A program made the translations under genes and the position numbers. Under the pieces are notes generated by a model. It saw only the letters and a list, made by a program, of their open reading frames with translations, searched no databases and was not told where the DNA came from. From Austropuccinia psidii (Eukaryota; Basidiomycota; Pucciniomycetes; Pucciniales; Sphaerophragmiaceae), in the NCBI GenBank assembly GCA_023105745.1, contig JALGQZ010000014.1, forward strand, positions 9,853,888-9,917,887: a stretch of 64,000 nt of DNA. The letters run 5' to 3'. Positions 1 to 64,000 of the stretch are shown in pieces. Every line of letters starts with the position of its first letter. The first letter of the stretch is position 1.

Positions 1-715
1 GGGAGTGGAAGTTATGAAAGTAAGTTCCATCTCCTGGTATGCATCCCTGAGGGGTCTACTTCTTGTAAAACATTACCTTGGCCACGCTGTGAGCATCAAA
101 CGCTTGATTTTATCTTTCAGAACATTTTGGCCAAAATCAAGAAACTCACCACAAGAAGGACAACCCTCCGGCATTTCTTAATTCTTTCTTTACTCTCTTT
201 TTCTCTCAATTCTTTTCATTTTTATTTTTTATTTCATTTTCTTTTACTTGTATCTTTTATTTTTATTTTTTATTTTTATTTTTATTTTTATTTCTTAGTT
301 CGAAAAGGAGTAGTCATCACTCCCATATCACGTTTGGGGAGTCAATTCATTCAATAATCAAAGAGCAAAACACTAGTAATGGTAAAGACCACCTACAGAT
401 AACCCTCATCAAAGCTTCTTCAAGTCAGCCTCGAACTCATCTTCAAGTCAAAATTTCAAATTCAAGACCAAGAGATTTATGGACAATTGCAAGTCAGCAA
501 GGCATTTATGGCAATTGACCAGTAAAGAAGGGGATAAGAAGAAAGACATTAAAGAAGAAATCAAGATCAAGAAGAAAAAACTGCTTCAAATGGCCCAATT
601 GGCCAATTTCATGAATTTATGCACTTTGGCACAAATGGCCATATCAAACCTCAAAACTTCAAAATAGCTCAGTTTTATCATCTTTCATCAAAATATGCTT
701 AATTAGGCATATCGG

Positions 716-1170
716 CAAATTTGCACATTTGCGCACTTTTGCGCAAAAGGCCTGTTTATCTTGTCAAAAGCCTTCAAAAGGCCTTTTTGGCCATTTTCAT
801 CATAATTGTGCATTTGCGCACTTTGCGCATATTTGCGCATTTTGCGCAAAAAATGCGCAAAATGGCCAGAACACCTTAGAGGCCATTTTTCCATCATTTA
901 TCAACCTTTTCATTTTTTCACCAATATATATGCCATTATGGCATATATGCGCATTTTGCGCAAAATGGCCAAAACACCCTATAAGGCCAATTTTTCATCA
1001 TAAATCAAGTTTTTTCAATTTTTTTCACCATTATATGCCATTATGGCATATATGCGCATTTGCGCATTTTGCACATTTTTGCACATTTTGCGCATATTTC
1101 CGCAAATTGGCCAAAATCCCCTTTAATCACAAAATCAAGGATTTTGGCCAGGATTTCTGAAATGGTCCAA
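716..1170. repeat. Palindrome-rich TGCGCA repeat tract with a 103-bp tandem duplication
   Basis: About a dozen copies of the palindrome TGCGCA lie here, often inside TTTGCGCAAA, which is itself self-complementary. Two direct copies of a unit near 103 bp start at 859 and 962; each contains AATGGCC and a near-palindrome ATGCCATTATGGCAT. The tract sits in the 3' internal non-coding part of the element. GC dinucleotides are otherwise rare in this window, so the tract stands out. No protein is encoded; open frames across it are by-products of the repeat. Confidence 0.7.
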
Positions 1171-1549
1171 AACCTCAAGTATTGGCCACTTCATGCCAAC
1201 ACTGTCAAGTTTCAAAATTATGATGAAATCAGGTGTTCTTGGGACATAAACCCAGGTCACCCCCTTTTCAAAAGCCATGAGGACTCAAGAAAATTTTAGT
1301 GAAGACACTCAAGACAAGAATGAACATTATCTTAGAAAAATGAAGGCATTTTGAAGGAAAAGAGGGAATTCAGAATCAAGATGAAGGGGAAGATACCTAC
1401 AAGTGATTAAATGAAGATTTTGTTTGACTATTGATTGAAGAAGAAAGTTTAATGGGATACATTTAAGGAATTGGGGAAAGAACTGTATGGATTGGTTGCA
1501 AGCTCATCAAGACTCACTATACTCATGGTTCTCAGAGCTCACCACTTTC

Positions 1550-1562
1550 AAGAGGGGGATAA
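1550..1562 (+). other. Polypurine tract of the left Gypsy-type element
   Basis: AAGAGGGGGATAA immediately precedes the LTR start TGTCACAG. This is the expected position and composition for the primer of plus-strand DNA synthesis. Confidence 0.65.
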
Positions 1563-2341
1563 TGTCACAGCCAAGGAGGCAGGGGCATTACCAATCATCT
1601 TCAACAATCATTACCTCAGTGGTACCCTTCAAAACCCAATCAGAAACAATCATTATTTCATGGATACCCTTCAAAACCCAATCAGCAAGGGGGTTTCATT
1701 CTACATTCTCTAAATACAGTTTCAGACCTCAATACAGTTTCATACAGGCAAGACCCAGATACAGGATTCACCAAATACAGGCCTTTCATCCTTACAGGCG
1801 CAAATACCTGTATTGACTGTATAACCTGTATTGGATTCACCAATACAGGATTCAATCCCACATCCAACTTCTTCCAGCATACAGGCCAGTATCTCAACAC
1901 TCAAACTCCAAGGCTGGTATTTCTCACATATACCAGCCCCTCTTCATCCGCCTGGGGGTTTTTCCCCCAGTTAATTAAAATATTGGATTTATTATTGAAT
2001 ATTATTTTATTTCTCATTTTAAGAAATATTATTTTATTATTTATTAAGTTAGTCTTTGCCTTCCCTCACCTGTTCAGTAGAGTCCTGGTGGCCATATCCT
2101 TTATTAATCCTTTTCTCTTTTCTGAACAGGTTGAAACAGTGGTACAGGATTATTTGTGGTTGGCTCTTTATTATTGCTTTTGTTTTCCTCTCATATCTCT
2201 TAACTCTTATTATTTTATGACTAGGAAATTATTATCTTACTTCATTACTCTTATCATTTGAGTATCTCATTTTGAGCCCTCCATAAGTAAGTCTGTTCAC
2301 TGAGTGCCAGGCCCTCTTCACTTAGAAGAGCCCCTGTGACA
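1563..2341 (+). repeat. 3' LTR, 779 bp, TGTCACAG...CTGTGACA
   Basis: The LTR has perfect 8-bp inverted ends. The first third carries a tandem repeat (CCTTCAAAACCCAATCAG near 1627 and 1668) and roughly ten copies of ATACAGG or its complement between about 1725 and 1890. No clear TATA box was found. It abuts a diverged LTR of another family at 2342. Confidence 0.65.
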
Positions 2342-3680
2342 GGCTGATCTTGGCCTCATTGGTAAACTAAAACCTTTTTGGAACTTGGTTACCATGTTAC
2401 AACTACAGTAAATCTTAAGAAAATAGCAAATAACCTGCTATTTTCACGTGCCAAGGAGGTAAAGAGCTACTTAGACTCCTGTAACCATGTAAATTCTTAA
2501 TAAATTTCCATGGTTAAACCTCAAAAGAGTAATCAAACCCGTTTTTGGAGGTTTATCCATTGATTTAGCTCATAGCAACCAGTAAAACACCGATATTTGA
2601 TATTCTATGTAGAAATGAGGTAAAAACTTCAAAAATTCATTAAAAACACAATTCTTAATTAATCTCTCTGAAACATTCAGGACCAATGGAGAACTGTATT
2701 ATCTATGGTACAACAAAAAACAATAATTGCTTTACTTGTAAAATTAAAAGTTTTACTTACAGTCTATTTTTGATTATTCTACATGAAACACTGAATCTTC
2801 AAAAATTCCCAGTAATTACAAACTGTGATGAAATTGCCAATAAAATTGATCACTTTGAGAAATAAATGATTATTTTTGAATAAAAGAATGTTTACAGATG
2901 TTACTCCTTTTATTCTTAACCATATTGGGGTTGGTACTCACATAAAAAGCATTAATTAAGTAATTATGATAATCTTACGTGACAACAGAGGATGCAATCA
3001 ATAATCCAAAATGGTTTATTGTTTTCTCACTCACTGGTTTTTCAGTCTGCTCCATGGCATGCCTCTGTGAGCTGTTGTTGACTTAAAATAGGCCTCCTCT
3101 TGCTGTTTTTTCCACATCATCATTTTATTATCCATTTATATCATTGTTATCAACAAGTAAGTATCAGTTAAAAGCTATTCTTAAGTGTTTTAATTCTTTC
3201 AGAATCAATCAAAAAGACGTGAAATCATAGAATCCAACTATATATTGTTTCAATACAGCTCTAAATACATTTTGATCCTTTAAATCCACAATTTTACATC
3301 AAATCTCTCTATCTTATCTTTCAATAAGCTCTTTGGAATATTAGTGAGTGATCTTTAATTATTAAAGATTTTCTCTAAAAAAATAGTTTTCTTCAAGAAT
3401 TATATTTCTAATTATTCTTGCAAAAGATAATTGTATATTAAAACAATTTTATTATTTTAAGAAAAGAAGTTTTATTATTAAAATCTTCTTGTAACTGATT
3501 ATTGTAGACAATTACTGCTCACTGTTAAAATCACTAGTAGTGTTTAACACGTAAAAAAAATAATTCTTTAATTATTTAATTGTGGTTATAATGATATTTT
3601 CTTATTATATTTCATAAGAACAGACAAAGTACTGTTGATTAATAGTAATATTATCATCAGTTTCATAGTCAAATCTTACA
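2342..3680 (+). repeat. Diverged LTR relic related to the 44339/53111 LTRs
   Basis: Several blocks match the LTRs of the Gypsy element at 44339-55278 in the same order: an ACTTCAAAAATTCATTAAAA block near 2627, an ACAA|GTAAGT splice-donor-like site at 3153-3162, and the terminal box TTTCATAGTCAAATCTTACA ending at 3680. The left end is missing because the 1563-2341 LTR abuts it. No coding potential. Confidence 0.5.
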
Positions 3681-5633
3681 TAACCTATGAGTGCTTTAAT
3701 GAAACAGAGATAAATAATTAAAAAGTTTACTTTTAAAGATACATAACAGGATACACTAAATAGGTATATTATTATAAAGGTTTATGTTGTATATCTAGCA
3801 GAGTCAAGAAAAACCTCTTGTTGAATTCCAGAGTTTAAATACTGTTTCAATTCCAACTTCCTCAGTAAATTTAATAATTCATAATGAATAAAATAATAAA
3901 TAACAACATTCTTGTTTACCCCTCTCTTTTAGTTTTAGAACACATCACTGATATACCAGACAGTATATCTTGACTTCACAGAGACGTTGGAGTCTCCCAT
4001 TCTCTTCAACCCTTGCGGTGTGATAAAAACAACAAGACCATCAAATTCCGCAGCTATCATCAACTCATAGACTGAGACATTTTTCCTTTATCCTGAATAT
4101 ATGCACTTTTATGATCAGTGCATATATTCATGTTTTTTAGCTCATATATTTTGAAATATGAATGATAAATAGTTAGAACAAAACAACATTTACCACTTAA
4201 TAGCTGTAGGAATACAGATATGGGCTTTATTTGCCAAGTTATAAACAAGGTTATAACTTACAAGGGCTTAATGAGAAATATTGAAATAGCTGTTGACCAC
4301 TTGGTTATGAACGTGGACCAGAATTAAAAAATGAGTATATATTCAGATTCTCATAGTTCATAAATGAGGAATGATGTAACCATTATCATCATATTAGTGG
4401 TATAACCCATTGAAACCATGGTTTGAAGTTTAAAATAATAAAATTTGACAGAAAAGGTGAGTTACAAGAACAATCATCAAAAATAGAGTTTTAATTATGT
4501 TTCAAAGTGCACTTGAAATATTAGTAAGGAAAGTTCAAGCTATCAGAATTCAATCTCTGAATTGTTGTAGCATGTATACCTCAAAATCTGTTAATGATCA
4601 AAATTTAAGCTTAAAAATGATCACTTATGATCATTCACTGTAATCTTATTTTAAGCTTAACAATTATATGAGTAATAAAACTGGATAATATTAGTATATC
4701 ATTATTAATACTAATGAAATGCACAAATGTTAACCATCTTCCAAGCCTATGATGTCAGCGAACTTAGAGTTACAGTGATAACTCTAAATAATGCTGTAAT
4801 AATGATATAACATGGTTTGATTATTATGTAATCATCAATAAACGTTGAAAGAATTATTAATTACAGTGGCTACCCTCAGAAAGCCTCTATGAGAAGGTTT
4901 ATGGACTCTAGGAAGGAGTATCTTACTATAAATAGAGCTCTTTTTACCTCTGTTTCCCCCTCAGATGCACAAAAAAATAAAACATCAAATCAAAAGGTAA
5001 TATATTTATTCATTATATATAAATCTATTATATTATTAAAGACCAAATATCATACTTGCTATAATCCCCAGCTTTGACATGATTCACTCAATCTTTTGTT
5101 TTTTTTTCAATTCTCTTTAAAATCTTAAATGCCATGTTAAATCAAGAATATTTGTAAATACAATTTAAATAAGTTTTATTTACACCCTTTGGCATAAAAT
5201 CATCCAAAAAATTTATATTTAGTGCTCAAAGTAGGTTATTTTCTTGTTTTATAATAATTTTTCTCTTTATCATTATCTTTAATAATTCTTTCATTGATAT
5301 TAATAGAACTTATATTAAGATATAGCTTGAATATTAGTAATGTTATTTTTATGAATTTTTTATTATTATTAAATAAAAATTTCTTACAAATTTATTATTT
5401 GTTGGTAAAAATAATAAATTTCCATAAATATATTAATTATAAAATCTTGATATATTTATTTTTATTATTTTATTTTATTTATTTGAGTAATATATATATT
5501 TATGCCATAATTATAATATTTATTTATTATTATAATTATCTTTAATATTATTCATTATTTCAATAAGGACATTCCGAGTGCAATAAGTAAATTACTAGTA
5601 ATACTTACTAATTTTCCATAGTCAAACCTTACA
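3681..5633 (+). repeat. LTR of the 28191-30161 family, left boundary uncertain
   Basis: From about 4090 the sequence is collinear with the solo LTR at 28191-30161, including CCTGAATATATGCACTTTT, GAGTTACAAGAA, the TATA region at 4927 and the terminal box ending in CAAACCTTACA at 5633. The first few hundred bases are too diverged for me to fix the start; 3681 is the end of the preceding LTR, not a measured terminus. No target duplication was recognised. Confidence 0.5.
4927..4935 (+). promoter_or_regulatory. LTR TATA box
   Basis: TATAAATAG within ACTATAAATAGAGCTCTTT is nearly identical to the matching site in the 28191 LTR. A splice-donor-like AAAAG|GTAATA lies 70 bp downstream at 4997. Confidence 0.6.
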
Positions 5634-8600
5634 AAAATTTTCCATGAAACAAAAACACTGTCCTAATACAGCTTCCAATCCAGAGAAATAAGGGAACTCA
5701 TGGCTTATTTATATTTTTGAAAAATCCAAAACTATTGGAACATAACAACAAATATGTACTTTTTGCTTAAGTGCTGTGCCATATCAATACTGTCTTAATA
5801 TAGTTTTGCACCATAACTGCTGGTCTTCCAATGAAGTACAAAGGTTATATTATATTCTTTCCTATGGCATAACTCTGTTTATCAACTCTCTCAATTACTA
5901 ACTTTTATGTATCTACTTTTTTGGCTGTGTTTTTTAATTTTGAAATGCCTCTGTTTTAAGCATAATTACTTGTCTACTAAAAACACTCAGAATATTGACA
6001 TTCCCCACAGATTTAATGATATAATATTAAGAAAGTACATAATCTTGAAATATAACCACTTGGATTTTGAGACAACTAATAGTCTACCTGGATTGTGCTC
6101 CAGTTTGTCACCATAAACAGAGCAATATTTTTTGAATATGGCTGAATTTCAAGAGGAAAGATATAATTAGTTTTCAAGGGGACATGCTCATGTGTGGATC
6201 TATGGAATTAGAAGGAGTTTCTTTAGTAAATATATATCAGATTTAAGTAAAAGCTAGAATCCAGATCCCATAAGAAGAAGTGCTCTATAAATCTGAATCA
6301 TTCTAAGACACAGGAATATGTCTTTTCAGATATAAGGGAGCTAAGACACCTCTTTATTATTCATTTTACAGGTCAATTTGGAATAATTAATCATAAGAAA
6401 TATTACTACTTTATTATCACTTCTTCAATTCAAGGCACTATACTTAGAACATGTATCAATTCATATAGCTAAGTACTAGGGTGTCTCAAACTCAAATTCC
6501 CATGTTGAGAGACTTGCTTTTTTCCCTAAAATCAAAAGTTAACTGATAACCCCTTTCTTTTGAATGAAAGCACACTTTCCAAGCTCTAGAAGTTGAAAAA
6601 AAATTGAGAAAAATATTCAGTTTTTTGGGAGAAAAGTAGTAGCTTTTGATCCAGCATTTTGATGTATGAGATGCCCTACTGAGTAGATTTATGTCCATAT
6701 ATTCCTGATATTCATAGCTCATTATTTTCAAACTGAATGGCAGCTATAAGCCCAAGATTATTGAAGTCAAGAAATTAGTTGAGAAAATGAAATCAATGAG
6801 GCTGTATGAAGATGATTTGAAAATTTAAATCTTCATAAGCATGTTGGCCACAGGAAAGAACCTAGTTCTCAACAAAGAGTTCATTCATATAAGCTTCTTT
6901 TTTCTTAAGTATTTTAATTAACTTGTTCAGCTTAATTAATCATTATTTACCAATTCAGAACAAAAAAATATAAAAAATATTAATTAGAGTGTGTATAACT
7001 GAGGTTGGAATGAAGAGGGAATAGATCCTTGATTAACTATAATTAATTGAATGTTAGTGAATTATTAGAGTTTACTTGGAAATAGCGTAAAATACATTCT
7101 TAAACGCTTTGAACAAGAAGAATTTACTGAAAAAATTTGAATTTCGTCAAAAAAAACTTTTTTTTAAATAATAATTTTTTTTGAAGGAAAAGTGAAGAAA
7201 TTTGTGAAATTTAATCAAAAATTCCTATTAAACTTAAGTATATATTAAAGCTTAATATATGATAAATACTTCAAAACCATAAGGTTAAGATTATTTGATA
7301 TTGAAGAGGCTCTTTTTTTAATCAGAAAATAAAATTTGATAAACCTGGAAAATACTATAAACGATATCTAAATCATATGAATAAATTTTAATGATAAAAG
7401 CAGCGTTAAAGTTGCATTTTTCAAAAAACAAATATTTCTATTGAAATTGACAACAATTTATATAAAAAGAAGTTACAAACTTGAAACATCAATGTTTTCA
7501 TTTTTCTTAAAATCTTTATTTTTGTTAAAAAGGTACTTTTGAATATTTCAGAGTATTATTATTTCTTTAATATTCCTATGAGAAACAAATAAATGGAAAT
7601 TTGAAGGAATTGCATTGTCAAATATCTATATTAATAATTAAATAGGGAAAGTACTCCATCTCTCTTCCAAAAAAAATAATTACCTTGTGAATCTAAAAAA
7701 GCGAAAAAATATTTCCTTTTTTAGTAATCCTTGCACTTCATACTGTGAAAATCTTTGTGATTAAAGAAATGAAATCCATCTTTATATCTCTTAATAACAA
7801 AGAAATTTTTTTTAAGGAGTCATTTTTAATATTTCAATATAAAAATAATTGAGAATTGTTCTGAAACATTCATGTATGCTTATTATAAGTAAAAAAAGGC
7901 ACAGTTCTCCATAAGATATATTTTAATTCTTTGTTAAAATAACCAATTATATAAATGAAAGATAACTTTAAAGAATATATTTAATGGAGAATTTTATTTT
8001 AATTTTCATAATTTCTTCAAACAAATACTGCCTTCTTGTTATATACCTTTCAAATTTTGGATATATTTGGGCGTAAATTATCATAACTTCTTATTCTGTA
8101 AGCCTTTTCCAAAGGAAATATCATAGTCATAAACACATGTAAGTAGTCATTTTCCTTATAGTAACAAATGACTGGAACTCCAAAGATTTTTATGATATAA
8201 TCTTTCAAAATAGGAAATACTGAATCTGTCGTAAAAAAAGCTCAATATTTCTTAAAAAGAGGATTCTCAATATTCCTATACATATATATCACAAGAAAAA
8301 GAATCTGAGAAGCTTTTGAATGGCTTCTCAAATCTCTTTCACCCTTATTATTACCCAAGAACATAATTCTGTTTTAATCAAACTTGAAAATAATATACCA
8401 TGAATGCATAAATGTATTGTTATCAGAAAATTGAATTTAAAATAAGAAAAATTACTGCTTGAAACTTCAATTTGGGATAACCAAATCACAACAAAATACG
8501 TTGGAATTAATTTGATCCCAATTCCCTCAAAATTTACTTTTAATATTGAGATGTCTATTGCTTCCTCTTTAATGGACTTTATTTATCTGAGATTTCCAAG

Positions 8601-11394
8601 TTTTCAATGTAATTTTTATTTCAGAGAAGTTTCACAACATATCTTCAGGATAACTTCCCAGAAGTAATAACAATTTGATACTAAAAAAATATAATCTTTC
8701 TTATATCCTGACTTTGAATCCATATTTTTCTACGTTTGAAAATTCCATCATTTCAATTTTAAGATCCCAAATGTTTCAAAATGCTGAAGAATAATTTAAG
8801 ACAAATAGTGCCCATAAAATGTTATGTTTCCTGAAAATAATAATTTAATTCTAAAACATATAGTAATCAAAAAACGAATTCCAATCAAAGATCTTTACTA
8901 AAATAAATCCAATCCATAGAAATTTTCCTTGGAATCCTTCATCTTTATTTATTTTTCATAAATGTAAGCTTAATTATTGACACAAAGTCTTTAAATCAAA
9001 TATTTCATGATTTTTTTGATTTGTATAGCTTCAACATTTTTGCGAAGCTTATATTTATTAACATAACTCCCAATATTTCATTGAATTACAAGATTTATGA
9101 CTTATAGAATCCTTTCTACGGAAAATATCAATTGATCAATCATATTTTTGAATAATAGTAGAGCTTTAATATCATGAAGGTAAGAAATTCCAGAATTTAT
9201 GATTAGAAAAATTCCATTTCGTCATTTTTGTTAGGGTGAATTACGTTTTTTATATATTATTAAAAACAAAAAAAATTCATCAATTGAATTTTGTAATAAT
9301 TAAATATATTATTACTATCTCTAAATAATTGGTATTTGAAATATGTTAATTACAATAAAGAATACTTTTCGCATTTAAGATTTATATTACATTTGGAGGT
9401 GTAAAATAATCCTTTTCAATATACCTTCATGTTAAAATATTTTTTTAAACGATTTTCAGTGGAAATATTGAAATTTAAATTAATTTTGTACTTCAGCTAT
9501 AAAGCTTATGTGTATATAATTTTTGATAAGATATTATTCTAAGTGATATTTTGAGAATTCCTTTAACAATTGAGTGGAATCAAAAATTGATTCTTTGAGA
9601 AGATTTTATTTCTTTTATTTGAAGTATTTAGTATGATGGATAACTCAAATATATATTCACACTGACAGAAAGATCTTATCTACTAGCAGCTCTTCTGAAA
9701 ATGATATGAAGAAAAACCCTCAATATAAAATTTATTCAAAAGATAATCAAGCTCTAGGAATTTCCAATTACCTCTATATTTAGGGAGCCAAAATCTTGGA
9801 AGCTCCTGTTTCCCTTTAAGTCCACTAGGAAAGATCTCAATTAACTATACAAATCTTTCAGCTTTGAAGATACTGTGGAAGTGTGTCAAATTCTCAAAAT
9901 AACTCAACCACCAAGCTAAGAAATAATTCTTTTTAGAAAATACTAATAAACTTAACCTGGATGGGGTTGGAAAGCTAAGAGGATTTTTCATTAAAATAAA
10001 TAAGATGTTTGTAGCTCTTTTTTTAACCAGATTTAATTTTAAAAAAAGAGAAAAAATTAGTAAATTAAACCTGTGTTCTTAAGTATATATTCTTGGTTTT
10101 ATTTTTTTTCCTCATAAAAACTCTTTACTATAGTTTTTACCTGAAATAAAATACACAGGAAATGTTTTATATTCATTCAAAGATTTCGGGTATATATTAT
10201 ATATTCAAATCGGGGACCTGATTACAAAAGAAAAATATGATCTTCTTTCTCTTCAAAGATGGAGTCAATTCAAGGTTTCTTTTGAACAGGAAAGTTCCAT
10301 GCTATTCAATTATTCAGCCAATCCCAGTTCTTTTGCAAAAAGAATTTTTTTACAATATCAAATTTAGCTTGATTTTTAAGTAAATAGCTTTTCAAAATTC
10401 ACGTGTAATAGGAAAATTGAGAGAATCCCTAGGTAAAATGATTTAAGCTCAAAAGTAATTTTCTAAGAAGTAATTGTAAAGCTTTTGTCTCAAAAATGTA
10501 CTTGGTCCCTTGGTGATATCATTAAGGCATATTTTCAGAATTCCAACCTGTTATTTTTCCTTCACTTCGGAATATAATACTGAGGAAATTATGTAGTCCT
10601 TTAGTCATCTTAATGTTATATTGTACAGCTTATCCAGAATGAGTTCTTTCACTCTTCTATTTCTTCAATTCAATTATTTATGTATCCGAAATTTTCATAA
10701 AACAATAAGAATTATTTCCATGATAAGATTTTCTTCAAGTATTGCTTGAAATAATCCCGTCATATAAACGGTTTAATGTTTCTCAACATAATCACAATGG
10801 CTACAAATTTTACCGTAAACATCTTTTTTGGAGATTATAAATGTGTTATTTTTTTCTTTTAGAGCCTTTGATGATTAGATATGAATCAATTTATTCCATA
10901 TTATAAGAGGTGCAAATATGTGGTTATTTTTTATTTTTCTTCAAGATAAATATAATTTTTTAATTTGATAAATTCCCGTCTTGTAATTGAACATTGAAAG
11001 AAAATATAAGAACGGGGTAGAAAATCAAACAAAATTAATAAAGAAACAAGAAGATAGTAAAGAATCAGCTCTTAATCTGAGAGAAATAATAAAATGAAGA
11101 CTTGAACTGAATACTGTTTTTTTCTGAGAATAGGGGGTAGGGAAGAAAAGGATGTATTTCTTGATTTCTTATTGAGGAAAATCCACTCTCATTTTAGCGT
11201 TCTTTTAAAGAATGAATCTTTGAGTTCCTGAATTTCAAATAAAGCTATATTTTTTGGTATTTATTATGGCTATTTTGATTTGAATTGAATAAAATACATA
11301 TACTTTATATAAATGGAAGCTCAAAGAGAATCTGATGAAGACTGAATAATTTGATTTGCATTTATTCTTATGAATAAGCCATATTAAAGCTCAA
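5634..11394. other. AT-rich stretch with no recognisable gene
   Basis: Nearly 6 kb of very AT-rich sequence with only short, low-complexity open frames and no homology I can recognise to the other elements. It ends at the target duplication of the minus-strand Copia element and continues at 17153-18649, so it was one block before that insertion. Ancient, eroded transposon DNA is plausible but not shown. Confidence 0.5.
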
Positions 11395-11399
11395 ATCTT

Positions 11400-11921
11400 T
11401 GTCAAAGAATTCAAACTAGACAATAGTATTTCATTGAGAAAGGTTTCAAGTGTTTTAAGATAATAGGAAACAATCAATTACCTAGATTGTAGATAGCAAG
11501 AGGCTTAAGAATAATAATTTTACAAGACGACAGGACTAAAGTAACAATGCTAAAATATCAACGATAACTAATGTAGAATAGTATGTGAGTTGGTCTTGTT
11601 ATTTTATTATTGAGTTGAGAAGTACTTCACCTAATTCAGCCATGGCACGTTAAAAAAGAATAAAGGAGAGAAGAAAATAAAAGAAAGAAGTAGAAGAAAA
11701 TGTAATAGAAGATAGAATCAAGTGATGAGATGATGAAAGGAGTGGTTGAAGAGACTGGGTTTTTATCTTCAGGAGGTAAGGAAAGTAGAGTGGATTAGGT
11801 GGTCCTGTGGTCGTGCGCATGGATCTGCGCTCGGGCAATTTTGTCAATCATATAGCGTTTTGAGTTTAGGCAAGACTGTCGATTAGGTATGGTTCCGATT
11901 ACAATATTTCAACATTCAACA
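11400..11921 (-). repeat. 3' LTR of the decayed Copia element
   Basis: 522 bp. On the minus strand it starts TGTTGAATGTTGAA and ends CTTTGACA. It matches 16609-17147 throughout, with small indels in the AAAGAAGTAGA-rich part. Confidence 0.85.
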
Positions 11922-11934
11922 TCCCCCCTATCAC
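11922..11934 (-). other. Polypurine tract of the decayed Copia element
   Basis: On the minus strand the sequence reads GGTGATAGGGGGGA directly before the LTR start TGTTGAATG. Position and composition fit the plus-strand primer. Confidence 0.7.
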
Positions 11935-12040
11935 CTAGACTCAAAACGCCCAAGGAGTTGAGGGCACGAGTAAGGACAGGCCGGCTCACTGATTTGGTCA
12001 GAAAATCAGCAAGCATATTGATGGTTGGTGTTTAAATTAA

Positions 12041-12590
12041 CTAGATCATGTTGCACTTGACAGCAACCTTGATGAAGTGAAGTTGAATGTTGACATGTTT
12101 TATTTGCTTGTTGTTCAGATTGCAATCACCCTTGACAACATTGATGCAGCTTTGATTGTCTTCATAGACAGGAATAGGATTATCCAACTGGAGTATATTG
12201 CATTTGCAACACCACTGTCTTAACCACATAAGCTCTGAGGTTAAGTCACAGAGCGCCTTATACTCTGCCTCAGTGGTGGAGAGTGAGACAGAGGGCTGCT
12301 TCCTTGTTTTCCACAGAACAAGGCTTCCCACTACAATGGCAAGTAAACCAGTGAGTGACCTACAAGATAAACAACAGTTTCCCCAGTGAGCGTCAGTGTA
12401 GGAGACAACACCAACATTAATATTCCTTGGGTAAGTAAGGCCCACTTCATGAGTCCCCCTCAAGTATTTCAAAACGTGAAGGAAGGATCTCCAATGAAGT
12501 ATACCTGGTCTTTTGAGATGTTGAGATAAGGTGCTGACTGCAAAGGAGAGATCAGGCCTGGAGGCAGTGCTCAGATAGTTTCTGCCCCTG
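12041..12590 (-). pseudogene. Copia pol remnant: RNase H
   Basis: The frame at 12041-12472 reads VSYTDAHWGNC, LWKTRKQPSVSLSTTEAEYK and VYEDNQSCINV. These are the three RNase H acidic motifs of Copia polymerases, with catalytic Asp, Glu and Asp present. The start of the domain (to about 12590) is in another frame. The end LNNKQIKHVNIQLHFIK matches the usual C-terminal region, but the sequence stops soon after at CNMI, short of the usual end. The enzyme would remove RNA from the RNA-DNA hybrid during element replication. Disabled by frameshifts. Confidence 0.8.
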
Positions 12591-12598
12591 ACTGTGCT

Positions 12599-12967
12599 TC
12601 AAAAATGAACCTTGAGTTTTTCAAACTCTGAAACTTCATCAGGTGAGGCCAGTGACAGGTGTTCATTAGGAACTAAAGGGGTAAAGACTTGGTTACAGTC
12701 ACACATTCCATAAAGTTCTAAGAGAGACTCAGTGAAATGGTGTTGATCAAGGAAGACATAGTAAGGGAAATGAGTAACCTTAATTCCCAGAATTAGGTCG
12801 GCTGGGCCAATATCCTTAATTTCAAATTCCTTAAGCACCTCCTTCTTGAAATTGTCAACCTGCTTTCCAAAGATTGCAATTTCCTCCACGTGGATGTACA
12901 GCAAAATAGGATTTGAAACTCTCTGAAAGAAAACACATGGGTCTAGAATGCATGCGACAAACCCCAT
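12599..12967 (-). pseudogene. Copia pol remnant: reverse transcriptase palm with altered active site
   Basis: The frame carries ILDPCVFF, LYIHVEEIAIF and DIGPADLILGIKV, all landmarks of the Copia reverse transcriptase palm and thumb. The catalytic YVDD box reads HVEE: both Asp codons are Glu at 12881-12886. That substitution should abolish metal binding and polymerase activity. The frame is broken on both sides: its start joins 12993-13703 through a frameshift. Confidence 0.8.
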
Positions 12968-12992
12968 GGTAGTAAGCCATGATTCAAGTCAA

Positions 12993-13703
12993 TCATACCA
13001 GGCCATAGATAGCCTTCCAAAGCCTCAAACACCTTTCTCTTCTGTCAATTCTCAAGCCTTGAGGAGTTCCCAAATAGAATGTTTCCAATAGTGGTGCGTT
13101 GGGGAAGCAACTCTTGATGTCTATTTGATGGAATTTGAGATCTCTTGCAGCTGCAAAGGCTATGAGGGTTTGAAGCAAATTAAGCCGACCAGTGGGAGCA
13201 TAAGTCTGATTGAAATCAATGCCTTCTGATTGAGGGAACCCTTGTGCACAAAGTCTAGCCTTGTATTCAGTTATGTGTCCAAGGTGGTCTTTCTTGATTT
13301 TGAAAACCCAGGTAGTTCCCACCAGTTTGAAAAATGGGTCTAGCTCAATGACATCCCATAAACCAAGTGCATTCATTGATTCCAACTCCTTATTGATGGA
13401 AATGAGCCATAGATCTTTGGCCGGAGAGCTAAGGGCGTTTTTAAATGTCCTTGAAACCACATCGTTGGAGGTAAATAGTACCAAAGGTCGCCAGGTGTAG
13501 GGAAGTATGTTCTCAGGATTTAAGTCACATGAAACAAGTGTTGGATGTTGAGGTCCAATCACCCTTATTTGTTGATGTGGTCTTGATTCAACCTCAGGGG
13601 AAGGATGTTGGACTTCATCTACCACAGAATCCTGCCCTTCTTGACAGGGTGAGACTATCACTGAGCCGCATGACAAATAAGGGTGGATTTTATCTACCAC
13701 CAC
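12993..13703 (-). pseudogene. Copia pol remnant: reverse transcriptase fingers/palm
   Basis: 236 codons. LWDVIELDPFFKLVGTTWVF, YKARLCAQGFPQSEGIDFNQ and FHQIDIKSCFPNAPL match the N-terminal half of Copia reverse transcriptase, including the first catalytic Asp region (QIDIKSCF). It ends WKAIYGLV near 12993, where the LYGLKQ motif is expected, so the frame is lost exactly there. The N-terminal 60 residues correspond to the integrase-RT linker. Confidence 0.8.
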
Positions 13704-14306
13704 TGACAGGGAAGGACTGATTTAATCTACAGTTTGTGCACCTTGAGTCATGGAAGGAACCAGGAGAGGACTGCTTGAACCAGATGTGCCTTTCAATACA
13801 GGATAAACTGATTCATCAAAGGTAACATGTCTGAAAATGATTACCTTCTTATCTCAAAGTCAAAGAATACGGTAGGCAGTGTTGTCATTCTCATATCCGA
13901 GAAAGATACCTTCCTCACCAGTTGGGCCAAGTTTCCAGTCCCAATGGTGCTTAGGGATTGAAATTATGGCAAGAAACCCACACATTCTAAGCTGCTTTAT
14001 CCTTGGAGGAGTATTATTCCAGAGAACATGAGGGCTGTTGTTGTGTCAAGAGGGATTAGGAATGATGTTGCATAGAAAAGTGGAAGTATTAATTTTTTCT
14101 GCCCAATAATAATTAGGCAGGCCAGCTCCTCCTAGAAGGCACCTTGCTTTGTCTAGGCTGGTTCAATTTGATCTTTTGGTAAACCTATTATGTTGAGGTT
14201 TCTCTGCTTGAGAAAGTACATGGGTGAAGCCTTCAACTTCAGTGAACTTGGTAAAGTGTTGATTCAAGAATTTGCCACCTCTATCAGACACAAGTTTCTT
14301 GAGCTT
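13704..14306 (-). pseudogene. Copia pol remnant: integrase C-terminal half, multiple stops
   Basis: Reading the minus strand across frames gives KLVSDRGGKFLNQHF (second catalytic Asp), HNRFTKRSN where the third catalytic residue should be, LGYENDNTAYRI and FRHVTFDESVYPV. All are expected in Copia integrase and the adjoining linker. Several in-frame stops and at least one frameshift interrupt it, so no long frame remains. The catalytic Glu region is degenerate. Confidence 0.65.
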
Positions 14307-15158
14307 TCAGTCATGGAGATTTCCCATTGCCAATTTGTAAATGAGAAACTGTTCAAATGCATCTGACTTGGTTTTGAGGAATTTGACCATTTTGAATGAT
14401 GTTGCTTGATCCACCATTGTAAGGAGATAACAAAAGCCTGAAACAAACATGGAAGAGATAGGTCCCACAAGGTCAATGTGTATACAATCTAAAGGATGAT
14501 GAACCGGGTCAAAGTGATCATTAAAAGGTAGTTTATGAGCTTTGTTATTCAAGCAAGCTTTACAAGACAATGAGTTGGTTGAAAGACCCATAGATTTGAG
14601 GGGTCCATCCCCTGGATGTTCCAACAGATTATGCCACAAGCTGTCTCTTGTTGCTGTGAGGAGAGACTTTGGATTTGAGTAGTTGAAAATGAGAATATTG
14701 TTGAGTATTTTTCCTTTAAGCAACAGTATGTTGTTGGAGTCAAGGCTGAAAGAATTGTCTTTTCTTGTTATAATTATTTTCTCCTGAAACAATTTGAGAA
14801 GGCTCACTAGGTTACAATTCCTTTTTGGCACATAAAGGCAGCTTTTTAATGATAAGGTTGCTTCTTTGAATGTCAAATTTACAGTTCCAATTCCTTCTTC
14901 TACTAAGGAGCTTGAAGAATCTCCCATTGAGATCCTTAAAGGAGGAATCTTGTTGAGGGTGGAAAACAGAGTTTTACAATTGAACATGGGGTGTGTAGCA
15001 CCACAGTCAATTATCAATTTGATTGAGGAAAGCAAGTCGGGACTACCAGTGATGAGAGCTGATGCTTGAGCAGATGGAGGAATGTTGGAAAGAAATCTTC
15101 TTTGATTGTTTCTTCTTTCCAGTCTTAAGTTTGGACTCTCGGCAAAGCACTGTTCTTT
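14307..15158 (-). pseudogene. Copia pol remnant: protease and integrase N-terminal part
   Basis: The frame at 14307-15035 begins near the protease motif LIIDCGATHPMF. The usual D-S/T-G active site reads D-C-G. The pre-integrase zinc region follows (SLWHNLLEHPGD, then CKACLNNKAHKLPF), and then the first integrase Asp in IHIDLVGP. Upstream the frame continues without an ATG to 15158, where an inserted element interrupts the gag zinc knuckle. Protease would cleave the polyprotein and integrase insert the DNA. Inactive by the motif change and frame breaks. Confidence 0.8.
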
Positions 15159-15164
15159 AGAGTG

Positions 15165-15835
15165 TGTTAGCCTGGGGCCTCCAACGTGGCTTCCAGTCTA
15201 ATTATTAGTAATTTTAAGAAACTAAATAGGTAGTGGAATACTATTACTATAAGTAATACGTGCGTCACTCTTGTTTATAATAGAGTACTGTTGGGATTTA
15301 AGCTTCAACGGTACTATAACTGGGTAAAGTTAATTGAATCAATTTTAAAAGTGAGAGTGCTAAATTTTCTAAATTAAAACTAAATAATTTTAATTGAAAA
15401 AAAATATATTGATAAGAGCTCTGAAGAATCATTCTCAAGCAGAATGTTCCTCCTAAGTCCTTTAGGTACAAAATAAAAATAAAACACAAATAGAGTAATA
15501 CATTTTCTATCATAAAGGCTATTGTTATAGTAACAATATATGAAAAAAACAATATTTGGTTGTTATAGAAGCAAAGTTACTATCTCAACAAGGTAAAAGG
15601 GTGCTATAGAAAAAAGATGCAACAATGTTTCTATAACTACAAAAATTAAATGAGTGACTTGGAAATAAGATCACTATAACAACTAATCTTAAATGAGTGA
15701 CTTGTAAACAAAAAGTAGAAGAAAACAAAATTAAAAGTGAATTTACACAGATGAATTGAAATAATTCAAAGAAAACTTAATGAAAGTGTTTGTAGTTTGT
15801 GTAACATGTAATTCTTTTCATGCTTGCAGGCGGAC
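15165..15835. mobile_element. Unclassified ~670-bp insertion inside the Copia gag zinc knuckle
   Basis: The zinc-knuckle reading frame breaks off after TSHS at 15836 and resumes with THSKEQC at 15164, on either side of AGAGTG copies at 15159-15164 and 15836-15841. Removing this segment restores a continuous frame, so it is an insertion with a target duplication of 6 bp, or 9 bp allowing mismatches. The ends share a weak inverted match (GCCTG on both sides). The interior has no coding frame, a direct repeat AAATGAGTGACTTG (about 15648 and 15691) and many CTATAAC/GTTATAG motifs. It looks like a non-autonomous DNA transposon; family unknown. Confidence 0.6.
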
Positions 15836-16541
15836 AGAGTGGCTAGTGCAGTTTAGATTGTGCTTTCCATTAGCACAGTAATGGGTTATTTTGTAAGGTT
15901 GAGCTGAAGTAGTGACAGCTGAGGAAGGAGTATTGATCTTTTCAGGTTGAATGAAAAGATTGTTGACAAAGTCTTGAAGTTTGGTGAGGATCAAGTCGGG
16001 ATTCTCATTGAGATAATCATTCAAAGTGAGAGAATCAACATAGTGTTGAAGTTTGGGATCTCTTACCAGCTGTCCAAGAATGGAAAATGAAAGGAGCTCA
16101 GCCTCAATATTGATGTTCACTGCGTCAAGTTCCAGATTCATTTTCCTGCAGCTGTTGATGTAGTCTTGGAGATTGCCATGGTAGTGGGAACAGATCCAGT
16201 CCATCCACACCCTTCCTCTGTTGATGGCTCTTTCAGAATAATATTGATTGTTGATCTTGGTCCATAAAAGGTGAGCATTTTCTTTAGTTTCTTTATTAAT
16301 AACTTCAAGAAATACTATGTGGCTGAGTCGTGAGGCAATGATATTGATGGCCTCATGACTTTCCTTCGTGTATTTATTGAATGTTGTTGGAGTTGATCCT
16401 TCTTCCAATGGTTTTTCACAGATTTCCAGGAGATCTTTAGATCTTAAGTGAAAACATAATTCAAATGTTCCATTCACTGTAGTTGGTGTTGTCTAGTACA
16501 GGAATGTTTGATGTGTCTTTATTGGATGCTCTGTCAGCCAT
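15836..16541 (-). pseudogene. Copia gag remnant
   Basis: The start is taken at the ATG at 16541-16539, giving MADRASNKDTSNIPVLDNTN and YSEWN, the typical Copia Gag opening. A frameshift near 16470 passes to the 15818-16477 frame, which contains CFHLRSKDLLEIC, NKETKENAHLLW and VWMDWICSHYHGNLQDYI, the capsid-like UBN2 region. The C-terminal part HYCANGKHNLNCTSHS is the first half of a C-H-H-C zinc knuckle, cut by the 15165 insertion. Gag would bind RNA and form the particle. Confidence 0.8.
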
Positions 16542-16608
16542 TTTGAAATGTTTTATCATTGATATCCACCGTAGTTCATTTGAAGTGGAGCTATCAAGAC
16601 TGTAAATC

Positions 16609-17147
16609 TGTCAAAGAATTTAAACTAGACAATAGTATTTCATTAACAAAACTTTCAAGTGTTTTAAGATAATAGGAAACAATCAAGTACCTAGACGGTA
16701 GATAGCAAGAGGCTTAAGAATAATAATTGTACAAGACCACAGGACTAAAGTAATAATGCTACAAGATCAATGATAACTAATGTAGAATAGTATGTGAGTT
16801 GGTTTTGTTATTTTATTATTGAGTTGAGAAGTACTTCACCTAATTCAGCCACAGCACGATAAAAAAGAATAAAGGAGAGAAGAAAAGAAAAGAAAGAAGT
16901 AGAGGAAAAATGAAGGTAAAGAAAAATGTAATAGAAGAGAGAATCAAGTGAGGAGATGATGAAAGGAGTGGTCGAAGAGACTGGGTTTTTATCTTCAGGA
17001 GGTAAGGAAAGTCGAGTGGATTAGGTGGTCCTGTGGTTGTGTGCATGGATCTGCGCTCGGGCAATATCGTCAATCATATACAGTTTTGAGTTCAGGCGAG
17101 ATTGTTGATTAGGTACGGTTCCGATTACAATACTTCAACATTCAACA
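16609..17147 (-). repeat. 5' LTR of the decayed Copia element
   Basis: 539 bp, matching 11400-11921 end to end. ATCTT follows at 17148-17152. Next to its inner end the minus strand reads GATTTACAGTCTTGATAGCTCC, where the TTGATAGCTCC part could be a decayed methionine-tRNA binding site; this is weak. Confidence 0.85.
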
Positions 17148-17152
17148 ATCTT

Positions 17153-18649
17153 ATCATTTTAAGGTGGAGCTTTATTTCAAACTGCATCTTGGAAGGTAAA
17201 TACAATTTTGAGGATATTTTCTGGTCGGAGCTAATGAAAATAACTTCTATCAAATATTCAACATATCCCAAAAATAAAGAATTATTATTTTCTGTTTGGA
17301 AATAATTTATTTTTCTCAAACCGAAAAATATGCATTTTTCTTCTATTCACAAAACTAAAAAATTCAAATAAACGTTTTTTAGCACTTTGAATTAATTTTT
17401 AAGCCTCAAGATGCAGGAAGAAAATCCTCCAAAAACTCAAATAAATCATGGGCTATCTCTGAATTATACTTATTTACAATCAATTTATGATTATTCTGGA
17501 TTATGGTATCTTATTTCTTCTTAGATATTGAGGATTATTTTTGAGGAAATTATTGTGTTGACGATTTCTTCTAATAAATAATATAATGTTTTTCTCCTAT
17601 AAAAACCCCTTGACTTCATTCCTAAGATTTCATATGAAACTTTCCTTAAGCTTATTTTGGACTCAATCAAAATTGGAATCATATCCTTGTCTAGTTTTGT
17701 ACTTTTTACTATGAGTAAAAGGTGTCCGGGTTTGAACTTTGATATTACACACTTCACTTTTCTTGAAAAATTATCAATCTATTTGATCTTTTCTTGGTTT
17801 CAAAAAGCTTAAGTAAATCGAATTTTCTTTATCCCTCTGAAAGGTACAAAATAACTGACTTAATAGTTTACAAGGAAAATGATAATTCACTGCCATGAAT
17901 ACCCCTGAAAACACCAAAATAATTCCTCTAATTTTTTGGATACTAGTTAATAAGACATTTTAAAAATGGAATAGCTATTTTATTTCATTTTCAATATGTT
18001 AAAAATATTGCTGTAAGCTATTTTACTACATTTTTGGAATAATAAAGGGAAAATATATCAAGAAACAAAAATTAAGTTATCATTAATTTCTCCATTGATA
18101 TTCATAAAATCAAATATTGCCATTCTAAATCTCTTTTAACCGCTCCTTGGAAACAATTATTAGATTTGATTCTATCACTCACAAATAGAAAGACTGAGAC
18201 TAAGAATACTTTTTTCAATTAATAACAGTTTGGCAAAGATATGCATTGGTGATTTTTGTATCTTTTCTTTTGATTTGATATCAGAAATGATTATAGGATC
18301 TCTTTGAATTATTTAATAGAATAAACCCATATGCATATTGGAATATTCAAAGAATTCTTCTCTAATAATTTAGTAATTCTGAAAGAAAACCTTTAAAAAA
18401 GGAATAATTGAAATTTCAATCAACTCAATACATGAATTAAATCACTATGAATTGAAGCTATAGATGATTATGTGATTCAAGAAATGATAAAATAGGATTA
18501 AATAAAAATGAATTTTCTTAAAGAAAAAAGCTAGATTGAACTTCACAATCTTAATCCTAAATTAAGAATGAGAAATCTCAAGATGGGATTTTTGGTATTG
18601 GACAATAATTTGGATATTTCCTCTTTTATACTCTTGGAGACTCAAGTCA
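17153..18649. other. AT-rich stretch with no recognisable gene
   Basis: Continuation of the block at 5634-11394, separated by the Copia insertion. Only short open frames. A TATAAAAGAGG on the minus strand near 18625 lies just outside the Gypsy element that begins at 18655. Nothing else recognised. Confidence 0.5.
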
Positions 18650-19269
18650 CATTTCTTAAGGTGTGGATATGAAACTTTGATTGAATATCAAGTACTTTTC
18701 CTGTCCTCCAAATTTGTATAAGGTAAAATTATTTAAAAATATTAATAAATAGTAATTTTAAATAGAAAAAAAACCAATTTTCTTGGTTTTAGCTTTGTAA
18801 GCATAAGACAATAATATAATAAAAATTCATTGTTTTACCAACAATAAAGATTTATCCAGAAATACACTACAAGAGATGTTTAAGGCTCCAAAGTACTTTC
18901 TTCAAGAGCAATTTCAATTGTGATTAATTGAGCAAAGAACTGCAAGAAATTAATTAAAAACAATGCCCTCAAAAAGATATGTAAAGAGAAAACACACCCA
19001 AAAGTGACCAGAGTGAATTTGGAAACAAAGTGACAAAGCTAACAGTGATGAAAGATGCTTTAATTCACTTTTGGGGTGGTTCAAGGGGTAAAAAGGATTA
19101 TAAGAGTTACAAACAATGATTCTAATGATTTTATCACGTGGTTAAAAGGTTCAAAAATATTTAAAAAAGGTGGTTGGAATGTTTTATTGATTGGTTTAAC
19201 AATGTTTAAACTAATTAATAAAAGGAAAAGATTCTAACATGAAGAGAAAAGTGGGGCAAAGAAGACATT

Positions 19270-19277
19270 CTTTTATA
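19270..19277 (-). promoter_or_regulatory. LTR TATA box (minus strand)
   Basis: TATAAAAG on the minus strand, in GGCTATAAAAGAATG. The matching site in the 5' LTR is at 27427-27434. Confidence 0.6.
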
Positions 19278-19596
19278 GCCACCAATTCTCTTACTCCAAA
19301 AGTAAAATTTACTCTTGTCAGTAGTGAAAAACAGTCTGAAAACATAAAAGCCAATTATGGCATTATTGAACCCTGGTTTAGACCAAAAAAGGGCTTGTTT
19401 TAGCCATTTTAGACCCTTAAATCAGCCATTCCTAGAGTAATACCTGGCCTAGAGCCTTCCAAACACGTCAGAATGAGTGCAAAAGATGTATAAACCGGTA
19501 AAAACTGTTTTTACTAAGATTGTTTTATCTTACGGGCAGTTTTACCTTCAAGGCAACAGTTAAAACTGCCTTGGTTGGTATCAAAACCTCATCATC

Positions 19597-19625
19597 AATT
19601 GAGTCACAGACCCTGTGACTCAATT
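19597..19625. promoter_or_regulatory. Perfect 13-bp inverted repeat with paired TGASTCA sites (3' LTR)
   Basis: AATTGAGTCACAG and CTGTGACTCAATT are perfect complements separated by ACC. Each arm holds TGASTCA, the consensus bound by Gcn4/AP-1-type bZIP factors. It lies about 320 bp upstream of the LTR TATA box on the transcribed (minus) strand. Regulation by a bZIP factor is inference. Confidence 0.55.
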
Positions 19626-20470
19626 CCAGGCCAAAAGTGATGAAATTTTGGGTGTATTTTGACATCTCATGCCTGTCAGCAAGGGTTTTGGGGGTGTGGC
19701 TCCCCCTTAGAGCTAAAGTTCCTTTTCCCCCCAAATTTAATCTTTCCAATTTATTTTTTCCTTTAATTCCTCATTATGTATTATACTTATAATTTACATA
19801 TGTAATTCAATTGAGTTTTACAGAATACTAGTGTAATAATTGACACCTCATATATAAATCAAAGTCCACTTATGTAATACATGCGCACATTTTGACAATT
19901 CAATTGAATTCTATTGAAAATACTTCAAATCCTCATAACTTCTAAACTATACACAACACCTCAATTTTAACACAAAAATTGATAATTAACACTACATTTG
20001 ATGTGGATTAAATTAAGGTTTTGAGTATTTCCAACTTTTATACAGAAAATACAAAAAACTTGATTTAAGCTTATTTAGAGTTGAGTTACAGAAATTTCAC
20101 TCAGAGGTGACCCCACCTAATTTTTCATCAGGAATGCGATGGTGAAATAAATTTTATATATTTCTTTGTTAGATAAAAAGTTATGATAAATTTTATTTAA
20201 CTTTTTTCCAAAATTATTTTATTTTGGGTAATTTTGTTGAAAATTCATTTTTACTTAATGTTTCCAAGTAAAAATGTGTTTTCACAATTTTAAAATTTTA
20301 AAGTATTTTTATTGTTAAATTATAATTAAATTTTTGATTTTGTATATAAATCCATATTTATATTTTAATTTTTATTTTAATAATATAAATAAATCAATTT
20401 TATTTATGTTTGTATATTAATTTTTTGTTTGTGGTCTTTTGGTCATATGAAAATACCTCTAAGGCCCACA

Positions 20471-20486
20471 TTCCCTCCACCTAAAA
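20471..20486 (-). other. Polypurine tract of the 18655-30623 Gypsy element
   Basis: On the minus strand TTTTTTTAGGTGGAGGGAA runs directly into the LTR start TGTGGGCC. The pol stop codon at 20495-20497 is only about 10 bp upstream. Confidence 0.7.
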
Positions 20487-20494
20487 AAAGAATA

Positions 20495-21952
20495 TTACTT
20501 TGCAATATTGTTATTTCTAGTATCTCTGAATCTTCTGAGAAGTTTGGTAGCTTCAGTTATGTCCTTTTCTTCTAACCATTCATCTTCACAAGTTGGGTCA
20601 CTGTACCTAAGAAGGTATTCCCTTACTTTTTTGTTCTTAATTTTATTTCTTTAAGAAATTTGGTAATATTTTTAATACCGGATGTCTCAATAAGAGGTAT
20701 AACTTGGGGAACTTTATTCCTCAAGGGAAAATTTTCAGCATCACTAGATTTATATGGCTTTATTAAGCTCACTGGAAATGTAGGATGCTGATTACTAAGT
20801 TCTTCAGATAATTATACTTCAACAGCATTTTCTCCATGGATGTCTTTAATAAAAAAAGGTCCTGCAAAGGAGTCTGAGCTTTCTACATCCTTTGATGTTA
20901 TTGAAGTTGGTGGTGGATACTATTACCAAATCCCCCACTTTGAAAATTGCAGTGGCATGTGATTTGTCATATTTATCTTTAGCATATGCAAATGAGTCTT
21001 CCATGAATCTTACTGCATGCTTTCTAGCTCTGTCTAACATACCTTCGAAGCTGGCAGCTGTAGAATGTATTTCAACCAAATTATTTCTTAAAGAATCTTG
21101 AGTTAACTTGGGATTCCATTCTTTTTCTAGAATAGCAGGAGTTTGATTGGTACTGGCATGAATTGATGTCTTATATTCAAATTCTAGCTCTGGTAGAAGA
21201 GTACACCAATCATGAGTGAATCCGTCACAATCTTTGGATTCAAAACCATATGCACAAAGTCTTCTCACCATGTCTTCGAAGGTTTGTATTATCCTTTCAG
21301 CAAGACCATCAGTTTGTGGGTGGTAGGCTGTAGAGAAAGACAATTTAGTGCCAAATGATTGGTGAAGATTTGTCCACAGTGCTGAAGTTAATTTGGGATC
21401 CCTGTCACCAATGATATTTGTGAATATGCTAGTAAATGACACTACTCTATTCCATATCATAAGAGCTGTATTCATGGTTGTATCATCTTTGTGACATGGT
21501 AAAAAGATTGGAGTTTTACTTGATCTGTCTACAATCACTAGGCAAGCATTATAGCTTCTGTCCCCTCCTGGTGGTAGGCCAATTATCCAATTCATATGGA
21601 CAACCTCCCAAGGTCTGCTGTGCTCTTTGACTTTAATCATGTTTCAAAGTCTCTTGCCAGTGAATGTATTTGCCTTTTGAAGCCTGTCACAGGTTTTTAA
21701 ATACTCTGCAACATCTTTCTGCAACATTACCCACCATATGCAGGTTTTTACTTTTTCTCTTGTTCTGTCTTCAGACAGGTTTCCTGAGAAAGGGCTGTCA
21801 TGGCATTCTTTAAGTACAAGATTGATTAAGGACCTGTCCACAACTGTCATGACACAAGTATTCTTAGGTCTGTGGTAAATTATACCATCTAGTAAGTGGA
21901 ATCTTCCTTCATCATATGATTTTCTCCATATCTCATCTAAGGAATGTATCAA
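20495..21952 (-). pseudogene. Gypsy pol remnant: integrase and chromodomain
   Basis: The zinc-binding part (21644-21952) shows ECHDSPFSGNLSEDRT and YLKTCDRLQKAN, where one His is Asn and one Cys is Leu. The core (20846-21640) shows HMNWIIGLPP, with the first catalytic Asp changed to Asn; the second Asp (IGDRDPKL) and the Glu (DGLAERIIQT) remain. Downstream, across frameshifts, REYLLRYSDPTCEDEWLEEK is a chromodomain, which in this group steers integration to modified chromatin. The last codon before the stop at 20495-20497 is Lys. Integration activity is lost by the residue changes. Confidence 0.82.
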
Positions 21953-22303
21953 AGAATTGTCTTTACAGTCCTTAGTAAGGAATTGGCATAAAATGCTACA
22001 ATTTTTATCCTGAGTATAACTTTTTCTTACCTCCTCAAAGAAGGTGGTATTCAGGTCTGTAACACGGATTCCTTCTATGGGGATCTGTGGGGAAGCTTCC
22101 TCTGGAACATAAGCAGGAATATCAATATTTTTTGGTAATTTCCATCTGCTCAGTCCATCTGCATTTTTATGAATATTCCCATTTTATGAACAATGATCAT
22201 ATTGCCCCTATACTCTTGTATGGCTATTTGCCATCTGAAAATATGCCTGTTAGGAGTTTTCATGTTTAAAAGTGATTTAACAGTGGTACAATCTGCTATT
22301 ACT

Positions 22304-23713
22304 TTAAAAAAAATATCCTTCCAGAAAGTAATTTAGCTTGTCTAAGGCCCACACAAGCCATAAGCACTCCATTTGACTGGCTCCATATCTGGCTTCAGTT
22401 GGTTTGATTTGCCTGGATTTCAAGCATATGGGTCCTTCCACAAGTTTATCATTGATGATCTGGACTTTGTGAAGTGCAGCACCAAGGCCATCTCCTGATG
22501 CATTAATATGAAGCTTAAAAGGAAGTTCAAAGTCTGGCAAAAGTAAGAGTGGAGCAGTGGTCAAAGCTTGTCTCAAGGATTCAAAGGCTTTGACTCTGTC
22601 AAAAGTCATTTCAAATACTGTTTCTTTGTCACATAATTTATAAAGAGGTATTGCTATGGATGCAAAATCTTTAATGTGTTGCCTGTAATAGTTCATTAAG
22701 ACTACTGAAACTTTCTTTTTGTCAACCCCCAGGGATAGACCAGATACCACATGTCCTAGTGCTTTGAGTTTCTTAAATCCAAAATGACATTTCTTCAAAG
22801 AGATTTTCATGTGCACAGATTGGATTTTGGTTACATTTCTGGATACTATGCACATATATTGTTTCCAAGTCTTGGAACAGACAATAATTTCATCAATGTA
22901 AATGATCAACCATCCTTCTGAAAGCTCTTCAGGGAAAATTTAATTCATCATTCTTTGGAAGTGAGAAGGTGCATTTTTTATTCCAAAAGGTATACTCAAA
23001 TATTCATACACTCCGCAATCAACAATAATTCTCAAGTATTTCCTTGCTCTTGGTGTCACTTCATTTTGATGAAATCCCTTAAGGGCATCCATAGTGCTTA
23101 TATATACTGCTTGAGATATTTGGGTGAGGGCAATTTGAATTTTTGGTATTGGGTACCTGTCTGGAACTGTGTAAGTGTTCAGAGCTGTAAAGTCCCCAAC
23201 CATTATAGATTTTCCGTTATGCCATGCCACTATGACTGGTGTGGTTATTTCTACTTCTTCATTGTGGCTTACTTTTCTTATTACACCAAGGTTTAGAAGT
23301 TCTGTGATATGAATTTTCAGAGGTTCTCTTGATATTGGACTTGCTGGATATGCAGGTCTTCTTAAGAGTGGTGGATAAGGTCTCTCAATATTAAGAGTAA
23401 TGTCAACTTCATGACCAATAATTTCACCTAGGGGTTCTTTACCTGAAGACAATGCTTCTTTGTGGGCATATAAAGGAGGAGAAAGTTCATTTTCTTGTTT
23501 ATCACTCAAATGAAGGCTTATTTCAGCTTCATTTAATTGTTCAGACTTGAATTTATCTAACTCTAAGTTAACTGGTGATACTTTGTTCACTGTAATTTTT
23601 CTTTTAAATGATGAAAAGGCAAGTTTTTGGTGCTTATTGTCTCCAATAGTAAAGTATCTGTTCTTGTTGTTATGTAAATCCATGCCATACATGATTAAAT
23701 AATCATTTCTCAA
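22304..23713 (-). pseudogene. Gypsy pol remnant: reverse transcriptase and RNase H
   Basis: 22940-23713 carries EVDITLNIERPYPPLLRRPA, SIMVGDFTALNTYTVPDRYP, MDALKGFHQNEVTP and SIPFGIKNAPSHFQRMMN, the conserved fingers and palm of Gypsy reverse transcriptase. After a frame break, 22304-22909 starts with the active-site box, which reads YIDE instead of YIDD (second Asp is Glu at 22889-22891). The RNase H region follows ([39 protein letters not shown]). The SASGDG-like first RNase H Asp is replaced by Asn in HINASG. Both enzymes look dead. Confidence 0.85.
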
Positions 23714-23749
23714 TATGAAATGCGTACTAGAGTAATTTTCCAGAACAAC

Positions 23750-24290
23750 AAATTCAAAAGTGATTCTTAAATTTCCATTTATATGTCGAAATCTGACACT
23801 AGTTTCAAATATTTACACTGATTTCATTGGGCTACTGGCACTATTGAATTTTATGCCATCAATTCGCAACAATTGATCTTCAAAATTTGGTACACAAGTC
23901 TTAAGAAATGATTTACCTACATAAGAGCAGAATGCTCCTGGATCAAGTAGTAGTTTTCGGTTTGTTTTCAATTATAACTTCTGTTATACAGGAGTTACCA
24001 GCTGTATAAACTTTCCCTCTGTTTGGTTTGCTTTTCATTAACTGTGCATCTTCAATTTTTGATAAATCAAGTTGGCTATTGCTCAACTGTGGCAAGTGTG
24101 AATAAGATTCCATGATGTCAAAGGTGTCATTGATATTTTCTATATCCTTTGCAGATTCAGAAAGTATTGATGATTTATCATATGAATTTTATTCAATTAC
24201 ATCATCTTTTTCAACATCAGGTTCTTTTTCAATGTCAATTCCATTGATTTTCCCTCTTTTTGGACATGTATTGGATAAATGTGTGGTGCT
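23750..24290 (-). pseudogene. Gypsy zinc knuckle and protease remnant
   Basis: The minus strand near 24290 encodes KCHIF, a stop, then STTHLSNTCPKR: the CCHC knuckle of this family with the second Cys lost and a nonsense codon. Near 23940 LLLDPGAFCSYVGKSFLKT is the aspartic protease active-site segment (DPG, as often in these fungal Gypsy elements). Frameshifts separate the two. Protease would mature Gag-Pol; the knuckle binds element RNA. Confidence 0.7.
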
Positions 24291-24342
24291 TTAGAAAATA
24301 TGGCACTTTCTGACTGTATCTGCAGATTTATACTTAACATTG

Positions 24343-26363
24343 TTAGAAATTTCTTTTGGGGTTTTTGTCCACAGAATCTTTCCAAGGTGTATTAAACCTT
24401 GTTTTGAGATTCACCCTACTGGAACCAATTTTGGTTCTGGTGGTTACTTCTTCTAATATATTGATAATATCTTCTGCTGAAGATTGTTCAGTAGTCCTGC
24501 TTTTGACAGCATGCCCTAGGTCACCTCCACATTGTCTTAGAATTTTCCTATGAATCATAAATTCTGTCATGTCAGGTTATAATCCTGTTAGTCTGTCTTT
24601 TTGTTTGCAAAACCATGGTAAATATTTTTCTTTATGAGAATTGAATTTTGTGGATTCAAAGGCTGTTTCAACCTTGAACATCCAAGAATCATTGGCCCAT
24701 TTGTTGATAATTTGGGTTTTCCAACAAGTCCAACTTTGGTTTCCATGTGCTTGTCTTAATCTGATATACCATCTGTGAGCTGATTTGGTAAACAAGGTGT
24801 TAAATCTAGCTGTTACCAATATTTCTGGTAATTCAAAATCTTCTTTGATCATGTCAATACCTCTGATGAGCTCCATATGGTCATATTCTCCTTCACCACT
24901 GAAGTGAGGCCATTCCTTAAGTTTTGGAACTTCTTTCAAGACTGCTTGGCCCATTAATGGTTCCAAGTTATGAAAAGAAGTGGAAAATTGATTTTTTAAC
25001 TGTGAATTTTTGATATCCAATACTTGTGGATTGGGAATTCCTGTACCCTCATTTTGATTCAGAGTTTTAGACATTCTTGGTAAGGTGTTTAGTAGTTGCT
25101 CAATATCATTCATTTTACTGTTTTTACACCTTTGTGAATTTCATAATTCATGTTGCAAGCTTTGTATAGAGGTCATTACATTCTTTTTATGATCATCCTC
25201 TTTATATGTCAGCTCATTCCATAATTCTGTTGGTTAGTATTATCAAAGATAACCTCTTTCAACTTTATTGTTAATTTTGATATATCCTCTTTTGAGGTAT
25301 CAAAACACTTTTTCAAGGTAATTATATGTGTCTTTACTTCATTAAGTGATTTTGAAATATCATCAAGAGCTTTGCTATTAACCTCTTTGATAGTACTCAT
25401 TGCTTGTTTTATTCTTGTTTCAATCATGTCATCAATATTGAATTTAGAATATCTGTCTGTTAATTCTTTAATAATGGAAGATTGTTCATTTATCTTATTG
25501 CCAAAAGAATTATCATTAGTTGAAGTTTTAATTCTTCTTAAAACCTTTTCAAAACATATAAGTTTCTCATTGATTTGGCTCAGACTCAAGTTATTTGTTT
25601 TAAGATTTTTACAAATTGATGAATTTTTATCAGAAATATGACTTTTTACATCAGTTATAGCTTCATTCAACTCTGGAATAGAATCAAAAATGTCAGAAAT
25701 CATTTCTGATATTTTAATCTGGCTTCCTCCTTCTTTTGTAATTCCATCATTCCTCTGTCCATCCTAAATACATTTTCCATGGCATCCTGTTGAATCTTTG
25801 GAATCCTGTAGCCCTGGCTGTAAGTTTTTGTGGCTGGTCCCTTTCCTTTGCCCTTGTTCTGAGCTTGTGGCTGCTTTTTCATGTTGAAATTGCTGCTGTT
25901 GGCCACTGGGGATGTTTTTGGCACTTTCTTGGGTGTTGGAGGGTTGTTTTTCCTCCATTTTTCTGTTAACGTCATAATGTTCTTCTTTTCCATCAATGGA
26001 TCCCATTCATTGAGCAACTTGCAAGTGTTGGGATGGCCTATGAATTTTCTCACAGTCAGGTAAGAATTCATGCAATTTTTCCACAGATCTGCAAGGATCT
26101 GGTACTCTTTGTGCTGCAATGCATTGTTGTAAGCATTCTGGCTGGCTTTGTAAATGTCCACTGAGGCTTCCTGTGGTGGTGTCAGCTCTTTTTGAAGTTA
26201 AAACAGTTTTAGCAGCTTCAAAAGGACACAATTTATCAAATTGGAGGTCATCAACTGACCCTTGTCCTTCTGTGATTGATTAGCTTCTGCCATAATCACG
26301 TCTGTGACCTTTCTGGGAGCTTCTTGAGGGGTTATAGCTGGTTCCTGATCTGGTTGAAGGCAT
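24343..26363 (-). pseudogene. Gypsy gag remnant
   Basis: The start is the ATG at 26363-26361 (MPSTRSGTSYNPS), which aligns with MTPTRSGSNYSIQ of the element at 44339. A stop follows after about 30 codons. Recognisable parts in order: a polar N-terminal segment overlapping the +1 accessory frame, a coiled-coil-like segment (25209-25703, Lys/Ile/Asp/Glu-rich), and the capsid-like retrotransposon Gag domain (24577-25113: LKEWPHFSGEGEYDHMELI, AHRWYIRLRQAHGNQSW). It ends with LRQCGGDLGHAVKSR (24343-24570). At least two frameshifts separate the parts. Confidence 0.8.
25700..26349 (-). pseudogene. +1-frame accessory ORF overlapping gag, exon 3 (Gypsy at 18655)
   Basis: After the predicted 3' splice site at 26350 the +1 frame reads QEPAITPQEAP, and its first ATG (26293-26291) opens MAEANQSQKDKGQ. 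One stop (26200-26198) interrupts it; the frame is then open to the TGA at 25702-25700. YQILADLWKNCMNSYLTVRK and YRIPKIQQDAMENVFRM match WELLPSLWIGTMNSYLQVKK and YRIPKK...AMDNVFNM of the other Gypsy element. Between them lies a Lys/Gly/Pro-rich basic tail. Function unknown; a nucleic-acid-binding role is only suggested by the charge. It shares nearly all its bases with gag. Confidence 0.6.
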
Positions 26364-26414
26364 ATTTTATGATTAAAAAGCTTGAAAATAGTAATCTTAC
26401 GTCAAAAAACTTAC
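26350..26414 (-). other. Predicted 65-bp intron containing the gag start codon
   Basis: On the minus strand the 5' site is AATA|GTAAGT (26414-26409) and the 3' site CAACCAG|A (ending 26350). Splicing is phase 1 and joins the upstream open segment in frame to the +1 accessory frame. The gag ATG (26363-26361) lies inside and would be removed. The element at 44339 has a matching intron. Confidence 0.5.
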
Positions 26415-26588
26415 TATTGGCCAAATTCTTATCTTTCTGAAGAGTATTACTTATATTCAAGCTAATCAATTCAGAAGAAATTGGTTCAGGCTGATTATTC
26501 TGAGTCAAAATAACAGTACCGGCAGGAATAATGCTGGTAACTGTTGAGGCGGTTTCAATGTTTTCTTGCCTTATCACATTGTCAGAAA
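26415..26588 (-). other. Predicted exon 2 of the accessory transcript
   Basis: Open segment between a 3' splice site (TTACCTTTAG, ending 26589) and the GTAAGT donor. It reads SDNVIRQENIETASTVTS and continues IIPAGTVILTQNNQPEP, weakly similar to the exon at 47046 (SSIEIQTCPAPRGLITKEP). Its only ATG is followed at once by TGA, so it probably serves as leader unless a start lies further upstream. Confidence 0.4.
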
Positions 26589-26792
26589 CTAAAGGTAATG
26601 AAAAAAGCCAATTAATTAAGTAAAAAAAGTTATTTCAAAAAATGAAATAAAAATATAAGCCTCACTTATAATATGAAAAAAAATATTTTTTATGAATTTT
26701 TTGAATTATAAGTATTTTTTATATGTTTTTGAAATTTTTCAATATAAGAAGAAGGATTCAAAAAGAGTAAAAAAATATGTCTCAGGTAAAAT

Positions 26793-26812
26793 ATCACAGC
26801 TGGGCCCACAAA
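26793..26812 (-). other. Candidate primer-binding site
   Basis: Directly after the 5' LTR end (CCTGACA) the minus strand reads TTTGTGGGCCCAGCTGTGAT. The element at 44339 has TTTGGGGGCCTGGCCGTGAT at the same place. Conservation at the exact LTR boundary fits a primer-binding site; the primer tRNA was not identified. Confidence 0.5.
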
Positions 26813-27426
26813 TGTCAGGTGTGGACATGAAACTTTGATAAAATATCAAGTACTTTTCCTGTCCTCAAAATTTGTATCAGGTAAAATTATTTAAAAATAG
26901 TAAGAAATAGTATTTTTAGATAGAAAACACACCAATTTGATTGGTTTTAGCTTTGTAAGCATAAAAAAAATATAATAAAAATTAATTGGTTTACCAACAA
27001 TGAAGATTTATCCAAAAATACTCTACAAGAGATATTTAAGGCTACAAAAGAAATTTTGTCAAGAGCAATTTCAATTGGAATTAATTGAGCAATGAACGGC
27101 AAGCAATTAATTAAAGAACAGAGTCTTCAAAAATAATATTAAAGGGAAGACATGCCCAAAAGTGACTAGAGTGAATTTGGAAACAAAGTGACAACGTTAA
27201 CAGTGATGAAAGATGCTTTAATTCACTTTGGAGGTGGTTCAAGGGGTAAAAATGATTATAAGAGTTACAAAAAATGATTATAATGATTTTTTCACGTGTT
27301 TAAAACGTTTGAAATGATTTTCGAAAGGTGGTTGGAATATTTTATTGATTGGTTTAGCAGTGTTTAAACTAATCATGAAAGGAAAAGATTCTAACATGAA
27401 GGGAAAAGTGGGGCAAAGAAGACATC

Positions 27427-27434
27427 CTTTTATA
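27427..27434 (-). promoter_or_regulatory. LTR TATA box (minus strand)
   Basis: TATAAAAG on the minus strand in GTCTATAAAAGGATG, the counterpart of 19270-19277. Confidence 0.6.
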
Positions 27435-27774
27435 GACATCAATTTTCTTACTCCAAAAGTAAAATTTACTCTCATCTGTCATGGAAAACATTCTGACAAT
27501 AGAAAAGCCAATTATGGCATCAATGAAACTTTGTTTTACACCAAAAAAGGGCTGATTTTAGCCCTTTTTTGCTGTTTTTAGCCATTTTAGATCCTTCAAT
27601 CAGCCATTACTATAGTAATTCCTGGCCTAGAGCCTTCAAAACACGTCAGAATGAGTGTAAAAGAGGTAGAAACCAGTAAAAACTGTTTTTAATAATATTG
27701 TTTTATCTTAAGGGTAGTTTTACCCTCTTGGAAACAGTTAACACTGCCCTGGTTGGTATCAAAACCTCATCATC

Positions 27775-27803
27775 AATTGAGTCACAGACCCTGTGACTCA
27801 ATT
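27775..27803. promoter_or_regulatory. Perfect 13-bp inverted repeat with paired TGASTCA sites (5' LTR)
   Basis: Same sequence as at 19597-19625, with no base changed, although the surrounding LTR copies differ by several percent. Confidence 0.55.
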
Positions 27804-28190
27804 CCACGCCAAAAGTGGTGAACCTTTGCATGTATTTTGACATCTCATGCCTGTCAGCAAGGGTTTTGGGGGTCTGGCTCCCCCTTAGAGCTAGAGTTCC
27901 TTTCCCCCCCAAATTTAATCTTTCCAATTTGTTTTTGCCTTTAATTCCTCATCATGTATTGTACTTATAATTTACATATGTAATTCAATTGAGTTTTACA
28001 GTATACTACTGTCATAATTGACACCTCATACGTCAATCAAACTTCACTTATGTAATACATGTGCACATTTTGACAATTAAATTGAATTCTATTTAAAATA
28101 CTTCAATTCCTCATAACTTCTAAACTATACACAACACCTCAATTTTAACACAGAAATTGAGGATTGACACTACATTTGATTTGGATTAAG

Positions 28191-30161
28191 TGTGAAACTT
28201 TGAGATATGACCACATACCCAAAAAGGTCACAAGAAATATTTTATATAATAAGTACCTTAAAAACTATAAAAATACCATAAATTGGTACAAAATTTGGTT
28301 TAACTTAAAAACCAATGAATAAACATGTGAAATAAATTACACCATTGGATTCCCCATGGTAAAATACACATATACATTTTCTATGGCATATCTGTAAAGT
28401 CAATATTTAATAAGTTATAAGTAATAATACCTTATAAAAACCACAAATCCTTATTTATTTCAAAGACTAATGAAACAACACGTACAATAAATGGTACCAT
28501 TCGATTATTCATACAAATACACACATAAAACAATTAAAAAGCTAAGCTTCAAAACCAATACTTAAGGAATTAACCTGAATATATGCACTTTTTTGGTCAA
28601 TGCATATATTCAAGGATTTTAGCTAATATCTCTTGAATTATACATGATAGAGTGATGCACCAAAAATAAAGTCATCATTTAACTACTGAAGGAACACAGA
28701 TATGAAGTTTATTTTACAAGTTATAAACAAGGTTAAAATCTGTAAGGAATTATTGATTAAAGTCAACAGAGCTGTTGACCACTTTGTTGTGAAAGTGGTC
28801 CAAACTTAAAAATAAGTAGAAAGTTGGATTCTACTAGTTCATTTGTGAAGAATGATGTATTTTGTGTTATAATATTCAAGGTATAACCCCTTGAAATCAT
28901 ATTTTGAAGTCTAAAATATTAACTTTCAACAGAAAGGATGAGTTACAAGAAAAATCATCAAAAATAGAGTTTTGATGATGTAATGAAATGCTCTTGGCAG
29001 CATAATGAGGTTATGCCAATCTATCAGAATTCACTCTCTGAATTGCTTTAGCGTGTAAATCTTAAAAGATATTAAGGATTAAAGTTTGAGCTTAATTTGA
29101 TCATTTATGATCACTCACTGTAACCTTAAATTAAGTTTAACAGTCATATAAGTGTTAAAATTGGTGAATACTATTAGTTTATGATTAAAACTAATAAAAT
29201 CCACGAAATTTGGGGTTCTGCCAAGCCTTTGACGTCATCAGACTTAGAGTTATAGCAATAACTCTAAATAATGGCATAATAGTGATGTAATGAGGTTTGA
29301 TCATGATGTAATCATCACCAAACCTTAAACTATTGATCAATTCCAGTGGATATGATCAGTAAACGTCTACTAGAAGCCTGTTGGACTCTAGGAGGGAGGT
29401 ATTTACTATAAATAGAGCTCTTTCTGCTCTGTTTTCCCCTCAGACATATCAAAAACATTATATCAATACAATAAAAAGGTAATTTCTTTATTCTTTATAT
29501 ATAAAACTTTTATATTATTAAAGACCAAAGATCATCTTATTATAATAATCAATTTTGAAGTGATTAAGTAATTTATTTAATTGTTTTTGTTAAAAATCTC
29601 TCTAAAATCCCATTTCCACATAAAAATCAAGAATATTTGTAATTTCTCTATTTTTTATTGTAAATACAATTTGGATAAGTTGTATTTATATTATTTGGCG
29701 TAAAATATCTCAAAATTATTATATTAAGTATTAAAAGTAGGTTATTTTCTCTTATTATAATAATTTTCTCTCTATTATTCTTTTAATACTTCTTTAATTA
29801 ATATAAATAGTATTTATATTAATTTATAACTTTAATATTAGTAATATTATTGTTATTAATTGTTTTTTATTAATAAAAAACAATTTTTTATGCCTTTATT
29901 ATTTGTTTGTAACAATAATAAAGTGCTTTGAATATAATTATTATTTTATATTAATATATTTATTTTATTATATTATATTTTATAATATAAATTATATTAT
30001 TATATTTTATTAATAATATAATTATTTTTATGCCATAATTATAATAATTCTTTATTATTATAATTATTTTTATCTTATTTCGTTCATTTATAAGGACATT
30101 CATAGTACAATAAGTAAAATATTAGTAATTTTTGCTTATTGTTTCATAGCCAAACGTTACA
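28191..30161 (+). mobile_element. Solo LTR, 1971 bp, TTAAG target duplication
   Basis: Starts TGTGAAACTTTGAG and ends CAAACGTTACA. TTAAG flanks it at 28186-28190 and 30162-30166. The sister LTR at 18655-20470 keeps the unfilled site, so the insertion came after the host element was complete. No internal coding DNA is present, so the element was probably reduced to one LTR by recombination. TATA box at 29407 and a donor-like AAAAAG|GTAATT at 29479 are kept. Confidence 0.88.
29407..29415 (+). promoter_or_regulatory. Solo LTR TATA box
   Basis: TATAAATAG in TTACTATAAATAGAGCTC, followed about 40 bp later by CTGTTTTCCCCTCAGAC and 72 bp later by the donor-like GTAATT. The same arrangement is found at 4927 and, on the minus strand, at 40787. 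Confidence 0.6.
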
Positions 30162-30639
30162 TTAAGTTGAGGTTTTGAGAATATCCAGCTTTTATACATA
30201 AAATATAAAAAACTTAATTTAAGCTTATTTAGAGTTGAGTGACAAAAACTTTACTCAGAGGTGACCCCACCTAATTTTTTATAAGGAATCCAATAGTGAA
30301 ATAAACTTCATATGCTTATTTGTTAGATAAAAAGTTATGATAAATTTTATTTAACTTTTTTCCAAAATTATTTTATTTTGGGTAATTTTGTTGAAAATTC
30401 ATTCTTACTTAATTCTTTCAAGTAAAAATGTGTTTTTACAATTTTAAAATTTTAATGTATTTTTATTTTTAAATTATCATTAAATCTTTGATTTTGTGTA
30501 TAAACTCATATTTATATTTTAATCTTTATTTCAATAATATAAATAAATTTATTTTATTTATGTTTGTATATTAATTTTTTTTTGTGGTCTTTTGGGTATA
30601 TCAAAATACCTCTAAGGCTCACACATTTTTTAATGAAAT

Positions 30640-31060
30640 TACACTCCTATTTCTTAGTAGTTTTTCCATGAACCTACCTAAAATTTATCATAAAGTCTTT
30701 TTTCTGGATTTGAAAATAACCATCAATTTTTGGAGGCTGATAGGGAGGTAGATGTAACTATCTCAAAGCCACTAAGGCTACTACTAGGTGTTCCTTATTG
30801 GGAATATTCTTATAAAATGACTAATCTCCATTATAATTTATGTTTCATATAGCTCTTTGAGCCTCCATATTACTACTACTCCTAGCCATTATTATAAAGA
30901 CTCATTGGTTTTTTAGTTAATCCTGAAAAAAGATTCCCTTTTGATAAACTAAATGCTATTCTTATAGAATCATTTTCTTTTATATTTTCAATCTTAATGA
31001 AATTATATTTCTCTTCTCCTGCTCTTGGTACCAAATCTGTTTCTAAAAAGTGTTCCATGC
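30640..31060 (-). pseudogene. Unrecognised decayed coding remnant
   Basis: The minus strand from about 31058 opens with ATG and reads MEHFLETDLVPRAGEEKYNF; the frame runs about 60 codons. After a frame change it reads LHLPPYQPPKIDGYFQIQKK, interrupted by TAG codons where CAG (Gln) would fit. The protein-like composition between AT-rich flanks suggests an old gene or transposon piece truncated by the Gypsy insertion at 30624. I do not recognise the family. The rest of 30629-31449 shows nothing identifiable. Confidence 0.25.
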
Positions 31061-31454
31061 ATGAATTATTTGAGTTGGACTTGTACTAACAGTTAACTAC
31101 TTATTTTTATAATAAATTTTGTGCTTCTTTTTATGTTAAAAATGATTATTGGTAAATTGAGGTAATTTTTATTTTTTTCAAAAGAAGAGTTCTCATTATT
31201 TATTAAATATATTAACTAAATGATAAATAATTTTCAGATACACTTATTTTTGAAAGTAAATTTCATGACTGTGCATTCAAAAATTGGTGATGAATAACCT
31301 CACCTGGAATGCACCTCTTCAATAATTCATTCCTTCATCCCTACTACTATTATCCCTTCATGATACCTTGTTTTAATTTTAGGAAGTTATATTCAAAGGA
31401 GCAATTCCAAAATATTTATACATGGAAAAAAAATCTTCTGAGATAATCTTTCAT

Positions 31455-32837
31455 TGCAAGGTAAAGGTATGGTAATTTGATAAAACTAAATTACTCTTCC
31501 TTTCCTCAATATTATAAATCAAAAAATCTCTAAAAACAAGAATTTTCCACAAAAAAGACACATAAAACCCATACGTTTACGACTATTATTATGAAGAATA
31601 TTATGATAAATATCTGTTTCTTTACAAACAATGAATACTAATCCAAACCAATATGATAGAGATATGTTACGCTTCAAAAGGGATTCAACAAGAATAATTT
31701 CCTTGAATGGTCGATAAACTGAGAAAAGTACTTCAAGAAATCAACACAAGAATACTGTAAACAAAAAACCCAATAATTGAATTATTGAACCATGTTTTGG
31801 ACAAAAAAAAGTGCTCATTCCGCCATATTTTTCTATTTCTCCCCCCGTGGACCTATAAACATGGCATTTCTATAATTATAGAATTATTTGAATTCTGAGA
31901 GAATGTGAGAGTACAATTAGAGACTTACAAGGGAGTTAAAACCATCTTTTTCACTTTTTTAACCTTAATAGTAGCTGTACCCACCGAGAAAACATTGAAA
32001 ATGACCTAGTTGGTATTGAAAACACATAATACATTGCATCAAAGGATCTTTATATCACATACATGCCAAATTTAATGTGCTTTTTAGTGGATCATGACAA
32101 TTGAAGCTTATATTAAAAGATTATTGGAAATTCTAGCTTTATTTAATTCAACATTCCCTTTTTTCTTGGTTAGACTCTTTCCAGGTTATTTTTGCTTCAA
32201 TTCAACCTTCTTTAACTGAAACTCAATACGACTGCTATAGTTTAATTGTTTCTTTTGATAAAAGAACTTCAAGATATCATATCTCAAATTAAAATCAAAT
32301 TCAATCTGCATAACACATGCACGACTGATTTGATTTATTTCAATTGGTCATATATCTTCAACTCTACACAACACCTCATTTATAACACAAAAATGATATT
32401 TCCAGCCATATTTAGTGCTAATTGAGATTGAATTTAATTCTTTTTAAATTTCATACTGAAGGTCCTCAAGTCTGTATTCAAGCTTTTTTATAGTTGAGAT
32501 GCATAAATCATAACGAAAGGAGAACGAAGGCAGAACTTCATGGGTAATCTAATGGAGAAGTGGATATTTAATGTTTGTAAATCAAAAAACAACAACAATT
32601 ATTATCAACGTTCTTTCAAAAAATATCCATTTTTGAATGTTACTATAACATTCTCATTTTTCATTAATTTTTGTAAATAAAATAATAATTTCAGAGCTTT
32701 AATATCTTTATTGATGTTTCTAAAAGTGAGAATTATACTTTTTCATAATTTCATTAATTTCAAATATAATAAATCTCTTTAATCTTAGTTAAATTTTGTG
32801 TTATTTTTGGTATCTTATAATACCTTTAGCACTCCCA
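31455..32837 (-). repeat. Ancient LTR related to the 18655-30623 Gypsy LTRs
   Basis: Ordered blocks match 18655-20470 at low identity: ATTTGATAAAACTAAATTAC near the start, ATTATTGAACCATGTTTTGG near 31783, GTTGGTATTGAAAACAC near 32010 and the terminal ATACCTTTAGCACTCCCA. The TGASTCA palindrome is eroded. TTCAT (31450-31454) and CTCAT (32838-32842) could be a mutated target duplication. Boundaries are approximate. Confidence 0.5.
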
Positions 32838-33077
32838 CTCATTCTATAAGCACCTTAATCATTTAACCCAGTTATCTTAAGCTATATAAAAATTTCAAAT
32901 CCTACCTACATGATCGCTTGTTTTAATATTTTCTGTAAAAGTGTGATTATGAGTCAGAAAAATTACATTTTTTCATTAATAAACCCTATCTTTAACTTCA
33001 ACAAAGAAAAATTGTATAAATACTATTTTCAAAAAGATGATATATGAAATCGAAAGAGAAAAAATATAAGAGAGGAA

Positions 33078-33537
33078 TCTTAGAAGATACTTAGAGAATA
33101 GCTAGCACTCATTACATATTAGAAAAACCTCATAAAAGAGGTGTTCCAATCACCCCAATCAATTTGTTGGGAATAGTGATTGGAACTGTTGTCAACATAA
33201 AAAGAGTCGATGGGATAACTCTTGTCAACCCATCGACTCATACTCTTTCTTATCTTACACCATTAGGTGTGCAGTCATTTGTCGTTGTCTCTCCAAATAC
33301 ATCATAAGGTACTAATACCTTATTAAGCAGGTTAGTTAAAGTCAGTATCAATATTGCAATTCTATCGACTCATACTCTTTCTTATCTTACACCATTAGGT
33401 GTGCAGTCATTTGTCGTTGTCTCTCCAAATACATCATAAGGTACTAATACCTTATTAAGCAGGTGTGCAGTCATTTGTCGTTGTCTCTCCAAATACATCA
33501 TAAGGTACTAATACCTTATTAAGCAGCTACTCTTTTA
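33078..33537 (+). repeat. 5' LTR of the intact Copia element
   Basis: 460 bp. It contains two tandem hairpins: arms GTTCCAATCAC/GTGATTGGAAC at 33143-33153 and 33176-33186, with inner arms CCCAA/TTGGG, and arms GAGTCGATGGG/CCCATCGACTC at 33204-33214 and 33229-33239. Three copies of a 64-bp unit follow (33267-33330, 33399-33462, 33463-33526), each carrying a small dyad AAGGTA/TACCTT. Confidence 0.95.
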
Positions 33538-33555
33538 GGTTATGTGCCCAGACGC
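33538..33555 (+). other. Primer-binding site matching the initiator tRNA-Met anticodon arm
   Basis: GGTTATGTGCCCAGACGC begins right after the 5' LTR. GGTTATGnGCCCAG is the complement of the anticodon stem-loop of eukaryotic initiator tRNA-Met, the internal site used by Drosophila copia (half-tRNA priming). The ATG within it, complementary to the CAU anticodon, is also the start codon of the polyprotein at 33542. Confidence 0.65.
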
Positions 33556-36500
33556 AATAATCGGTTCTTTTGCGCAAAAGAATGGCATACCCATCCTTTG
33601 CGAAAACAATTATTCTGAGTGGGATGCCGCCATCAGGGCATTCTTTTTATACATAGGCTTTCTAGACTATATCAACGGTGATTCCAACCCACCATCGGAA
33701 CCAACTTCGGATTCCTTCTTTAAATATAAGGAAATAAAACAAAAAGCTGCTGGCGTTATTTGCCAATCACTCAACACCAATAACCGTGCAAAGTTCCTAA
33801 CCAAGGAAAATGAAAAGGATCCTCTAGAACTATACACCTCGATCTCTTCATACTATCAATCCAATCAAAGCAAAAATCAGGCCAGAATTTTTTGTGATCT
33901 ACTGTTTGTCACCTGCAAAGACAATGAATTACAAAAATTCATCAGCGACATTCAAATTCAACTTATGAATCTCAATGCAGTGGGAATTCGTGTGGGAAAG
34001 CCACCAAGTGTGATTGACATATCAGACGAATTGTTAGCAGAGATAATCACCAGCAAACTCTCAGGAGGATATGACAACCTGAAGAGAATCATATATGAGA
34101 CACGACCCTTAGAGACAATCAAAGTTGTCTCTAAAATTGATGACTATATCAGAGACAGCTATACTGCTGCGAAAGAATCTGATAAGAATCACACAATCAA
34201 ATCCAAATCAGCATACAAAGCACAGAATTTTCCTTACTGCAGCAATGGGAAACATAATCCCTTGACAAAACACTCAATTGAAGAATGTAGACAACTCAAA
34301 AACAAAGATAAACAAAAACAAACAAATGAAAAACAACATTACAAGAAAAAGAAAGCTAACTCAGCAAACACAAACCAAGAACCAATGTTTGAAGAAAGTT
34401 ATTCTTCCTCTGAGGAAAATCCTGTAGTTAGGTACTCTAAAGCTTTTGTAACGAAATGTAGCCCACAAAGTTTGAAACCTTATCTTGATACTGCCGCCTC
34501 AAGCCATATGGTAGGAGACAAGGGAGCCTTTTTGACATACACTAGGAAAGACATGTCAGTTGAAACAGCTAATGGCTCACAAACGCCAGCACTGGGTCAT
34601 GGTAATGTTCAATTTCTTTCGAATGGCAAAAAGGTAACACTACATTGTCTACATGTACCAAACTTAGCAGAGACCCTTATCAGCATGGGGAAGCTCTGGA
34701 AGTCAGGTTTTACGATTCAAAAAACAAAGAACCATCTATTCTCCATTAAAAGAGGGAACAACACACTAATGAAAGGAGAAGTGTTGGATAATCTATTCAT
34801 CCTCGACATGGAACTCTGTTTTCTGGAATCAGCTGTTGCTTCAATAGCTAAGTCACCCGAATTATTGCACAAAAGAGCAGGACATCCTGGGAATGATATT
34901 CTTCGAAGGATGCATCCCAACATAAACACTATGGGATTTTGCGAAGCCTGTGCATTAGGGAAATCAAAACAGTTACCGTATGAGGGGACTTTACCCCGGG
35001 CAAAATCCCCTGGACATACAATCCATTCTGACCTTTCTGGTAGAATCTCACCACCAAGCATAGGAGGAGGGAACTACTACCTCAAATTAACAGATGACCA
35101 CAGTCGATTCAAGTCCATTTACATTTTAAAACACAAATCAGATGCAGAAGCAGCGATTAATGACTATGTGCATGAGGTTGAAAGGAAACATGGTTATTGT
35201 GTCAAAGTCTTTGTCAATGACAATGGAGGTGAATACCTCTCGTCAGCACTCCAGAAATTCCTCAAGAGTAAGGGGATAAGGATGCAGTTCACAGCACCAT
35301 ATTCTCCAAAACAAAACCCAGTATCAGAAAGAGGAAACAGGGAAACTAGTGAAAAAGCAAGGACTCTTCTCTTTACATCAAATCTCCCCCCTTCTTTCTG
35401 GGGAGAAGCGGTTGTCACCAGCACCTTTCTAGAAAATATCACCCCATGTAGCACGATCGATAATAAAACACCCTTTGAATTATGGAACAAGACAAAATTT
35501 GACTTATCACGGCTGAGGACATTCGGCTGTTGTTGCTATGTCAACATACCAAAAACCCTTCGCAAAGGAAAGTTTGATGTTACATCAATGAAAGGTATTT
35601 TTCTTGGTTATGATCCTGACAAACACAACTGGCGATTAATGCTGGAAAATGGAAAAATCACAAAAAGTCATGATGTAGTATTCAATGAAGACGAGTTCCC
35701 CAAACCTCCTGAAGTACATGGACCTTGTAGTGATCTCACATTAAATAATGACAATGAAGTTGACACCACCTTTACAAAACATCATGACAACAACTATAAT
35801 GTTACTGAGGAATTGCGGCATCATATTGAGGCCTGTGAATCTGAACGTCACAGTATAAGTAGTGAGTCGTCTCTCACGATCCAACCAAACAAGCCTGGAT
35901 GGGATTACAGGCTCACATCCAATCAAGCACCAAAACACGTAACCGCTGACATTAACGAATCAAACATCCTTACAACAAAAAGAAGGGCAAATGCAGCAAT
36001 CACCCCAAGCTTTAAAAATCCTACCACATGGAAAGAAGCAATGTCCCAACCAGATAAATTACTATGGATTGAAGCCTTGAAAACTGAACTTAAGAATCTA
36101 ACCTCAAGAGGCGTTGTCATAGAGACAACATTACCTGAACAATGCAGACCAGTCGGAAATTCTGTTCAGTTTAAAAGGAAGTTTGACAATGACGGAAACT
36201 TGATCAAAAACAAAGTGCGCATCTGTGCGCAAGGTTTCTCTCAGAAACATGGCATCGACTACGATAACACCTTCTCTTCAACAGGAAAATTCAGTTCGCT
36301 ACGATGCTTGCTCACAATTGCTGCTAATGACAATCTAGAAGTCCATCACATGGATGCAGTTGCAGCCTTTCTCAACCCAGTTTTGAATGAAGAAATCTAC
36401 ATGAAAATACCCAATTTCTTGTCATCCAATTCACCTGGAAAAGTATGGCGACTACAAAAACCCCTATATGGTCTGAAACAATCATCGCGATACTGGTTCT

Positions 36501-37576
36501 TAGAACTCACAAAGTTCCTCAAATCAATCAATCTCCTTCCCAGCAAAGCTGACCCATGCATGTTTGTCTCTGATGACCCTCAGTGGAAATGTTTTGTTCA
36601 CATTCATGTTGACGACATGACGGTAGCATCCAATAATGTATCAAAATTCAAGAAACAAATAATGCGACGATTTGAAATGGAAGACCTCGGTCCAGCCACT
36701 TTTGTCCTAGGCATCAAGTTATCACGGAATAGGGACACCAAGCAAATTTTCTTATCGCAAAACACATACATCAAGGATCTACTTGACAGTTACAACATGA
36801 CAAACTGCAAACCCGTATCAACACCCATGGTATCCAATTCAAGACTTGCTATAGCATCTGACGAAGATCACCAAAAATTTATGCTGCTGAACAAAAATTA
36901 CCGACAAGCAATTGGAAAAATTAGTTATCTCCAAGTAGCAACACGGGCGGACCTGGCATTTGCCACTTCACAACTTTCCCAGTTCTTGGAAAAGCCAGGT
37001 TTGGCTCACTGGCTTGCATTCAAGCACCTGTTACGATACCTTGCTGGCACCAAAGATCTTGCACTTTGCCTAGGTGGTGGAAACACCTCTCTCTGTACTT
37101 ATAGTGACGCTGACTATGCTAACTGCATCGACACTCGTCGTTCGGTATCAGGCTTCATAACGATGGTAGGAAATAGCTTCATTAATTGGAAAAGTAAAAA
37201 ACAAGGTACAGTGTCTACTTCTTCCTGTGAGGCGGAATATAAAGCGCAATATGAGGGTGGTAAGGAACTGCTATGGTCAGCACGACTCCTTGAAGATCTC
37301 AAAATACCAGTTCCGAGACCGTTACAACTTTTTGGAGACAACCAGGGGGCAATTTCTCTGGCAAACAATCCACAAGTTATCGACAGATCAAAACATTTTG
37401 ACATTATACTACATTGGATTCAAGAGAAAACAGCAGATGGCATGCTGAAAGTAGATTATGTTGCGACTCAAAACATGCTGGCTGATGGTCTAACCAAGGC
37501 CTTGGCTCGACCAGCACATCTAATTTTTTTGAAAAATATTGGATTAAGTAATGTCATGAGTGAGGGGGGATCTTAG
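33542..37576 (+). CDS. Copia Gag-Pol polyprotein, 1344 aa, intact
   Basis: Order by residue: Gag (about 1-280) with zinc knuckle C233-x4-H238-x5-H244-x4-C249; aspartic protease with YLDTAASSHM (D316); integrase with H443, H448, C467, C470 and the catalytic triad D497, D560, E596 (35 residues between the last two); reverse transcriptase with HVDDM (D1024, D1025); RNase H with D1189, E1230, D1266. The only in-frame ATG near the 5' end is the one inside the primer site, so it is the natural start. The stop TAG (37574-37576) lies 4 bases into the 3' LTR. The protein would package, copy and insert the element. Gag and Pol share one frame, so no frameshift is needed. No broken motif was seen. Confidence 0.95.
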   Translation: MCPDAIIGSFAQKNGIPILCENNYSEWDAAIRAFFLYIGFLDYINGDSNPPSEPTSDSFFKYKEIKQKAAGVICQSLNTNNRAKFLTKENEKDPLELYTSISSYYQSNQSKNQARIFCDLLFVTCKDNELQKFISDIQIQLMNLNAVGIRVGKPPSVIDISDELLAEIITSKLSGGYDNLKRIIYETRPLETIKVVSKIDDYIRDSYTAAKESDKNHTIKSKSAYKAQNFPYCSNGKHNPLTKHSIEECRQLKNKDKQKQTNEKQHYKKKKANSANTNQEPMFEESYSSSEENPVVRYSKAFVTKCSPQSLKPYLDTAASSHMVGDKGAFLTYTRKDMSVETANGSQTPALGHGNVQFLSNGKKVTLHCLHVPNLAETLISMGKLWKSGFTIQKTKNHLFSIKRGNNTLMKGEVLDNLFILDMELCFLESAVASIAKSPELLHKRAGHPGNDILRRMHPNINTMGFCEACALGKSKQLPYEGTLPRAKSPGHTIHSDLSGRISPPSIGGGNYYLKLTDDHSRFKSIYILKHKSDAEAAINDYVHEVERKHGYCVKVFVNDNGGEYLSSALQKFLKSKGIRMQFTAPYSPKQNPVSERGNRETSEKARTLLFTSNLPPSFWGEAVVTSTFLENITPCSTIDNKTPFELWNKTKFDLSRLRTFGCCCYVNIPKTLRKGKFDVTSMKGIFLGYDPDKHNWRLMLENGKITKSHDVVFNEDEFPKPPEVHGPCSDLTLNNDNEVDTTFTKHHDNNYNVTEELRHHIEACESERHSISSESSLTIQPNKPGWDYRLTSNQAPKHVTADINESNILTTKRRANAAITPSFKNPTTWKEAMSQPDKLLWIEALKTELKNLTSRGVVIETTLPEQCRPVGNSVQFKRKFDNDGNLIKNKVRICAQGFSQKHGIDYDNTFSSTGKFSSLRCLLTIAANDNLEVHHMDAVAAFLNPVLNEEIYMKIPNFLSSNSPGKVWRLQKPLYGLKQSSRYWFLELTKFLKSINLLPSKADPCMFVSDDPQWKCFVHIHVDDMTVASNNVSKFKKQIMRRFEMEDLGPATFVLGIKLSRNRDTKQIFLSQNTYIKDLLDSYNMTNCKPVSTPMVSNSRLAIASDEDHQKFMLLNKNYRQAIGKISYLQVATRADLAFATSQLSQFLEKPGLAHWLAFKHLLRYLAGTKDLALCLGGGNTSLCTYSDADYANCIDTRRSVSGFITMVGNSFINWKSKKQGTVSTSSCEAEYKAQYEGGKELLWSARLLEDLKIPVPRPLQLFGDNQGAISLANNPQVIDRSKHFDIILHWIQEKTADGMLKVDYVATQNMLADGLTKALARPAHLIFLKNIGLSNVMSEGGS
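37558..37570 (+). other. Polypurine tract of the intact Copia element
   Basis: GAGTGAGGGGGGA ends at the LTR boundary and also encodes the last residues of the polyprotein (EGG). Confidence 0.8.
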
Positions 37577-38030
37577 AAGATACTTAGAGAATAGCTAGCA
37601 CTCATTACATATTAGAAAAACCTCATAAAAGAGGTGTTCCAATCACCCCAATCAATTTGTTGGGAATAGTGATTGGAACTGTTGTCAACATAAAAAGAGT
37701 CGATGGGATAACTCTTGTCAACCCATCGACTCATACTCTTTCTTATCTTACACCATTAGGTGTGCAGTCATTTGTCGTTGTCTCTCCAAATACATCATAA
37801 GGTACTAATACCTTATTAAGCAGGTTAGTTAAAGTCAGTATCAATATTGCAATTCTATCGACTCATACTCTTTCTTATCTTACACCATTAGGTGTGCAGT
37901 CATTTGTCGTTGTCTCTCCAAATACATCATAAGGTACTAATACCTTATTAAGCAGGTGTGCAGTCATTTGTCGTTGTCTCTCCAAATACATCATAAGGTA
38001 CTAATACCTTATTAAGCAGCTACTCTTTTA
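37571..38030 (+). repeat. 3' LTR of the intact Copia element
   Basis: 460 bp with no difference from 33078-33537 that I could find, including all three 64-bp internal copies. It supplies the stop codon of the polyprotein gene. Confidence 0.95.
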
Positions 38031-38035
38031 AGGAA

Positions 38036-40101
38036 ATATTCTTTGTAGTAACCTATTCATCAAGGGAAGTGGCAAAATAGTAAGAAATTGTTCATAAGAG
38101 CATCATATAGGAGTTTATGTTATAATGTTTTAAAATGTCGTTAGTCTAAAATTGAAGCTCTAAATTGAGGAAAACTAATTCATAGATCATAACAAGTTAA
38201 AATAATTTTGGATATGTTTTGAGTAGACAATTTAAAAGGGATGGTATAATAAAAATAGTTTAGCTTCCCAAACTTAGACCATAATGTGTACTTGGAAAAG
38301 TTTTCATAAATACTTTCAGTGTTTTATTGGTTGAAAATAAGATGGTGAATGGTCCTTTCTAAATAATTTCGGGATGAAATTTGTGAAAAATTGGTCGGGT
38401 TTACAGCTTTGGGCCAATATTCATTGGGAATATCTGAATTGACCTGAAGACATCTAGCCTTGCTCAAAATTGTTCTGTTGGGAATTTTGGAAAGAAAATT
38501 CTTCTGAGATGTGTATTGGAAAGAAACGATGTTAACAAAGACATGTTTTTTTTTGGCTAGTTTGCTGAATTTTTGATTGAGAACTTAACTTCCCCCATTT
38601 TTTATGGTATTCTTCACTTTTTTAGGATGAAGATGTTTAATGTGATTTTTTTAAATAACAAACCTCTCACTAACATGGCTATTTAATATTAATTGTGTAT
38701 ATTAAATAATATAAAGAAGTAAAAATTTCCTAACATCGAATGGGGTGATATCAGTACAAGAATTCCTAATTGAAGGAAATCGATCTTTTTTCACACCTTG
38801 CGGAGGTTTACTTTGAAGGGTATAGTTTCCATTCTTCTGAATTCATCAGGATTTAATAATTAATTATGTAATGATTGATATAAGACAAATATTCAAGATA
38901 CTGTAAAAGGCACAGAAGATGGGGATTGTTCTCTATTTAAGCTAGAAGTTACCTGTCAATATTGAAAAATCCTCATAATCAGTTCATTTTTTTATCAATT
39001 CATCTTTTCAATTTGTTTCTTTAAATAATTTAACATATTATTGTGAATATCAACGCAAATTTCTAAAAAAAAATAATGTGAGAAATAGGTGATAGTTTTC
39101 CATAAAAGTATCTATAAGGATAGTAATTAAGAATGTCAATCAATTAATGAGCAATCGCTGTAGCCATAGTCAGAAAAGTGGAAGGGGTTCTTTTAAGTTG
39201 AATCACTCTAATGAAATAGAAGAATAGGCTAATTATTAAGTGGAGGTAATTAAATTCAACTTTTAATTTTAGCCAAGATAGAAAAGTGATAGATATATTC
39301 AGACTCTTCAAATAGTACCAGTGACCATGAATTCTGTAAAATGAGTTTTTAATTCAATGTTATTAGAATTAGGGTCAATATTTAATTAAATAGTTAATTA
39401 ACCAATTCATTATATATAGGAATTTTATCATTATCCAAATCATTATTTTGTTATTCATTAATTATTAACTAATACTACTCCTATTAGGTTTTGGTATTTG
39501 ATATATATTATAAATAAGTGACCAAAGATTCTTTAATCATAACTACTCTCACATAACTAAATGATAGTTATTTAAGCTGTAAATTGACACCATAAAAAAA
39601 CTTTAATAAGAGAACTACTAGGTTCTTATAGCTCTTTGTTAATGAAAAACTCAAGTGCCTTACCAGCTGCATAAACTAATGATCCTGATTATTATAGATC
39701 ATATTATGGTATCTCAAGCAAATTGAAACTGAAGATAAATGATAGGTATAGCTGGTCTCACTGGAATACAAAATAGGATAGTTCTTTTACTTACAAAGAA
39801 GATCAGTAATTTTTTGATCAAAAATGGTATGAAAATTACAAGTTCAACCAAAATTCAGAGAAAAATAAGACATTTTCTATTTCAATTCTGCAATTAATTT
39901 AACTCTGTGAATTTTTCTTCTATCTTGGCTCAAAATTTAGCATTCATTAAGAGCTCAATTATTCATCCTCTTATTTTGGTAAAAATTCTATATCATCAAT
40001 GTGTAACCAACTTCAAAATTTACTCAATTTCACCTACTATCCAATGAACTCGTTGAAACAACATTTATTCAAATTAAAAAAAGGATATTCCTAATCTTTT
40101 A
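38036..40101. other. AT-rich stretch with no recognisable gene
   Basis: Continuation of the DNA left of the Copia insertion (32843-33072). Only short open frames and no motif I recognise. Confidence 0.5.
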
Positions 40102-41826
40102 TGTAAGGTTTTAGTATGAAACACAAAGTAAAAATTACTCATATATTACTTATTGTACTCTGAATTTCCTAGTTGAAATGAATAATAAGATTAAAAATAA
40201 TGATGATGATAAAGTGTTATTATATTTATGGTGTAAAAATATGTATATGATTTGAAAATAATAGAAGAATAAAATAAAATGAATATATTTATATATTTAT
40301 GGCAATATATTATTGTTACAAAAAAAAATACAAAATGCATGTGGAATTGTTATTTAATCATAAAAAAACAATTTTACTAATTTTCAAGTTATATATTAAT
40401 ATTAATAAAAGAATTATTGAGAATAATAAAAGAGGAGAGCTATTGTAATAAGATGAAATAAACTACTTTTGACACTTGATATGATAATTTTGTTTTCTTT
40501 CACACCTAAGAATTTCAATAAAGCTCATTGAAATTGTATTGACAACAAAAAATAGAGATAAATACAATTCTTACTATTTTTATGTGGATTTAGAGATTTT
40601 AAGAGAAATTGAAAAATGACAATAAATTATTGATGTAATCACATAGAAAATTGTGATTAATGCAGGATATGACTTTGGTATTGAATAATATAAGAGTTTT
40701 ATATTAAAGAATAAATAATATTACATTTTTATCAAATTTTTTATTGGATTTGGTTTGTCTGAGAGGAAAACAGAGGTAGAAGGGTTCCTTTTATAGTAAT
40801 AATTCCCTCTAGTAAATTTGTACTGATATGATCCACTGTAATTGATGAATATTTTAAATTTTGGTTATGAGTAAATCATTGTTAAACCTTTTTATCTAAT
40901 TATTACACTTTCTTTTATGGTATCACTATAAAGCTAATTTTCTGACATAATAAGCTTAGAATACGAGTTATTTCTGTTTATTTAAGTAGTTTTAAGAATG
41001 AAATACTAATATACAGCAGTTTTATCTCTTATTCAACTGCTAAACTTAAAATGAGATTACATTTACAGATCAGAAATGATCATTTTTAAGCCTTAGCTTT
41101 AATCCTTAATAATTTTTGATTTCTTCAGGAAAAGGCAATCCAAAGAGTGAATTCTAATAGCTTGGAATTTCTTTACTAATTTTTCAAGAGGATCTCATTA
41201 CATCATCAAAACTCTATTTTTGATCATTTTCTTGTAGCTCATCTCTTCTGTCAAAATTGCCATTTTAGAGTTTAAACCATGATTTCACAGGGTTATACCT
41301 TGAATATAATGATAAGAATTACTTAATTCTTCACGTATGAGGTAGTTTAATCTTGTTATCCAACTTCTTTTCATCACTTTCAATTTTGAGTGGTCAACTG
41401 ATATTTCTATTTTAACCAATTTCCCCCTATTATTCTTAGCCATGTTTACAACTTGCCAAAAAGTTCATATATTCCTTTTTAAAGTTATTTTGTGGTCACT
41501 TTGATTTTTAATAAAGTCTTTATAATGAATATTTCAAAAGATATGATCTAAAAATCATGAATATATGCACTGATAATAAAAGTGTATATATCCAGGTGTC
41601 TCAGTAATTATTGGGTTTACAAATATGAATTTGTTGATGGGGAGTTCAATGGTGTAATGCCTTTGACATTTTTATTAATTGGAGTTTGAGATAATCAATA
41701 ATTGATGCTTTTTATGGCATTTTTTACTTATTTTAAGATTATAATCTTAATATATATTATCAAAATAATTTCTGTAATCTTTTTTGTGAGCTTTTTGGAT
41801 AGTTCATCATATCTCAAATGCTCACA
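40102..41826 (-). repeat. LTR of the 28191-30161 family, probably solo
   Basis: On the minus strand it starts TGTGAGCATTTGAGATATG and ends AAACCTTACA. Blocks such as CTGGATATATACACTTTT and the TATA/donor region match 28191-30161 in order. The flanks TTTTA (40097-40101) and GCTTA (41827-41831) agree at three of five bases, so the target duplication is unproven. 1725 bp, no coding DNA. Confidence 0.65.
40787..40795 (-). promoter_or_regulatory. LTR TATA box (minus strand)
   Basis: TATAAAAGG on the minus strand, followed by CTCTGTTTTCCTCTCAGAC and, 63 bp downstream, a donor-like GTAATA at 40724-40719. Confidence 0.5.
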
Positions 41827-41831
41827 GCTTA

Positions 41832-42687
41832 CATATAACCTAAGTAATTCATACTGTTGGAACTCCTCTGGTCTGGGATGAAAATGAGGCAGCGCCTGGA
41901 GGGGGAAATCACAAGTAACTAGTCGTTAATTGCTAATAACTCATTTATCCAATGGCGCAAGGGTGTATTTTCTGACGCTCATAAAATAATAAAGAAAATC
42001 TTCCTTGGAGGTCAAAAAACAAAATAAAATAAGTAACTGGCTTTATGGCTGAGGAAAAAATGATTCAGATATCTCAGCTCATACCCATTCAATATATAAT
42101 AAGGGAGGTAATGTTAGTAAAATAATTAATTTTGATATTTTGAATGAAATACTTGTTTGTTTGATTTTTATTTTTTTAGTAAAACTGGGTCAGTGGTTTC
42201 TTCTTGGTGATACATTTGTGGTAAGATGGGTTATTTAAGTGGTTCTGGAAAACGTGACAGGTTTTGATAAGTTTGCTTTTGCAAAGTTAGAGTGATAATA
42301 GAGTAAAATTACTTTTTTAAAGGATTATTATTTTTTGAGTATGTTTAATAATAAGATAAAATTGTATTTGTTAAATATAAAGGGTAAGATTCTTTGATAT
42401 TGGATGTTTGAAGGGCTAATTTAGTTTTAAATCTTGATAATTGGTGTTAATCTTACTGGATAAGATATTTTAATAGAGTATGAACCCTAGTCTTGGGTAC
42501 TGGATAATTTTCTTTTAATACTAAGCTGCAACTGAGCTTAACTACTGGTACATTTTCAACACTATAATTCCACTGAGCTTAGATAACAAGAAAGTAAATT
42601 CACTATATTATAGTGGATGACCTCCCAGGTGGGGGATGAATTATTCCTGTACTTATAATGTGTAGGGGATGAAATTTGCAGGGGGGA
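41832..42687 (-). other. Probable remainder of the LTR split at 56893, left end unresolved
   Basis: This stretch was next to 56893 before the old LTR inserted (flanks GGGGA/GGAGA). Because 56893-58005 is a minus-strand LTR interrupted after its TATA box, the rest of that LTR should lie here. No gene was seen. A GC-rich patch GCGCCTGGAGGGGG sits near 41892. The end of the LTR could not be located. Confidence 0.35.
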
Positions 42688-44338
42688 TGTGAGCCAGAAA
42701 GATATATATGACATACCAAGAAGGCCACAAATAATGTTTTATGAGGTTGATTTAGTCTTGAACAGACTTATCAATTGTATCTAAAATAAAAAATAATAAA
42801 TAAGAGTAATAAATAACAAAAAATAATAAAAAATAATAAGAAATAATAAGAAATAATAAAAATACCATAAAAAATAATAAAAAATAATAAAAAATAATAA
42901 AAAATAATAAAAAATAATAAAAAATAATAAAAAATAATAAAAAACAATAAAAAATTATAAAAAATAATAAATAATAATAAATATGAATAAAAAATAATAA
43001 AAAATAATAAAAAATAATCAAAATTAATAAAAAATAATAAAAAATAACAAAAAATAATAAAAAATAATAAAAAATAATAAAAATAATAAAAAATAATAAA
43101 AAATAATAAAAAATAATAAAAAATAATAAAAAATAATAAAAAATAATAAAAAATAATAAAAAATAATAAAAAATAATAAAAAATAATAAAAAATAATAAA
43201 AAATAATAAAAAATAATAAAAAATAATAAAAAATAATAAAAAATAATAAAAAATAATAAAAAATAATAAAAAATAATAAAAAATAATAAAAAATAATAAA
43301 AAATAATAAAAAAATAATAAAAAATAATAAAAAATAATAAAAAATAATAAAAAATAATAAAAAATAATAAAAAATAATAAAAAATAATAAAAAATAATAA
43401 AAAATAATAAAAAATAATAAAAAATAATAAAAAATAATAAAAAATAATAAAAAATAATAAAAAATAATAAAAAATAATAAAAAATAATAAAAAATAATAA
43501 AAAATAATAAAAAATAATAAAAAATAATAAAAGATAATAAAAAATAATAAAAAATAATAAAAAATAATAAAAAATAATAAAAAATAATAAAAAATAATAA
43601 AAAATAATAAAAAATAATAAAAAATAATAAAAAATAATAAAAAATAATAAAAAATAATAAAAAATAATAAAAAATAATAAAAAATAATAAAAAATAATAA
43701 AAAATAATAAAAAATAATAAAAAATAATAAAAAATAATAAAAAATAATAAAAAATAATAAAAAATAATAAAAAATAATAAAAAATAATAAAAAATAATAA
43801 AAAATAATAAAAAATAATAAAAAATAATAAAAAATAATAAAAAATAATAAAAAATAATAAAAAATAATAAAAAATAATAAAAAATAATAAGAGATAAGTA
43901 TGAACTTTGTTGATAAACAAAGTAATAATTATTATTTCATTTTTGGATTTGACAACAAAAATAACCTAGGGTAGACCCATAGGGTGTTATACCCAAAAAT
44001 GTTTATTTCTTATGTTATTAGATGATTTAAGAATCTCACAGTACAATTGCAACTTTTTCTAATATTTTTTTTAAATTGTTAAATTTAATCTTATTTAAGC
44101 TTAAATTTAAATTTGCATAAGGTTTCTGCAAAGTTACCAGAATTTTAGTTAAAATTGAGGTGTTGTGTATATTTCCTGAATTGGCCAACAACTTTCCATA
44201 CAAAATGTAAATTCTGTATGAGCTCAATCTATAAGAGTTAAGGCCATAGTATGGATTAAATAAATCAAAGGGTAAAGTCTACAGAGAAAGGTGGGACAAA
44301 GGAAAAAGACAAAACAGAGCGGGGGTACCCAATGTTCT
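42688..44338 (+). repeat. Old LTR, left part (interrupted by the Gypsy element at 44339)
   Basis: Starts TGTGAGCCAGAAAGAT, then GGCCACAAATAATG. It is collinear with the LTRs at 44339 and 53111 except that a short AAAATAAAAAATAAC stretch has grown into the 1.1-kb minisatellite. It resumes at 55279. Outer flanks GGGGA (42683-42687) and GGAGA (56893-56897) are a likely mutated target duplication, which makes this a solo LTR. Confidence 0.75.
42783..43890. repeat. 10-bp minisatellite AAATAATAAA, about 1.1 kb
   Basis: About 110 copies of a 10-bp unit, imperfect at the left and almost perfect from about 43080, with one added A near 43311 and a few substitutions. On the minus strand TTTATTATTT has no stop in any frame, so long artificial Phe/Tyr/Leu/Ile frames arise. 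Confidence 0.95.
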
Positions 44339-46498
44339 TGTGAGCCTATGAGGTATGTATAACATACCCATAAGGCCACAAATAACTTTATACACTGTTA
44401 AAATTGTCTTCAACAGACTTTTTAATTCAATTTAAAATAAAAAATAACAAGAAATAAGTATAACTTTTTTTTGGATAAACAAAGTTATAAATATTATGTT
44501 ATTTTTGGATTCTACACCAAAAATAACCTAGGGTACATACATAAGGTGTTATACCCAAAAACACTTATTTCTGATGTTAATAGAAGGTTTAAGAATCTCA
44601 CAGTACTAATGTAGCATTTTTAACATTTTTTCAAAATTGTTAAATTTAAGCTCAAAGAAGCTTAAATTTAAAGTTGCATAATGTTTATGCAAACTTCCCA
44701 AAATTTTAGTTAAAATTGAGGTGTGGTGTATATTTACTGAATTGGCTAAGGATTTGCCATACAGAATGTAAATCCTGCGTGAGCTCAATTTAAAAGGGTT
44801 TAAGGCCATAGTATGGCTTTAAATAAATAAAAGGGCAAAATCCACGCAGAAAAGTGGGACAAAGGAAAAAGACCAAATAGAGGTGGGGTACCCAGCTTTT
44901 TGGATCTGCAAGGATTCAATTAAGGTTGTCCACCTGTATTGGAGGATTTTTAACCTTATTTAAACTTCAAGATTAGACTTTAATCCAACCTTAAGGTTTA
45001 AACTGGTTTTATCCCAATTTGGACAGGAATTTCAAGCTGCCAAAGGGTAAATCCCAATATGCAGGCTTGAAATCAAGGTTTTAAGAACTTTCAAAGCTTA
45101 ATTAAGCTTAAAAAGCTTAAATTTTTAAGTTTTCAAGCATTAAAACCTTATCAAAACTTAAGGTTTGGTGTGTATTGCTATTTTAAGTGGAAAAATAGCA
45201 ATAACTTCAAAAATTCATTAAAAATCCAATTCTTAATTGGTTTGCTTTAAATTTTCACACATCTTACAATTTAAAATTATCTACATATAAATTAAATTTT
45301 AGGTATCTTTTCTAAACAAATTTCACGGGTAATTAGCCTGGAAATTTACTCTTTTAATTAAAACTTAAAGAAATTTATAATTGCTTTAAAAATAATTAAA
45401 AATTGAGTTTAAGAGATTTCTGCTTGAAACTCTATTTTTAAGGTGTTCATTTGATGAACTTTAATATAAATAATTTTATTTATATTAAAAACTTAAAATA
45501 GTTAGTTTAAATGAGGATTAAATTTACGTGGAGTTAAGAATAACCCTGTTAACTTTAAATTGGAATTAAAATGAAGTTACCTTAAGTTAAGAACTTTATT
45601 TTTAAGCATGGTTTTTCAGTTTTTACCTGAGAATGCCCTCTATGTCCATTATGAATCATGAGAGCTGCTCTTAAGACGTAAAAAGAGTCTTTTTATCACT
45701 GTTTTTGTCCATCATCAATTATTAATCCAATCATATTAGAAATTTAAACAGGTAAAGTTTTATTGAATATAAAATCTTATTATTAAAGTAATTCTTAAGT
45801 TGTTTTATTCTTTATTATTTAAAATAAAAGAATTGAAATCATAGAATTTAGATTATTGTTGTAATCACCAATAATATATTTTATTGTATAAAATTAATCA
45901 GCTTACATATCTTTTGAAATCCACAAATTCCTCTTAAAAACTCTTTGATCATAATTTTTATTATAAAAAGTTGTTTTATCTTTTAAATTATTGATTTTTG
46001 GCGTGCTTTTAACTTATAATAATTATTTAATATAATAACTGTTGTTGTTTGACTTGCTGTATTAAATAAATACTATAAGTAAGTTTTCTCTAAAATTTTT
46101 TTTTTTTTGATCTAGTATTAGTTTTTTTATATAGAATTTTTATTCTACAAGAATTATTTCTGCACAGTGTGTGTTTAATTCTTTTTAAAAATAATATTTA
46201 TATTATTTATAAGTAGTTAATATTCATATTTTCCACGTGTAATTGTCTCATTAAGAGCTTTACACTTCTTATTGTTATACCTGTCAGTGACTATAACAAT
46301 AATAGAATAATTATATTTTTTTTATTATTATAATCTTATAATAATAATTAAATTCTTTTTTTTATATGATTATTTTTTAATAATTATATTTGAATTTGTG
46401 GTTGTAATATTTCATTATATTATATATTTCTACTGAGGACAGTCATAGTACTCTTGATTTTGCTACTATTATCAAGAGTTTCATAGACAAACCTTACA
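44339..46498 (+). repeat. 5' LTR of the nested Gypsy element
   Basis: 2160 bp. Near the start GGTATGTATAACATACC is a short palindrome. A TATA-like GTAAAAAG at 45678 is followed 74 bp later by AAACAG|GTAAAG at 45746-45757, a good splice donor. Ends in the shared box TTTCATAGACAAACCTTACA. Confidence 0.9.
45678..45757 (+). promoter_or_regulatory. LTR promoter region and conserved splice donor
   Basis: The TATA variant GTAAAAAGAG at 45678 corresponds to CATAAAAGGAG at 56069 in the older LTR, which is closer to consensus. The donor AAACAG|GTAAAG (exon end 45751) has counterparts in every LTR of this and the 28191 family. A transcript starting near 45710 would carry a short first exon. Confidence 0.45.
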
Positions 46499-46518
46499 TT
46501 TGGGGGCCTGGCCGTGAT
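46499..46518 (+). other. Candidate primer-binding site
   Basis: TTTGGGGGCCTGGCCGTGAT starts directly after the 5' LTR and matches 16 of 20 bases of the site after the other Gypsy 5' LTR (26812-26793). GC content is far above the surroundings. Primer tRNA not identified. Confidence 0.5.
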
Positions 46519-47045
46519 TTTAACCAATTTTTGGGACATAAATCATATTCTAGACCTTATTTTACTATTTTTTGACGTAAAATTGCCATATTTATCTTAA
46601 TATTGGCTTTTTGGGGACTTATCCCTTATAAATAATCTTTATAATATTGATAAAGTTATTTTTTCTTAAGAATATTGTTTGAAACAATATACACTTGAGT
46701 GACTTGGAATAAATTTCTTTTGTCTAACTAGTGGCTTTTTCACATCACAGACTTGAAATTTATTCTTTGAGTTATTCTAGTATAAAGTGAATAATAATAC
46801 AATTTTGATTAATAAACTTGTTAATTGCATAATTATTATTTCTTTAAAGAAAACAAAAAATCAAATAAAAAATTTAAAAATTAAAAATCTTTACTAAAAA
46901 TATTTTTTCTTTTATCCTAGACATTTTTCTTTATTTTTGACGTAATTTGCCATAAATTACATTAAAACAACTCTATTCAATAAGTTGAGTTTATGAGTTA
47001 TTTTTATTGCTTGATAAAATAGCTTATATTTTTATTTTTCTCTAG
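46519..47045 (+). other. Non-coding leader, predicted part of intron 1
   Basis: AT-rich, with almost no ATG. It ends in a pyrimidine-rich 3' splice site (ATTTTTCTCTAG, ending 47045). With the LTR donor at 45751 this gives a predicted 1294-bp intron that removes U5 and the primer site from a spliced RNA. Confidence 0.4.
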
Positions 47046-47162
47046 TGTCATCAATTAGAGACAGCTCTTCAGACTCTGAAGCCTCAGAGTCTAGTATTGA
47101 AATTCAGACTTGCCCAGCACCAAGGGGCTTAATAACCAAAGAACCCTTTAAAGGTCCAGCAG
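47046..47162 (+). other. Predicted exon 2 of the accessory transcript
   Basis: 117 bp, open in the frame SSIRDSSSDSEASESSIEIQ then TCPAPRGLITKEPFKGPA. It is bounded by CTCTAG| and CAG|GTGAAT. It contains no ATG, so it would be leader unless the frame starts further upstream. An acidic Ser/Glu-rich peptide is encoded if it is translated. Confidence 0.45.
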
Positions 47163-47224
47163 GTGAATTCAATCCATTCTTAGTCTATTTTTTATTAAAA
47201 TTGACATTCAATGACTCCTACTAG
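47163..47224 (+). other. Predicted 62-bp intron containing the gag start codon
   Basis: Donor CAG|GTGAAT at 47163 and acceptor CTACTAG| ending 47224. Removal joins GGTCCAGCAG to AAGTGGAAG, giving GPAEVEVITPSNQ in one frame (phase 1). The gag ATG at 47211 lies inside the intron. The same arrangement and phase occur at 26350-26414. Confidence 0.5.
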
Positions 47225-49022
47225 AAGTGGAAGTAATTACTCCATCCAATCAAATGGATCTGGACCAGGACATTCCAGTCACAAATCCAAAAGACAAGAA
47301 TGTCAGCCCAGAGGAGAGGCATAAATGGAGGATGCCAGAACTTCCAACAGTTCCCAAAGGTTAGCCAGAACTTTTGAACCTCTTATTGAGAATCCAGAAG
47401 CTGACATAACTGCTCTTGCTGTTAGACCTGAATCATTTCCAACAGGCGGCAGTGGAGATTTACCAGTGTCAGTACAAGAACTGGTTTATGGCCACCAAAC
47501 AGCAAGAGTGGGAACTTCTCCCAAGTCTTTGGATAGGCACCATGAACTCTTATCTTCAAGTGAAGAAGCTCATTGGGCCAGAAAAGACAGAAGAACTTCT
47601 GAAGGGTTGGACACCAATGTCTTGCAAAAGAAAAGTTCAACAGATAAAAGCTTGGTTGAAAAACCAAAGCATGTTATCCAAGGATCAGAAGAAGAAGTTG
47701 GCCCAAGGCAAGGAAAACAACCAAGTGGAAGCTCCCCAAGCATCCACCAGCAAAACTCTGCCTCAACAAGTGCCAAGCAAGCCCAAGCAAGCCCCAAAGA
47801 CCAATCAGAAGGGCAAGCAAAAGGCAAAGGGAAAGGCAAAGCCCAAGTGGAACAAGCCTTACCCACAGAATTACAGAATCCCAAAGAAATAAAAGACAGC
47901 CATGGACAATGTGTTCAACATGGCAAGAACTCTGATGGAATTCAAGAACAAGGAGGAGGAAAGATTGAGCCAATCTTTCCCAAAGAAATAGATCTTGTTA
48001 AGCTTGTAACTCAATTTGAATCTTGTAGTAAAGAAATTATCACAAAGCTTAAAACATTTGAGTATATCCAACAAAAGCTGGGTAATGAGATATTACAAGT
48101 GAAAGACCAACAAAAGACCATTATTGGCCTTAAAAATGTTAATAAAGACAATATTCTGTCTTTGACGCAAATTTGTGCAAGAATTGAGTCTAAAGTTGCT
48201 TTGCTCAATCAACCAGATGACAATTCAATTTCTTTTATAACTGGACAGTTAAGAGAATTGAAATTACAAGTTCAAAACTTGGAAAATTCAACTGGTCACA
48301 ATGCAGCTCTTTTCCAAGAACAATTGGAAAAAAGTGATAAAGCAAGACTTGAATTGAAAGAGGAAATTCAATCAAGTATTAATAATATATCACTGAAAAA
48401 TGAATTGCCAAGGAAATCCACACCAATTCTTGACAGAAATGTGCTTAATGATTTACATCATACCATTTCAAGTAATGAGGTGGAAACTGCTTGCAATTTC
48501 AAAGACATTCCAAAATTAGAGGAATGGACAACCTTAAATGGTGAAGGAGAATATAATCATATGGAATTTATGAAAACAATTGATATGTTTAAAGAAGACT
48601 TTAACATACCAGATGAATACATAAGTGCCAGATTACACTCATTATTTACCAGATCAGCAAAGAAATGGTATTACAAAATGAGACAAGACCAAGGTAAACA
48701 TTCTTGGCCTTGGTGGAAAGAACAAATCATTTCCAAATGGAAAAATGATTCCTGGAGATTTAGAATGGAAAATTCTTTTGAAGAAACCATTTTCAATATT
48801 GAGAGGGACAGGCCCATGTCTTGGTTTCTTAAACAGAAGGACAGATTAACTGCCCTTTGTCCTGATATGTCTGAAACAATGGTACATAAAAGGATATTAA
48901 GAAAGTGTGGTGGTGACCTTGAGCATGCTATAAGAAGCAGATGTATTGAGCCTTGCTCTATAGAAGATTATATCAATGCTGTGGAGGACATCACTACTAG
49001 AACAAAAACTGGAAGAAATTAG
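47211..49022 (+). pseudogene. Gypsy gag (one nonsense codon, truncated by a second)
   Basis: Starts MTPTRSGSNYSIQSNGSG. TAA at 47322-47324 interrupts it, after which the frame is open from 47325 for 565 codons. The N-terminal 200 residues are polar and overlap the +1 ORF. A coiled-coil-like segment follows (IKPIF to about residue 390 of the 47325 frame). The capsid-like Gag domain has EWTTLNGEGEYNHMEFM, KWYYKMRQDQGKHSWPWW and CGGDLEHAIRSRC. TAG at 49020-49022 stands where Trp is expected, and a frameshift follows before the zinc knuckle. Gag would form the particle and bind element RNA. Confidence 0.85.
47225..47991 (+). pseudogene. +1-frame accessory ORF overlapping gag, exon 3 (nested Gypsy)
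   Basis: From the 3' splice site the +1 frame reads EVEVITPSNQ; its first ATG (47254-47256) gives MDLDQDIPVTNPKDKNVSPE and then ERHKWRMPELPTVPKG. Stops at 47362, 47407 and 47890 break it; the original end is TAG at 47989-47991. The core EWELLPSLWIGTMNSYLQVK and LLKGWTPMSCKRKVQQIKAW is followed by a strongly basic Lys/Pro/Gln tail and YRIPKK...AMDNVFNMARTLMEF. This matches the +1 ORF of the Gypsy element at 18655. Family not recognised as any standard Gypsy domain; function unknown. Confidence 0.65.
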
Positions 49023-49049
49023 TCCAAATCCCAATAGACAACAAGACTA

Positions 49050-49549
49050 ATGGGAAACCAATTTCAAAGCCAAATAAGCCACAAGACAGACTTCCTTTGA
49101 AATGTCACAAATGTGGAAGTACCTCTCATTTAGCTAGCACTTGTCCAAAGAAGACAAGAATCAATGAGATAAATGTTGAAAAAGTGGAAGACACAAAAGA
49201 ACCAACTGATGTATCTTTACATGAAAGTGATTCTGAGCCTTCAGAAGAAGAAGAAGTACCAGAGGAGCTTAGTATAGAAAACATTAATTTTTCTTTTGAA
49301 GTCACTGAGGTACACACTCATTTACCACAGTATAGTGATGAATTTATGGATCTCATACATGTGCAAGATGCTAAAATGCAAAAAACCAAACCTGCCAGAG
49401 GTAAAGGTTATACAGGTGGTTCATCTTGTATCACTAATATTGTGATAAACAACACAGAAGCCAAGATACACCTTGACTCAGGTGCTTTTTCACTTGTGTT
49501 GGAAAAGATTATCTTGACAAGGTTTATACCAATTGGAAAGACAAATTAA
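49050..49549 (+). pseudogene. Gypsy zinc knuckle and protease
   Basis: CHKCGSTSHLASTC is an intact CCHC zinc knuckle. An acidic linker (SDSEPSEEEEVPEELS) leads to the protease segment KIHLDSGAFSLV with active-site DSG near residue 128 of the 49097 frame. A frameshift in the T-rich run after GAF moves the rest of protease (YLDKVYTNWKDKL) to another frame. Protease would process Gag-Pol. Confidence 0.8.
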
Positions 49550-50598
49550 TGCCAATTGAAGGTATAAAATTCAGCATTGCTAGCCAAAATATGCACCCTT
49601 TGGGTATATTTGAGGCAGCAATTATATTTCCCCATCCTGCAGGAAGTATAAGATTGTAAGTTGAAATTGTTGTCATGAATAATTGTACTTCACAACACTT
49701 TATACTTGGGAATGATTATATCAATATTTATGTTATTGATATTAATAATCATAAAGACAAGTATTTCACTATAGGGGAAAATAAAAGACAAAAATTTGCT
49801 TTTCCTCTATAAAAAAGAGAAATTACTGTCATTAAACAAGTAAAAAATGTTAATAAGGAAAAATTTGTGTCAAATCAATTGATTGAAGCACAAATTAGTC
49901 CTGAATTAACTCTAGAAATGAAGGAAGAACTGATTGGAATTTTATTTCAATACAGGGAAGCCTTTGCTTCAGATAATGAACCACTTGGGGCTATAAAAGG
50001 CCATGAAGTGGACATTATGCTTAATGCGGAAAGGCCTTATCTGCCACTATTAAGAAGACCAGCTTACCCAGCTAGCCCTAGGGCTAGAGAAGCATTAGAA
50101 AGTCATATTAATGAACTAATGAAACTGGGAGTTCTTAGAAAAGTTGGACATAATGAGGAGGTAGAAGTCACAACTCCAGCAATGATTACTTGCCATAATG
50201 ATAAGTCAAGGATGGTTGGTGATTTTAGAGCACTGAATACCTATACTATTCCAGACAGGTATCCAATACCTAGAATTCATGAGACTTTGACTCAATTATC
50301 CAATGCAAGATTCATTACTTCCATGGATGCTCTGGAAGGCTTTCATCAGAATGTTTTGACACCTCATGCTAGGAAATTACTGAGATTAATTGCTCATTGT
50401 GGGATTTATGAGTATTTGAGAATGCCTTTTGGTATTAAAAATGCACCCTCTCATTATCAGAGAATGATGAACACCATCTTCCCACATGAATTGTCAGAAG
50501 GATGATTAATCATTTATATTGATTACATTATCATTTGTTAAGAAACCTGGCAATTACATTTAGGGAGACTTTCATTAGTACTTAAGAAAATTCTTCAA
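49550..50598 (+). pseudogene. Gypsy protease end and reverse transcriptase fingers/palm
   Basis: The protease C-terminal part reads IEGIKFSIASQNMHPLGIFE, with TAA codons at about 49656 and 49810. From 49867 the reverse transcriptase is clear: RPYLPLLRRPAYPASP, SRMVGDFRALNTYTIPDRYP, SMDALEGFHQN, RMPFGIKNAPSHYQRMMN. TGA at 50503 stands for Trp. The catalytic box then reads YIDY: the second Asp codon is TAC at 50524-50526. A TAA follows shortly after. Polymerase function is lost. Confidence 0.85.
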
Positions 50599-52833
50599 GT
50601 GAACATGAAAATATCTCTTAAAAAATGTAATTTTGGGTTTCATGAGTTAAACGCTCTAGGACATGTAGTCTCAGGACTGAGCCTTGGTGTTGACAAAAAC
50701 AAAGTGGCTGCAGCTTTACTGAAGCAAATGCCCCAGAACAAAAAAGAAATGATGTCTTTTTTAGGGTTTGCCAGTTATTATAGGCAACACCTTATAGATT
50801 TTGCAATCCATGCCAGATCATTATACAGAATTTGTGATCAGCAATCTGTTTTTGAAATGACACAGGAGAGGATTCAAGCATATGATAAAATCAAGTATTC
50901 CTTGACCAATGCACCATTATTATTAATGCCAGACTGGAAACTTCCTTTCAAGCTGTATATTGATGCATGTGGTGAAGGTTTAGGAGCTTCTCTTCATCAA
51001 GCTCAAATTATAAATGACAAACCTTATGAAGGTCCAATTTGTTTTATTTCAAGACAAATTAAACCTACTGAGGCAAGATATGGAGCTAGCCAAATGGAGT
51101 GCCTTTGCCTTGTTTGGGCTTTGGAAAAACTTCATTACTATCTTGATGGTAGTGTGTTTGAAGTAATTACTGATTGTAATGCAGTAAAATCACTTCTTAA
51201 CATGAAAACTCCAAACAGACACATGTTAAGATGGCAGATTGCTATACAGGAGTATAGAGGCAATATGACCATAGTACATAAAGCTGGAAATATTCATAAG
51301 AATGCTGATGGCTTAAGTAAATTGGCATTACCAAATACACCTGATAACCCTTCCTATGTTCCTACAAGTGCAGAACCTCAAATTCCAATTGAAGGAATTA
51401 ATATCACAGATGTTGGAACAGAATTCTTTGATGAAGTTAGACAAAGCTATAAGCAAGATAAGAATTGTCATATTCTTACTGCTCTACTTGACAAAGACTG
51501 CAAAGTTGTAGCCTTGGCTAATTCTCTGGATGATATTTGGAAAACATCTTATGATAATTGGAGATTCCATTTGTTTGATGGCATACTATATTATAGATCT
51601 AAACACACATGTGTCATGGTCCTATGTAGCAGAATGTTATTCAACACAATACTACTAGAATGCCATGATAGCATATATTCTGTACATCTGTCTGAAGACA
51701 GAACCATGGAAAGAATTAAGACATGTGCCTGGCGGCCATCTTGGAGAAAAGATGTCATTGAGTACTGTCACAGTTGTGATAGATGCCAGAAAGCCAATAA
51801 AGCTACTGGTAAAAGATTTGGTTTAATGATCCATATTCAAGAACCAAGTACCCCATGGGAAGTGGCTCACATGGATTGGGTAACTGCCTTACCACCTGGA
51901 GTTGATAAAAGTTACAATGCAAGTCTTGTTATTGTGGACAGATATGGCAAAACACCAATCTTCTTACCATTTCATAAAGATGACACAGCTATGGATACAG
52001 CTCTTTTGATTTGGAATATAGTGATATCCCATACTGGTCTCTTTAAAAATATTATCAGTGATAGAGACCCAAAATTCACATCAGCCTTATGGAATAATTT
52101 ACATAAGCTTTTGGGTACAAAACTATCATTCTCAACAGCCTACCATCCACAAACAGATGGGCTGGAAGAAAGAATGATTCAAACCCTTGAGGACATGATC
52201 AGAAGATTTTGTGCTTATGGCCTGGAGTTTAAAGATTCTGATGGCTTTACCCATGATTGGTGTACTCTTATACCAGCATTGGAATTAGCCTACAAGACCT
52301 CCATCCATGCTTCAACAGGCAAAACTCCTGCAATGTTGGAAAAAGGATGGAACCCCAAACTTCCAATTGATACTTTGAAAAGAGATCTGGTTGATATTTA
52401 TCCAACTGCTCCAAGCTTTAAGTTATTGCCTGATAAAGTGAGACATCATGCAAATCAAAGCATGAATGATGCCTTTGAATATGCTAAACAGAAATGGGAT
52501 AAAAGTGATAAGAGCCCAGAATTCAAATTAGGGTATTTAATACTAGTTTCAATCTTGAATCTTAATAATATTAAAGGCCCAAAGAAATTGAAAGATTCCT
52601 TTGCAGGACCATTTATTATTAAAGCCCTTCATGGGACAAATGCAGTACAATTAGAACTGTCAGGAGAATTGGAAAACAAACATCCAACTTTTGCTGTCAG
52701 TCTAGTAAAGCATTACACTTCAAGTGATAAGGAATTATTTCCTTTGAGAAATGAAACACCCTTAGAAGTACCCCCACTAGATCAAAGTGAGGAGAAAAAA
52801 TGTACTAAACTTCTTGAAAGAAAGAATACTTAG
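50599..52833 (+). pseudogene. Gypsy reverse transcriptase thumb, RNase H and integrase
   Basis: 744 codons. Starts inside reverse transcriptase ([20 protein letters not shown]); RNase H has [27 protein letters not shown] and [11 protein letters not shown]. Integrase zinc ligands [14 protein letters not shown] and [12 protein letters not shown] are complete. The catalytic triad is D426 (HMDWV), D488 (SDRDPKF) and E524 (DGLEERM), with 35 residues between the last two. A GPY/F-like module follows ([31 protein letters not shown]). It is a separate frame only because stops upstream cut pol. Integrase itself looks intact; the gene as a whole does not. Confidence 0.88.
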
Positions 52834-52972
52834 GGGAAAAAATGAAAGAGAATACTTAGTCAGGTATAGAAATCCACAACATTAAGATGAATGGATTGTA
52901 GAAAACAAAATAACTGATTCCCAAATGTTTCTCGGAAGACTCAGACATGAGAGAAGACCAATTGCTCAATGA
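52834..52972 (+). pseudogene. Gypsy chromodomain remnant
   Basis: After the TAG at 52831-52833 and a frame change the sequence reads RGKNEREYLVRYRNPQH, a stop, then DEWIVENKITDS and LGRLRHERRPIAQ before TGA at 52970-52972. This is the chromodomain fold region typical of chromoviruses. Confidence 0.7.
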
Positions 52973-53097
52973 AAAGTTTGAATTGTGTGCTTTAAATACT
53001 TAGAAAAGTAGAAGTAGAGAGGTTGGACAGTGGATTATACCCCCCCAAATAACTTGGGGGTATACTACAAAAGGAAAATTGTGGTACAATTTCTTTT

Positions 53098-53110
53098 TGG
53101 TGGTAGGGAA
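53098..53110 (+). other. Polypurine tract of the nested Gypsy element
   Basis: GGTGGTAGGGAA ends at the start of the 3' LTR. It is less pure than the tracts of the other elements. Confidence 0.6.
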
Positions 53111-55278
53111 TGTGAGCCTGTGAGGTATGTATAACATACCCATGAGGCCACAAATAGCTTTATAAGCAGTTGAAATTGTCTTCAACAGACTTCTTAATTG
53201 AATTTAAAACAAAAAATAACAAAAAATAAGTACGACTTTTTTTTGGATAAGCAAAGTTATAAATATTATGTCATTTTTGGATTCTACACCAAAAATAACC
53301 TAGGGTACATCCATAAGGTGTTATACCCAAAAAGACTTATCTCTGATGTTAATAGGAGGTTTAAGAATCTCACAGTACTAATGTAGCTTTTTTAACATTT
53401 TTTTAAAATTGTTAAATTTAAGCTCAAATAAGCTTAAATTTAAAGTTGCATAAGGTTTATGCAAACTTCCCAAAATTTTAGTTAAAATTGAGGTGTGGTG
53501 TATATTTACTGAATTGGCTAAGGATTTGCCATACAGAATGTAAATCCTGCGTGAGCTCAATTGAAAAGGGTTTAAGGCCATAGTATGGCTTTAAATAAAT
53601 AAAAGGGCAAAACCCACACAGAGAGGTGAGACAAAGGAAAAAGACCAAATAGAGCTGGGGTACCCAACTTTTTTGATCTGCAAGGATTAAATCAAGGTTG
53701 TCCACCTGTATTGGAGGATTTTTAACCTTTTTTAAACTTTAAGATTATACTTTGATCCAACCTTAAGGTTTAAACTGGTTTTATCCCAATTTGGATAGGA
53801 ATTTCAAGCTGCCAAAGGGTAAATCCCAATATGCAGGCTTGAAATCAAGGTTTTAAGAGCTGTCAAAGCTTAAATAAGCTGCAAAATTTAAGGTTTCAAG
53901 CATTAAAACCTTATCAAAACTTAAGGTTTGGTGTGTATTGCTATTTTACGTGGAAAAATAGCAATAACTTCAAAAAGTCATTAAAAATCCGATTCTTAAT
54001 GGATTTGCTTTAAAGTTTCACACAGCTCACAATTTAATATTATCTACATATAGATTAAATTTTAGGTATCTTTTATAAATAAATTTCCTGGGTAATTAGC
54101 CTGGAAATTTACTCTTTTAATTAAAACTTAAAGAAATTTATAATTTCTTTAAAAATTAATTAAAAATTGAGTTTAAGAGATTTCTGCTTGAAACTCTATT
54201 TTTAAGTTGTTCATGTGATGAAATTTAATATAAATAAGTTTATTTATATTAAAAACTTAAAATAATTAGTTTAAATGAGGATTAAAGTTACATGGAGTTA
54301 AGGATAACCCTGTTCACTTTAAATTGGAATTAAAATTGAGTTACCTTAAGTTAAGAACTTTATTTTTAAGCATGGTTTTTCAGTTTTGACCTTAGCACGC
54401 CCCCTTTATCCATTATGAATCATGAGAGCTGCTCTGAAGACATAAGAAGAGTCTTTTTATCACTGTTTTTGTCCATCATCAATTATCAATCCAATCATTT
54501 TAGCAATTTAAACAGGTAAAGTTTTATTAAATATAAAATCTTATTATTAAAGTAATTCTTAAGTTATTTTATTCTTTATTAATTAAAATTATAGAATTTA
54601 AATCATAGAATTTAGATTATTGTTGTAATCACCAATAATATACTTTATCATATAAAATTAATCATCTTAAATATCTTTTAAAATCCACAAATTCCTCTTA
54701 AAAACTCTTTAATCATAATTCTTATTATAGAAAGTTGCTTTATCTTTTAAATTATTGATTTTGGCGTGTTTTTAACTTATAATTATTATTTAATATAATA
54801 ACTGTTGCTGTTTGACTTGCTGTATTAAATATTATAAGTAAGGTTTCTCTAAAATTCTATATTTTATTTTATCTAGTATTAGTTTTTTTATATAGAATTT
54901 TTATTCTATAAGAATTATTTCTGCACAGTGTGTGTTCAATTCTCTTTATAAAAAATATTTATATTATTTATAGGTGGTTAATATTCATATTTTCCACATG
55001 TAATTGTCTCATTAAGAGCTTTACACTTCTTATTGTTATAACTGTCAGTGACTATAACAATAATAGAATAATTATAACTTATTATAATTATTATATTTTT
55101 TTTATTATTATATTCTTATAATAATAATTAAATTCTTTTTTTTATATAATTATTTTTTGATAATTATATTTAAATTTGTGGTTGTAATATTTCATTATAT
55201 TATATATTTCTACTGAGGACAGTCATAGTACTCTTGATTTTGCTACTATTATCAAGAGTTTCATAGACAAACCTTACA
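53111..55278 (+). repeat. 3' LTR of the nested Gypsy element
   Basis: 2168 bp, collinear with 44339-46498. The donor AAACAG|GTAAAG is conserved at about 54511. The antisense 67-codon frame (53378-53581, MALNPFQLSSRRIYILYGK) is also present in the 5' LTR. Confidence 0.9.
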
Positions 55279-56892
55279 GTTTTGGATTTGCAAGTATCCA
55301 ATAAAGGTCGTCCACCTGTATTAGAGAACTTTCAACCTTATTTAAACTTTAATATTAGACTGTTATCCAACCTTAAATTTTAGACTAGTTATATACCAAT
55401 TTGGACAGGAATTTAAAGCTTCCAATGGCAAATCCCAATATGCAAGCTTTAAATCAGGGTTTTAAGAACTTTAAAAGCTTAATCTAGATTTAAAAACTTG
55501 AATGAGCTTAAAAATTTCAAGTTAAAAGTATTTAAACCTTCCCAAAAGGTTAAGGTTTTGTGTGTGTTTCTATTTTAAATGGAAAAATAGCAATCACTTC
55601 AAGAATTCATTAAAAATACAATTCTTGATTTATTTACTTGAATATCTCAAACAGCTTACAAATTAATGTTTTCTCTGCACACATCAAATTTTAAGTATCT
55701 TTTTCAAACAGGTTTGATTGTTAATTATCCTTTAAATTAACAATTTTAATTATTCTTGAGCAAAATTAAGATTTCTTTAAAAATTAATGAAAAATTCAAT
55801 TTAAGGGATTTTTTCTTGAAGCTTCATTTTTAAATTGTTCATGTAATGAAATCTAATAAAAATAAACTTATTCTATATTAAAGCTTCAAAGAATTCATCA
55901 AAAGGAGGATTAAAGCTACTTGGAACCTAAAAATAACACTGGTAACTTCAAATTGGATTGAAAATAAGCTACCTTAAGTTAAGAACCTTCTTTTTAAGCA
56001 TTTTTTTTTAATTTCTGACCTGGGCACACCTTCTATATCCATTATGACTCATGAGAGATGCTCTTCAGGCATAAAAGGAGCCTACAAATCACTGTTTCTT
56101 CCCATAACCAATCATCATTCCAATCAATTGGACGTTTTAAACAAGTAATATTTTATTAATTATAAAACATCATTGTTAAAGTAATTTCTTAATTATTTGA
56201 TTCTTCATTAATCTTAAATCAAAGAATTTGAATCATATAAATAAGACTATTTTTGTGATAACCAATAATACCTTTTTATTATATAAAACTATAGTCTTAA
56301 ATATCTTGTAAATCCACAAATTTGTCTTAAAAAATTTCAAGTCTTATTTTATTGTAACAACATTGTTTTTATATTTTAAAATATTGATTTTTGGCCTGTT
56401 TTTGAATTATGAATATTATTTAATACAATAACTGTTTTTGTTTTACTTGTATTAAATAAAAATTATAAATAAGTCTTCTCTCAGATTCTGTATCGTTTTT
56501 TATATAGAATTTTTCTATAAGATTTATCTCTGCACAGTGTGTGTGATAATTTCTTTCATAGATAGTATTTATATATTATTTATGAGTTGATAAATATTAT
56601 TATTTGACATGTGTAATTGTATCATTAACAGCTCTACACTTCTTATTGTTATAATTGTCAGTGACTATAACAATAATAGAATAATTATAATTTCTTATAA
56701 TTATCAAGATTTTTTTTATTATTCAACTATTTAATAATAATTAAACTTCTTTCTTGTATATATAATTCTTTTTAATAATTAGATTAAATTTTTGGCTATA
56801 ATACTTCATTATATTATATTTTCTACTGAGGAAAGTCATATAAATTTTGATATTTGCTACTATTATCATAAGCTTCATAGAAAAACCTTACA
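55279..56892 (+). repeat. Old LTR, right part
   Basis: Continues the LTR begun at 42688: GTTTTGGATTTGCAAGTATC follows where the left part stopped at CCCAATGTTCT. It contains CATAAAAGGAG (56069), a donor-like AACAA|GTAATA (56145) and the terminal box ending AAAAACCTTACA at 56892. It is more diverged from the inserted element's LTRs than those are from each other. Confidence 0.75.
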
Positions 56893-58005
56893 GGAGATAA
56901 GAAAATTTGGTGAAATAGAGCCCCTCTATTTATACTTTTTGGAAGCCCAGGGGGGCCTCCATGGCAGCAGTCTTTTTTAACTTCAATTCCTCCTGATTCC
57001 ATCATGCAACTTTGTTTTTTGTGAGGAGTTTTCTTGCATGGGTAAGGTGATAATTTTCCTTCTTCCCAGCCTCCATTTATCACATGACTCTTTTTTTGGT
57101 TAGCTGGTCATGACATGATCTTCTTGGTGTTTCCTTGCATGCATGAGGTGATTTCATTTTTTATGGTGATTTTTTGTTTGCACAGCCTTTTGTCTGTCAA
57201 ATGATATGCTATTTTTGGGGGAATTATAACATGATTAATTTGACTTTTCCTTGCATATTCCATTTTTTTAGGCTGGTAGAAATGACTGTGTAATTTATAT
57301 AGGTGTCATAGCTGTGTTTTTTCTTTTTTCAATTTCAAGTGAGGTCAGGTGATGATTTCTCACACTGATTAATTTACTGTTGTTCATTAGATGATGTGAT
57401 TTTTTTTTAAGTTTGATCCATAATGTGCACAATTTTGTGGTTGAGATTTGAATAAGGATGTGTACTACATGCAGCCTGTTGTAACTGGTTTTGACTTGCA
57501 TGAGGTGATAAGTGGTGTCCAGAACTTGGATGCTGTTTTAAGGTTTCAAGTTAGGTTACTGTAGATATAAAAGGGGTTCTGCCTTTGGCTGTGCTGAAGA
57601 TTAAAATCAGAAATTCCAGTGATTTAAAAATTTAATCATGCGACTCTCCTTTTTCTGAATGCAAGTTGGATGTGTAATTCATGCAGGTGTCATTTTCTTT
57701 TATAAGTCCTGGGGTTATAGGATGGGTGTGTAATTTACAGGGTGGTACCTCTCTTGCTGTAACTAGTTTGATATATGTAGCTTGATCTTCACATATGCAT
57801 AATTAAATTGAATAATTTATTTTAACGCATAGACTTCCTTTTGGGTGCCTGTGTCATGGGTTTATGAATAAACTGAAACTTCTTAATGTAAAGCTAACAT
57901 TTTGGTGTTAAAATAGAAAGCAAGTCTTCCTGTGGGGGAATTTCACTGTTGTTTCAGGGTAGTATGAGCCTGAGCCTTGTGAATAAAATGGTATGGAATA
58001 CCACA
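56893..58005 (-). repeat. 3' LTR of a decayed minus-strand Gypsy element, interrupted
   Basis: On the minus strand it starts TGTGGTATTCCATACC at 58005, directly after a purine tract. It carries degenerate internal repeats (CTTGCATGNNGAGGTGAT-like at about 57033, 57132 and 57493; GTGTAATTNANNNAGGTG-like at 57288, 57671 and 57727). A TATA box TATAAATA lies at 56934-56927. It is cut 35 bp later by the old LTR; the rest should lie left of 42688. Confidence 0.55.
56927..56934 (-). promoter_or_regulatory. LTR TATA box (minus strand)
   Basis: TATAAATA in AAGTATAAATAGAGGGGCTC on the minus strand. Confidence 0.55.
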
Positions 58006-58018
58006 TCCCCCTCTCCAT
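58006..58018 (-). other. Polypurine tract
   Basis: ATGGAGAGGGGGA on the minus strand, immediately before the LTR start TGTGGTATT. Confidence 0.65.
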
Positions 58019-58199
58019 TTCATTATATCCCCTCAATTTCAGGTGGGAGCTCCTTATTCTTCATCTGATTTTGTGGTATCCTCCAATACCTCTTCCTCAT
58101 TTATTGATTAATTTTATTCACTTTTTTTCTTCTGTGTCTTCTTTTGTGCCTATCAAATCACCTCTTAGCTAAAGCGTCTTGACTTGAGATGCAGAAAAT

Positions 58200-59470
58200 C
58201 TTCTTTAAGATTTTGTTACATCAAGCTCCTCCAGTTCATACGGTCCATTGTTGACTTGTCTGATTACTCTGTATGGTCCACTCCATTTGTTTTTGAACAG
58301 TAGTTCCCAATTGGTTTCTATTGTTTTTTTTTCAACCAAGAACAAATCTCCTGTATTAAGCAGTGACCTTAGCTGGTGTGCCATTCTGCTATCCCAATAT
58401 TTGATAGATTCCTCACTGGATTTTTGGAGATTCTCTGCTGCTTTCCTTCTAGCTTCTTATTTCCATTCTAATTTTTTATCTCTGGATTCCACTAGCTCTT
58501 CAGTTGTGGATATGTTCTGCCATTCTACTGCTAAAAATGTCTTTTTTTCAATTTCAATTGGTAATACTTGTAATTTTCCAAATTGGAGTTCAAATGATGA
58601 GGCACCCGCTGTTTTTTGGTGAAACTCTGTCATCCAAAGTAAAAAGGGGTGGATTTTTTTGATTTTGCACCCTTTTCTCCACACATATTGACTTGTGCAT
58701 ATTTTAGTTGTTTATGGCATCTTTCAACCCTTCCTTGAGACTCTGGGTAATAGGGTGTTGTGATTCTGATCCTTTATCCTGCTTCCTTAACTGCATCCTG
58801 AAATTCTTCTCCAAACTCTGGCCCTCCATTAACAGTAACTTCCTTTGGCAAGCCATATCTGCATATCAATTATGAGGTGAACCATTCTGCAACTTCTTTT
58901 GCTGTTGATTTTATCAGTCCAAATATTTCTGGCAATTCAGAAAAATCATCTCTTCCCACAACCATGTACTTCCATATTACATATTTGATATGGACTGAAT
59001 TCATTATTACGCGTTCAAAGAGCTTTGATGTTTCCATAGACTTTCTTTCCCTGTTCCCTTTGTAAGCTTTGACTCCTTTTTTGGCAGGTCAGACATTATT
59101 GAACCGATTTCTTGATTGATTTCTTGATTCCTTCCTACCAAAATCTTTCCTTAATCCATCTGTAGGTTTTATTTTCTACCCTGTGTCCCTGTCTTCATGA
59201 AGTTATTTAAAAATATATTTTTTAGCTTCTTGAATTGAGATTACCAATTTGGCATTTGGGTTACTTCTTATTTTGGCTGGCCATCTTCCAAGAAAAAGTT
59301 TGGTGACCTGCTTTATATCTTTCTAAATTCTTTGTCCTTACTTAATTCTAGTATCTTCATTGTGCTTAAGTATTGTTGCATCCTCTGACAAAATAATTTC
59401 TGTTTTTTTGGCACTTGTATTGCTGAAAGATTGAGTTAATTTACACTATTATCCCTAAATCCAGGGTGTG
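58200..59470 (-). pseudogene. Gypsy pol remnant: integrase
   Basis: Minus-strand fragments in several frames: TVNGGPEFGEEFQDAVKEAG (second catalytic Asp region), RIRITTPYYPESQGRVER (catalytic Glu region), FHQKTAGASSFELQFGKLQV (58457-58684), then VIRQVNNGPYELEELDVTKS, a GPY/F module ending near 58205. Stops and frameshifts are frequent. The sequence type (NGGPEF, PYYPESQGRVE) differs from the elements at 18655 and 44339, so this is a different Gypsy lineage. Confidence 0.75.
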
Positions 59471-60950
59471 TCTTGATCTGATTTTCTTCTTTATCAAATT
59501 TGGGTGCAGCATCATCTTCTTCTGAGTTTTTTGGTAATCTGGATAGCCCATCTGGCATAATGAAAGCTCTACCTGGTTTGTGGACCAAATCAAAGGAAAA
59601 AAGTTGAATTCAAGCCACCCTTCTCATCATGGGAAAATGGGGTAAACAAGGAGTGTTGATAATTTCAATTAATGTCTTGAAAGCAACCTGTAATTAAAAA
59701 CTTTTTCCCCAAACTTTTTTGAAGCTTCTTAAGAGTTCTTCCAACTCCAAAAATTTCTAATTTTGGCTGAAAGCATTTTGATTCTAATCTTCAAAGTTTT
59801 ATTGACTCATATAATACTAACCTTTCTTTTTCTTCTTGAGTGAGTTTTTCTCCCACAGCAATGTAGCTTGAGTCCACAGCTAATTTTATCTTTCCCACTC
59901 CTTCATCATAATCTAATTTTTTGAGAGTGAGGTCTTCTTGATGAATTTTCCTGAGTTTATTCAAGGATTATTTCCATTTTTTATCCCAATTTCACTCAGT
60001 ATCCTGACTTGTTAGCCCTCTGTGTTGTGATTCCACTTGCAAGAAATTCTCAAAAAAAACCTCACATGGGCACAAAGTCAAAGGAATCCTCTTATTTTCT
60101 TTTTGTTGAAAGGTGTTGGCAAATTTTTAATTTTTTTTTATCTTGTTTTTTGAGATTATTATTCCTTTTCATGATAAAAAAACTCCCTACTATGTTCAAA
60201 GCTGGAATGCAGCATGAAAATTTTGATCCTCAGATGGTGAGTCCTGATTCTTCAACCCTGAATAAAATTCTTTCTGAGGTTATGGAATATTCCCATAGGA
60301 ATTTTCTCATAGAGGGTTTTTCTTGTAGTGTTTCTTGGCTGTAAAGTTATCTTTTCCCTTTAATTCCTCTATCATCAATAGAAATTCCTACAATTTCTGG
60401 TGTTGCTTTTTGTAGTATCCAGGTCATTTGGGCTTGGTATATTGCTACTGAGTTAGTAGCTCCATGGGGTAATCATTTGAGTTTCACCCTTCAAAGAGGT
60501 GCTTTAAAAGTGGTAAGTGGTATTGTAGTTACATCTAATTCTCTTTCCTCATATACTTCCATAATGTCATCTAGTCCATAGCATGCTATTACCGCAAATT
60601 CATCTAAGAATCCTTCAATGTGAGGTGGTAACCCAGCATCCTTGCTGGTTATTTTGCTGAGCTCTTGAAGGTCATGGAAGATTCTGAGTTTCCCATTTGA
60701 TTTCTTCACAAAAAATATTGGGCTTGTGTATCTTGATTTAGATTTCTCAGAGTCCAGTCCTGATTGTCTCTCTAATTGGTTCAGTAAACTGAGGTAAAAT
60801 TGATGTTGGTATGGGAATTAGTTTCTTCTTCCATGGTTCACAGGGTATCACTCATATCTTGTAAAGTTTTCCATATGAGTTCTGGAGTAATATTCTTTCT
60901 TCTTCACAGAAGGCTATTGCTTTTTCCCTTAAGGTAATTAAATATTTTGC
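59471..60950 (-). pseudogene. Gypsy pol remnant: reverse transcriptase and RNase H
   Basis: 60491-60709 reads KKSNGKLRIFHDLQELSKIT, DAGLPPHIEGFLDEFAVIAC, YGLDDIMEVYEERELDV and LTTFKAPL, the reverse transcriptase region with the first catalytic Asp (DDIM). Around 59560 FIMPDGLSRLPKNSEEDDAA marks the end of RNase H. Between them the frames are broken by many stops. Inactive. Confidence 0.75.
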
Positions 60951-61960
60951 ATAACTTTATTTCTTCATTTTATAGCCATCCTGGTGGGCCAAAATTGACT
61001 TCTTGCAGTCTCTTATGGGTGACCTTGAAGATTTGTTGAAATATAAGCTGGTTTGGTGACAAGGGTGTTGCATAAGGATCTCTTGGAAAAGGTGGTATTT
61101 CCAAAGGTGTGTTGAGGCCTTGAGGAATCGGCTCTTCACTGGTTTCATCTTCTTCAAGACTGATTTATATTTGGCTGCTAAAACTTAGTGATCCATATTC
61201 AATTAAGTTTTTCAATTCTTTCAAAGAATTTGCTAGTGTCCTGAAATATTGATGTCTCCACAATTCTTCTTTATCCAATCAAAAATTTATTTTAAGGTCA
61301 TACAGGACCTACAACAAAGTGTTTAACCCTTTTATATTAGGTATAAAGGTCCTTCAGTTTAATTCATGTAAGGACCTCCTGGCTGGGTCCAAGGGCTTAT
61401 CTTGATTATTGAATTCTTTTGGAGCTTTATTTTGGATTCCACTTCACTTTTCTTATTCTTCAAACTTCATGATTACAATTTTATTCTAGATTCTTATAGT
61501 TGATTTATTTCTTGATGAGGAATTTTCTTGTCTTGATTGATGGCTTGAGACTTCAGTTTGTTCATTGTGACCAATTTGATAATGATAAAAATCTTCAAAA
61601 CCCCTGGCTAATGTCACACAAGGGAGAATTTTATTGTCATGTTACAGACAAAAATGTTGCTTCAGCACTTCTACTGACTAGGAAAATCCCCTCCCGCTTC
61701 TTGACTGTTTTTCTTTATTATATTCCCTGCCAAAGTCTATAGGGGAAGCAGTTTAGTGTCATGCTGAGGACCTCTTGAGTCTTGAAGATTCTTGAGAATA
61801 CCAAAGGCAACTTGAGTTGAGTTTTTTACATTATCTTGTTGGTCCATTATTTTTAGTGAGCCCTGAGTCTATAATTAATGCAGTTGAGTCATCCATCAGC
61901 CCAGAAATATTTACCAGTGAGTCTTGAAGTAAAAATCAGGTCAGTCTAGAATGAAAGGAA
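60951..61960 (-). pseudogene. Gypsy protease and protease-RT linker remnant
   Basis: Near 61880 the minus strand reads NISGLMDDSTALIIDSGLTK, an aspartic protease active site (DSG). Near 61100 it reads EEPIPQGLNTPLEIPPF and DPYATPLSPNQLIFQ, then VNFGPPGWL, the linker that precedes reverse transcriptase in this lineage. Broken frames throughout. Confidence 0.65.
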
Positions 61961-63480
61961 TGACCAAGTTCTTTTGTTGTCAGAAAGTCAATCCAAAGGA
62001 ATCCCTTATTTTCTTCATATTTCAGTATTCGGAATAATTTTTTGTTGATAAATCTTGCTCAAATTTTATTGATATTTCTTAAAAATCCTTTATGTAATTC
62101 ATTTATTTTTTATTACTAAATTGTCCCTGTTATGAAAAATAAAAAGGTGAAACATGATAATATAAGATGATTTCAAATTGGGTTTTTTTAAATTAATTTT
62201 TCTACTAATAATAATAATATTCTTTGAGTAGAAGTTTCCCCTCTCCTTTTGAAAATCTTGAGTCAGTTTTCAAAATTTGAAGAGGATATAACCTCATTTC
62301 CCCAATTTCAGGGTGAGTCTATTAGAAGGTAGTCATAAGTGTATTTACACATTTGACTATTACTGCGACATGCTAAGATATGATAAAAACAGATTTTATA
62401 GGAGTTTTAAGGGCTTAACTAGAGAATATAGTAGTGGTGAGTGCTACTGAAATCCCAGGATGCCCTGGTTATCAGTTGATTAACACTATTAAAGCAGTCA
62501 GATACTATGACCAGAGAGCCATTTTTAAAATTTATGCTACATGGGAATGTAATAGAAGGATGGAGATTTCTATTTTGGGCAAGAAAGGTCCCTTTTTATC
62601 CTTAAAATGGGAGAAAAGATCCTCTAGACAAGTATGCATAGAGGAAGTAAAAATTTTCAATTTTAAGGACTGGATTGTGGTCTTAACAAGGCCTGTATAG
62701 CCTTTATTGGGATCAGATGTGGCTTTGAAACCACATTTGGGCATGTTTCACCAATAGAAGGTGAAAATTTTCATCTGGGGACCACACAGCCCTCTTCTGA
62801 TGTGTATGACACATACAATTCTGTACCAAACCTGTATGGAACCCCTGTGTTGAAAAAATATTATCCATGAAGGATTAACAGGCTCCTTCATCTAATTTAC
62901 ACCTTTTATTCAAAGATATGGGGAAAAGGTGTATTGGACAAACTGTGGGATTTTAACCTTAAAATTGCTATAAATTTGTCAATTTTCAAGATATTGAGCT
63001 CACCTTTGGCTCTTTGTGTAGCCTTAGATGCTTCCCACACAATCTGACTTCATTTGATTTGAGTAGCATTCAATATGGCAAAGTTAGACCATGTTTAATT
63101 CCCATTATAAAAATATGGATTTTTCTCAAATACTGTATGAAACCTATTTTCTCCATAAATTTTGTTCTAGCTGATTTATGTGGAGATGGATGGCACCATC
63201 AGATATACCTTAGTTTTCTCTTTCTGAATTGACCCCACTTTAGGTATCTCACACTAAAACTGTAGAAGCTAGATGTGAGGTAAATATTTTATTCACCCTG
63301 ATTTGGCTTTAATTGGGCCATACCTTCTGTAGCTCAGATTAGCTAGTACCATTGGATAGCCCTTACTGATAGATTCAACTGTACCACCCACTTTATGCTG
63401 TTTAGCCTCTTTCTCTAGATTTTAGATGAGAGGTGAAAATTAAGGCTTATGCTCAGCAATTTCTTTGATCCTGAATAACT
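61961..63480. other. Unresolved stretch between two minus-strand Gypsy elements
   Basis: It should contain the gag and 5' LTR of the 58200-61960 element and the rest of the LTR that starts at 63665, but no boundary or Gag motif could be recognised. Open frames such as 62434-62700 have no ATG start and no recognisable motif. Confidence 0.4.
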
Positions 63481-63665
63481 TTGTTATTCTTTGTCCTATG
63501 TTTATCGGACTTGCATATTTGAAAAGAGGTGAGCTTCCCCTTTCTTTTTATACCTTTTGAGCTGGTTTTTCTAAGCTCCATTTTCTAGTGGTATTTCACT
63601 CTACTGTTGGTTTATAGTATTCTGGCTATCATGCTTGTACTCTTGTTTCAAGTTCCAGGCTGAGA
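63481..63665 (-). repeat. Start of a 3' LTR of another Gypsy element (minus strand)
   Basis: On the minus strand CTAGAGGGAGGGCA (purine tract, 63666-63679) is followed by TCTCAGCCTGG, probably a mutated TGTCAGCC terminus. A TATA box TATAAAAAG lies at 63552-63544. The far end of the LTR was not found. Confidence 0.45.
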
Positions 63666-63689
63666 TGCCCTCCCTCTAGAAAAGGCTCA

Positions 63690-64000
63690 TCATTGATGAG
63701 ACTGTTCAGCCCTCCTAGAGGCTCTGAATATTTTCAGGTGAATGTCACCATCTGGTATGGCATCTTCTGCCAACCAATTGTCTTTATCAGCTGTTAAGTT
63801 CTTAAATCTGACTAAATATTTTCTATGGTCTTTACCCTTGAGTCAGACCTTCCTGGCCTTCATGATATTTTTCACTTGGCCAGGGGAGTCCCCTAGTTCC
63901 ACTTTGTCATGCAAAGTTTAGTTCTTGTTTTTATAAGGGAGCTTATTCTCTCCTATTTGGTGTTAAGATCTGAATAAACTCACTGGGAAAACTGGGTGTT
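63690..64000 (-). pseudogene. Gypsy pol C-terminus: chromodomain (cut by window edge)
   Basis: The minus strand begins HPVFPVSL, the link after the GPY/F module. It then reads VKNIMKARKV, a stop (TGA for Arg), GKDHRKYLVRFKNLTADKD and NWLAEDAIPDGDIHLKIF, a chromodomain, ending RASRRAEQSHQ at the stop 63692-63690. A further stop lies near the start. It belongs to a third chromovirus whose body lies beyond the window. Confidence 0.75.

What the first reader, a model, noticed from the sequence alone, without database searches (positions are those of the whole stretch)
47046..47991. Spliced accessory gene in the +1 frame, overlapping gag, in a rust Gypsy element
Seen: in the element at 44339, a 62-bp intron (47163-47224) with GTGAAT and CTACTAG borders joins an open exon (47046-47162) in frame to the +1 frame over gag. 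The gag ATG (47211) sits inside that intron. The first ATG after splicing (47254) is in the +1 frame, not in gag. The frame then encodes a recognisable globular-looking core and a basic tail up to 47991, with three stops acquired since. Seen in the other Gypsy element too (25700-26588): a 65-bp intron, same phase, gag ATG inside, first exon-3 ATG in the +1 frame. Inference: splicing switches the same bases from gag to a second protein, as retroviruses do for accessory genes. I know of no described equivalent in fungal Ty3/Gypsy elements.
Basis: partly seen in the sequence, partly recalled or inferred. Interest (0 to 1): 0.87.

Follow-up and report, generated by a model that had tools for sequence, protein, structure and literature searches.

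The report
Spliced hidden gene inside fungal retrotransposons
Very abundant jumping genes of the myrtle rust fungus carry a second, spliced gene written in another reading frame across the start of their capsid gene, and rare copies that lost its introns exactly indicate that the splicing really happens.

Summary
The core of the finding holds; several details do not. The window lies in a 1.015-Gb assembly whose closest annotated proteins are Austropuccinia psidii. Both Ty3/Gypsy elements carry a multi-exon gene in the +1 frame over the gag start, with three short introns. In element 1 these are 46984-47045, 47163-47224 (holding the gag ATG) and 47360-47425. Splicing intron 1 builds the start codon A|TG, splicing intron 2 removes the gag AUG, and splicing intron 3 removes stops. 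Evidence: (i) eight genomic copies in three families lack one, two or all three introns exactly at GT-AG; one of them was checked to keep both 5' LTR and pol, so spliced RNA was reverse transcribed; (ii) exon 2, free of gag, has shared variants 8/10/53 by codon position, private ones 58/64/57; (iii) over the overlap the +1 protein is better conserved between families than gag (56% vs 34%), yet gag stays open (0 stops where permuted controls give 6-7). No RNA was seen. Function is inferred: a basic, helical regulator of the element's RNA or Gag, comparable to CERV of Cer1.

The parts
44339..46501 (+). 5' LTR of element 1 (3' LTR 53111-55282)
   Evidence: self-comparison, 92.9% identity
46984..47045 (+). 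intron 1 of the accessory gene, element 1; its removal joins A46983 to TG47046 = AUG
   Evidence: by homology with the element-2 intron-loss copies; GT 29/30, AG 30/30, preceding A 30/30; no loss copy found in this family
47046..47162 (+). exon 2, coding, no overlap with gag
   Evidence: shared variants 2/2/7 by codon position here, 8/10/53 pooled over three families
47163..47224 (+). intron 2, contains the gag ATG 47211
   Evidence: exactly absent in L066; GT and AG 30/30
47225..47359 (+). exon 3, overlaps gag in the other frame
   Evidence: gene model; phase test not significant
47360..47425 (+). intron 3, removes two in-frame stops of the +1 frame; coding for gag
   Evidence: exact losses of its counterpart in L031-L034 and L061-L062; MF-1 models; not seen lost in the element-1 family (junction search unanswered)
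47426..47991 (+). exon 4, overlaps gag; helical core, basic linker, C-terminal helix; TAG 47989-47991; this copy broken by TAA 47890-47892
47211..49022 (+). gag frame of element 1 (stop TAA at 47322-47324 in this copy)
50542..52833 (+). part of pol of element 1 (RNase H, integrase)
   Evidence: Pfam
26589..26665 (-). intron 1 of the accessory gene, element 2
   Evidence: its counterpart is exactly absent in L061, L062 and L088
26415..26588 (-). exon 2, element 2 (first codon ATT in this copy)
   Evidence: shared variants 4/2/29
26350..26414 (-). intron 2, element 2, contains the gag ATG 26363
   Evidence: counterpart exactly absent in L061 and L062
26260..26349 (-). exon 3, element 2
26188..26259 (-). 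intron 3, element 2
   Evidence: counterpart exactly absent in L061 and L062
25700..26187 (-). exon 4, element 2; the accessory frame has no stop before its final TGA (codon 251)

Best explanation
These Ty3/Gypsy elements make two proteins from the 5' part of one transcript by alternative splicing. Unspliced RNA starts at the gag AUG and gives Gag(-Pol). Splicing of three short introns does three things: it builds a new AUG across the first junction (A|UG), it cuts the gag AUG out with intron 2, and it takes out intron 3, which in the element-1 and P81 families carries stops. This opens a +1-frame gene of about 250-290 codons whose last two exons overlap gag. SHOWN from DNA: exact intron-loss copies, purifying selection on the accessory frame, gag held open over the same bases. 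INFERRED: the spliced RNA is an mRNA that is translated, and the protein (disordered N terminus, helical core, basic linker, C-terminal helix) acts on the element's RNA or Gag. My best guess (about 0.35) is a nuclear regulator or exporter of the intron-containing genomic RNA, in the manner of CERV of Cer1 or retroviral Rev. The confidence given is for the gene and its splicing switch, not for that function.
For: Exact losses at GT-AG in 8 loci: L061 and L062 (introns 1, 2, 3), L088 (intron 1), L031 (intron 3) and L032-L034 (introns 2 and 3), L066 (intron 2). L061 and L062 keep the 5' LTR and L061 has pol downstream. Intron positions agree between families whose accessory proteins are about 40% identical. 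Exon 2: 8/10/53 shared vs 58/64/57 private; without CpG sites 7/10/52, 50 synonymous and 21 not, 25% synonymous expected. Exon 4 shared by accessory codon position: E1 21/23/37, P81 7/14/54, E2 14/14/46. aa identity between families +1 vs gag frame 0.558/0.337, 0.396/0.226, 0.390/0.220. Gag stops in exon 4: P81 0 vs 6.3-7.4 permuted, E2 0 vs about 4. MF-1 gene models join the same exons (P0006, P0014, P0020).
Against: No RNA or protein was seen. No element-1 copy without intron 1 was found, and the intron-1 donor of the P81 family is not settled. P81 and E2 copies were found with +1 proteins, so their exon-4 statistics are biased to intact frames; E1, found by DNA, is weaker (21/23/37; accessory stops among shared variants 3 vs 4.8 expected). 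Exon 3 shows no significant phase pattern (10/12/19, p 0.20). In the overlap gag-synonymous changes are not favoured (E1 17 vs 18.6 expected), so gag is shown to be kept open, not to be conserved in sequence there. Splice sites are not better conserved than many inner intron dinucleotides. The function is a guess: no fold and no known domain.
Confidence: 0.88

Rival explanations
1. The +1 frame is translated from unspliced RNA by leaky scanning: ribosomes pass the gag AUG and start at the +1 AUG 47254.
For: The +1 AUG follows the gag AUG by 43 bases, and the bases around the gag AUG are not those of a strong start site (sequence; the rule is recalled). In two E2 copies the unspliced +1 frame is open through intron 3 (L063, L065).
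Against: Stops in intron 3 block the unspliced +1 frame in the element-1 family (22 of 30 copies first break at the same codon). Exon 2, upstream of both AUGs, is under coding constraint. Intron-loss copies show splicing.
Confidence: 0.03
2. The missing stretches are chance deletions and not traces of splicing.
For: These families have tens of thousands of first-look candidates, so rare deletions exist.
Against: All 14 single-intron losses in the 8 loci lie exactly at GT-AG borders; L061 and L062 lost all three at once; losses recur with intron-bearing nearest relatives at 98.0% (L031) and 96.2% (L033).
Confidence: 0.02
3. Same gene and splicing, other function: the accessory protein is a Gag partner (chaperone, assembly factor or inhibitor, like the Ty1 restriction factor) rather than an RNA exporter.
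For: It shares its bases and time of expression with gag; the basic linker (net charge +8 to +15 over 65-70 residues) and the helical ends fit a Gag or RNA binder as well.
Against: The Ty1 p22/p18 factor comes from a transcript starting inside GAG (start of the abstract of PMC8458377 in a listing), not from splicing into another frame. No direct data either way.
Confidence: 0.4
4. Gag really starts downstream of 47991, and the region is a passenger gene with no second coding frame.
For: The gag-frame sequence over the overlap is poorly conserved between families (0.22-0.34) and gag-synonymous changes are not favoured there.
Against: The gag frame from the ATG in intron 2 is held open far beyond chance (0 stops vs 6.3-7.4 in P81, 0 vs about 4 in E2), and in L048 it runs unbroken over 743 codons to the end of the fetched piece.
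Confidence: 0.04

Closest known systems
CERV of Cer1, a Ty3/Gypsy element of C. elegans (PMC10309623: abstract, section 6 and passages read)
   Same: LTR retrotransposon of the Gypsy/Ty3 kind; a second protein from a spliced multi-exon mRNA (five exons); one CERV exon in a frame of its own; no clear homologues outside the group.
   Different: [quoted passage not shown] here three coding exons lie at the 5' end, two of them in the +1 frame over gag, the start codon is made by splicing and the gag AUG is removed. Export function is shown for CERV, not here.
Retroviral accessory and regulatory genes such as rev/tat/rex (recalled)
   Same: Spliced mRNAs of a gag-pol transcript; overlapping frames; small basic regulators.
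   Different: Those lie mainly around env and 3'; no sequence relation found; host is a fungus and no env was found by the scans made.
Ty1 p22/p18 restriction factor (start of abstract of PMC8458377 seen in a listing)
   Same: A second product from the gag region of a fungal LTR retrotransposon.
   Different: [quoted passage not shown] Ty1/Copia rather than Ty3/Gypsy (recalled).
Additional ORFs of plant LTR retrotransposons (PMC7264820, passages read)
   Same: Conserved extra genes kept in most copies of a family; splicing reported for Bagy2.
   Different: [quoted passage not shown] the word 'overlap' does not occur in that text.

Membership tests
Ty3/Gypsy LTR retrotransposon | pair of long terminal repeats | tested here: met
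   92.9% and 88.3% identical LTR pairs
Ty3/Gypsy LTR retrotransposon | domain order RT - RNase H - integrase | tested here: met
   element 1, one frame 50542-52833: RT_RNaseH, then Integrase_H2C2, then rve (rve below its curated cut-off)
Ty3/Gypsy LTR retrotransposon | zinc knuckle in Gag | tested here: inconclusive
   zf-CCHC E 0.0063, below the curated cut-off
spliced accessory gene of a retroelement | in-vivo splicing of the transcript | tested here: met
   exact intron-loss copies, indirect
spliced accessory gene of a retroelement | product under purifying selection | tested here: met
   exon 2: 50 synonymous and 21 non-synonymous shared changes, 25% synonymous expected
spliced accessory gene of a retroelement | junction reads and protein product | not testable with these tools
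   no RNA or proteome data held
CERV/Rev-like RNA export factor | needed for export of unspliced RNA, nuclear localisation | not testable with these tools
   only a basic linker and helices seen
CERV family | sequence homology with CERV | not tested
   CERV sequence was not fetched
NAM-associated domain protein (UniRef name of 7 of the 120 listed element-2 homologues) | match to a Pfam NAM-associated model | tested here: not met
   not among the matches of the named proteins scanned at E up to 1, nor among the 25 of 28 families shown for the 66 aligned members

The most novel reading that the evidence does not exclude
A splice-gated two-protein switch in fungal Ty3/Gypsy elements: splicing destroys one start codon (gag) and creates another (accessory), and the accessory product feeds back by bringing out the unspliced genomic RNA, a Rev/CERV-like regulon in elements that make up much of a gigabase fungal genome. 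Intron-retaining RNAs would be the ones packaged, which would explain why intron-less copies are so rare.
Probability: 0.3. Interest if true: 0.93.

Novelty: new variant of a known kind. Interest (0 to 1): 0.87.

Why it matters
LTR retrotransposons of fungi are generally described as gag-pol only (recalled). Here very abundant elements of a gigabase fungal genome carry a constrained, spliced, overlapping third gene; first-look candidates number 39,335, 46,318 and 43,525 for three +1-protein queries (overlapping sets, not confirmed copies). It is a new case of dual coding with a start-codon switch, a candidate for how intron-containing retroelement RNA leaves a fungal nucleus, and an example of testing splicing by exact intron-loss copies where RNA of transposons is hard to map. 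It also explains hundreds of annotated proteins: 339 and 665 homologues were scored, and all 240 listed (120 each) are A. psidii MF-1 'hypothetical proteins'.

Tried and rejected
Tried without result: Pfam on accessory proteins (weak scattered matches, best E 0.0004 for one member) and PDB sequences (best E 0.22) gave nothing convincing. The AlphaFold model was too poor, so no fold search was run. An element-1 copy lacking intron 1 was sought and not found: 3 matches, all read as unspliced acceptor variants. The junction searches for E1 intron 3 and P81 intron 1 did not complete. Presence in other rusts could not be judged: only the best 120 of 339 and of 665 hits are shown, all A. psidii; the third protein search was not used. 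One search aligned 15 loci in the wrong orientation and is superseded.

Rejected: 45751/47046 as the main upstream splice (donor inside the LTR; would give G|TG; would remove the region after 46501 where a primer-binding site is expected; not excluded as a minor isoform, its GT is kept in 28 of 30 copies); leaky scanning; three acquired stops; the NAM-associated label.

Sampling: E1 = the 30 loci fetched of 40 scored of 4750 candidates (DNA query). P81 = the 30 fetched of 150 scored of 39,335 (protein P0081). E2 = the window copy plus 25 regions picked by hand from 148 scored of 46,318. One search used 7 E1, 4 P81 and 3 E2 copies, one search used 5, 4 and 2, chosen for long open +1 frames, so the zero accessory stops are partly by choice (its gag-stop counts are not). 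L088, L089 and L066 came from targeted fetches and are not in the selection counts. In one search only the first places of 3,426 are listed; further true junctions among the unlisted 3-mismatch places are not excluded.

Full report
WHERE. The window is G000:C14:9853888-9917887 of a 1,015,390,075-base assembly in 84 contigs. The 240 listed closest annotated proteins are Austropuccinia psidii MF-1 hypothetical proteins. This fits the gigabase myrtle rust genome described as over 90% TE, mostly Gypsy, 33.8% GC (PMC8063080, passages read). Element 1 (+ strand) has LTRs 44339-46501 and 53111-55282 (92.9% identical); element 2 (- strand) has LTRs 28189-26817 and 20011-18659 (88.3%). Both copies are defective.

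OBSERVATION. Intron 47163-47224, the gag ATG inside it, exon 47046-47162 and the +1 frame ending at 47991 are there as described, and so is the counterpart in element 2. Across 30 element-1 copies, however, the frame after splicing intron 2 first breaks at the same codon in 22, including 5 of the 6 copies whose gag frame is open over the 330 codons read. That stop is a family feature. MF-1 gene models skip the stretch (..VPK|DLNHF.. in the element-1 type..KDK|ELTPP.. in the element-2 type), which points to a third intron.

GENE MODEL. Element 1..A46983 | 46984-47045 | exon 2 47046-47162 | 47163-47224 | exon 3 47225-47359 | 47360-47425 | exon 4 47426-47991; first codon ATG, 273 codons with the stop, one in-exon stop (TAA 47890-47892) in this copy. 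Element 2 (minus): intron 1 26665-26589, exon 2 26588-26415, intron 2 26414-26350, exon 3 26349-26260, intron 3 26259-26188, exon 4 26187-25700; 251 codons with the final TGA and no earlier stop, first codon ATT in this copy, while its gag frame stops at codon 28. The base before intron 1 is A in 30 of 30 E1 copies and 24 of 24 E2 copies that have the intron; exon 2 begins TG in 25 of 30 (E1), 28 of 30 (P81) and 24 of 26 (E2). So splicing intron 1 would create the AUG in E1 and E2; the P81 donor is unsettled.

EVIDENCE OF SPLICING FROM DNA. A spliced RNA that is reverse transcribed leaves a copy without introns. Among 148 scored E2 loci two matched a spliced-type protein end to end. Aligned with ordinary copies, L061 and L062 lack exactly introns 1, 2 and 3. 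Both keep the 5' LTR, and a region downstream of L061 matches the RT part of pol at 86%. A genome-wide look for the E2 intron-1 junction gave 3,426 matches at up to 3 mismatches. Among the places listed (the best first) three are true junctions: L061, L062 and a new one, L088, which lost intron 1 only; I read the other listed ones as ordinary or mutated acceptors (one doubtful case, L089, was fetched and has the intron). In the P81 family L031 lacks intron 3 only, and L032, L033 and L034 lack introns 2 and 3, all exactly at GT-AG. The nearest relatives of L031 (L050, 98.0%) and L033 (L039, 96.2%) have the intron-bearing form, so losses recurred; L032 and L034 may share one event. In the window's own family L066 lacks exactly intron 2, and that junction occurs once in the genome. 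No E1 copy without intron 1 was found.

SELECTION. Copies of a transposon gather private, nearly neutral changes after insertion, while changes shared by several copies mostly passed through active elements. Exon 2 overlaps nothing. Its shared variants fall 2/2/7 (E1), 2/6/17 (P81) and 4/2/29 (E2) on codon positions 1/2/3, pooled 8/10/53 (p 1.4e-12), against 58/64/57 for private ones (p 0.79). Without CpG sites the pooled count is 7/10/52; 50 of 71 changes are synonymous with 25% expected. In exon 4 shared variants are 21/23/37 (E1), 7/14/54 (P81) and 14/14/46 (E2). P81 and E2 were found by +1 protein, so E1 is the unbiased figure; its distribution over gag positions differs from that of the gag-only stretch at p 0.013. 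The gag-only stretches favour the third gag position in E1 (27/13/42) and less so in P81 (35/33/49). Exon 3 is not significant (10/12/19). Between families the +1 protein of exon 4 is 0.558, 0.396 and 0.390 identical where the gag frame is 0.337, 0.226 and 0.220. The capsid part of gag is about 0.70 identical between E1 and P81 with a third-position excess (4 copy pairs). Gag-synonymous changes are not favoured in exon 4, so gag's sequence there is not shown to be conserved. But its frame is kept open: permuting synonymous codons of the accessory frame gives on average 6.3-7.4 gag stops in P81 (observed 0 in 4 of 4) and about 4 in E2 (observed 0 in 2 of 2); five E1 copies show 1-2 against 8-9. 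The third frame has 8-11 stops, near or above its permuted expectation (5.9-12.1). Conversely, permuting gag codons gives about 3.2 accessory stops in P81 (share with none 0.012-0.017) and about 2 in E2 (0.043-0.056) (copies chosen for open accessory frames).

PROTEIN. 66 members aligned. AlphaFold: mean pLDDT 62.4, pTM 0.27; disordered N terminus, helices 100-155, 163-177, 182-189 and a confident C-terminal helix 256-281. Before that helix lies a basic linker of net charge +8 to +15 over 65-70 residues (three proteins). No convincing Pfam or PDB relative.

MECHANISM. Shown: the introns have been spliced from RNA that was then reverse transcribed; the spliced frame is selected; gag and the accessory frame are both kept. 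Inferred: the spliced RNA is the accessory mRNA and is translated. The protein most likely acts on the element's RNA or Gag. Because unspliced genomic RNA carries three usable introns, the element faces the retention problem that CERV solves for Cer1 (a spliced five-exon mRNA; needed for export of unspliced RNA; PMC10309623, abstract, section 6 and passages). I put this export role at about 0.35. In P81 the intron-less copies keep the stretch before exon 2, which could mean that the leader is needed for packaging; this is a guess.

KNOWN OR NEW. Spliced accessory genes are known in retroviruses (recalled) and in Cer1; extra ORFs are known in plant elements (PMC7264820, passages); Ty1 p22/p18 is a gag-internal product (start of abstract in a listing). 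Searches of the open-licence PMC library showed in their listings no fungal Ty3/Gypsy element with a spliced gene overlapping gag. In the main text held of the rust TE paper PMC12210899 the words gag, splic, Ty3 and intron do not occur. Subscription papers are mostly not in that library. I call it a new variant of a known kind.

Noticed in passing
33074-38030: A Copia-type element with LTRs 33074-33537 and 37567-38030 that are 99.8% identical and one open frame of 1345 aa (RVT_2, rve): a very young copy.
   Followed up: no
42785-43897: Long tandem array of a short AT-rich unit, giving long spurious open frames on the minus strand.
   Followed up: no
45751-45753: A good splice donor (AG|GTAAAG) inside the 5' LTR of element 1, GT kept in 28 of 30 copies; the P81 family has ACAA|GTAAGT near the same place. 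It may serve a longer leader intron.
   Followed up: partly
L031-L034 (upstream of the match): P81 copies that lost introns 2 and/or 3 all keep the stretch before exon 2, whereas E2 copies L061 and L062 lost all three introns.
   Followed up: partly
A. psidii MF-1 protein set: Hundreds of annotated hypothetical proteins are this accessory gene, often with gag-frame N termini joined by what look like false introns.
   Followed up: partly
55280-56893: A further LTR-like stretch, about 78-79% identical to the LTRs of element 1, directly abuts its 3' LTR.
   Followed up: no
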